This document shows, one piece after another, positions 1 through 33,327 of a stretch of DNA of 33,327 bases. This DNA comes from Geminicoccaceae bacterium. GTDB taxonomy: Bacteria; Pseudomonadota; Alphaproteobacteria; Geminicoccales; Geminicoccaceae. The stretch spans positions 1 through 33,327 of the forward strand of contig JANWZN010000017.1 in assembly GCA_025054575.1 (NCBI GenBank), written 5' to 3'. Within the stretch, counting starts at the first letter, position 1, and every line of letters starts with the position of its first letter. The notes beneath the pieces are model-generated. The model did no database searches, was not told the origin of the DNA, and worked only from the letters and a program-made list of their open reading frames with translations. The position numbers and the translations under genes are program-made.

Positions 1-1
1 G

Positions 2-457
2 ACGAGCCTTCTGGACGCGGCGCTCGCCGAGCGCGAGCCGCATCCCACGCTCTACGCGGCCCTGGTCTCGTTGCTCGGCCGGCTCGCCGCCAACGCCCCC
101 GACTGGCCGGAGACCCTCGTCCGCTTCGAGCTGTTGCTTCTGGCCGAGCTCGGCTTCGGCCTCGAGCTCGCGCGCTGCGCCGTGACCGGCACGAGCGAGG
201 ACCTCACCTGGGTCTCGCCGCGGACCGGCCGGGCGGTGAGCCGGGGCGCCGGCGAGCCCTGGGCGGCGCGGCTGTTGCCGCTTCCCCCCTTCCTTGCGGG
301 CCGCGGGCCGGCCGACCGCGAGCAGATCGCGCAAGGGTTGCGCCTTGCCGGCCACTTCATCGCCCGGCATATCCTGGCACCCGCCGAGCGGCCGATGCCG
401 ATCGCCCGCGAGCGGCTGCTGGCGCTGCTGACCCCCGGAGCGGAGAGCGATAGATGA
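2..457 (+). CDS. recO: DNA repair protein RecO, C-terminal part (5' end outside window)
   Basis: The reading frame is open from base 2 to a TGA at 455-457, so this is the 3' part of a longer gene. The roughly 151 visible residues match the helical C-terminal domain of RecO: an LYAALVSLLG helix, the RFELLLLAELGFGLEL segment, a single RCAVTG cysteine, then the R-G-A-G-E-P-W and PLPPFL stretches typical of alphaproteobacterial RecO. RecO acts with RecR and RecF to load RecA on SSB-coated single strands during recombinational repair. The zinc-finger cysteines found in some RecO proteins are mostly missing in what is visible, which is common in this class. The stop overlaps the parC start as ATGA, so the two are probably translated from one message. 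The OB-fold half lies upstream and cannot be assessed. Confidence 0.85.
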   Translation, partial: TSLLDAALAEREPHPTLYAALVSLLGRLAANAPDWPETLVRFELLLLAELGFGLELARCAVTGTSEDLTWVSPRTGRAVSRGAGEPWAARLLPLPPFLAGRGPADREQIAQGLRLAGHFIARHILAPAERPMPIARERLLALLTPGAESDR

Positions 458-2694
458 GCCGCGGCGACGTCGCCGAGCGGATCGAGCCGATCGACTTCTC
501 GCAAGCGCTCGGCGAGCGCTACCTCGCCTACGCGCTTTCGACCATCACCGCCCGCTCGCTCCCCGACCTGCGCGACGGCTTGAAGCCGGTCCAGCGGCGG
601 CTCTTGTGGGCGATGCTGCAGCTCCGCCTCGACCCCGCCTCGGGTTTCAAGAAGTGCGCGCGGGTGGTGGGCGACGTCATCGGCAAGTTCCACCCGCACG
701 GCGACGTCGCGGTCTACGACGCACTCGTCCGCTTGGCGCAGCACTTCGCCCAGCGCTACCCGCTGGTCGAGGGCCAGGGGAATTTCGGCAACATCGACGG
801 CGACGGTGCCGCCGCCATGCGCTACACCGAAGCCCGGCTCACGCCCGTCGCCATGGCGCTGCTCGACGGCATCGACCAGGAGACGGTCGATTTCCGGCCG
901 ACCTACGACGGCAGCGAGCAGGAGCCCGTCGTCCTCCCGGCGGCCTTCCCCAACCTGCTCGCCAACGGCGCGACCGGGATCGCCGTCGGCATGGCGACCT
1001 CGATCCCGCCCCACAATGCGGGCGAGCTCCTGGACGCGCTCGCCTGGATGCTCGGCCGACCCACCGACGCGCCGCGGCCCTCGGCCGAAGAGCTCCTCCG
1101 CTTCGTGCGAGGCCCCGATCTGCCCACGGGCGGCATCATCGTCGAGCCGGCCGCGAGCCTCGCCGAGGCCTACCGCACCGGGCGCGGCTCCTTGCGTCTG
1201 CGCGCGCGATGGCAGCGCGAGGACCTGCCTTACGGCCAGTACCAGATCGTCGTCACCGAGATCCCCTGGCAGGTCCAGAAGAGCCGGCTGGTCGAGCGGC
1301 TGGCCGAGCTCCTGGCCGCCAAGCGCCTGCCGCTCCTGGCCGATCTCCGCGACGAATCGACCGACGAGGTCCGCCTCGTGCTCGTACCCAAGAGCCGATC
1401 GGTTCCGCCCGAAGCGCTCATGGAGCAGCTCTTCAAGCTCGCCGAGCTCGAGGTCCGTCTCGCGATCAACATGAACGTCCTCGATGCCCGCGGTGTGCCG
1501 CGCGTGATGGGGCTGGCCGAGCTTCTCGAGGGCTATCTCGCGCATCGGATGGAGGTGCTGGAGCGCAAGAGCCGCTTCCGGCTCCGCCAGATCGCCGACC
1601 GGCTCGAGCTGCTCGACGGCTATCTGAAGATCTTCCTCGATATCGATCGGGTGATCCGGATCATCCGCGAGGAGGACGAGCCCAAACCCGCGTTGATGGC
1701 GGCCTTCGCGCTCAACGACCGGCAGGCCGAAGCGATCTTGAATCTGCGCCTGCGCAACCTCCGCCGGCTCGAGGAAGAGGGCTTACGCAAAGAGGCCCAA
1801 GAGCTTCGCCACGAGCGCGCCGAGCTCGAACATCTCCTGGCCGACGAAGGCGCTCGGCGCAAGAAGCTGCGGGCCGAGATGCTCGAGGCCAAGAAGCGCT
1901 TCGGCGGGGGCGTCCTGGGCGCGCGACGGACGGGCTTCGCCGAGCCGCCCGCGCTGGCACCCGAGCTCCTCGAGGTCCCGGTCGAGCGCTATCCGGTCAC
2001 CGTTCTGCTCTCCGAAAAAGGCTGGGTCCGCACGCTCAAGGGCAAGCTCGAGCCGGGCACCGAGGTCCGCTACAAGGAGGGCGACGGGCCGCGCTTCACG
2101 CTCGAAGGCCAGAGCACCGACAAGCTCCTCATCCTCACCGCCGACGGCAAGGCCTACACGCTCCCGGTCGACAAGCTGCCCGGCGGCCGCGGCACCGGCG
2201 AGCCGCTCTCGCTCTTTCTCGACCTCGCCAAGGCGGTGCCGATCGTCGCCGCCCGCATCCTCCGACCCGAGGGCAAGCTCGTGCTGGCGACCAGAAAGGG
2301 CCTGGGCTTCATCGCCCCTGAGGCGGCCATTGCGGCCCAGACCCGCGCCGGCCGCCAGGTCGTCAACCTCGCCGAGGGCGATGCGCTCCTGGTGGCCGCG
2401 CCGGTCGAGGGCGAGCTCGTGGCGGTCGCCGGCACCAACCACAAGGTTCTGGTCTTCCCGCTGGCCGAACTCCCGGAGCAGGCCCGGGGCAGAGGGGTCA
2501 TCTTGATGCGCCTCAACGGGGCCGAACTCGCCGATCTGGTCACGACCACGGCCGAGCAGGGGATCGCCTGGCGCAGCGGCGAGCAGCTCCGCCAGCATCG
2601 CGACCTCGCGGGCTTCCGGGGCAAGCGGGGCGGTACGGGGCGGATGGCGCCGCGCGGTTTCCCCAAGGATCATCGTTTCGGTTTCCGGCCCTGA
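454..2694 (+). CDS. parC: DNA topoisomerase IV subunit A (ParC)
   Basis: ParC, with ParE, decatenates daughter chromosomes and relaxes supercoils using ATP. The 746-residue length is normal for alphaproteobacterial ParC. The breakage-reunion domain is clear: [12 protein letters not shown] near residue 38, the GKFHPHGD helix at 77-84, and the catalytic Tyr124 in [10 protein letters not shown] coiled-coil segment follows at roughly 370-480, and the C-terminal third has the repeated strands of the DNA-wrapping beta-propeller. It is ParC rather than GyrA because the C-terminal domain lacks an obvious GyrA box (QRRGGKG) and the N-terminus reads [20 protein letters not shown]. The quinolone-determining region has Val85 where E. 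coli ParC has Ser80 and Asp89 where it has Glu84. The start ATG overlaps the recO stop. Confidence 0.95.
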
Positions 2695-2794
2695 GCCGGT
2701 GCCCTCGCGAGGGCGCTTCGCGCGTTTCGGAGCCGGCTCGGCGCTCCAGGAGCCCCGTCCCGCCCGGCGCGCTTCGGGCCGAGCCGTCGACGAC

Positions 2795-2827
2795 CCCGAG
2801 GCGCGCGCGGAGCGACGGCGCCTCGGG
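2795..2827. terminator. Putative bidirectional terminator hairpin between parC and pyrE
   Basis: A perfect 10-base inverted repeat (CCCGAGGCGC at 2795-2804 and GCGCCTCGGG at 2818-2827, 13-base loop) lies in the 226-base gap between two convergent genes. Three smaller hairpins sit in the same gap: 2701-2714 (GCCCTCGCGAGGGC), 2846-2863 (CGGGC/GCCCG) and 2876-2891 (GTCCCT/AGGGAC with a CTGC loop). None has a T-run, so this is not a textbook intrinsic terminator. Its placement between two converging stops is the main argument. I see no small gene in this gap. Confidence 0.45.
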
Positions 2828-2920
2828 CCGCGAGCGTCGCACGGACGGGCGAAGCCCCGCCCGCCACCCTGCCCGGTCCCTCTGCAGGGACGACGCCGGT
2901 TCGCTCGGTCCGGGGCTGCT

Positions 2921-3607
2921 TCAATCCGGCACGTGGTCGAGGCCGCCGTGGCGGCCGGACCAGCCGACCGGATCGGCGAGGAACGCTTCGACCTCGCCCA
3001 GCACCGCCGGCGAAAAGCGCTCTTCGCCGCGCGCGACCGCGAGCACGTCGCGCCAGGTGCACAAATAATGCAAGGAAATGCCGAGCTTCTCGATCGTCGC
3101 GCGCGCGTGCGGGAAGACGTCGTAATAAAACACGACGAAGGCGTGCTCGCAGGACTGCCCGGCATCGCGCAGAGCACCCACGAATCCGACCTTGCTGCGC
3201 CCGTCGGTCGCCAGATCCTCGACCAGAAGGGTGCGCCAGCCCTCCTTGACCGCGCCCTCGATCCGGGCGTTGCGACCGAACCCTTTGGGTTGCTTGCGAA
3301 CGTATTGCATCGGCAGCATCAGCCGCTCGGCGAGCCAGGCGGCATAGGGGATCCCCGCGGTCTCGCCGCCCGCCACCACATCGATCCGCTCGTGCCCGAC
3401 CGCGTGCAGAATCGTCTTCTCGGCCAGATCGAGGAGCGAGCGGCGCAGCCGCGGGTAGGAGATCAGCTTGCGGACGTCGATGTAGACCGGGCTCGCCCAG
3501 CCCGAGGTGAAGAGGAAGGGCGGGTCGGGGCGGAAGGCCACCGCCTCCACCTCCCACAGCATGCGCGCCACGGTCGCGGCCACGAAATCCCGGTCGTACG
3601 CGGTCAT
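2921..3607 (-). CDS. pyrE: Orotate phosphoribosyltransferase
   Basis: PyrE transfers phosphoribosyl from PRPP to orotate to give orotidine 5'-phosphate in cytosolic pyrimidine synthesis. Visible motifs, counted from the ATG at 3607, are the N-terminal FTSGWASPVYIDVRKL substrate segment (about 33-48), the VVAGGETAGIPYAAWLAE strand-helix (about 77-94), the flexible-loop lysines in YVRKQPKGFGR (102-112), and the PRPP loop LLVEDLATDGRSK (127-139). At 228 residues it is close to the usual size for the longer proteobacterial form. A GTG at 3616 in the same frame is an alternative start, but the GCGAGG ahead of the ATG at 3607 is better spaced for that codon. The gene is convergent with parC and divergent from the sbtA-like gene, so it probably has its own promoter in 3608-3708. 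Confidence 0.92.
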   Translation of the reverse strand: MTAYDRDFVAATVARMLWEVEAVAFRPDPPFLFTSGWASPVYIDVRKLISYPRLRRSLLDLAEKTILHAVGHERIDVVAGGETAGIPYAAWLAERLMLPMQYVRKQPKGFGRNARIEGAVKEGWRTLLVEDLATDGRSKVGFVGALRDAGQSCEHAFVVFYYDVFPHARATIEKLGISLHYLCTWRDVLAVARGEERFSPAVLGEVEAFLADPVGWSGRHGGLDHVPD

Positions 3608-3708
3608 GATCGCCACCTCGCTTCCGCCCTGCTAGCCGTTCGAGCGCCCTTCGCCCAGTGCGACGTTCGGGCCCGTCGATCCTTCCCGCCGCCTCGGAGC
3701 CGCCTGCG

Positions 3709-4677
3709 TTGGACGCCGCTCTCGCCAATCTGCTCTCCCCGCCCGTCCTCTGCTTTCTCTTGGGCCTCCTGGCCGGGATCGTCCGCTCCGATCTCGAGAT
3801 TCCGGAAGCCGTCGCGCGCGCCTTGGCCCTCTACCTGATCTTCTCGATCGGCTTCAAAGGCGGGGTCGAGCTCGCCGCCAACGGCGAGCTCCTCGCGTTG
3901 GTCCCGCTCCTTCTGGCAGCCGCCGGCTTGAGCCTCTTCTTGCCGTTGCCGGCCTTCGCCCTGTTGCGCCTGTTCACGAGCGTGAGCCGGGTCGACGCGG
4001 GCGCGATCGCGGCGCATTACGGTTCGGTCAGCATCGTCACCTACGTGGCCGCGACGAGCTTTCTGCAGACCCGCGGCATCCCCTACGAGGGCTTCATGGC
4101 GGCCGTGGTCGCGGTGATGGAGACCCCGGCGATCCTCACGGGGCTCTTCCTCGCGCGTACCGGCGAGACCGCCGGGCTCGATGCGCGCCGGCGGGGCGAG
4201 CTCGTCCACGAGATCCTCGCCAACGGCTCGGTCGTGCTGCTGCTCGGGAGCTTCGCGATCGGGTTTCTCACCGGGGCCGACGGCATGCGCCGGCTCGAGC
4301 CCGTGGTCGCGAGCGGCTTCCAAGGTGTGCTCTGCTTCTTCCTGCTCGACATGGGCCTGCTCGTCGCCCGTCGGTTCGCCGGCTTCGCGGCCATGGGCCC
4401 GGGCCTCTTGCTGTTCGGGGTGTCGATGCCGCTCGTCGGGGCCACGACCGGCATGCTCGTCGCCCTCGTGCTCGACCTTTCGCTCGGCGGGACGGTGCTC
4501 CTCGCCACGCTCGCCGCCTCGGCCTCCTACATCGCGGTTCCGGCCGCGATGCGCTTGGCACTGCCGCGCGCCAATCCCTCCCTCTCGCTTTCCTTGGCCC
4601 TCGGCATCACCTTTCCGTTCAACCTCGTGCTCGGCATCCCGCTCTACGCGGCGGTGGCCGAGCGCCTGGTCGGCTGA
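3709..4677 (+). CDS. sbtA: SbtA-family sodium-dependent bicarbonate permease
   Basis: About 322 residues, nearly all hydrophobic helices, with the family pattern LSPPVLCFLLGLLAGIVRSDLEIPE near the N-terminus followed by LYLIFSIGFKGGVELA. This is the signature of the Sbt_1 (formerly DUF897) family, whose best-known member imports bicarbonate with sodium in cyanobacteria. About ten membrane segments can be counted. I chose the TTG at 3709 because GGAG stands nine bases before it and the helical family sequence begins right there; the frame is also open from a GTG at 3658, but that extension (RRSGPSILPAAS) does not look like protein of this family. A PII-like gene follows 11 bases downstream, the usual SbtA/SbtB order. 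The substrate in this organism is inferred; family members outside cyanobacteria are mostly uncharacterised. Confidence 0.85.
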   Translation: MDAALANLLSPPVLCFLLGLLAGIVRSDLEIPEAVARALALYLIFSIGFKGGVELAANGELLALVPLLLAAAGLSLFLPLPAFALLRLFTSVSRVDAGAIAAHYGSVSIVTYVAATSFLQTRGIPYEGFMAAVVAVMETPAILTGLFLARTGETAGLDARRRGELVHEILANGSVVLLLGSFAIGFLTGADGMRRLEPVVASGFQGVLCFFLLDMGLLVARRFAGFAAMGPGLLLFGVSMPLVGATTGMLVALVLDLSLGGTVLLATLAASASYIAVPAAMRLALPRANPSLSLSLALGITFPFNLVLGIPLYAAVAERLVG

Positions 4678-4688
4678 GGGAGGCGATC

Positions 4689-5000
4689 TTGCAGACCTAC
4701 AAGCGCAAGCGGCTCGAGATCGTCGTCGAGAAGCGGCGCGCCCCGGCGGTCCTGGAGCTTTTGGATCGCGAGCCGGGGATCACGGGGTGGACGATGCTGC
4801 CCTGCATCGGCGGCCGCGGTCACACCGGAACGCGCTTGCCGGAAGGGGCGACCGACGCGCTCGACACGGTGCTCATCCTCGTGGTGACGAGCGAGGAGAT
4901 CGCGCATCGGACCATGCCCGCGGTCTTGGACTTGTTGCAAGACTATGTGGGCGTGGTGTTGATGAGCGAGGTCGAGGTCGCTCGCGCGGCTCATTTCTGA
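4689..5000 (+). CDS. PII-like regulator of the SbtB type
   Basis: A 103-residue protein starting at a TTG with a strong GGGAGG six bases upstream. The sequence has the ferredoxin-like PII pattern: a KRLEIVVEK strand, helix, G-I-T-G-W-T-M-L, a short T-loop region G-G-R-G-H-T-G-T-R, then a T-V-L-I-L-V-V strand and the closing D-Y-V-G-V-V-L-M-S-E-V-E-V strand. That is the layout of SbtB, the trimeric adenine-nucleotide-binding partner of SbtA. It lacks the C-terminal C-G-P-x-G-C redox loop of many cyanobacterial SbtB proteins and ends at RAAHF. It lacks the tyrosine-containing T-loop of GlnB. Its place directly after the sbtA-like permease supports a role in gating it. The last 10 bases overlap the convergent DUF4344 gene. 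Confidence 0.78.
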   Translation: MQTYKRKRLEIVVEKRRAPAVLELLDREPGITGWTMLPCIGGRGHTGTRLPEGATDALDTVLILVVTSEEIAHRTMPAVLDLLQDYVGVVLMSEVEVARAAHF

Positions 5001-5854
5001 GCCGGCTCTTCCTCGCCCGGCGTTTCGCCCGCGGCCGCCGCATCCTCGCGCGCGAGCCGCTCGAAGGCGCGCAGCAGTTCCCAGCAGATCACGATCCGTC
5101 GCTCGGCCGGCTGCCAACGCGCGTTCTCTTCGCCGCAGCTCTGGAAACGGACGGTGAGCGTGCGCGGCAGCACGAAGCTCGAGACGACCTCCGAGGCGGC
5201 CGCCTCGAGCACGCCCGACTCGCGCACGAGCTCGCGAAGATCCCGGAACTCGGGCACGTCGTCGTAGACGATCCGGATCGTCCCGCCGCGCGTGCGCTTC
5301 TTGCTGGCCCGTCCATAGGGTTCGAGGAGGGCGGTCCAGGTCGCGAGCGTACGCTCGTAATCCTCGGTGCAACGCGCGATCGCCTCGCCCTCGATGCCGA
5401 GCTCGCGGGCGAGCTCCTCGAACGCCTCGGGATCGCTTCCGACCAGGAGGCAGACGAGTCGGGCGAACCGCTGCTCGTCGACACCCTGGGTCACCCAGTA
5501 GACCGGCTCCTCGGGCTCGCCGCGCCGGTCGGCCGCCATGGCCCAGCCGTCGACCGCGCTGCGTACGAGCTCGTCGCGGACCGGGTCGGGCTCGGTCGGC
5601 AGCAACAGGAGGAGCGCGAGCTCGTCGACCGCCTCGAACAACAGGCCAGGCGGCTCGAGCTTGAGCTCGCCGATCAGCGCGCGGGCGAGCTCGGTCGAGA
5701 AGGTGGCGAGCGTGTTGGCGAGCACGAACTGCGCGACCGACTCCTCCTCGGCCGCCCGGTCCTCGGCCTCGCCCGCCCGACCGGTGGCGCCCGCCACGAC
5801 GGCCAGCACGAGCACGAGCGCGGCTCGCACGAGGCGTCGTGTCGTGGCGATCAT
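4991..5854 (-). CDS. Exported DUF4344-family protein with a lost HExxH motif
   Basis: 287 residues starting with a signal peptide (RR at 6-7, hydrophobic core 11-22, small residues to about 24). The body follows the layout I recall for DUF4344, a family of putative zinc metallopeptidases: FVLANTL before the active helix, DEQRFARLVCLLVGSDPE (about 126-143), RCTEDYERTLATWTALLEPY (161-180), and the paired cysteines of SCGEENARWQP and IVICWEL (Cys240, Cys257). Where the family has HELGHAL, this protein has TELARAL (residues 54-60), so both zinc histidines and the motif are gone. The acidic GREEDAVD stretch that usually follows is GLLFEAVD. It is therefore probably not a peptidase. The ATG overlaps the flippase stop as ATGA and GGAAAGG precedes it, making it the last gene of the polysaccharide operon. 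Confidence 0.75.
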   Translation of the reverse strand: MIATTRRLVRAALVLVLAVVAGATGRAGEAEDRAAEEESVAQFVLANTLATFSTELARALIGELKLEPPGLLFEAVDELALLLLLPTEPDPVRDELVRSAVDGWAMAADRRGEPEEPVYWVTQGVDEQRFARLVCLLVGSDPEAFEELARELGIEGEAIARCTEDYERTLATWTALLEPYGRASKKRTRGGTIRIVYDDVPEFRDLRELVRESGVLEAAASEVVSSFVLPRTLTVRFQSCGEENARWQPAERRIVICWELLRAFERLAREDAAAAGETPGEEEPAQK

Positions 5855-7176
5855 GCCCTTTCCGCATCGCGGCCCCGGCTGTGGGTCGATCCGGGCGCCG
5901 CGACCAATGTGGCGATCCGCGGGCGGCCGGCAATCGCTTCGTGCTGCGCCGCGGCAACGCGTCGGCCGACGGTGCAATGGAGCACCAGAAGACGGCCGAG
6001 CTCGCCGGCCGAACGCGACAGGGCACAAAGCTCGATCGAGCCGGTGACGAGGCCCGCGAGCAGGACCGGTGCGGCGACCAGCAGGAGCAGGCCGTTCGCA
6101 TAGAGCAGCGCGCGCTGGCCGCCGGCCGCGACGACGGCACCTTGCAGGACGGCGCTCGGGTGCTGCAGCACGAGCCAAGGCAGGAGGCTCGCGAAGACGG
6201 GTACCGCCTGCTCGAACGAGGGCCCGAACAGGACGGGGATCGCGAACGGACCGATCGCCGCACCGGCGAGCGCGATGCCGAGGCCGGCGCCACAGGCCGT
6301 GCGCAGTTGCCGGCCGAGCTCGGCCCGAAACAGCGAAGGCTCCTCGCGCAACCGGCCCATGCGGGCGATCGCGATCTGGTTCATGGCATTCGCGAGGACG
6401 AGCCCGGCCACGATCAGCGCCGAGGCGAGGTAGAACGCACCTGCCCGGTCCGCGCCCATGACGAGCCCCACGAGCAGAATGTCGGCCGCGAGCACCGCTT
6501 GGTTGCCGAGGGTGACGAGCATCAACGGAAAACCCAGCCGCAGCATGCGGCCGGGCGGCAGCGGCGGATCGCCTTCGGCCCGCCCGGGTGCGCGGCTCGC
6601 CAAGAGCGGCCAGGAGGCGAGCGCCGCGAGTGCCCAGGCGAGCGCGAAGAGCGCGGCGAGCCGCTCGAGGCCGATCGGCGTGCCGGCCAGGAAGAGCAGA
6701 GCACACCAGGCGGCGGGCCGGACGAGCAGAAGAACACCCGCGGTCAGCGGCCGATCGCCGACCAGCGCGAGCCAGTCGAGTTGCAGCGCGATCAGCAACA
6801 GGCTCGCGAGGACGAGCCCCATCGGTGCCACGAACCCCGGGGCGAGGGCCGCCGTGCCCACGAGCGTCGCGAGCAACACGGCGCTCGCGAGCGCGAGCCG
6901 GGTCCCGAGATAGACCGGGAGGAGCCGGCGGGGTCCGCCGGCGGTTCGCGCCCCCTCGGCCGTGACGACCGAGCGCAGGCCGCACTCCGAGAGATGCAGC
7001 GCCCAGCCCTGGACGGCGAGCAGCATCGCCCAGGTGCCGAGCGTCTCGGGTCCGGCGGCGGGGGCGAGCTGGAGCGTGGCGAGGAAACCGAGCCCCGCGG
7101 CTGCCGCCCGCGCCCCGCCCAGGGCCGCGAGTCGTACGAGCGCGGTCCGCCGGGCCTCGAGCGGGAGGCTCTTCAA
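5851..7176 (-). CDS. Polysaccharide flippase (Wzx / MVF-like membrane protein)
   Basis: A 441-residue polytopic membrane protein with about 12 hydrophobic segments and the loop style of the polysaccharide-transport MATE/MVF superfamily, for example PLMLVTLGNQAVLAADILLVG mid-protein and VLFGPSFEQAVPVFASLLPW near residue 330. Such proteins move undecaprenyl-linked repeat units across the inner membrane. It starts at a TTG (7174-7176) that overlaps the stop of the upstream glycosyltransferase as TTGA, so translation is coupled. The last 40 residues (after about 400) are hydrophilic and arginine-rich and look less conserved. No Wzy polymerase or ABC exporter is present in the window, so the export route is only half visible. 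The sugar unit it carries is presumably built by the enzymes encoded upstream. Confidence 0.8.
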   Translation of the reverse strand: MKSLPLEARRTALVRLAALGGARAAAAGLGFLATLQLAPAAGPETLGTWAMLLAVQGWALHLSECGLRSVVTAEGARTAGGPRRLLPVYLGTRLALASAVLLATLVGTAALAPGFVAPMGLVLASLLLIALQLDWLALVGDRPLTAGVLLLVRPAAWCALLFLAGTPIGLERLAALFALAWALAALASWPLLASRAPGRAEGDPPLPPGRMLRLGFPLMLVTLGNQAVLAADILLVGLVMGADRAGAFYLASALIVAGLVLANAMNQIAIARMGRLREEPSLFRAELGRQLRTACGAGLGIALAGAAIGPFAIPVLFGPSFEQAVPVFASLLPWLVLQHPSAVLQGAVVAAGGQRALLYANGLLLLVAAPVLLAGLVTGSIELCALSRSAGELGRLLVLHCTVGRRVAAAQHEAIAGRPRIATLVAAPGSTHSRGRDAERA

Positions 7177-8288
7177 CCGTGCGCGAGCCGACGGTAGAGC
7201 TCGAGAACCCGGCGCATGATCGCCGCTTCGTCGAGCGCCTCGAGCGACGGGCAGCGGTAGGCGCCGCGCTCGATCAGCGCCGAGGCGGCGCGGACGGCCG
7301 CGGCGAGCCGGCCGATCTCGGCCGGGCAGACGAAGCCGGTACGGCCCTCCTCGAGCCAGTCGCGGACGTCACCGACATCGGTCGTGACGACCGGGCGGCA
7401 CGCGCGCAGCGCTTCCTTGACGACCGTCGGCGACGCCTCGTAGCGGCTCGTGACGAGCAGGATCCCGTGGCGCGCGAAGAGCTCGGGTACCCGATCGTGG
7501 GGTTGCCGGCCGATCCAGCTGATCCGATCGGCGGCCGGACTCGCGGCGATGCGGCGAACCAGGGCACGCGCGTCCTCGCCGTCACCGGCGATGGTCAAGG
7601 TGTAGGGGAAACCCTGCTCGACCAGCCGCTCGAGCACCGAGATCGCGAGCGGCACGTTCTTCTGATGGCTGATGCGACCCAAGACGAGCAGCTTGAAGGC
7701 GAGTTCCGGGCCGGGTGGGACTGCTGGACGGCCTTCGAACAATCGCTGATCGAAGCCGGCGGGGATCACCTGGGCGCGCGCGAAGGGGGGTTCGGCGACC
7801 TGCCGGGCGAGAACGCGTCGGTCGCGGTCGCTCACGCAGACGATCGCATCGGCCTTCTCGACCACCCGTCGTTCGAAGAGCAGCATGAGGGCGCGCAACG
7901 GCCGCGCGAGGCGGCCGAGCTTGCCCTCGAGCACGCGGCCCGTGACGTTGTGATAGCTCACGACCACCCGCCCGCGGTCGCGGCCGCGGGCGAAGACGAG
8001 CTTGGGCCAAGCCGCGTAGTTGCGATGGAAATGAAGAACGTCCTCGGGTCCGAATCGGCTGCGGTTGCGCCAGAACCAGAGCCACAAGGCTAGCCAGAAT
8101 CGCAAGAAGTTCGAGCCCTCGGAAATATAGACCACGCGGGGATCGGAGCGCTGGTCTTGCAACCGGCAGCCGACCATGCGGAAGGACTCGCCGGAAGCCG
8201 CGAGTGCTCGAAAAAGCCCGCGAAAATGCTCGGCCCCGCCGCCCAGATCCTGACCCAACGGATCGTTGTTGTAGAAGACGTAGATCAT
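7173..8288 (-). CDS. Glycosyltransferase family 4
   Basis: 371 residues with the two Rossmann domains of GT-B enzymes. The N-terminal domain shows the glycine-rich LGGGAEHFRGLFRAL acceptor-side loop (about 14-29). The C-terminal domain has LLVLGRISHQKNVPLAI (about 200-215), IAGDGEDARAL, and the donor-binding EX7E motif in SRYEASPTVVKEAL with Glu284 and Glu292. It probably adds one sugar to a lipid-linked repeat unit on the cytoplasmic side of the membrane. Donor and acceptor cannot be read from sequence. The start ATG at 8286-8288 overlaps the preceding stop as ATGA and its own stop overlaps the flippase TTG. Confidence 0.88.
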   Translation of the reverse strand: MIYVFYNNDPLGQDLGGGAEHFRGLFRALAASGESFRMVGCRLQDQRSDPRVVYISEGSNFLRFWLALWLWFWRNRSRFGPEDVLHFHRNYAAWPKLVFARGRDRGRVVVSYHNVTGRVLEGKLGRLARPLRALMLLFERRVVEKADAIVCVSDRDRRVLARQVAEPPFARAQVIPAGFDQRLFEGRPAVPPGPELAFKLLVLGRISHQKNVPLAISVLERLVEQGFPYTLTIAGDGEDARALVRRIAASPAADRISWIGRQPHDRVPELFARHGILLVTSRYEASPTVVKEALRACRPVVTTDVGDVRDWLEEGRTGFVCPAEIGRLAAAVRAASALIERGAYRCPSLEALDEAAIMRRVLELYRRLAHG

Positions 8289-10090
8289 CGAAGCCTCGCG
8301 AGCTCGGCCCGTCCGGCGCGCACGGCCTCCAAGATCGCCTCGACCGTTTGCTCGATCGGGCCGTCGTTCTCGATGATCGGCAGCCGGTAGCGCGCGGCCA
8401 GGCGCAGATAGAGGGCGCGGCGGCGGGCGAAATTCTTGTCGGCAACCGCATCGGGACGGCCCGCTGCGATCAGCCCGGGATGGCGGACGAGCACGACCGC
8501 GGCCGCCGGCGCGGGCAGGAGCCGCAAGAGGCGCGGACCGAGCCGGTCGAGCACGAGCTCGTCGAGGCCCGTGTCGACGCACCAGTCGACGAGCGTATCG
8601 AGCAGGCAGCGATCGGAGAGGATGATAGCGCGACCGTGGCGAAACCGGAGGATCGTGTCGACGATCGTGTCGAGCAGCTGGAGAACCAGAAACGGAAGCG
8701 CGTAGGCCGTGCCGCGAAAGTCGTGATAGCCGATCGTGAAGCCCTGATGCCGCTCCTTGCGGTTGTGGCCGGTGAGCCGTGCCAGGGCGAGGAGCGGCTT
8801 CGAGAGATAATTGCGGAAGCGGCTCCACTGGTGTCGCGTTGCGAGACCCTGGGACCCCAGCCGTTCCCGCAGCCGCCCGAGCACGGTTGTCTTGCCGGCG
8901 CCGTCGACGCCGCAGATCGCGAGCAGGCGCAGATCGCCCAGGCGCCGCACGCCCGCCGGCTGCAGAAGGGGGGCGACCGCGCGGTCCCAGCGCGTCCAGA
9001 CCGCGGGGTCCGGCCGTGGCCCGGGTGCCGCCAGCGCGCGCACGAGCGCGCCCGGCAGATCCTCGGGGCGCGCGGCGACGATCCCGCCGAGCGCGCGGGC
9101 GTATTCGCCGACCCCGGGGGCTTCGAGGACGATCACCGGCCGGCCGGTCAAGGCGGCTTCGGCCACGACCAGCGGCACTTCCGAGATCGGCGCTCGGAAG
9201 GGCAGGAGAAAGGCGTGGCAGCGGGCGAGCCGCGCGCGGAGCTCGTCCGGCTCGAGCATCCGGGTCTCGAGCTCGATCGCATCGGCCACCGGGCTCGAGG
9301 CGAGCCGCCGCTGCAGCCAAGCGAGCGCACGCGGCCCGCCGTCGGGGCGGATCAAGAGCTCGAGACACCCGTCGAGCCCGAGGGCCCGAGCCCGCTCGAA
9401 CGCATCGATCGCGAGATCGACGCCGCGTGCGGCGAGCGCCGGCCCGAGATAAGCGATGCGCGGCGTGCCGGCAGGCGGTGGCAGGTTCGTGCAGAGGGCC
9501 GCGTCGACCTGGGGTCGAAGAAGCCGACCACGAGGCAGGCCCAGGGCGGCGTAACGCTGAGCGGCGGTCTCGCTCAGATAGAGCAGATCCTCGGCACCGG
9601 AGCGGGCGAAGCCGCGGCGGAGCTGGAAACCCGGGAGCAGCGCGTTGACGAGCGGGAGCGCTACCACCGCCCGCTCGCGCCAGAGTGCCGCGGGCCCGAG
9701 CGCCAGAAGCTCGCCCGGCCGGGCGCGCGGGCTCGCCATCACGAAGGTGACCGGGGCCGCGAGCTCGAGCGGGCGCGTGCGGGCGAGCGCCGTCGCCCCG
9801 GTGATCCAGAAGACGCGCTCGACCGCCGCCTCGGCGATCGCTGCGCGCAGCTCCACGCTCGCTGTTCGGTTCGCTTCCAGCTGCGCGACCCGCTGGATGC
9901 TCACCGCCGGCTCCTCGGGCGGATCGCGGGCGTCGGTGAGGAGAATCACCGCATGGCCGTGCGCGGCGAGCCCGCGGGCGATGCCCATGGCCACGTGCCA
10001 GGGCTGGCGGCGAACCCGATCGCGCTCGAGGCCGAAGCAGACGACCGCGAAGCGACGGGCCGGGGCCGGCGCCGGGCGCGGCAGGCTCAT
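8285..10090 (-). CDS. Glycosyltransferase (GT4-like) fused to a thymidylate-kinase-like domain
   Basis: A 601-residue two-domain protein. Residues 1-375 look like a GT-B glycosyltransferase: W-H-V-A-M-G-I-A-R-G-L near 31-41, TPRIAYLGPALAARGVDLAIDAF (split by position 209-231), and the second-domain ISEVPLVVAEAALTGRPVIV with an EX6E-like pair (Glu304, Glu311). After a short linker, residues 386-595 form a P-loop kinase: ICGVDGAGKTT with the Walker A lysine at 400, a DR pair at 493-494 in LSDRCLLDTLVDW, and an arginine-rich lid-like DKNFARRRALYLRLA (551-565). The kinase part resembles thymidylate kinases but is divergent, so dTMP is not an assured substrate. No internal stop or good internal start separates the two halves. 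The ATG at 10088-10090 overlaps the upstream stop as ATGA. Confidence 0.82.
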   Translation of the reverse strand: MSLPRPAPAPARRFAVVCFGLERDRVRRQPWHVAMGIARGLAAHGHAVILLTDARDPPEEPAVSIQRVAQLEANRTASVELRAAIAEAAVERVFWITGATALARTRPLELAAPVTFVMASPRARPGELLALGPAALWRERAVVALPLVNALLPGFQLRRGFARSGAEDLLYLSETAAQRYAALGLPRGRLLRPQVDAALCTNLPPPAGTPRIAYLGPALAARGVDLAIDAFERARALGLDGCLELLIRPDGGPRALAWLQRRLASSPVADAIELETRMLEPDELRARLARCHAFLLPFRAPISEVPLVVAEAALTGRPVIVLEAPGVGEYARALGGIVAARPEDLPGALVRALAAPGPRPDPAVWTRWDRAVAPLLQPAGVRRLGDLRLLAICGVDGAGKTTVLGRLRERLGSQGLATRHQWSRFRNYLSKPLLALARLTGHNRKERHQGFTIGYHDFRGTAYALPFLVLQLLDTIVDTILRFRHGRAIILSDRCLLDTLVDWCVDTGLDELVLDRLGPRLLRLLPAPAAAVVLVRHPGLIAAGRPDAVADKNFARRRALYLRLAARYRLPIIENDGPIEQTVEAILEAVRAGRAELARLR

Positions 10091-11229
10091 GCCGCCCGTG
10101 CCCGCGGCTGCGCCGCGACGTTGCCGTAGACGCTGGCGAGCTCGCGCGCGACCCGCTGCCAATCGAACCGTGCTCGGACCAAGAGCTGCGCCCGCCGCGC
10201 CCGCTCGAAGGCGGCTTGCGGGTCGGCCAAGACGGCCTCGATCCCGGCCCGCAGCGAGTCGACCGACCGCTCGACGACCGAAAGGGGCGGGTCCGCACCG
10301 AGCTCGGGGACGAGACCCGTGCGCGTCGTCACGGCCGGTGTCCCGGCCGCCATCGCCTCGAGCAGGGTCAAGGGGCCGCTCTCGTAATCGGCCGGGTTGA
10401 CGACGACCGCGGCCCGCGCGAGCCAGGCGCGCAAGGTGACCCGGTCGACGAAGCCCGCGAACAGGACCCGCTCGGCGATACCGAGCAGCTCGGCGCGCTT
10501 GCGCAGCTCCCGCTCGAGCGGGCCCTCGCCCAAGAGCACGAGGCGCGCCGAAAGCCGCTCGGGCAAGCCCGCGAAGGCGTCGAGCAGCCGATCGAGCCCT
10601 TTGCGCACCGCGAGCCGGCCGACATAGAGGACGATCGCCGCGCGCCGCACGGCGGGTGCTGCTGCGAAGAAGCGCGCATCGACACCGTTGCTCGCGACCA
10701 GGGGCTCGCGGCCGCGCAGCGCGTAGAGGGCCACGAGCTCGTCGCGGACGCCGGCCGAGACGGCCACGAGGCTGTCGGCTCGATCGAGCCAGGCCTGCTC
10801 GCAGTGTCGGCTGAAGAGCCGTGCATAGGCCTTGCGTGCTAGTGGCCCGAGCCCGCGCTCGGTGATCGCCGCGCTGTCGGCGAGCATCGGACTGTGGACC
10901 GTCACCACCACGGGTAGCTTCGTTCGCAGCGGCAACAGCAACGGCAGATGGACGTGGAGGAGCTCGGCGCCGTCGGCGCCGGCCTCGAGCCAATCGTGGA
11001 GGGCTCGCTGAGCCGCCACGTGGCCGAACGGCGGCGGCCCTTTCCAGTCGATCCGGCGAGCCGGTACCCCCTCGATCTCGACGAGACCGTCGGCACTCCC
11101 GGCCGGTGCCCGACCGACCAGCAGCGCCTCGATGCCGAACGCGGGCAGGCGCCGGGCGAGCTCGACCAGATGCCGGCCGATCCCCTCGCGCGGCGGCAAG
11201 AGGTTGTTGGTCAGGAGCGCTACCCGCAC
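10087..11229 (-). CDS. Glycosyltransferase family 4
   Basis: 380 residues from a GTG at 11227-11229, chosen because GGAG stands about nine bases before it and the first GT-B strand (VRVALLTNNLLP) begins there. Visible features are the REGIGRHLVELARRLP loop, LLHVHLPLLLPLRTKLPVVVTVHSP (split here, about residues 96-120), VAVSAGVRDELVALY, LYVGRLAVRKGLDRLLDAF, and the EX7E motif in ADYESGPLTLLEAMAAG. It is a standard retaining GT4 of the sort found in O-antigen and capsule clusters. The start lies 10 bases inside the end of the upstream GT2 gene, so the two are coupled. Sugar specificity is unknown. Confidence 0.88.
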   Translation of the reverse strand: MRVALLTNNLLPPREGIGRHLVELARRLPAFGIEALLVGRAPAGSADGLVEIEGVPARRIDWKGPPPFGHVAAQRALHDWLEAGADGAELLHVHLPLLLPLRTKLPVVVTVHSPMLADSAAITERGLGPLARKAYARLFSRHCEQAWLDRADSLVAVSAGVRDELVALYALRGREPLVASNGVDARFFAAAPAVRRAAIVLYVGRLAVRKGLDRLLDAFAGLPERLSARLVLLGEGPLERELRKRAELLGIAERVLFAGFVDRVTLRAWLARAAVVVNPADYESGPLTLLEAMAAGTPAVTTRTGLVPELGADPPLSVVERSVDSLRAGIEAVLADPQAAFERARRAQLLVRARFDWQRVARELASVYGNVAAQPRARAA

Positions 11230-12218
11230 GGGCGCGGCTCCGCATTCGAGGGCGCACTGGCGGCGGCGCGGACCAGCTCGTGCGACCGGCCGAGCCAGAA
11301 GAAATCCTGGCCCGAGCACCGCCGGGCGAGAGCCGGCGGCAGATGCCAGGCGAGCCGACCGAGTCGGTAGCCGAGAAACCGCACCGCCACGTCCGCCAGC
11401 GCCCAGGGCAACAGGTGCGGTGCTTCGCGCGCGAGCTCGGCAAAGAGACCGCGCACGAACAGCACGCCGCGCCGCTCGTCGGAGCCGTTCGCGAGCAGCA
11501 GGTGCCGCCAGGCCTCGCGCGTCCAGCCGACATCGAACTGGCGGCGGAAGCTGTCGACCAGCCGGGTCGGATGGGTGTGCTCGACGATCGCCTCGGTGAC
11601 ATAAGCGATCCGTTCGCCGCGGCGGAGCAGCTCGCAGACCGCGATCGTCTCCTCGCTCACCAGCGTCGGTTTGAACCCGCCGATGCGGTCGAGCGCCGCG
11701 TTCGACCAGGCGGCGCAGGCGTTCGAGCAGAAATGCACGGCACTGCCGAGCCGCGCGACGTCCTCGAGCCCGCGAACCTCGCTCCGCTCGGGGAAGCTGA
11801 AGCGGCGGCCGAAGCGGGCGATCGGGTCGGCCGTCTCGGCCGCCACCTGGCGCGCATAAGCAACCGCCGCGCGGCCCGAGGCGACCGGCTCGACCAGCTT
11901 CTCGAGGAAGTCGGGATCGCGCGCGAAGCAGTCGGGGGTCAGCATCACGACGATCTCGGTGCCGAGCCGTCGCCGGGCCGCCTCGCGGGTGAGGCCGTGG
12001 TTGAAGCTCGCGCGCGGGATCACCCAGGTGGCGCAGCCGAGCCGCTGCGCTAGCTCGACCGTGCCGTCGTTCGAGGAGGAGTTGACGACCAGCACCTCGG
12101 GGCGCAGCGGCGAGGCCAGGATCGGCGCGAGGCAGCGCTCGAGGATCGCGCGTGCTCGCCAGGTGATCACGACCACGCCGACCCGCGGTCGAGGAGCGGT
12201 CAGCTCCGCGTTCGTCAC
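11220..12218 (-). CDS. Glycosyltransferase family 2 (rhamnosyltransferase-like)
   Basis: 332 residues with a GT-A fold: VVVITWRARAILERCL at the N-terminus, VLVVNSSSNDGTVELAQRLG for the nucleotide-binding strand and loop, then the P-R-A-S-F-N-H-G-L-T-R-E motif, which is characteristic of the rhamnosyltransferase branch of GT2. A metal-site-like VVMLTPDCFARD follows. The C-terminal part carries the HTHPTRLVDSFRRQF segment often seen in these enzymes. It would transfer a (probably deoxy-) sugar to the growing lipid-linked oligosaccharide. The branch fits a cluster that makes a CDP-linked 6-deoxyhexose, although no dTDP-rhamnose genes are present here. Confidence 0.85.
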   Translation of the reverse strand: MTNAELTAPRPRVGVVVITWRARAILERCLAPILASPLRPEVLVVNSSSNDGTVELAQRLGCATWVIPRASFNHGLTREAARRRLGTEIVVMLTPDCFARDPDFLEKLVEPVASGRAAVAYARQVAAETADPIARFGRRFSFPERSEVRGLEDVARLGSAVHFCSNACAAWSNAALDRIGGFKPTLVSEETIAVCELLRRGERIAYVTEAIVEHTHPTRLVDSFRRQFDVGWTREAWRHLLLANGSDERRGVLFVRGLFAELAREAPHLLPWALADVAVRFLGYRLGRLAWHLPPALARRCSGQDFFWLGRSHELVRAAASAPSNAEPRPCG

Positions 12219-12238
12219 GGCTCGCCTCCAGCGCCCGG

Positions 12239-13267
12239 CTACGTCCTCGAGCGCGGGCCGCCGACCAGGATGCTAGCGAAACACCCGCCGTTTTCAACCT
12301 GAAATTGAGTAACGTTCGGCGTGAATCCTGCTTCCGGCGATCCGCGGACCTCCGCGGCGATGCCGTCCCAGAAGCGTTCGGGGTCCCAGGCCGGTGCCAG
12401 AAAGTCGAGGTGGTGGAGACCGACCCGAGCCACCGGCTCCTCGCTCGGCTCGGGCGGATCGGCCTCAAGGATCGCACAGGCGAGGCCCAGGCGCGGTGCG
12501 AGCGCGGCTGCCAGACGGCGGGCGAAGTCGGCGACGCGTTCCGGCCAGAAGCTCGGGACGAGGTGGATCGGCCGCTCTTCCTCGAGCAGGCGGCGGGCGG
12601 CGGCCGCATAGGCGAGGGCGAGCCCGTCGACCGGCAGGAAGTCGCGGATCAGATGCGGCCGGCGCAGAAAGGCCGGCTCGCCGCGCCGCCAGGCGGCGAG
12701 CAGGTCGGGGACGAGTCCGGTAGGCTTGTCGAGCGGGCCCACCGGATGGGCGATCACGAACTTGCCGAGTGCCAGGCCGCGGCGTTCGACCTCGAAGCGG
12801 ATCGTCTGCCAGATCAGCGTCTTGGCCAGGCCGTAACGGTTGAAGGCGCGCAAGGGTGCGCTGCCGCGGCCTTCGTCGGCCTCGAAGATCGAGCCGGTCA
12901 CGAGCACCGCACGGCCGCCCGATCGGGCGAACCGGTCGAGGAGCTCGCCGAGACCCGCACAGGTCCGCTCGAGCACGCCCGCGACGTCGAACCGGGCGGC
13001 GCGATGATCGCCGACCTCCGCCCCGTGCAAGCAGAGCAGCTGGGCGCGTTCCGCGGCCAGCCGCCGGGCCACGGCCGGGTCGGCTAGGCTGGGTGTGTGT
13101 GCGAGCCGGGTGCTGCCGGCCACGAGCGCCAGACGCCGGCGCTCGGGGAGCGCGTAGGCGTCCAACGCTCGCCGGTGCAGGCCCACGACCGCGAACCCGG
13201 CTGCGGCGAGCGCGCGGGCGAACCAGGCGCCGGTGAAGGAGGAGACGCCGGTGAAAAGCGCACGCAA
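12239..13267 (-). CDS. NAD(P)-dependent sugar epimerase/reductase (extended SDR)
   Basis: 342 residues starting at a TTG (13265-13267) with GAGGGG about eight bases ahead. The N-terminus has the variant dinucleotide motif TGVSSFTGAWFA (residues 6-17) and the catalytic YxxxK as Tyr145 and Lys149 in NRYGLAKTL, with Ser126 in VTGSIFEA. This is the layout of the NAD-dependent epimerase/dehydratase family. Standing between the rfbFGC-type genes and the glycosyltransferases, it is the likely final 4-keto reductase that turns the epimerised CDP-4-keto-6-deoxy sugar into the donor. The exact sugar is not readable. The last 35 residues (PEAGFTPNVTQFQVENGG and on) look poorly conserved. Confidence 0.75.
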   Translation of the reverse strand: MRALFTGVSSFTGAWFARALAAAGFAVVGLHRRALDAYALPERRRLALVAGSTRLAHTPSLADPAVARRLAAERAQLLCLHGAEVGDHRAARFDVAGVLERTCAGLGELLDRFARSGGRAVLVTGSIFEADEGRGSAPLRAFNRYGLAKTLIWQTIRFEVERRGLALGKFVIAHPVGPLDKPTGLVPDLLAAWRRGEPAFLRRPHLIRDFLPVDGLALAYAAAARRLLEEERPIHLVPSFWPERVADFARRLAAALAPRLGLACAILEADPPEPSEEPVARVGLHHLDFLAPAWDPERFWDGIAAEVRGSPEAGFTPNVTQFQVENGGCFASILVGGPRSRT

Positions 13268-13279
13268 CGATCCGACCCC

Positions 13280-13828
13280 TCAGGCGGCGAGATGGAAGAC
13301 CGGGTCGAAATCGGGGTGCGCACGATCGCGCGCGCTCACGACCGAGGGTGCGAACGGCCAGTCGATCGAAAAGCGCGGATCGTCGAACCGCACCCCGCGC
13401 TCGCGGCTCGGATCGTAGGCCGCCGAGACGAAGTAGAGCACAAGGACGTCCGGCTCGAGGGTCAAGAAGCCGTGGGCGCAGCCGGGCGGCACCACGATCG
13501 CGGCACGGTTGGCGGCGGACAGCTCGACCGCCGCCCAGCGCCCGAAGCTCGGCGAGGCCGGACGGAGGTCGAGCACGCAATCCCACACCGCGCCCTGAAC
13601 GCAGGTGACGAGCTTGGTCTCGGCCGAGGGCGGCAGCTGGTAGTGCAGCCCGCGCAGCGTGCCGCGTTCGCGGCTCCACGACAGGTTGGCCTGGGCGACC
13701 GGCAGGTCGACGTCGAGATCGGCGAGCGTGCTCTTGCAATAAGCACGCGCGAAAAAGCCCCGTTCGTCGAAGCGCGGGGCGAGCGAGAGCACCCGCACGC
13801 CCGGGAGGAGCTCGCCCGAGGGACGCAT
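13280..13828 (-). CDS. rfbC: dTDP-4-dehydrorhamnose 3,5-epimerase-like protein (RmlC family)
   Basis: 182 residues, the normal size for RmlC cupins. The key residues are in place: His62 in RGLHYQLPP (catalytic base), Lys73 in TKLVTCVQG, His119 in VPPGCAHGFLTL and Tyr132 in VLYFVSAAY (catalytic acid). The family epimerises C3 and/or C5 of a nucleotide-linked 4-keto-6-deoxyhexose. Here the neighbours are the CDP-glucose enzymes RfbF and RfbG, and no RmlA or RmlB is present, so the natural substrate is probably CDP-4-keto-6-deoxyglucose rather than the dTDP form. The ATG shares one base with the rfbF stop (TGATG). Confidence 0.87.
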   Translation of the reverse strand: MRPSGELLPGVRVLSLAPRFDERGFFARAYCKSTLADLDVDLPVAQANLSWSRERGTLRGLHYQLPPSAETKLVTCVQGAVWDCVLDLRPASPSFGRWAAVELSAANRAAIVVPPGCAHGFLTLEPDVLVLYFVSAAYDPSRERGVRFDDPRFSIDWPFAPSVVSARDRAHPDFDPVFHLAA

Positions 13829-14640
13829 CAGGCGGCCTCCCGACCGCGCCAGGGCGCCGCGCCCGACTCCCAGAGCGCGTGCATGCTCTCGCGGTCCTTC
13901 ATCGTGTCCATGGCCGACCAGAAGCCCTGGTGGCGGAACGGCCGGAGCTGGCGCTCGGCCGCCAGGCGACGCAAGGGGCCTTCTTCGAGGACACAAGCGT
14001 CGTCGGTCGAGAGATAGTCGAGGAAGGCACGGCGGAAGAAGAAGAAGCCCCCGTTGGTCCAGGTATCGCGCAGCATCGGCTTCTCGACGAAGCCGGTGAT
14101 TTCGCCGCGATCGAACTCGAGATGGCCGAAGGGCGAAACCGGGTTGACCGCCAAGAGCGTGCCGATCTTGCCGTGGGCGAGATGAAACTCGAGCTCGGCG
14201 CCGAGGTCGACGTCGGTCAGACCGTCGCCGTAGGTCACCGCGAAATGTTCGGCCTCGCCCAGATGGCGGGCGGCGGCGCGGGCGATCCTCGCGCCGGTCA
14301 TCGCGTCGGGCCCGGTGTGGGCGACGGTCACCTCCCAGTCGGGGCGGGCGCCGGTCTGGTGGAAGCTCACCTCGCCGGTTCGCATGTCGACCGTGAAGTC
14401 GTCGGTCATCGCGCGAAAATCCAGGAAGAAACTCGCGATGACCTCGGCCCGCCAGCCGGTGCACAGCACGAACCGACGGAAGCCGAAATGTGCGTACCAC
14501 TGCATGATGTGCAACAGGATCGGGCGGTCGCCGACCTCGACCATGGGCTTGGGCAGCCGCTGGCAGGTCTCGCCGAGGCGGGTGCCGCGGCCGCCGCACA
14601 GCACGAACACCGGAACGTCAGCCGGACGAGTAGAGATCAT
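13828..14640 (-). CDS. rfbF: Glucose-1-phosphate cytidylyltransferase
   Basis: RfbF makes CDP-glucose from CTP and glucose 1-phosphate, the entry step to CDP-linked deoxysugars. The 270 residues contain the nucleotidyltransferase signature VLCGGRGTRLGE (about 13-24), the KPMVEVGDRPILLHIM stretch (31-46), a metal-binding YGDGLTDVDL, FVEKPM, and NGGFFFFRRAFLDYL. The LHIM and EVGDRP details point to RfbF rather than RmlA. The start ATG at 14638-14640 lies 23 bases inside the end of rfbG. A possible variant is a slightly extended N-terminus (MISTRPADVP) compared with enteric RfbF. Confidence 0.92.
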   Translation of the reverse strand: MISTRPADVPVFVLCGGRGTRLGETCQRLPKPMVEVGDRPILLHIMQWYAHFGFRRFVLCTGWRAEVIASFFLDFRAMTDDFTVDMRTGEVSFHQTGARPDWEVTVAHTGPDAMTGARIARAAARHLGEAEHFAVTYGDGLTDVDLGAELEFHLAHGKIGTLLAVNPVSPFGHLEFDRGEITGFVEKPMLRDTWTNGGFFFFRRAFLDYLSTDDACVLEEGPLRRLAAERQLRPFRHQGFWSAMDTMKDRESMHALWESGAAPWRGREAA

Positions 14641-15748
14641 GGCGAACCTCCAGCCGGGGTCTCGCCGGGGCCGAGACGGGACGGGGTTGCGGTGCCTCGA
14701 TCCGGGCGCGGTAGCGCCGGAGCTGATCGAGGAGCCAATCGGCGTTCCCCGTCTCCAAGAGTTGGCGATAACCGTCGACGGTCCATTCGACCGCCTCGGA
14801 CGTCGAGAGCTGCGCCCGCCAGCCGAGCCGGCGGTTCGCGCGCTCGCAGGAAAGCCGCAACAGCGCCGCTTCGGCCGGAACCGGGCCCTGTTCCACCTGC
14901 CAGCCGCCGGCGCCGAGCCGGCGCGAGACCGCCGCTGCGATCTCGGCCACGGTCCACTCGCCGCCTGGCGCCGGACCGAAGTTCCAAGCACCGGCGAAGC
15001 GGGCCGGGTCGCGGACCAGGGCCTCGGCCAGCATAAGATAGCCGCCCAGCGCGTCGAGCACGTGCTGCCAGGGGCGGATCGCGCCCGGCCGACGCAGCAC
15101 CGGCTGCCGCCCGGCCGCGAAGGCGCGCACCAGATCGGGGACCAGCCGATGCGCCGACCAGTCGCCGCCGCCGATCACGTTGCCGGCGCGCGCGGTGGCG
15201 ACACCGATCCCGTTCCTGGCCGGCAGGTAGGTCGTCCGCCAGGCATGGACCGCGATCTCGGCGCAAGCCTTGCTCGCGGCATAAGGCTCGTCGCCGCCCA
15301 ACGGATCGTTCTCGCGGCAGGCCTGGTGCGGCTCGCGGTAGCACTTGTCGCTCGTCACCACCACGACCGCCCGGACCGAGGCGCTGCGCCGCACCGCCTC
15401 GAGCAGATTCACGGTTCCCATGAGGTTGGTCTCGAGTGTCCCGATCGGGTCCTCGAGCGCGTCGAAGACGATCGGCTTGCCGGCCAGATGCAAGACGATT
15501 TCGGGCTCGGCCGCGGCGACCGCGGCGACCAGCGCCGCGCGATCGCGCACATCGCCCGAGAGCGCTCCGATCTTGTGGTCGAGGCCGGCCAGCTCGAACA
15601 GAGACGGCGTCCAACGAGGCGGGTGGCCGAAACCGGTGACCTCGGCACCCAGCTCGACCAGCCAAGCGGCGAGCCACGTGCCCTTGAACCCGGCGTGACC
15701 CGTGAGCAGAACCCGACGACCGCGCCAAAACTCGGGATCGAGCCGCAT
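14618..15748 (-). CDS. rfbG: CDP-glucose 4,6-dehydratase
   Basis: RfbG removes water from CDP-glucose to give CDP-4-keto-6-deoxyglucose, using a bound NAD. The 376-residue protein has TGHAGFKGTWLAAWL (residues 16-30, the RfbG-type dinucleotide motif), ETNLMGTVNLLEAVR (106-120), VTSDKCYREP with Ser133, Asp134 and Lys135, and Tyr156/Lys160 in PYAASKACAE. The sequence RAGNVIGGGDWSAHRLVPD is also typical of this enzyme. It is the first gene of the leftward polysaccharide operon, with 160 bases of non-coding sequence ahead of it holding the probable promoter. The next gene, rfbF, starts before this one ends. Confidence 0.93.
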   Translation of the reverse strand: MRLDPEFWRGRRVLLTGHAGFKGTWLAAWLVELGAEVTGFGHPPRWTPSLFELAGLDHKIGALSGDVRDRAALVAAVAAAEPEIVLHLAGKPIVFDALEDPIGTLETNLMGTVNLLEAVRRSASVRAVVVVTSDKCYREPHQACRENDPLGGDEPYAASKACAEIAVHAWRTTYLPARNGIGVATARAGNVIGGGDWSAHRLVPDLVRAFAAGRQPVLRRPGAIRPWQHVLDALGGYLMLAEALVRDPARFAGAWNFGPAPGGEWTVAEIAAAVSRRLGAGGWQVEQGPVPAEAALLRLSCERANRRLGWRAQLSTSEAVEWTVDGYRQLLETGNADWLLDQLRRYRARIEAPQPRPVSAPARPRLEVRHDLYSSG

Positions 15749-15784
15749 CGCGCCTCCATGCCCCTCGGGGCTCGCCGGTTCGGT

Positions 15785-15808
15785 TAGCGCGTTTCTACTT
15801 TCGCGCTA
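15785..15808. promoter_or_regulatory. Inverted repeat upstream of the polysaccharide operon
   Basis: A perfect 7-base inverted repeat, TAGCGCG (15785-15791) and CGCGCTA (15802-15808), with a relatively AT-rich 10-base spacer lies 37-60 bases before the rfbG ATG. The flanking sequence to 15830 is the least GC-rich part of the neighbourhood, as expected for a promoter. The symmetric arms and spacing suit a dimeric regulator, but I cannot assign a factor and see no convincing -35/-10 pair. Confidence 0.35.
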
Positions 15809-15872
15809 GTGACTTTTCACATACGAGCGCTACGAGCGAAGGGCAAGGCGAGCAGCGCGCGACCGGCGAGGG

Positions 15873-15903
15873 CTCGGCCGGCCGAGGGGCGCGCGCTGCG
15901 CGC
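15873..15903 (-). terminator. Tandem GC hairpins after the cytochrome operon
   Basis: Reading leftward, GCGCGC-AGC-GCGCGC (15889-15903) begins six bases after the stop codon of the diheme cytochrome gene, followed by the perfect palindrome CTCGGCCGGCCGAG (15873-15886). Two adjacent stable hairpins right after a stop suggest transcription termination, though no T-tract follows. Confidence 0.45.
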
Positions 15904-15909
15904 TTGCGA

Positions 15910-16764
15910 TCAGCGCGGCGGCAGGGAGCGGAGATACTCGGCGATCGCCTCGCGGTCGGACTCGGGCAGCTTGGCGGTGCCGTTGCGGACCACCTTGGCC
16001 ATGTCGCCGCCGACGAAGTCGCCGTCCGGCTTGATCCCGATCACGAGCAGGCCCAACAGGTCGTTGGTGCTCCACTTGCCGATGCCCTTGGCCGGGTCGC
16101 TCGTGATGTTCGGGATCACTTCTTTGCCGAGACGGCCGCCCGCATAGGCCCGGCTGTGATCGAGGGCGCCCCAGAAGGTGCGCGGGGTGTGGCACTCGGC
16201 ACAGTGTCCCGGCCCCTCCACCAGATAGGCGCCGCGGTTCCACGCCTCGCTCTTGCTCGGATCGGGCTGCAGCGGCGTCGGGTCGTGGAACGCCCACTGC
16301 CAGAGATGCAGGCCCCAGCGCAGATTGTAGGGAAACGAGAGCTCGTGCGGGCGATCCTCGCGGCGCACGGGCGGGATCGTCTGCAGATAGGCCCACAGCG
16401 CCCGTAGGTCGGGATCGCTCATCCGCGCATAGGAGGTGTAGGGGAAGGCCGGGTAGTAGGCGCTGCCGTCCGGGGCCTTGCCGAACCGCATCGCGCGCAG
16501 GAAGTCGTCCTCGCTCCAGCGGCCCACGCCGGTCTCGGGATCGGGGGTGATGTTCGGGGCCCAGAACTTGCCGAACGGGGTCTCGAGCGGATCGCCGCCG
16601 GCCAAGAGCGGCCCGTCCTTGGCGGTGTGGCAGTTGGTGCAACCGCCGATGTGGAAGAGGAGCTCGCCGCGGGCGAGCCCCTCCGCCGTGGCGGCGCGTG
16701 CCGGGGCGGCCGCGGCGATCGCGAGAACAGCCGAGAGCGCCGCAACGACCGGCGCGCGCGCCAT
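15910..16764 (-). CDS. Diheme c-type cytochrome, exported
   Basis: 284 residues with an N-terminal signal peptide (hydrophobic 6-20, cleavage probably after ARA near residue 24). Two heme-binding CxxCH sites are present, CTNCH (Cys42, Cys45, His46) and CAECH (Cys188, Cys191, His192). Each is followed by the NIT(P/S)DP segment (NITPDPETGVGRWSEDDF; NITSDPAKGIGKWSTNDL), a pattern shared with the cytochrome subunits of membrane alcohol dehydrogenases. Only two hemes are present rather than three. It should work in the periplasm as an electron carrier. It is co-transcribed with the cytochrome c' gene two bases upstream; no dehydrogenase gene is nearby, so its electron donor is unknown. Confidence 0.87.
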   Translation of the reverse strand: MARAPVVAALSAVLAIAAAAPARAATAEGLARGELLFHIGGCTNCHTAKDGPLLAGGDPLETPFGKFWAPNITPDPETGVGRWSEDDFLRAMRFGKAPDGSAYYPAFPYTSYARMSDPDLRALWAYLQTIPPVRREDRPHELSFPYNLRWGLHLWQWAFHDPTPLQPDPSKSEAWNRGAYLVEGPGHCAECHTPRTFWGALDHSRAYAGGRLGKEVIPNITSDPAKGIGKWSTNDLLGLLVIGIKPDGDFVGGDMAKVVRNGTAKLPESDREAIAEYLRSLPPR

Positions 16765-16766
16765 GA

Positions 16767-17216
16767 TCAGTTTTGCGGCCGACGATAGGGCTGATGGCAG
16801 CCGCCGCAGCCCTCTTGGCCGAGCTTGCCGAAGGCTTGCGCCGTGGCCATCTGCTCGCCGCTCTTGGCAGCGACGACGAGGGCCTGGGCCAAGCTCGCCG
16901 CGTTCTTGGCCTTGGCCTCGAAATCGGCGAAGTTGAGCCAGATGTCGGGCAGCGCACGGGTCTCGCCCTTGTCGCTACCCTCGGGGAACCAAGCGGGGAT
17001 CTGCGGGATCTTGGCGGCGAGGTACTCGGCGTTGGCGGCGACATCGGCCATCGTGCCGCCCTTGCGGTCGATCACGGTGTCCTTGATGGCACCCATCCGC
17101 TTGCCGAACTCCTTGAATTCGGCTTGCCGTGCCTTGATCGGGTCTTGCGCGCCGGCGCTCGCCGCGAGCCCCAGCGCACCGAGCACGACCGCTACTGCGA
17201 ACGTCGTTCTTGCCAT
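16767..17216 (-). CDS. Cytochrome c' / c556 family protein, exported
   Basis: 149 residues from the ATG at 17214-17216, preferred over an upstream in-frame start at 17240 because GAGGGGAAG lies just ahead and the signal peptide (MARTTFAVAVVLGALGLAASAG, given as residues 1-22) starts there. The mature part is a four-helix bundle with the single heme site CGGCH near the C-terminus (Cys137, Cys140, His141), as in cytochromes c' and c556. Arg40-Met41 in helix 1 may supply the sixth ligand as in c556. The role could be electron transfer or NO binding; sequence alone does not decide. It is the first gene of the two-gene cytochrome operon. Confidence 0.87.
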   Translation of the reverse strand: MARTTFAVAVVLGALGLAASAGAQDPIKARQAEFKEFGKRMGAIKDTVIDRKGGTMADVAANAEYLAAKIPQIPAWFPEGSDKGETRALPDIWLNFADFEAKAKNAASLAQALVVAAKSGEQMATAQAFGKLGQEGCGGCHQPYRRPQN

Positions 17217-17235
17217 GATGGCTTCCCCTCGCTCG

Positions 17236-17251
17236 ATCACGGGATCGTGAT
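17236..17251. promoter_or_regulatory. Short inverted repeat in the divergent cytochrome/HAD promoter region
   Basis: ATCACG-GGAT-CGTGAT (17236-17251) is a perfect 6-base stem located 20 bases upstream of the cytochrome c' start, inside the 140-base region between two divergent genes. It could be an operator or a 5' leader hairpin. The repeat is short and chance occurrence is possible. Confidence 0.25.
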
Positions 17252-17356
17252 GCCGATCGTTCCCCCGCGTTTGTGCATCAGAGCAGCGGGCGGTGAAAGC
17301 AGGATGACCGGCGCACCGGCTCGCCGGAACGTACCGGAGCGGAAACAGACCGGGTC

Positions 17357-18181
17357 ATGAGCGTAACGGATCGGTCCCCTCGCACGCTCCGCGCCGTGCT
17401 GTTCGACAAGGACGGCACGCTCGTCGATCTGCGCGCAACCTGGGTCCCGCGCTACCGTGCCGCCGCCCGCGTCCTGGCCCGGGCCGCGGGTCGCGACGAC
17501 GGCTTCGCCCTCGAGCTCCTGCGCCGGCTCGGTTGGGACCCGGCAGCCGGCCGGCTCGCTGCCGACAGCCCGCTGTTGTGGGCGACCAACGCGATGATCG
17601 CAGAGCGCTGGGCGGCCGAGCCCGAGCTCGCGCACCTGGGCCGCGGGGGGATCGATCCCGCGGCGCTGGCCTTGGCCGAGCTCGACGACGAAGAACGCCA
17701 TCCGCCGCAGCCCCTGGGCGACGTGGCCGGGCTCTTGAGCCGTCTCGCGGCGCGTGGTCTGGCCCTTGGTCTCGCGACGATGGACAGCGAGGCCGCCGCC
17801 CGGCGGACCGCCGAGAAGCTCGGGATCGCGCCCCGCCTCGCCTTTCTCGCGGGTTGCGATTCCGGCCACGGCTTGAAGCCGGCGCCGGGCATGGTCCGGG
17901 CCTTCTGCCGGGCGGTCGGCGTCGAGCCCGAGGCGGTGGCGCTGGTCGGCGACAGCCCGGCCGATCTCGCGATGGCACGCGCCGCCGGCTGCGGTCTCGT
18001 GGTGGCCGTCCGCTCGGGCGGCGGCCCGCCCGAAACACTCGCCGCCCTGGCCGATCACCTGCTCGAAAGCGTGCACGAGCTCGATGATCTCCTCGACCGG
18101 CTCGCGCCGCCTCGACCTCATCCCGCTCGCTCGTGCTCGCGCAGCCGCGGCAAGAGCTCGGCGAAATTGCAGGGCCGGTGA
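17357..18181 (+). CDS. HAD-superfamily hydrolase, phosphoglycolate-phosphatase-like
   Basis: 274 residues with all four HAD motifs: FDKDGTLVD with nucleophile Asp17 and acid Asp19, Thr141 in LATMDS, Lys174 in HGLKPAPGM, and Asp199/Asp203 in LVGDSPADLAMARAAG. The helical cap inserted between motifs I and II puts it in subclass I with phosphoglycolate phosphatases and related small-molecule phosphatases. The substrate is not certain. The stop lies 64 bases inside the end of the convergent moaB gene; residues after about 250 (PPRPHPARSCSRSRG) look like read-through beyond the natural fold, so the tail is probably unconstrained. The gene stands alone on the plus strand. Confidence 0.83.
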   Translation: MSVTDRSPRTLRAVLFDKDGTLVDLRATWVPRYRAAARVLARAAGRDDGFALELLRRLGWDPAAGRLAADSPLLWATNAMIAERWAAEPELAHLGRGGIDPAALALAELDDEERHPPQPLGDVAGLLSRLAARGLALGLATMDSEAAARRTAEKLGIAPRLAFLAGCDSGHGLKPAPGMVRAFCRAVGVEPEAVALVGDSPADLAMARAAGCGLVVAVRSGGGPPETLAALADHLLESVHELDDLLDRLAPPRPHPARSCSRSRGKSSAKLQGR

Positions 18182-18663
18182 CGGATGTCGAGCTGGAAGG
18201 CCAGGATCTCGTCCCAGCCGTCGCGGCAGGCGCCGGGCGAGCCCGGTAGGCAGAAGATGTAGGTGCCCTTGGCGACCCCGGCATCGGCCCGGCTCTGCAG
18301 GCACGAGGTGCCGATCTTCGGGTAGGACAGCATCCGGAACAGCTCGCCGAAGCCCGGGATGTGCTTTTCCGCCACCCGCGCGAGCGCTTCGGGGGTCACG
18401 TCCCGGCCGGTGACGCCGGTCCCGCCCGTGGTGATCACGACCTCGACCGCCGGATCCTCGATCCAGCCGCGCAGCGTGGCCTCGATCGCCGCGATCTCGT
18501 CCTTGACGATCTTCCGCTCGACCAGCCGATGGCCGGCGGCGGTGATCCGCTCGGCCAAGAGATCGCCCGACTTGTCGGTCGAGGGATCGCGCGTATCCGA
18601 GATCGTCAACAGTGCGATCGCCACCGGTCGGAAGGGGATGCTCTCGTCAATTCTTCCGGGCAA
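18118..18663 (-). CDS. moaB: Molybdenum cofactor biosynthesis protein MoaB
   Basis: 181 residues with the molybdopterin-binding signature ITTGGTGVTGRDVTPEAL (about 77-94), plus ISDTRDPSTDKSGDLLAE at the N-terminus and the closing GTYIFCLPGSPGACRDGWDEI. MoaB/MogA proteins adenylylate molybdopterin before metal insertion, although in some bacteria MoaB itself is dispensable. The start is a TTG at 18661-18663 with GAAGAGG ahead of it; it lies 17 bases inside the end of the lytic transglycosylase gene, so translation is likely coupled. Its 3' end overlaps the HAD gene by 64 bases tail to tail. Confidence 0.92.
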   Translation of the reverse strand: MPGRIDESIPFRPVAIALLTISDTRDPSTDKSGDLLAERITAAGHRLVERKIVKDEIAAIEATLRGWIEDPAVEVVITTGGTGVTGRDVTPEALARVAEKHIPGFGELFRMLSYPKIGTSCLQSRADAGVAKGTYIFCLPGSPGACRDGWDEILAFQLDIRHRPCNFAELLPRLREHERAG

Positions 18664-20233
18664 CGCGGACCTCTTCGCCGTCCAGCCTCGTGAGCTCGGG
18701 CCAACGATTCTCGGCCAAGGCGAGGAGCTCGGGAATCGGTTGGCCGAGCCTCGCGCGGTAGACCCACAGGTTGGTCAGCACCTTCTTCACATAGCTGCGC
18801 GTCTCGGCCAGGGGAATGCTCTCGATCAACAACAGCGGATCGTCGCGGGTGCCGCCGAGCTCGGCCTGCAGCCAGCCGCTGAAGCGGTTGGCGCCGGCAT
18901 TGTAGGCCGCGAGCAGGTGAATGAGGCTGCGGCCGATCGCCGGATGCTTGGTGAGCTCCAGGATCTTGGCCTGGCCCAGATCGATGTTGACCTCGGGCTG
19001 CAAGAGCGCGTGCTTGCCGGCATAGGCGATCCGTGCTTTGCGCGCGACCTCGCTCGCCGTCTCGGGCATCACCTGCATTAGCCCGAGCGCCCCGCGCGGG
19101 CTCCTGGCGTCGATGTCGAAGCCGCTCTCCGCGCGGATCACGGCGTAGACCAGCGCCCGGTCGACCCGGAAGCCGCGCGGCGGCTTCCACGCCGGCACCG
19201 GAAAGAGCGCCCCGTCGTGCCGTCGGCCGTCGATGAGCCGCATCCGTTGCGCCACCTTGATCTGCGCTTGCGCCATGCCGGTCGCTTCGGCGAGGGCGAT
19301 CAGGGCCGTGCCGAGCTCGGCCCGCGCCTTGCCCGCGAGGTTCAAGATCTCGGCCTCGGCGAGGCGGGTCTCGCCGATTTGGGTCAGGGCGAGAGCGCGC
19401 CGCGAGCCCGGGTAGCGGACCAGGAGATCGAGCATCTCGGCTCGGAGGCTCGGCTCTTGCCAATCCCAGCTCATCGGCTGGCCGAGCACGGTCTGCGCCA
19501 AGAGGCCGTAGAAGCTGCGGCCGCTGCGGGCGGCGAGCCGCAGATAGCGGCCGACCTGCTGCGGTCGACCGGCGGCCAGATGGGCGCGCGCGGCCCAGAA
19601 GGCGGCGGTGGCGACCTCCTCTTCCTCCGCCCCTTCGCGGTTGGCGAGCTCGCCCAGGAGACCGGCAGCCCGCTCGAAGTCGCGCCGGCGCCAGGCCTGC
19701 AGCGCCGTCTCGAGCTGCTTGCGCGGGGTGCCCACGAGATCGGCCCCGAAGCGCGGCTCGCTCGTCCCGTCCTCGCGCCGCGGATCGGGCGGAGCCTTGG
19801 CCTGCGCGGGTCGTTTGGCGAGGGCGAGCTTGTGGATGCGCGCCGCCTGCGGCAGGTCGCTGTAGCTTTCGAGCCAGGCCACGAGCTCGTCGTAGCCGGC
19901 CACGTAGCCCTTGCCGAGATAGCGTTCGGCCAGCACGTGGCCCAGCAGGATCCGGCTGCCCAGCCCGGCCAAGCGCGCATCGGCCTCGGCGAAGCGACCG
20001 CGCGCCTGCAGCGCGAACGCTTCGCGGTAGCGCAGCACGTCGTCTCGGCCGAGCGGGCTCGGCACGGCCCAGGCCGGCTCCGGGCTCCCGTCGCGGGGCT
20101 GCAGCTTGGCGAGTTGCACCGGCAGGGGTTCGGCGAGCGCGCCGCCACTCGCCGCTAATCCCCAGATGCCGACTGCGACCATCATGCCGACCCGCGGGCC
20201 GGTGGTACGCGTGTTGGGGCCGAGTATCGTCAA
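18647..20233 (-). CDS. Soluble/periplasmic lytic murein transglycosylase (Slt70 type)
   Basis: A 528-residue exported protein. Residues 17-34 form a signal peptide (MMVAVGIWGLAASGGALA). Residues 60-345 are helical repeats like the Slt70 U and L rings. The catalytic SLT domain begins at LVYAVIRAESGFDIDARSP with Glu369 as the catalytic acid, followed by GALGLMQVMP and later LLAAYNAGANR. The enzyme cleaves the MurNAc-GlcNAc bond of peptidoglycan to leave 1,6-anhydro ends. The TTG at 20231-20233 overlaps the upstream stop as TTGA and has AGAGG before it; an ATG pair at residues 17-18 is the alternative start and would place the signal peptide at the very N-terminus. Confidence 0.9.
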   Translation of the reverse strand: MTILGPNTRTTGPRVGMMVAVGIWGLAASGGALAEPLPVQLAKLQPRDGSPEPAWAVPSPLGRDDVLRYREAFALQARGRFAEADARLAGLGSRILLGHVLAERYLGKGYVAGYDELVAWLESYSDLPQAARIHKLALAKRPAQAKAPPDPRREDGTSEPRFGADLVGTPRKQLETALQAWRRRDFERAAGLLGELANREGAEEEEVATAAFWAARAHLAAGRPQQVGRYLRLAARSGRSFYGLLAQTVLGQPMSWDWQEPSLRAEMLDLLVRYPGSRRALALTQIGETRLAEAEILNLAGKARAELGTALIALAEATGMAQAQIKVAQRMRLIDGRRHDGALFPVPAWKPPRGFRVDRALVYAVIRAESGFDIDARSPRGALGLMQVMPETASEVARKARIAYAGKHALLQPEVNIDLGQAKILELTKHPAIGRSLIHLLAAYNAGANRFSGWLQAELGGTRDDPLLLIESIPLAETRSYVKKVLTNLWVYRARLGQPIPELLALAENRWPELTRLDGEEVRVARKN

Positions 20234-21237
20234 GTCGGATGCCTCTGTTGTGTTCGTTGAGCCGCACGGACGACCTCGTCGCTACGCTTGGTCACCTCCT
20301 TTCCGTTCGATGTGTCTCCCCCCACGACGAGCCCTAGTCGGCGGAGCTCGGCGGCGAGCTCCAGAAGATCGCGCCAGGCGAGCTTCTTCTGCATCGGCTG
20401 GCGCAGCAGATAGGCCGGATGGAAGATCACCCGGGCCGGTATCGGCGCGTCGCCCCGAGCGGGGCGATACTCCAAGCGGCGGCCGCGCAGCCGGGTCACG
20501 CCTTCGTTCGTGCCGAGCAGCGCCCGAGCCGCGGTGCCGCCCACGGACACGAGGATCGCAGGGCGCAACAACTCGATCTGCCGCTCTAGGAACGGCGCGC
20601 AGGTGGCGAGCTCGAGCTCGGTCGGCGCGCGGTTGCCGGGCGGGCGCCAGAAGACCGCGTTGGTGATGTAAACGCTCGTGCGATCGAGCCCGATCGTCGC
20701 CAACATGCGGTCCAGCAGTTTGCCGGAGGCCCCGACGAACGGCTTGCCCTGACGGTCCTCCTCGAGCCCCGGGGCTTCGCCCACGAGCATGATCCGCGCG
20801 GCAGGGTTGCCGTCGCACAGACACAGCCGCGTCGCGGTCGCCTTCAGCGGACAGAGCTCGAACCGCTCGAGCGCCTCGGCGAGTTCGTCGAGCGTGCGGC
20901 AAGAGGCCGCGAGCGCGCGCGCACCCGCCACCGGGGCGGGCAACGGACCGGCGCGATCGGCCGACCGCCCGATCGGTGCGCCCATGGTCGTCGGGAGCGC
21001 GCTCGGACCGGCGGGCGCGACCCCGCCGATCGGCAGCACCTCGGCGGACGAGGCCGCCCCGAGATCGACGCCCCGTGCCGGAACGGCGGCAGCGCCGGCC
21101 CCGGAAGCGGTCGGCGCGCCGCGCGCCAAGAGACAGCAGTCCACTCCCGCCGCCTGCTGCCACTCGAGCCATGCGGCCACGCCCTGCACGAGCGCCGCGC
21201 GCGACGGTTCTTCCCCCGCTCGTCCGGCGGCTGCCAT
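20230..21237 (-). CDS. Uracil-DNA glycosylase, family 4 type
   Basis: 335 residues from the ATG at 21235-21237. The glycosylase domain (about 115-325) has CPLKATATRL, the uracil-site motif LVGEAPGLEEDRQGKPFVG (152-169), ITNAVFWRPPGNRAPT, and HPAYLLRQP (273-281). Cys129 and Cys213 fall where the iron-sulfur cysteines of family 4 are expected. It removes uracil from DNA arising by cytosine deamination, which matters at this GC content. Residues 38-110 form a low-complexity Ala/Pro/Gly linker after an N-terminal helix (LVQGVAAWLEWQQAAGVDCCL), an arrangement common in alphaproteobacteria. A GTG at 21321 in the same frame could extend the protein by 28 residues but that part looks non-protein-like. 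Confidence 0.88.
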   Translation of the reverse strand: MAAAGRAGEEPSRAALVQGVAAWLEWQQAAGVDCCLLARGAPTASGAGAAAVPARGVDLGAASSAEVLPIGGVAPAGPSALPTTMGAPIGRSADRAGPLPAPVAGARALAASCRTLDELAEALERFELCPLKATATRLCLCDGNPAARIMLVGEAPGLEEDRQGKPFVGASGKLLDRMLATIGLDRTSVYITNAVFWRPPGNRAPTELELATCAPFLERQIELLRPAILVSVGGTAARALLGTNEGVTRLRGRRLEYRPARGDAPIPARVIFHPAYLLRQPMQKKLAWRDLLELAAELRRLGLVVGGDTSNGKEVTKRSDEVVRAAQRTQQRHPT

Positions 21238-21334
21238 CAGCGGCCCCGACCGTCCGTCCTCCGGGCTCGCATCGCCCGCGTTCCTCCCCTCGAGCTCGTC
21301 CTCGTTGCGTCCGACGCGCACCGGGACGCCTGCC

Positions 21335-21362
21335 CGTCACGGGCACGAACTCGCCCGTGACG
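21335..21362. promoter_or_regulatory. 10-base-pair hairpin in the gap before the UDG gene
   Basis: CGTCACGGGC (21335-21344) and GCCCGTGACG (21353-21362) are perfect inverted repeats with an 8-base loop. The element lies between the small gene ending at 21481 and the UDG start at 21237, both leftward. It could terminate the small gene's transcript, act as an operator, or fold in the UDG leader. No T-run follows. The rest of this 243-base gap has an AT-richer patch at 21388-21416, a plausible promoter for the UDG-slt-moaB group, and a GCGGCCGGCCGC palindrome at 21455-21466. Confidence 0.4.
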
Positions 21363-21480
21363 CTCCCCAAGACGTTCGAGCCTCGCGCTTATTCCCGACG
21401 GATAATCGAAATTTTCGCGCTCGCTCGCGCGCCGCCTCGGGAACCGGTCCCTCGGCGGCCGGCCGCGGGGCGCGGAGACC

Positions 21481-21684
21481 TCAGATGTCGCGGTAGGCGA
21501 GCGGCCGGCCGTCGGCACCCGTCACGAGCTTGCCGCTCTCGTCCTGGGCCGCTATGTAGCGACCATGGCCGATCGCGGACCCGACGTAGAGGACGGGCTT
21601 GACCTTCTTCCCCTCGAACGTTTTCGTTTGTTGAGCCGGGCCGCGCGCCGTGGGGTCGTTCTTGCTCTTCGACGTCTTGAGCAT
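21481..21684 (-). CDS. Small conserved-looking hypothetical protein (67 aa)
   Basis: From the ATG at 21682-21684, with GGAGA about ten bases before it, the frame gives a 67-residue protein. It is lysine-rich for this genome (MLKTSKSKNDPTARG), then QTKTFEGKKVKPVLYVG, GHGRYIAAQDESGKLVTGADG, ending PLAYRDI. The second half reads like a small beta-strand fold, with strands alternating around GK and DG turns. No membrane segment, signal or metal motif is visible. I believe similar short proteins occur in other Alphaproteobacteria but cannot name a family or function. Its codon use agrees with a real gene and the charged composition is unlike the surrounding antisense frames. It is divergent from the TPR lipoprotein gene. 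Confidence 0.7.
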   Translation of the reverse strand: MLKTSKSKNDPTARGPAQQTKTFEGKKVKPVLYVGSAIGHGRYIAAQDESGKLVTGADGRPLAYRDI

Positions 21685-21787
21685 TCCATCTTCTCCGAAA
21701 CCTGAGCCGTCGGCCGAAAGGCTGCGTGCGGCTCGACAGGGCGGCATGCTAGTTGCCGAGGCCGGGTGCCGCCGTCAAGGACGGAGG

Positions 21788-23527
21788 ATGTCGGCGGCGG
21801 CCGCGCGGCACCGGCCGAGCCGGCTCCTGGTGATCGCCCTGGCCGCGAGCCTGGTCGCCTGCGCCGGCGGCTCGCCGGGCTGGCGGGAGGGTGGGCTCGC
21901 CAACGCCGAGGAGTTCGGTCAGGGACGGACCGCTTCGGCCGCCTATCTGGCCGGCCGTCATGCCCTGGAGCTCGGCCGCATCGGCGAGGCCGCTCGCTAC
22001 TTCGATCGCGCCGCACGGGGGGATCCGCTCAACCTCGAGCTGCGCCGTCAGAGCTTCCTGCTCGCGATCGCGGCCGGGGAGCTCGAGCGGGCGCGCGAGC
22101 AGGCGCGCGAGCTCGCCGAGCTCGAAGCCGGGGTCGACGAGGCCCGGCTCTTGCTCGCGGTCTACGAGGCCAAGGCGGGCAGGTTCCAGGCGGCGCGCGA
22201 GCAGCTGGGCCGCGTCGGCGGCCGAGGGGCGTTGGGCGGGATCGCACCCTTGCTGCGCGCCTGGACGCGCGCCGGGGCCGGCGATCTCGACGCCGCCCTC
22301 GAGCTGCTCGAGCGCGGCGGCCGCGACGATCCGTTCGCGCTCCTGCGCGGCTACCATCGGGCGATGGTGCTGGCCTATGGCGGCCGGCTCGCCGAGGCCC
22401 GTTCGGCGCTGGCCGCCCTCGAGCGTGGCGACGAGCCCCTGCCGCTGCGGGTGGTGGCGGCGCGCGCCGCCCTCGACGCCCGCGCCGGCGAGCGCGATCA
22501 GGCCGTGGCGCGGCGCCCAGAGGCGCGCCGCCGCTCGGGCGATCAACCGGCACTCGCCGAGCTCGCGGCCCGGATCGCCAGGGGTGACGAGCCCTGGCTG
22601 CCGGTCGCGGGCCCGGCCGACGGGATCGCCGATCTTCTCCTGGGCCTGGCCGAGCTCCTGCGCGAGCAGCGGGTCGCCGCACAGGCCCTCGTCTACGGCC
22701 GACTGGCCGCGTTCCTCACACCCGAGGCCGGCGATGTCTGGCTCGCGATCGGCCGGGTCCACCGCAGCCAGGAGAGCTTCGAGGAAGCCCTCGACGCCCT
22801 GGCTCGCGTCCCGCGCACCTCGCCGTTCCACCTCGAGGCCCAGCTCGTCGCAGCGGAAGTCCTCAAAGAGCAGGGCAAGGGCGAAGAGGCCGTGGCACGG
22901 CTGAGGGAGCTCGCGGCCCGGCATCCCGAGCGGATCGACGCGCTCGTCACGCTCGGCGACATGATGCGTCGCGACGAGCGCTGGGGCGAAGCGATCGAGG
23001 CCTACGGCCAGGCGATCGCTCGCCTCGGCGAGCCGCAGCGTCAGCACTGGCGGCTGTTCTACGTTCGCGGCATCGCGCTCGAACGATCCAAGCGATGGGC
23101 CGAGGCCGAGGTCGATTTCCTCAAGGCGCTGGAGCTGCAGCCCGAACAGCCCTTCGTCTTGAACTATCTCGGCTACAGCTGGGTCGATCAGGGCGTCAAC
23201 CTCGAGCGCGCCAAGGCGATGCTCCACCGGGCCGTGGAGCTGCGCCCCCAGGACGGCTACATCGTCGACAGCCTGGGCTGGGCCTATTACCGGCTCGGCG
23301 AGTACGACAAGGCCGTGCAGTATCTCGAGCGCGCGGTCGAGCTCGAGCCGGGTGATCCGACCATCAACGATCATCTGGGCGACGCCTATTGGCGGGTCGG
23401 CCGCCACCGCGAGGCCCGGTTCCAATGGCAGCGCGCGCTCGGCCTCAAGCCGGAGCAGGACGCCGTGGCCGGGATCAACGAGAAGCTCGAGAAGGGGCTG
23501 CCGGAGCCCGATGCCCGCCGCGGCTGA
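21788..23527 (+). CDS. TPR-repeat lipoprotein
   Basis: 579 residues from the ATG at 21788, which has a near-perfect AAGGACGGAGG before it. The N-terminus is a lipoprotein signal: RLLVIALAASLVAC with lipid-attachment Cys25 (lipobox LVAC), so the protein should be anchored in a membrane facing the periplasm. The rest is helical repeat, with recognisable tetratricopeptide units in the last third: NYLGYSWVDQGVNLERAKAM, VDSLGWAYYRLGEYDKAVQY and NDHLGDAYWRVGRHREARFQ. Such proteins act as scaffolds; the partners are unknown. A slight irregularity is an arginine-rich patch (AVARRPEARRRSGDQ, near residue 245). The stop lies 17 bases inside ispE. Confidence 0.85.
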   Translation: MSAAAARHRPSRLLVIALAASLVACAGGSPGWREGGLANAEEFGQGRTASAAYLAGRHALELGRIGEAARYFDRAARGDPLNLELRRQSFLLAIAAGELERAREQARELAELEAGVDEARLLLAVYEAKAGRFQAAREQLGRVGGRGALGGIAPLLRAWTRAGAGDLDAALELLERGGRDDPFALLRGYHRAMVLAYGGRLAEARSALAALERGDEPLPLRVVAARAALDARAGERDQAVARRPEARRRSGDQPALAELAARIARGDEPWLPVAGPADGIADLLLGLAELLREQRVAAQALVYGRLAAFLTPEAGDVWLAIGRVHRSQESFEEALDALARVPRTSPFHLEAQLVAAEVLKEQGKGEEAVARLRELAARHPERIDALVTLGDMMRRDERWGEAIEAYGQAIARLGEPQRQHWRLFYVRGIALERSKRWAEAEVDFLKALELQPEQPFVLNYLGYSWVDQGVNLERAKAMLHRAVELRPQDGYIVDSLGWAYYRLGEYDKAVQYLERAVELEPGDPTINDHLGDAYWRVGRHREARFQWQRALGLKPEQDAVAGINEKLEKGLPEPDARRG

Positions 23528-24398
23528 GCCGGTCGTCGTCGAGACCGCGCGCGCCAAGCTCAATCTCGACCTGTTCGTGACCGGGCGGCGGCCGGACGGC
23601 TGGCACGAACTCGACAGCCTCGTCGTCTTCGCCGAGCTCGCCGATCGGCTGGAGTTGCGGCCCGCGCCGACGCTCTCGCTCGCGATCGAGGGCCCCACCT
23701 CGCCCGGCCTGCCCGCCGACGAGCGCAATCTCGTGCTGCGCGCCGCCCGCTCCTTGCAGCAGGAATGCGCGATCGAGCGTGGTGCTGCGATCCGTCTCGA
23801 GAAGCACCTGCCGGTCGCAGCCGGCATCGGGGGCGGCTCCGCCGATGCCGCCGCGGCGCTACGGGGGCTCCGGCGCTTGTGGAATCTGGCACTCGACGAC
23901 GAGCGGCTGCGCGAGCTCGGCTCGCGGCTCGGTGCCGACGTGCCGGTCTGCCTCTACGGCAAGCCCGCCCGGATGCGCGGCATCGGCGAGCGGCTCGACC
24001 CGGTCCGCGGGCTGCCGGACCTGCCCCTCGTGCTCGTCAATCCCGGCAGAGAACTCGCGACCAAGTCGGTCTTCGCGGCCTTGGATGGCGCGTTCGGGCC
24101 GGCCGATCGGGCACCGTTGCGGGCCGGAAGCGGCCTGCATCGGCTCGCCGTCTGGCTCGCCGAGAGCCGCAACGACCTCGAGCCGCCGGCGCGCCGCCTC
24201 GAGCCCGCGATCGGTCTGGTTCTCGAGGCCCTGGCCGGCCTCTCGGGCTGCCTCTTGGCGCGGATGAGCGGCAGCGGGGCCACCTGCTTCGGCCTCTTCG
24301 GCGATCGCGGTGAAGCCGAGACCGCAGCGCTCCTGTTGCGCAAGCGTCATCCCGACTGGTGGGTCGCGCCGACGGTGGCATTCGGCGACCCGCGATGA
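23511..24398 (+). CDS. ispE: 4-diphosphocytidyl-2-C-methyl-D-erythritol kinase
   Basis: IspE phosphorylates CDP-methylerythritol in the MEP route to isoprenoid precursors. The 295-residue protein has the GHMP kinase layout: AKLNLDLFVTGRRPDGWHEL (Lys16, His32), the ATP-binding glycine loop PVAAGIGGGSADAA (101-114), LGADVPVCL with catalytic Asp143, and the C-terminal ARMSGSGATCFGLF. The start ATG at 23511 overlaps the TPR gene by 17 bases and has GGAG in front. The stop overlaps the next gene's ATG (ATGA). TPR lipoprotein followed by ispE is an order seen in other Alphaproteobacteria as far as I recall. Confidence 0.95.
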   Translation: MPAAAEPVVVETARAKLNLDLFVTGRRPDGWHELDSLVVFAELADRLELRPAPTLSLAIEGPTSPGLPADERNLVLRAARSLQQECAIERGAAIRLEKHLPVAAGIGGGSADAAAALRGLRRLWNLALDDERLRELGSRLGADVPVCLYGKPARMRGIGERLDPVRGLPDLPLVLVNPGRELATKSVFAALDGAFGPADRAPLRAGSGLHRLAVWLAESRNDLEPPARRLEPAIGLVLEALAGLSGCLLARMSGSGATCFGLFGDRGEAETAALLLRKRHPDWWVAPTVAFGDPR

Positions 24399-25126
24399 TC
24401 CTCGTGTTCACCGACTTCGGTCCGGCCGGGCCCTATGTCGGCCAGATGCACCTCGTGCTGCGCCGGCTCGCCCCCGAGGTGCCGGTCGTCGACCTGCAGC
24501 ACGACGCGCCCGCCTTCCGCCCCGACCTCGCGGGTTACCTGCTCGCCGCCCATCTCGATTGGACCGAGCCCGGCGACGTCGTCCTAGCCGTGGTCGACCC
24601 CGGGGTCGGCTCCGCGCGCGCTCCCTTGGCGGTGCGGTGCGACGGTATCTGGCTCGTCGGGCCCGACAACGGCCTGTTCGAGCCCGCCCTGCGCCGCGCG
24701 CGCAGGCTCGAAACCTTCGCGATCGCCTGGCGCCCTGAACGGCTGTCGGCGAGTTTTCACGGCCGCGACCTCTTCGCACCGGTGGCCGCGCGCTTGGCCC
24801 GCGGCGACCGCAGCACCCTCGGGCCGGGCGCGCCGACGCGCTTTCCCGAACTCCCGGACGATATGGCCGCGATCGTCTATCTCGACCCTTACGGTAACGC
24901 GGTCACCGGTCTGCGCGCGGCCGCGCTCGCGCCCGGCGCCACCTTGCGCGTGGGCGATCGCCCGCTGCCGCGCGCCCGGACCTTCGCCGACGTCCCGCCC
25001 GGCGCCTGCTTCGTCTACGAGAACAGCTCGGGTCTGCTCGAGATCGCCGCCAATCGCGCGCGTGCGGCCGACCTTCTCGGCCTGCGGCTCGGCGATCCCG
25101 TCGCGATCGTGACCCCGGATTGCTGA
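24395..25126 (+). CDS. SAM hydroxide adenosyltransferase (DUF62 family)
   Basis: 243 residues of the DUF62 family, which hydrolyse S-adenosylmethionine to adenosine and methionine by an SN2 reaction with hydroxide. The characteristic elements are FTDFGPAGPYVGQMH at the start, VVDPGVGSAR holding Asp68 and Arg75, VGPDNGLF (88-95), and FHGRDLFAPVAA with His122. Asp68, Arg75 and His122 match the reported Asp-Arg-His triad, so activity is expected. The C-terminal domain has YLDPYGNAVTGL and FVYENSSGLLEIAAN, also family hallmarks. The same fold includes fluorinases, but the loop typical of those is not seen. Why a cell would destroy SAM is unresolved. It is translationally coupled to ispE. Confidence 0.92.
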   Translation: MILVFTDFGPAGPYVGQMHLVLRRLAPEVPVVDLQHDAPAFRPDLAGYLLAAHLDWTEPGDVVLAVVDPGVGSARAPLAVRCDGIWLVGPDNGLFEPALRRARRLETFAIAWRPERLSASFHGRDLFAPVAARLARGDRSTLGPGAPTRFPELPDDMAAIVYLDPYGNAVTGLRAAALAPGATLRVGDRPLPRARTFADVPPGACFVYENSSGLLEIAANRARAADLLGLRLGDPVAIVTPDC

Positions 25127-25160
25127 ACCCCCGGTCGAGGGCTTATATCCGGTCGCGGAT

Positions 25161-25232
25161 TGGGGCGTCGCCAAGCGGTAAGGCAGCGGACTTTGGATCC
25201 GCCATCCGGTGGTTCGAATCCACCCGCCCCAG
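25161..25232 (+). tRNA. tRNA-Gln (anticodon TTG)
   Basis: The sequence folds as a complete cloverleaf: acceptor TGGGGCG (25161-25167) pairs with CGCCCCA (25225-25231), D-stem GCC/GGC, anticodon stem GCGGA/TCCGC (25186-25190 and 25198-25202) around the loop CTTTGGA, anticodon TTG at 25193-25195, T-arm GGTGG-TTCGAAT-CCACC. The discriminator is G at 25232. The CCA end is not encoded. A -10-like TTATAT stands at 25143-25148, 13 bases upstream. Confidence 0.95.
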
Positions 25233-25245
25233 CCCCAGCCATCGA

Positions 25246-25261
25246 CCGGGCCCGAGCCCGG
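25246..25261 (+). terminator. GC hairpin 3' of tRNA-Gln
   Basis: CCGGGC-CCGA-GCCCGG is a perfect six-pair stem with a four-base loop, 13 bases after the tRNA and 17 bases before the hydA start codon. It may end or process the tRNA transcript. There is no T-run, so read-through into the downstream operon is possible. Confidence 0.5.
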
Positions 25262-25278
25262 CAGCCGCGAGGACCGGC

Positions 25279-26745
25279 GTGCACCCCTTCGACCTCGTCA
25301 TCCGCGGCGGCACCGTCGTCACCGCGACCGACCTCTTCGCGGCAGACATCGGCATCCGCGACGGACGCATCGCGGCAGTCGGGGCAGACCTGGCAGCCGC
25401 GCGCGAGGAGATCGACGCCCGCGGCCTGATCGTCACGCCGGGCGGCGTCGACAGCCACTGCCACATCGAGCAGCTCTCGGCCGCCGGGCTGGTCAACGCC
25501 GACACCTTCGAGAGTGCGACGGCCGCCGCCGCCCTGGGCGGCACCACGACCGTGATCCCCTTCGTTGCCCAGCACGTGGGCACCTCGCTCGCCGCCGTCG
25601 CCGAGGACTATCACCGCCGGGCCGAGCGCGGGGCGATCGTCGACTACGCCTTCCATCTGATCCTCGCCGACCCGCGACCCGAGATCCTGAAGGAGGAGCT
25701 GCCGCCGCTCGTGCGCGCCGGCCACGCCTCCTTGAAGGTCTTCTTGACCTACGACCGGCTCAAAATCGAGGACGAGCAGTATCTCGACGTGCTCGAGGCG
25801 GCCCGCGCCCACGGCCTCATGGTTTGCGTGCATGCCGAGAACCACGGCATGATCCGCTGGATGGGCCGGCGGCTGGTCGAGCGCGGCTTCACCGCACCCC
25901 GCTTCCACGTCCCCTCGCACCCCCGCATCGGCGAGGTCGAGGGCATCCACCGCGCGATCGCCTGCGCCGCGCTGGTCGATCAGCCGATCATGATCTTCCA
26001 CGTCTCGACCGCGGAAGGGGCGGCTGTGATCCACCGCGCCCGCGGCGAGGGCAGGAAGGTCTGGGGCGAGACCTGCACCCAGTATCTCACCCTGACCTCG
26101 GCCGAGCTCGACAAGCCGGGGATCGAGGGTGCCAAATGGATCTGCTCGCCGCCTCTGCGCGATCCCGCCGACCAGGAGGCGCTCTGGTGGTCCCTCGAGG
26201 TCGGGACCTTGCAGTGCGTCTCTTCCGACCACGCCCCCTACCGGATGGACGAGACCGGCAAGCTCGCCCGCGGCCCGAACCCCTCCTTCAAGGAGATCGC
26301 CAACGGCATGCCCGGCCTCGAGCTGCGCCTGCCGATCCTGTTCGACGCCATGGTCCATCGCGGCCGCGGGGGCTTGTGCCGCTTCGTCGAGCGCACCGCC
26401 ACCGCACCCGCGAAGATCTACGGCCTCCACCCGAAGAAGGGGACGATCGCGCCCGGTGCGGATGCCGACCTCGTGCTCTGGGACGCCGAGCGCACGGTCG
26501 CGATCGAGGACGCTCCGCGCCGCGACCGCGCCGGCTACACGCCCTATGCCGGCCGCACCGTGCGCGGCTGGCCGCGCCAGGTGCTCTTGCGCGGTCGGAC
26601 GATCGTGCGGGAGGGCGAGCTCCTGGGCGCCCCCGGGGAGGGCCGTTTCCTCCCCCGCTCCGGTGGCTGGGCGGCGGTGCCGACCGGCCGCAGCGAGCCC
26701 GAGCTCGACCCGGCCCGCAATTTCGGCGCCCGGCTGCGCCCGTGA
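25279..26745 (+). CDS. hydA: Dihydropyrimidinase / hydantoinase
   Basis: 488 residues from a GTG at 25279 with GAGGA before it. The binuclear zinc site of the cyclic amidohydrolases is complete: His60 and His62 in DSHCHIEQ, carboxylated Lys153 in SLKVFLTY, His185 in VHAENHG, His241 in IFHVSTAEG and Asp317 in VSSDHAPY. Tyr158 matches the substrate-gating tyrosine of dihydropyrimidinases. The enzyme opens a cyclic amide (dihydrouracil, hydantoin or a similar ring). It is the first gene of a six-gene operon whose other members are not pyrimidine-degradation enzymes and no beta-ureidopropionase is nearby, so the true ring substrate may be something else. Its stop overlaps the next start (GTGA). 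Confidence 0.9.
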   Translation: MHPFDLVIRGGTVVTATDLFAADIGIRDGRIAAVGADLAAAREEIDARGLIVTPGGVDSHCHIEQLSAAGLVNADTFESATAAAALGGTTTVIPFVAQHVGTSLAAVAEDYHRRAERGAIVDYAFHLILADPRPEILKEELPPLVRAGHASLKVFLTYDRLKIEDEQYLDVLEAARAHGLMVCVHAENHGMIRWMGRRLVERGFTAPRFHVPSHPRIGEVEGIHRAIACAALVDQPIMIFHVSTAEGAAVIHRARGEGRKVWGETCTQYLTLTSAELDKPGIEGAKWICSPPLRDPADQEALWWSLEVGTLQCVSSDHAPYRMDETGKLARGPNPSFKEIANGMPGLELRLPILFDAMVHRGRGGLCRFVERTATAPAKIYGLHPKKGTIAPGADADLVLWDAERTVAIEDAPRRDRAGYTPYAGRTVRGWPRQVLLRGRTIVREGELLGAPGEGRFLPRSGGWAAVPTGRSEPELDPARNFGARLRP

Positions 26746-27275
26746 GCACCGCCGACTGGAGCGAGGGCGCGCATGCGGCCCTGCGCCGCGCCGGCATCGG
26801 TCTTCTGGCGCACGTCCCAGATGCCGGCCTCGCCCGGCTGATCGAGCGCTGCGGTGCCGACCCGACGATGCGCGTCGTGGGCCTCGCCGACGAGCGCGAA
26901 GGGCCGGCCTTGTTGGCCGGCGCTTGGCTCGGCGGGCTCAAAGGCGTGCTCGCCTGCCAGTCGAGCGGGGTCGGCAACCTCGTCAACATGCTGGGGCTCG
27001 CGGCCACCGGCCGTTTCCCGCTCGTGATGATCGTCACCATGCGCGGCGAGTGGGGCGAGGAGAATCCCTGGCAGGTGCCGATGGGCCGGGCGGTCCCGGC
27101 CGTCCTCGAGGCCATGGGCGTGCGGCTCCTCTCGCTCGAGCGGGCGGAGGAGGCGGGCGCTGTCCTCGACGGTGCCACAGGCCTCGCCTTCGGCTCGGAG
27201 CAGAGGGTGGCGGTGCTCGTCCGCCAGCGCGTTCTGGGCGCCAAGCGCTTCCTCGCCGCAGGCGGTGGCCGATGA
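26742..27275 (+). CDS. ThDP-dependent decarboxylase, alpha (Pyr-domain) subunit, ComD-like
   Basis: 177 residues starting at a GTG. The sequence is a stand-alone thiamine-diphosphate Pyr domain: LLAHVPDAGLARLIERC, then VVGLADEREGPALLAGAWLGG, which holds the glutamate (51 or 53) that activates the cofactor, then QSSGVGNLVNMLGLAATGRFPLVMI and MRGEWGEENPWQVPMGRA. This is the arrangement of sulfopyruvate decarboxylase alpha (ComD) and of the N-terminal half of phosphonopyruvate decarboxylase. The cofactor-binding half is the next gene. The likely reaction is decarboxylation of a 3-substituted pyruvate to an aldehyde; the substituent cannot be told. Both of its gene junctions are 4-base overlaps. 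Confidence 0.8.
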   Translation: MSTADWSEGAHAALRRAGIGLLAHVPDAGLARLIERCGADPTMRVVGLADEREGPALLAGAWLGGLKGVLACQSSGVGNLVNMLGLAATGRFPLVMIVTMRGEWGEENPWQVPMGRAVPAVLEAMGVRLLSLERAEEAGAVLDGATGLAFGSEQRVAVLVRQRVLGAKRFLAAGGGR

Positions 27276-27862
27276 GGACCGACCTCGACCGCCGCGCGCT
27301 CGTCGCTCGCCTGGTCGCCCGGCGCGGCCCGGCGCTCCTGTTGGCCGGCCTCGGCTCGCCGGCCTGGGACCTCGCCGCCGCCGGCGACCATCCGCATCAC
27401 TTCTATCTATGGGGCGGGATGGGCGGTGCCTTTGCGATGGGCCTGGGCCTGGCACTGGCGCGGCCGGAACGCCGCGTGGTCGTGCTCGCGGGCGACGGCG
27501 AGGCGCTCATGGGCCTGTCCTCGCTCGCCACGATCGCGGCTGCGAAGGCTTCGAACCTCGCGCTCCTCGTGCTCGACAACGCCGCCTATGGCGAAACCGG
27601 CGGCCAGCCGACCGCCACCGAGGCAGGGGTCGATCTCGCCGGCATGGCGGCCGCCGCCGGCTTCCCCTCGACCCTGCGCCTCGAGCGGGCCGAGGACATC
27701 GAAGCCGCGCTCGACCTCCTCCTCGAGGGGCCGGGTCCGGTGCTCGTCCAGGCCCGCATCGACCGGCGGCCGCAGCCGCTCGTCCTGCCGCCCAAGGACG
27801 TCGTTCTCCTCAAGGCGCGCCTGCGCGCCGCCCTCGGGGTCGAGCCCGAGCTCGCCCGATGA
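27272..27862 (+). CDS. ThDP-dependent decarboxylase, beta (PP-domain) subunit, ComE-like
   Basis: 196 residues forming the diphosphate-binding domain: FYLWGGMGGAFAMGLGLALA (44-63), then the ThDP motif GDGEALMGLSSLATIAAAK starting at 74 and ending in LVLDNAAYGETGGQPT with Asn103. The GETGGQPT stretch is characteristic of sulfopyruvate and phosphonopyruvate decarboxylases. It must pair with the preceding Pyr-domain subunit to build active sites at their interface. The ATG overlaps that gene's stop (ATGA). Confidence 0.83.
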   Translation: MRTDLDRRALVARLVARRGPALLLAGLGSPAWDLAAAGDHPHHFYLWGGMGGAFAMGLGLALARPERRVVVLAGDGEALMGLSSLATIAAAKASNLALLVLDNAAYGETGGQPTATEAGVDLAGMAAAAGFPSTLRLERAEDIEAALDLLLEGPGPVLVQARIDRRPQPLVLPPKDVVLLKARLRAALGVEPELAR

Positions 27863-29544
27863 CCGACCCGACGGTCCGGGGCGGTGCCCGTTGGCTCGCC
27901 GAGGCGCTGGCCGGGGCCGGCACGAGCCACGTCTTCTTCGTCGATGCCATCCTCCGCCGCACGCTCATCGAGCTCGAGGGGCTGGGCGTGCGCCGGGTCC
28001 TCGCCCACGCCGAGAAGGCCGCCGCCTACATGGCCGACGGCTGGGCGCGCACCGCGCTCCGCCCGGGCCTCTGCATGGCCCAGTCGGTGGGTGCGGCCAA
28101 CCTCGCAGCCGGGCTGCAGGACGCCTTTCTCCACCGCGCGCCCGTGATCGCGCTCGCCGGCCGCAAGCCGCCCTCGCACCAGCACCGCAACGCCTACCAG
28201 GAGATCGACCACGACGGCCCCTTCGCCGCCGTGACCAAGGCCCGCGCCCGGGTGGAGACACCCGAAGAGCTCCCGCACCTCTTGCGCCTCGCCTTCCGCG
28301 AGGCGAGCGAGGGCACGCCCCGGCCCGTCCACCTCGACCTGCCGGGGCTGCAGGGCGAGATCCTCGAGACCGCCACCCTCGCCGAGCCGCCTTCGATCGA
28401 GCCGCGGCACACCCGCGTCCCAGCAAGAAGGCCGCCGCCGGATCCGGGCGAGATCGAGGCCGCCGCGCGCGCCCTCGCCGCGGCCGTCCGGCCGGTGATC
28501 GTGGCCGGTGCGGGCGCCGTGCTCTCCGGTGCCGGGCCGGCGCTGCGAGCACTGGCCGAGGCGGGGCCGATCCCGGTCGCCACCTCGCTCGGCGGCCGAG
28601 GCCTTTTCCCGACCGACCATGCGCTCTCGATCGGCGTCGTCGGCACCTACTCGGCTCCGCCCGCCAACCGACTCGTCCACGAGGCCGATCTCGTACTCTT
28701 CGTCGGCTGCCACACGGGCGACCAGGTCACCCAGAACTGGACCGTCCCGCCGCCCGGCCGCGCGATCCTCCAGATCGACCTCGACCCGCGCGAACTCGGC
28801 CGCTCCTATCCCGGCACGCTCGGCGTGCTCGCCGATCCGGCCCGTGCGCTGGACGCGCTGCGGGCGGTCCTCGCCCCGCGGCCCGCCTGGACCGCCTGGG
28901 CCGAGCGGGTGGCGGGCAGCGTCGCCGCCTGGCGGGCGGCGATGGCGCCGCTCCTCGCCTCCGATGCCGTGCCGATCCGGGTCGAGCGGCTCTGCGCCGA
29001 GCTCTCGGCCGTGCTGCCCGAGGACGCCGTTCTCGTCGCCGATACCGGCTATTCCGGGATCTGGACGGGGACCCTGGTCGAGCTGCGCTCGCCCGCCCAG
29101 CGTTACCTCAGGGCCGCCGGCTCCTTGGGCTGGGCCTTTCCCGCGGCGATCGGCGCCCAATGTGCCGCCCCCGACCGGCCGGTCGTCTGCTTCTGCGGCG
29201 ACGGCGCCTTTTACTACTACCTGGGGGAGCTCGAGACCGCCCGCCGCCTCGGTCTGCCGCTCGTCGTGATCGTCAACGACAATTCCGCCTTCGGCCAAGG
29301 GCTCGTGAACGTCCGCCGCCTGCAGGGCGACCGGCCGGGCAACCCGGACGAGATCGTCCGCTTCGGCCCGACCGACTTCGCCGCGGTGGCCCGCGCCTTC
29401 GGGGTCGAGGGCATCCGGGTCGAGCGGCCGGAGGCGATCCGTCCCGCCCTCGAGCGCGCGCTCGCCATAGGCGGCCCCGTCGTGGTCGACGTCGTCACCG
29501 ACCCTTGGCCGCGCGCCCCCGAACCCTGGACCCCGCCGCCGTGA
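27859..29544 (+). CDS. Acetolactate-synthase-like ThDP enzyme
   Basis: 561 residues with the three domains of the POX/ALS family. The Pyr domain has the activating Glu52 in LAHAEKAAAYMADGWAR; the central domain has the VIVAGAGAVLSGAGPALRAL Rossmann start (213-232); the PP domain has CGDGAFYYYLGELETARR (446-463) ending in IVNDNSAFGQG. An S-L-G-W-A-F-P-A-A-I-G segment precedes it. Members split between carboligases (acetolactate, glyoxylate) and decarboxylases, and the sequence does not decide. It is remarkable that a second, independent ThDP enzyme follows the ComDE-like pair in one operon. Junctions on both sides are 4-base overlaps. Confidence 0.85.
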   Translation: MTDPTVRGGARWLAEALAGAGTSHVFFVDAILRRTLIELEGLGVRRVLAHAEKAAAYMADGWARTALRPGLCMAQSVGAANLAAGLQDAFLHRAPVIALAGRKPPSHQHRNAYQEIDHDGPFAAVTKARARVETPEELPHLLRLAFREASEGTPRPVHLDLPGLQGEILETATLAEPPSIEPRHTRVPARRPPPDPGEIEAAARALAAAVRPVIVAGAGAVLSGAGPALRALAEAGPIPVATSLGGRGLFPTDHALSIGVVGTYSAPPANRLVHEADLVLFVGCHTGDQVTQNWTVPPPGRAILQIDLDPRELGRSYPGTLGVLADPARALDALRAVLAPRPAWTAWAERVAGSVAAWRAAMAPLLASDAVPIRVERLCAELSAVLPEDAVLVADTGYSGIWTGTLVELRSPAQRYLRAAGSLGWAFPAAIGAQCAAPDRPVVCFCGDGAFYYYLGELETARRLGLPLVVIVNDNSAFGQGLVNVRRLQGDRPGNPDEIVRFGPTDFAAVARAFGVEGIRVERPEAIRPALERALAIGGPVVVDVVTDPWPRAPEPWTPPP

Positions 29545-30494
29545 TCGTCTTCTCGAGCGTCGCGGTCTTGGGTGCTGGGACCATGGGCCATGCGCTGGCC
29601 CTCGTCCACGCGCTGGCCGGGTGTTCCGTCCGCCTGCAGGACATCCGCCCCGAGGCGCTCGAGCGCGCCCGCGAGCTGATCGAGGCCGCGCTCTCCACAC
29701 TCGTCGAGGCGGGCGAGGTCGGCGAGGGGGCCGCCGCCGCGGCGCGGGCGCGGATCGTCGCGGTCTCGAGCCTCGAGGCGGCCGTGACGGATGCCGAGCT
29801 CGTGATCGAGACGATCGTCGAGGACCGCGAGGCCAAGCGGGCCCTTTTCGCCGACCTCGCGCGGCTCGTCCCGGCCGAGGCGGTCGTCGCCTCGAACACC
29901 TCCTATCTCGACGTCTTCCCGCTGATGCCCGAGGACCTCCAGCGCCGGGCGGCGATCGCGCATTGGTACACCCCACCCTACATCCTCGACCTGGTCGATC
30001 TGGTGCCGGGGCCGGCGACCGATCCCGCCCTGCTCGACCGGCTCGAGGCCTTCTACCGGGCGATTGGCAAGCGGCCCGTGCGCTTTTCCCGCATGCTCGA
30101 GGGCTACGTCGCCAACCGGCTGCAGGCGGCGATGACCGCTGAGATCTTCCGCCTGTTGGACGAGGAGGGCATCGAGCCCGCGGTCATCGACGAATCGATC
30201 CGCCACGGCCTCGGCCTTCGGCTCCTGCTCATGGGCCAGCTCGAGAAGGCCGACTACACGGGCCTCGAACTCGTGGCCAAAGCGCTCGCCAACCGCTCCT
30301 ACACCCCGCCGCCGCCGCGCACGCGAAGCACGACCCTCGACCGGCTCCTGGCCGAGGGGCGGACCGGCGTGCTCGCCGGCCGCGGCTTCTTCGACTATGG
30401 CGGCAAGCCGGCCGCGGCGCTCTTCCGCGAGCGCGACCGGAAGCTCCTGACCCTCAAACGCGCCTGGCGGGCGATCGCGGAGGAGGGGCGATGA
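29541..30494 (+). CDS. 3-hydroxyacyl-CoA dehydrogenase-family NAD-dependent dehydrogenase
   Basis: 317 residues from a GTG overlapping the upstream stop (GTGA). The N-terminal Rossmann fold has VAVLGAGTMGHALALVHALA (7-26) and an aspartate (Asp34) at the end of the second strand that favours NAD. The catalytic zone is ASNTSYLDV (Ser118, Asn119) and His141 in AHWYTPPYILDLVDLVPG. The usual fatty-acid version is HFFNP; H-W-Y-T-P-P is a departure and is closer to the relatives acting on free hydroxy acids such as carnitine or gulonate dehydrogenases. The C-terminal helical domain (FSRMLEGYVANRLQAAMTAE) is intact. I infer oxidation of a hydroxy acid or its reverse rather than beta-oxidation. Confidence 0.83.
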   Translation: MIVFSSVAVLGAGTMGHALALVHALAGCSVRLQDIRPEALERARELIEAALSTLVEAGEVGEGAAAAARARIVAVSSLEAAVTDAELVIETIVEDREAKRALFADLARLVPAEAVVASNTSYLDVFPLMPEDLQRRAAIAHWYTPPYILDLVDLVPGPATDPALLDRLEAFYRAIGKRPVRFSRMLEGYVANRLQAAMTAEIFRLLDEEGIEPAVIDESIRHGLGLRLLLMGQLEKADYTGLELVAKALANRSYTPPPPRTRSTTLDRLLAEGRTGVLAGRGFFDYGGKPAAALFRERDRKLLTLKRAWRAIAEEGR

Positions 30495-31255
30495 TCACGG
30501 CGGATCTCTCGGGCCGGACGGCCTTGGTCACGGGTGGGGCGTCGGGCATCGGCCTCGCCACGGTCGAGCGGCTGGCCCGGGCCGGTGCGCGGGTCGCCTT
30601 GAACCATCTCGAGGTCGATCCGCGCGGGCCCGAACAGGCGCTGCGCCTGCGCGCCGAAGGTCTCGAGGTCTTCGCGGTCGCGGGCTCGGTCGCCGTGCCC
30701 GGCGAGGCCGAGGCCATGGTCCGCGAAGCGATCGCCGAGCTCGGCCGCCTCGACTACCTCGTCAACAACGCCGGCACGGCCGCCACCGACCGGCCGATCC
30801 CGCCCGCCGAGCTCGACCGGCTCGACGAGGGCTTCTGGAAGACCATCCTGGATACCAACCTGTTGGGCGCCGTCCGCTGCGCCCATGCCGCAGCCGGGGC
30901 CCTGCGGGAAGCCGGCGGCGCCGTCGTCAACGTAGCTTCGGTGGCCGGGCTCGGCCGGCAGGGCAGCTCGATCGCCTATGGTGCCTCCAAGGCCGCGCTG
31001 ATCGAGCTCACCCGCGGCCTCGCGCGCGCCCTGGCACCCGACGTGCGGGTCAACGCGGTGGCCCCGGGCCATGTCGATTCGCCCTGGACCGCGGCCTGGC
31101 CGCAGGCCTGGAAGGAGGAGGCCGCGCAAAAGGCGCTGCTCAAACGCCGGTGCACCCCCGACGACATCGCCGAGGCGATTTTCTATCTGTTGGCCGGGGC
31201 GCGGATGGTCACCGGTCAGGTGCTGGTGGTCGACGGCGGGCTCACCCTCGGCTGA
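30491..31255 (+). CDS. Short-chain dehydrogenase/reductase
   Basis: 254 residues, classical SDR. Motifs are TGGASGIGLA (14-23), VNNAGTA (91-97), Asn123, Ser150 in NVASVAG, and Tyr163/Lys167 in AYGASKAAL, ending with a YLLAGARMVTGQVLVVDGG tail. Such enzymes interconvert alcohols and ketones/aldehydes with NAD(P). After Lys and Arg-free strand 2 it has NHLEVDP, so cofactor choice is unclear. As the last gene of the operon, it could reduce or oxidise the aldehyde made by the ThDP decarboxylase. The ATG overlaps the preceding stop as ATGA. Confidence 0.87.
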   Translation: MITADLSGRTALVTGGASGIGLATVERLARAGARVALNHLEVDPRGPEQALRLRAEGLEVFAVAGSVAVPGEAEAMVREAIAELGRLDYLVNNAGTAATDRPIPPAELDRLDEGFWKTILDTNLLGAVRCAHAAAGALREAGGAVVNVASVAGLGRQGSSIAYGASKAALIELTRGLARALAPDVRVNAVAPGHVDSPWTAAWPQAWKEEAAQKALLKRRCTPDDIAEAIFYLLAGARMVTGQVLVVDGGLTLG

Positions 31256-31259
31256 GCCC

Positions 31260-31279
31260 GCGCCGCCCTCGAACGGCGC
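31260..31279. terminator. Hairpin between convergent SDR and denD genes
   Basis: GCGCCG (31260-31265) and CGGCGC (31274-31279) are a perfect six-base inverted repeat with an 8-base loop filling almost the whole 24-base gap between the two converging stop codons. It is a plausible two-way terminator, without T-runs. Confidence 0.45.
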
Positions 31280-32251
31280 TCAGGGGACGAAGGAGCCGCC
31301 GCGCTCGTCCTCGATGTGCTGGCGGACGATCGACTCGACGTCCTCGTCGACCGGGAAGCCGAGCTTGAGCGCCCGCTCCGGCGCGAAGTTCCAGGGGATC
31401 GAGAGCACCACCCGGCGGATCAGCGCGTCCGGCTCGTACGTGATCCGCGAGGTCACACCCTTCCCGGCGATCCGCTCGAGGGCGGCGATCTCCTCGGCCA
31501 CCGTGAAGGCGATGCCGGGGAGGAGAAGCGAGCGGTCCCGGCCGAGCGCTCCCTCGTCGAGCTCGGCCGCGTGCAGGAAGGCCTGCACCACCGCCCGCGG
31601 CGAGAGGCAGTACATCTTGGTGTCGACCGGCACCGGACAGTTCGCCGTCTCGCCGTTCAAGGGCTCGCGCACGATCGAGGAGAGGAAGGTCGTGGTGGCG
31701 AGGTTCGGCCGGCCCGGGCGGACCACGATCGTGGGCAGCCGGAGGCTCGTGCCGACCACGAAGCCCTTCCGGTGATAGTCCGCGACCAGCCGCTCGCCCA
31801 TGGCCTTCTGGTTGCCATAGGAGCTCTGCGGGGTGAGATGCGTCGTGTCCGTGATCGGCTCGGGCAGGTCGCCGCCATAGACCGCGCAGGAGGAGGCGAA
31901 GACGAAGATCGGCCGCCGGCCGAGATGGCGCGCTGCTTCGAGCACGAAGCGCGTGCCGTCGAGATTGACGGCGTAGCCGAGCTCGAAGTCCGTCTCGGCC
32001 TGGCCGGAGACTACGGCCGCCAGGTGGAAGACCGCGTCGAACCCGCCCGCGAACCAGGAGAAGACCGCGCCCTGACGGGTCACGTCGCCCGCGATCGTCT
32101 CCACCCGCGGATCCTCGAAGCCCTGCGCCTTCACCACGTCGACGAGCCGGATCCGCTCGATCGGTCGCCCGGCGAGCGTACCGCGATCGAGGAGGGCTCG
32201 GGCGAGCTTGCTGCCGATGAACCCGGCCCCGCCGGTGATCAGGATCCGCAT
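31280..32251 (-). CDS. denD: NAD-dependent epimerase/dehydratase, D-erythronate dehydrogenase (DenD)-like
   Basis: 323 residues from the ATG at 32249-32251, chosen over a GTG six bases upstream because GGGGAGG is well spaced for the ATG. It is an extended [20 protein letters not shown] (5-21), [24 protein letters not shown] (75-92), [10 protein letters not shown] with Ser121, and Tyr145/Lys149 in [13 protein letters not shown]. The features [13 protein letters not shown]-like segment, [13 protein letters not shown] and MYCLSPRAV are what I recall for DenD, which oxidises D-erythronate in four-carbon sugar-acid catabolism. The partner genes (otnK, otnC, otnI) are not in the window, so the assignment is by family only. 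It faces the catabolic operon and is divergent from the flavoprotein. Confidence 0.8.
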
Positions 32252-32382
32252 GGCCACCTCCCCGTTGGACGGATGGCGGCATACCAGGGCCGTGGCCTAG
32301 GAGCGAGACACGGCCGGTGCTAGGCCGGCTGCGCGATCGCGGGGCCCCGGGGCCGCGGGGCTGCGAGGCGGGGGAGGGGGCC

Positions 32383-33327
32383 GTGGATCTGCCGGACCGG
32401 GTCGAGGTCGTGATCGTGGGCGGTGGCATCGTCGGCTGCTCGATCGCCTACCACCTGGCGCGGCTCGGCATCACCGACACGCTCCTTCTCGAACGCAAGC
32501 AGCTCACCTGTGGGACGACCTGGCACGCCGCCGGCCTGATCGGCCAGCTGCGCGCCACGCGGCGGCTCACCGAGCTCGCCCGCTACACCGCCAAGCTCCT
32601 GCCCGAGCTCGAAGCCGAGACCGGCATCGCCACGGGCTTTCGCCAGAAGGGCTCGCTCGCCCTCGCGCTCCACGCCGAGCGCTTCCACGAGCTCAGGCGC
32701 GGCGCCTCGATGGCGAAGAGCTTCGGCCTCGAGGTCGAGGTCCTGGGCCCGGCCGAGGCGAAGCGGCTGCATCCCCTGGTCGAGACCGGCGACGCGGTGG
32801 GCGCGGTCTTCCTCCCGGGCGACGGCCAGGCCGATCCGGTCGGCATCACCCAGGCCTTCGCCAAGGGCGCCCGCCAGCGCGGTGTGCGGATCGTGGAGAA
32901 CTGCCCGGTCGAGCGGATCCTGGTCGAGAACGGTCGCGCGGTCGGCGTCCGCACGCCCGTGGGCGAGGTCCGCGCCGGCACGGTCGTGATCGCCGCCGGC
33001 ATGTGGTCGCACGCTCTGGGCCGGGCGATCGGCGTGAGCCTGCCGCTGCACGCCGCCGAGCACTTCTACATCGTCACCGAGCCGATCCCCGACCTGCCGC
33101 GCGACCTGCCGGTGCTGCGGGTCATGGACGAGTGCGCCTACTACAAGGAGGAGGCGGGCAAGATCCTCCTTGGCTGCTTCGAGCCCGTGGCCAAGCCCTG
33201 GGGCATGGACGGCATCCCCGAGGATTTCGCCTTCACGACGCTGCCCGAAGACCTCGACCACTTCCAGCCGATCCTCGAGCGGGCCATGTACCGGGTGCCG
33301 GTCCTGCAGAAGGCCGGCATCAAGACC
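32383..33327 (+). CDS. Dimethylglycine/sarcosine dehydrogenase-like flavoprotein, N-terminal part (runs off window)
   Basis: The frame opens at a GTG (32383-32385) after GGGGAGGGGG and stays open to the last base, giving 315 residues of a longer protein. It begins [20 protein letters not shown], the FAD-binding dinucleotide motif with Gly13, Gly15 and Gly18, then [22 protein letters not shown]. His48 in TWHAAG aligns with the histidine that carries covalent FAD in dimethylglycine and sarcosine dehydrogenases. Later segments ([54 protein letters not shown]) match this family. Full-length relatives are about 800 residues with a C-terminal aminomethyltransferase-like folate domain; whether it is present here cannot be seen. 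Confidence 0.88.

Follow-up and report, generated by a model that had tools for sequence, protein, structure and literature searches.

This locus raises the question of whether six genes packed end to end, which would join a hydantoinase to two different ThDP enzymes and two dehydrogenases, serve a single pathway. In the window, by which we mean the whole stretch of 33,327 nucleotides of Geminicoccaceae DNA that was analysed, the plus-strand block at 25279-31255 consists of six open, end-to-end reading frames with each consecutive pair sharing four bases, so that both the coordinates and the five overlapping junctions of the original prediction stand. A tRNA-Gln (TTG) gene, located with ARAGORN at 25160-25235 on the same strand, lies 43 bases 5' of the block. 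The codon-position GC of all six frames is typical for coding and each has family matches. The overlaps had been read as strict coupling; they are real, but they are a weaker sign than was claimed because similar overlaps are common elsewhere in the window. In the rest of it 9 of the 20 same-strand neighbour pairs are compatible with an overlap (seven with called starts), and four consecutive junctions of this kind are found at 4991-11229, outside the six genes. Among 22 loci from Geminicoccaceae or related bacteria, including loci that carry parts of the operon, the figure is 47 of 203 pairs. The same five overlaps (GTGA, TTGA, ATGA, TTGA and GTGA) are present in KatS3mg117 (G131), also of the Geminicoccaceae, with start codons that partly differ. 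As the five-overlap form is found both there and in the window's genome (G000), selection for co-expression is possible, and the six genes may well be co-transcribed. For GC-rich genomes the caution is that common overlaps do not make a common pathway.

The first gene, hydA (25279-26745, plus strand), encodes a D-hydantoinase/dihydropyrimidinase. Its product passes the cut-offs of both NF009941 (701 bits, cut-off 647) and TIGR02033 (544.7 bits, cut-off 393.25). The closest solved relative is the D-hydantoinase 1nfg, with which it aligns over the full length with the metal-ligand motifs and positions retained, namely the HxH motif, carboxylated lysine, two histidines and aspartate that we take to form the metal site of these enzymes. 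hydA is a core gene of the family, present in 24 of 31 family genomes and in all six genomes of the genus. At none of the 17 hydA loci outside the genus was comD, comE, ALS, HAD or SDR found at >38% identity; a gene of the Asp/Glu/hydantoin racemase family lies 66-124 bases away in six of them and an N-carbamoyl-D-amino-acid hydrolase approximately 1.2-1.5 kb away in four. The statement that no pyrimidine partner is present is true of the window, but the genome as a whole does encode such partners. PreA is encoded elsewhere with a score of 722.8 bits (cut-off 335, exceeded in 2 of 14 control genomes) and its neighbour is of the PreT type, carrying dihydropyrimidine dehydrogenase domain II, a domain that is not specific by itself. 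An M20 carbamoylase above cut-off is found in all six genus genomes, as is a match to D-carbamoylase (N-carbamoyl-D-amino-acid hydrolase), which in the window's genome spans residues 1-197 of 313. Both the dihydropyrimidine dehydrogenase and the N-carbamoyl hydrolase of reductive pyrimidine breakdown are encoded in this genome, with none of the genes beside hydA and the PreA/PreT and M20 genes on other contigs (C221 and C370). Given these partners hydA is most likely to be for pyrimidine or hydantoin breakdown, and the predicted role of its product is most likely dihydropyrimidine hydrolysis, possibly extending to 5-substituted hydantoins. The four genus genomes that carry comDE and ALS also have racemase-family matches of >100 bits; the two that lack comDE and ALS have no match of that strength, a pattern that may reflect clade alone.

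The next two genes, comD (26742-27275) and comE (27272-27862), both on the plus strand, resemble the N-terminal half and the C-terminal, ThDP-binding half of a two-subunit ThDP 2-oxo acid decarboxylase. comD is related to TIGR03845 and to PDB entries 9u8q and 9iz3, and comE to TIGR03846, PF02775 and 9iz3_B, a putative phosphonopyruvate decarboxylase beta. The gene identities first proposed were broadly right, except that comD and comE fall well under the sulfopyruvate decarboxylase cut-offs (96.6 bits with a cut-off of 147.95 for comD and 129.5 bits with a cut-off of 221.5 for comE) and the ALS-like gene falls under every cut-off among its best 25 families. A comD match at E≤1e-15 is present in 9 of the 31 family genomes and four of the six from the genus. 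No constant neighbour of comDE relatives was found elsewhere. In the fetched stretches of 59 comE loci outside the genus there was no hydA match at either E≤1e-15 or 1e-10, and an ALS match at E≤1e-10 was absent from 57, the other two reaching only 27-28%. Several of these loci are short stretches because the contigs end, and two (L038 and L092) have no comD match.

The last three genes, all on the plus strand, encode an ALS-like three-domain ThDP enzyme (27859-29544; PF02776/PF00205/PF02775), an HAD with the 3-hydroxyacyl-CoA-dehydrogenase fold (29541-30494; PF02737/PF00725) and a classical short-chain dehydrogenase, SDR (30491-31255; PF13561/PF00106), whose YGASK sequence fits YxxxK, presumably the classical SDR motif. 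Among the best 25 of the 54 families that match the ALS-like gene no NCBIfam cut-off is reached, the best match being subfamily PRK06112 (344 bits, cut-off 673) and the best equivalog TIGR00118 (299 bits, cut-off 538.35). In an alignment with AHAS I (6lpi) it retains the Glu position as well as GDG..N. Glyoxylate carboligase is without this catalytic Glu, and a route of that type was rejected on the grounds that the position is occupied.

To see how far these three genes travel together, 80 named ALS loci were compared, three of which coincide with members of the genome set (L249 with G131, L250 with G406 and L324 with G307). Both HAD and SDR are partners at 31 loci, SDR alone at 10, HAD alone at three and neither at 36, such that an SDR of ≥48% identity is linked to ALS at 41 of the 80. 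Since 13 of the 36 partnerless loci are flanked by <3.5 kb on one side, this linkage is a lower bound. Where both partners occur the one-strand order ALS>HAD>SDR is kept at 24 of 31 loci and the HAD/SDR spacing of -4 at 27 of 31. The distances of the three proteins correlate (0.94/0.81/0.77, n=32) and on the ALS tree the linked loci group together, with 7 changes where the minimum among 500 shuffles was 18. The trio occurs in Acetobacteraceae, roseobacters and Geminicoccaceae and, as judged from these comparisons, ALS-HAD-SDR is a separate, old, co-inherited catabolic module that is conserved across the Alphaproteobacteria. At none of the 30 other named loci holding all three genes does comDE lie beside them, and no comD match at E≤1e-10 was found at any of the 79 other ALS loci. 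A hydA-type match was seen at three of these 79: L275 (49%, opposite strand, 5 kb off, at a locus without HAD or SDR), L299 (32%) and L322 (a short match of 44%, 6 kb past SDR). Six loci of Roseomonas type have an M20 gene of the carbamoylase family downstream of SDR and on its strand, and at seven loci, some of Acetobacteraceae type, HyuA-type genes are found at 2-9 kb from the module; a link to amide hydrolysis may thus recur. Targeted literature searches yielded no published role for ALS-HAD-SDR.

The HAD carries a diagnostic change in its active site. In the motif HWYTPPYxxDLVD an aspartate takes the place of the usual catalytic glutamate in all 31 readable module sequences, with the histidine kept, whereas the glutamate is present in all three of the solved relatives shown. 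The catalytic pair of 3-hydroxyacyl-CoA dehydrogenases is, we assume, His-Glu, from which this HAD departs at the glutamate. The nearest solved structures are lambda-crystallin 3ado and 3f3s, and the match to the nearest solved relative, L-gulonate 3-dehydrogenase, is weak at 123.5 bits. By analogy the module is predicted to act in hydroxy-acid or sugar-acid catabolism, a substrate class drawn from distant relatives, namely lambda-crystallin and one GntR/IdnR-like LacI regulator that scores under its cut-off.

Within the genus the locus varies. The six genes are contiguous in two of the six genomes (G000 and G131). In G405 a response regulator, a kinase, a PepSY_2 protein and cytochrome b561 lie at the comE/ALS seam, and in G403 a DarT-NADAR pair lies there on the opposite strand; the contig that carries comDE in G403 stops partway through ALS. 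G404 and G316 retain hydA and HAD, with no match to comD, comE, ALS or SDR in the fetched stretches, the scope within which SDR was sought; genome-wide, comD was found in neither, and ALS has no match in G404 and only matches of ≤41% in G316. comDE and ALS have an identical presence pattern in the genus, in four of the six. Mapped on the trees, the cassette of regulator and cytochrome genes in G404 and G405 takes either two gains or a single gain with three or more losses. Neighbouring genes were called with a simple purpose-made gene caller and named partly from library matches and partly from translations, the urease, TctC, TRAP and kinase neighbours from translations alone. Binding-protein genes of the TctC and TRAP types adjoin the module, for example at L254 and L278. 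The notion of a six-gene unit conserved across the Alphaproteobacteria was rejected, as it was not found in the comE, ALS or hydA loci compared. The single-pathway idea is kept alive by the compact form in two genomes and by the carbamoylase-family gene past SDR in the Roseomonas-type loci. Literature searches on the gene combinations and on the source genome returned no paper.

It would seem probable that the block combines three pieces, each with its own history, rather than forming one pathway. This draws on the observed identities, conservation, separability and motifs of the genes, and the substrates, direction and order of steps that it suggests are as follows. HydA would hydrolyse dihydropyrimidines with PreT/PreA, the M20 carbamoylase and N-carbamoyl-D-amino-acid hydrolase supplied from elsewhere; comD-comE would form a two-subunit ThDP decarboxylase for a probably acidic 2-oxo acid; HAD and SDR would be dehydrogenases with a hydroxy acid or a sugar acid as substrate, of which HAD would act at the 3-position as L-gulonate 3-dehydrogenase does; and the ALS-type ThDP lyase would decarboxylate or cleave the resulting keto product. 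It is rather doubtful that ALS-HAD-SDR is an undescribed route, in which a His-Asp dehydrogenase makes a 3-keto hydroxy acid that the ALS-like enzyme splits, to which the genus joined hydA and comDE so as to feed in ring-opened amides. The original prediction of one pathway, in which HydA opens a cyclic amide and the carbamoyl amino acid, once freed, yields a keto acid for the ThDP enzymes and dehydrogenases, fits the contiguity and five overlaps in two genomes, the carbamoylase-family and HyuA-type genes near some Acetobacteraceae-type modules and the D-carbamoylase encoded elsewhere. Against this, two genus members keep hydA with no comDE, ALS or SDR at the locus, other genes separate comE from ALS in G405 and G403, hydA is unlinked to the other five genes at the 17 hydA loci read outside the genus and, of the 30 other loci with the module, only L322 has even a short hydA-type match. 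With a gene set that varies inside the genus and a hydA that stands apart outside it, a single route from cyclic amide to keto acid is weakly supported and seems unlikely.

Similarly improbable is that hydA is a passenger beside one keto-acid pathway, whose 2-oxo acid would be made by HAD and SDR and decarboxylated by comDE, with the aldehyde condensed or cleaved by ALS. Such an order is chemically sensible, the comE/ALS junction overlaps in two genomes and comDE and ALS co-occur in the genus, but the near-complete separation of comDE from ALS at the other comE and ALS loci compared, and the genes that part comE from ALS in G405 and G403, argue against it. Least likely by some way is a sulfonate or phosphonate route, with sulfo- or phosphonopyruvate as the substrate of comDE and an ALS-like enzyme related to Xsc (sulfoacetaldehyde acetyltransferase). 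The family likeness of comDE and, in G406, a CuyA-like PLP gene next to the module (244 bits, cut-off 450) are in its favour, but the comD and comE cut-offs are missed, as is that of Xsc TIGR03457 (207.7 bits, cut-off 676.4), and none of the eight window proteins that were scanned reaches the cut-off of a sulfonate or phosphonate family; an operon of this kind was rejected on the missed cut-offs. On the favoured composite reading, most of the striking six-gene combination dissolves and what is left is ALS-HAD-SDR with its active-site change, which offers a concrete, testable starting point for the assignment of a hydroxy-acid pathway in bacteria.

Each piece can be set beside a known system. 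hydA is like the D-hydantoinases/dihydropyrimidinases in score, full-length alignment and metal-binding positions, and differs in having no adjoining pyd or carbamoylase genes. comD-comE share with the ComDE sulfopyruvate/phosphonopyruvate decarboxylases the arrangement of two overlapping genes for separate N- and C-terminal ThDP halves, but score far below the equivalogs and have relatives with no constant neighbour. The ALS-like enzyme matches the acetohydroxyacid synthase-like ThDP enzymes (6lpi and BbmA 8x3x) in three-domain layout and catalytic-Glu position, but is under every equivalog cut-off among the best 25 of 54 families. HAD has the same two Pfam domains as L-gulonate 3-dehydrogenase/lambda-crystallin and the 3-hydroxyacyl-CoA dehydrogenases and is set apart by Asp for Glu and the HWYTPPY stretch. 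In the vertebrate route as outlined in PMC12435205, L-gulonate 3-dehydrogenase is followed by 3-dehydro-L-gulonate decarboxylase and L-xylulose reductase, a formal parallel only, in that a HAD-fold 3-dehydrogenase precedes a decarboxylase and a reductase; the decarboxylase outlined there is a DUF1907 zinc protein, whereas that of ALS-HAD-SDR would be a ThDP enzyme.

The six genes occupy 25279-31255 on the forward strand of the window (contig C88 of a 3.5 Mb assembly of 429 contigs) as open reading frames in the order hydA, comD, comE, ALS, HAD and SDR, where comD and comE (comDE) encode the two subunits of a ThDP decarboxylase, ALS an acetolactate-synthase-like ThDP enzyme, HAD a 3-hydroxyacyl-CoA-dehydrogenase-fold enzyme and SDR a short-chain dehydrogenase. 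All five junctions are 4-base overlaps, positioned as originally predicted. A tRNA-Gln ends 43 bases 5' of the run, which is followed directly by a D-erythronate dehydrogenase gene (31280-32251, reverse strand; NF043036, 415 bits against a cut-off of 325) and then, by family match, an FAD oxidoreductase gene (32383-33327, forward strand). Both genes recur downstream of this site in each of the six genomes of the genus that were read, the dehydrogenase of G404 through a tblastn match only. The overlaps are only mildly special. In the rest of the window 9 of the 20 same-strand neighbour pairs fit a 4-base junction (7 with called starts), with one run of four, and across 22 Geminicoccaceae or related loci, some carrying parts of the operon, 47 of 203 pairs do so. 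The sole run of five overlaps among these 22 loci is that of Geminicoccaceae bacterium KatS3mg117, the closest named relative among the ALS-scan matches listed. The window's run of four overlaps belongs to a reverse-strand series at 4991-15748 resembling, by reading only, glycosyltransferase and nucleotide-sugar genes.

Within the genus the set is variable. The six genes are contiguous in two of the six genomes, the window's own and KatS3mg117. G405 has all six, with a response regulator, a kinase (named by reading), a PepSY_2-domain protein and cytochrome b561 separating comE from ALS. In G403, hydA-comD-comE is followed by an opposite-strand pair (L232:9724-11643), matching a DarT ADP-ribosyltransferase and NADAR antitoxin, and then, about 2.0 kb past comE, by the opening codons of ALS; the contig stops inside ALS, and the remainder of ALS with HAD and SDR opens another contig. 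The comE/ALS junction is thus a seam: two genomes have it closed, and in G405 and G403, where both sides are also present, unrelated genes of two kinds lie within it. G404 and G316 keep hydA and HAD, with no match to comD, comE, ALS or SDR in their 19.9-kb stretches. Searches of both whole genomes found no comD; ALS had no match in the G404 genome and matches of at most 41% identity in that of G316. The regulator and cytochrome genes lie between hydA and HAD in G404, with 60-84% identity to those of G405, the cassette (L155:10896-13962, L214:5901-8908) standing 5' of ALS in G405 or of HAD in G404; a search at E<=1e-60 gave no match to its kinase in the remaining four genus genomes. The hydA tree pairs G404 with G316 as sisters and places the pair outside the remaining four genomes (support 0.985).

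A comE relative is present at E<=1e-20 in 81 of 289 class genomes, and 60 loci were fetched, one being KatS3mg117. Of the other 59, which lie outside the genus, 57 have a comD match and two have ALS hits, at 27-28% identity, while none matches hydA or HAD at E<=1e-15, nor hydA at 1e-10. No neighbour common to all was seen in the 14 comE loci read gene by gene. One locus (L039:8111-10355) has two tandem comDE pairs followed, by reading only, by an apparent aldehyde dehydrogenase gene.

hydA scores over two NCBIfam cut-offs, and alignment places the metal site of the D-hydantoinase 1nfg in it as well. Matches to it at E<=1e-100 exist in 24 of the 31 genomes of the family, hydA itself being the sole one in its own genome. 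In the 17 non-genus neighbourhoods read, a gene of the Asp/Glu/hydantoin racemase family lies 66-124 bases from hydA in six and an N-carbamoyl-D-amino-acid hydrolase 1.2-1.5 kb away in four; no match above 38% identity to comD, comE, ALS, HAD or SDR lies in any of the stretches read. The hydrolase copy of L220 scores 359-403 bits to solved N-carbamoyl-D-amino-acid hydrolases (next enzymes <79). Matches to it (60-71% identity) lie away from the hydA operon in all six genus genomes, that of the window's genome spanning residues 1-197 of 313. Urease-like genes (by reading) adjoin it in the four genus stretches that include the sequence on either side (L242, L244, L245, L246), which suggests linked release of amide nitrogen. 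The window's genome also has a PreA gene (722.8 bits, from a family that passes the cut-off in two of the 14 control genomes), whose neighbour carries dihydropyrimidine dehydrogenase domain II, and, like all six genus genomes, an M20 hydantoinase/carbamoylase-family gene over cut-off. Given these partner genes elsewhere, a complete predicted pyrimidine or hydantoin route could be drawn without comDE, ALS, HAD or SDR.

ALS, HAD and SDR form the more coherent piece. At the best 80 of 546 confirmed ALS stretches in a scan of named genomes, HAD (at least 45% identity) and SDR (at least 48%) are both present in 31, SDR only in 10, HAD only in 3 and neither in 36. The one-strand order ALS-HAD-SDR is seen in 24 of the 31 full loci, ALS being divergent in seven, and the HAD/SDR spacing is -4 in 27. 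The distance matrices of the three proteins correlate at 0.94, 0.81 and 0.77 (32 sets), values that common ancestry alone can also raise, and linked loci group in the ALS tree, where linkage takes 7 changes and none of 500 shuffles gave fewer than 18. HWYTPPY or HWYSPPY followed by DLVD is found in all 31 readable module HADs (the window's included; L264 gave no data) and in those of G404, G316 and G406. The module HADs have Asp at a position that is Glu both in the three solved relatives listed and in three HAD paralogues of this data set, the available sequence of a fourth being too short to tell. Clusters of LacI-type regulators, TctC-type binding proteins and TRAP-type large subunits lie near the module in 6, 8 and 6 loci (the latter two by reading); the regulator of L259 is nearest to the GntR/IdnR gluconate-idonate regulators, below cut-off (290.9 against 400). 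Because of this context and the likeness of HAD to lambda-crystallin, a role in hydroxy-acid or sugar-acid catabolism is suggested for the module. In G406 (L156:6159-7166) a CuyA/D-cysteine-desulfhydrase-like PLP gene lies 3' of SDR, below cut-off (244 bits against 450).

The original prediction that all six genes serve one pathway, opening a cyclic amide and passing the product through keto-acid decarboxylation and redox steps, is improbable, the set being broken within the genus and its pieces unlinked at the 17 hydA and 59 comE loci. In its favour are the compact form with an overlap at every junction in two genomes, and racemase-family hits (>100 bits) that follow comDE and ALS in the genus, in 4 of 4 genomes with them against 0 of 2 without. 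HyuA-type genes also lie near the module in seven loci, and a same-strand M20 hydantoinase/carbamoylase-family gene lies 3' of SDR in six (274 bits against a cut-off of 204, tested in L316); hydA-type matches occur in the ALS loci L275 (49%), L299 (32%) and L322 (44%, short). In these small numbers there may be a recurring tie to amide hydrolysis, or else clade history. We favour a composite unit in which hydA, comDE and ALS-HAD-SDR have separate histories.

No published account of the six-gene set or of the module was found in targeted searches of open-licence PubMed Central, a silence that is weak evidence of absence. All six proteins are members of known superfamilies, comD and comE both missing the cut-offs of sulfopyruvate decarboxylase, and the lasting interest lies in the three-gene module ALS-HAD-SDR.
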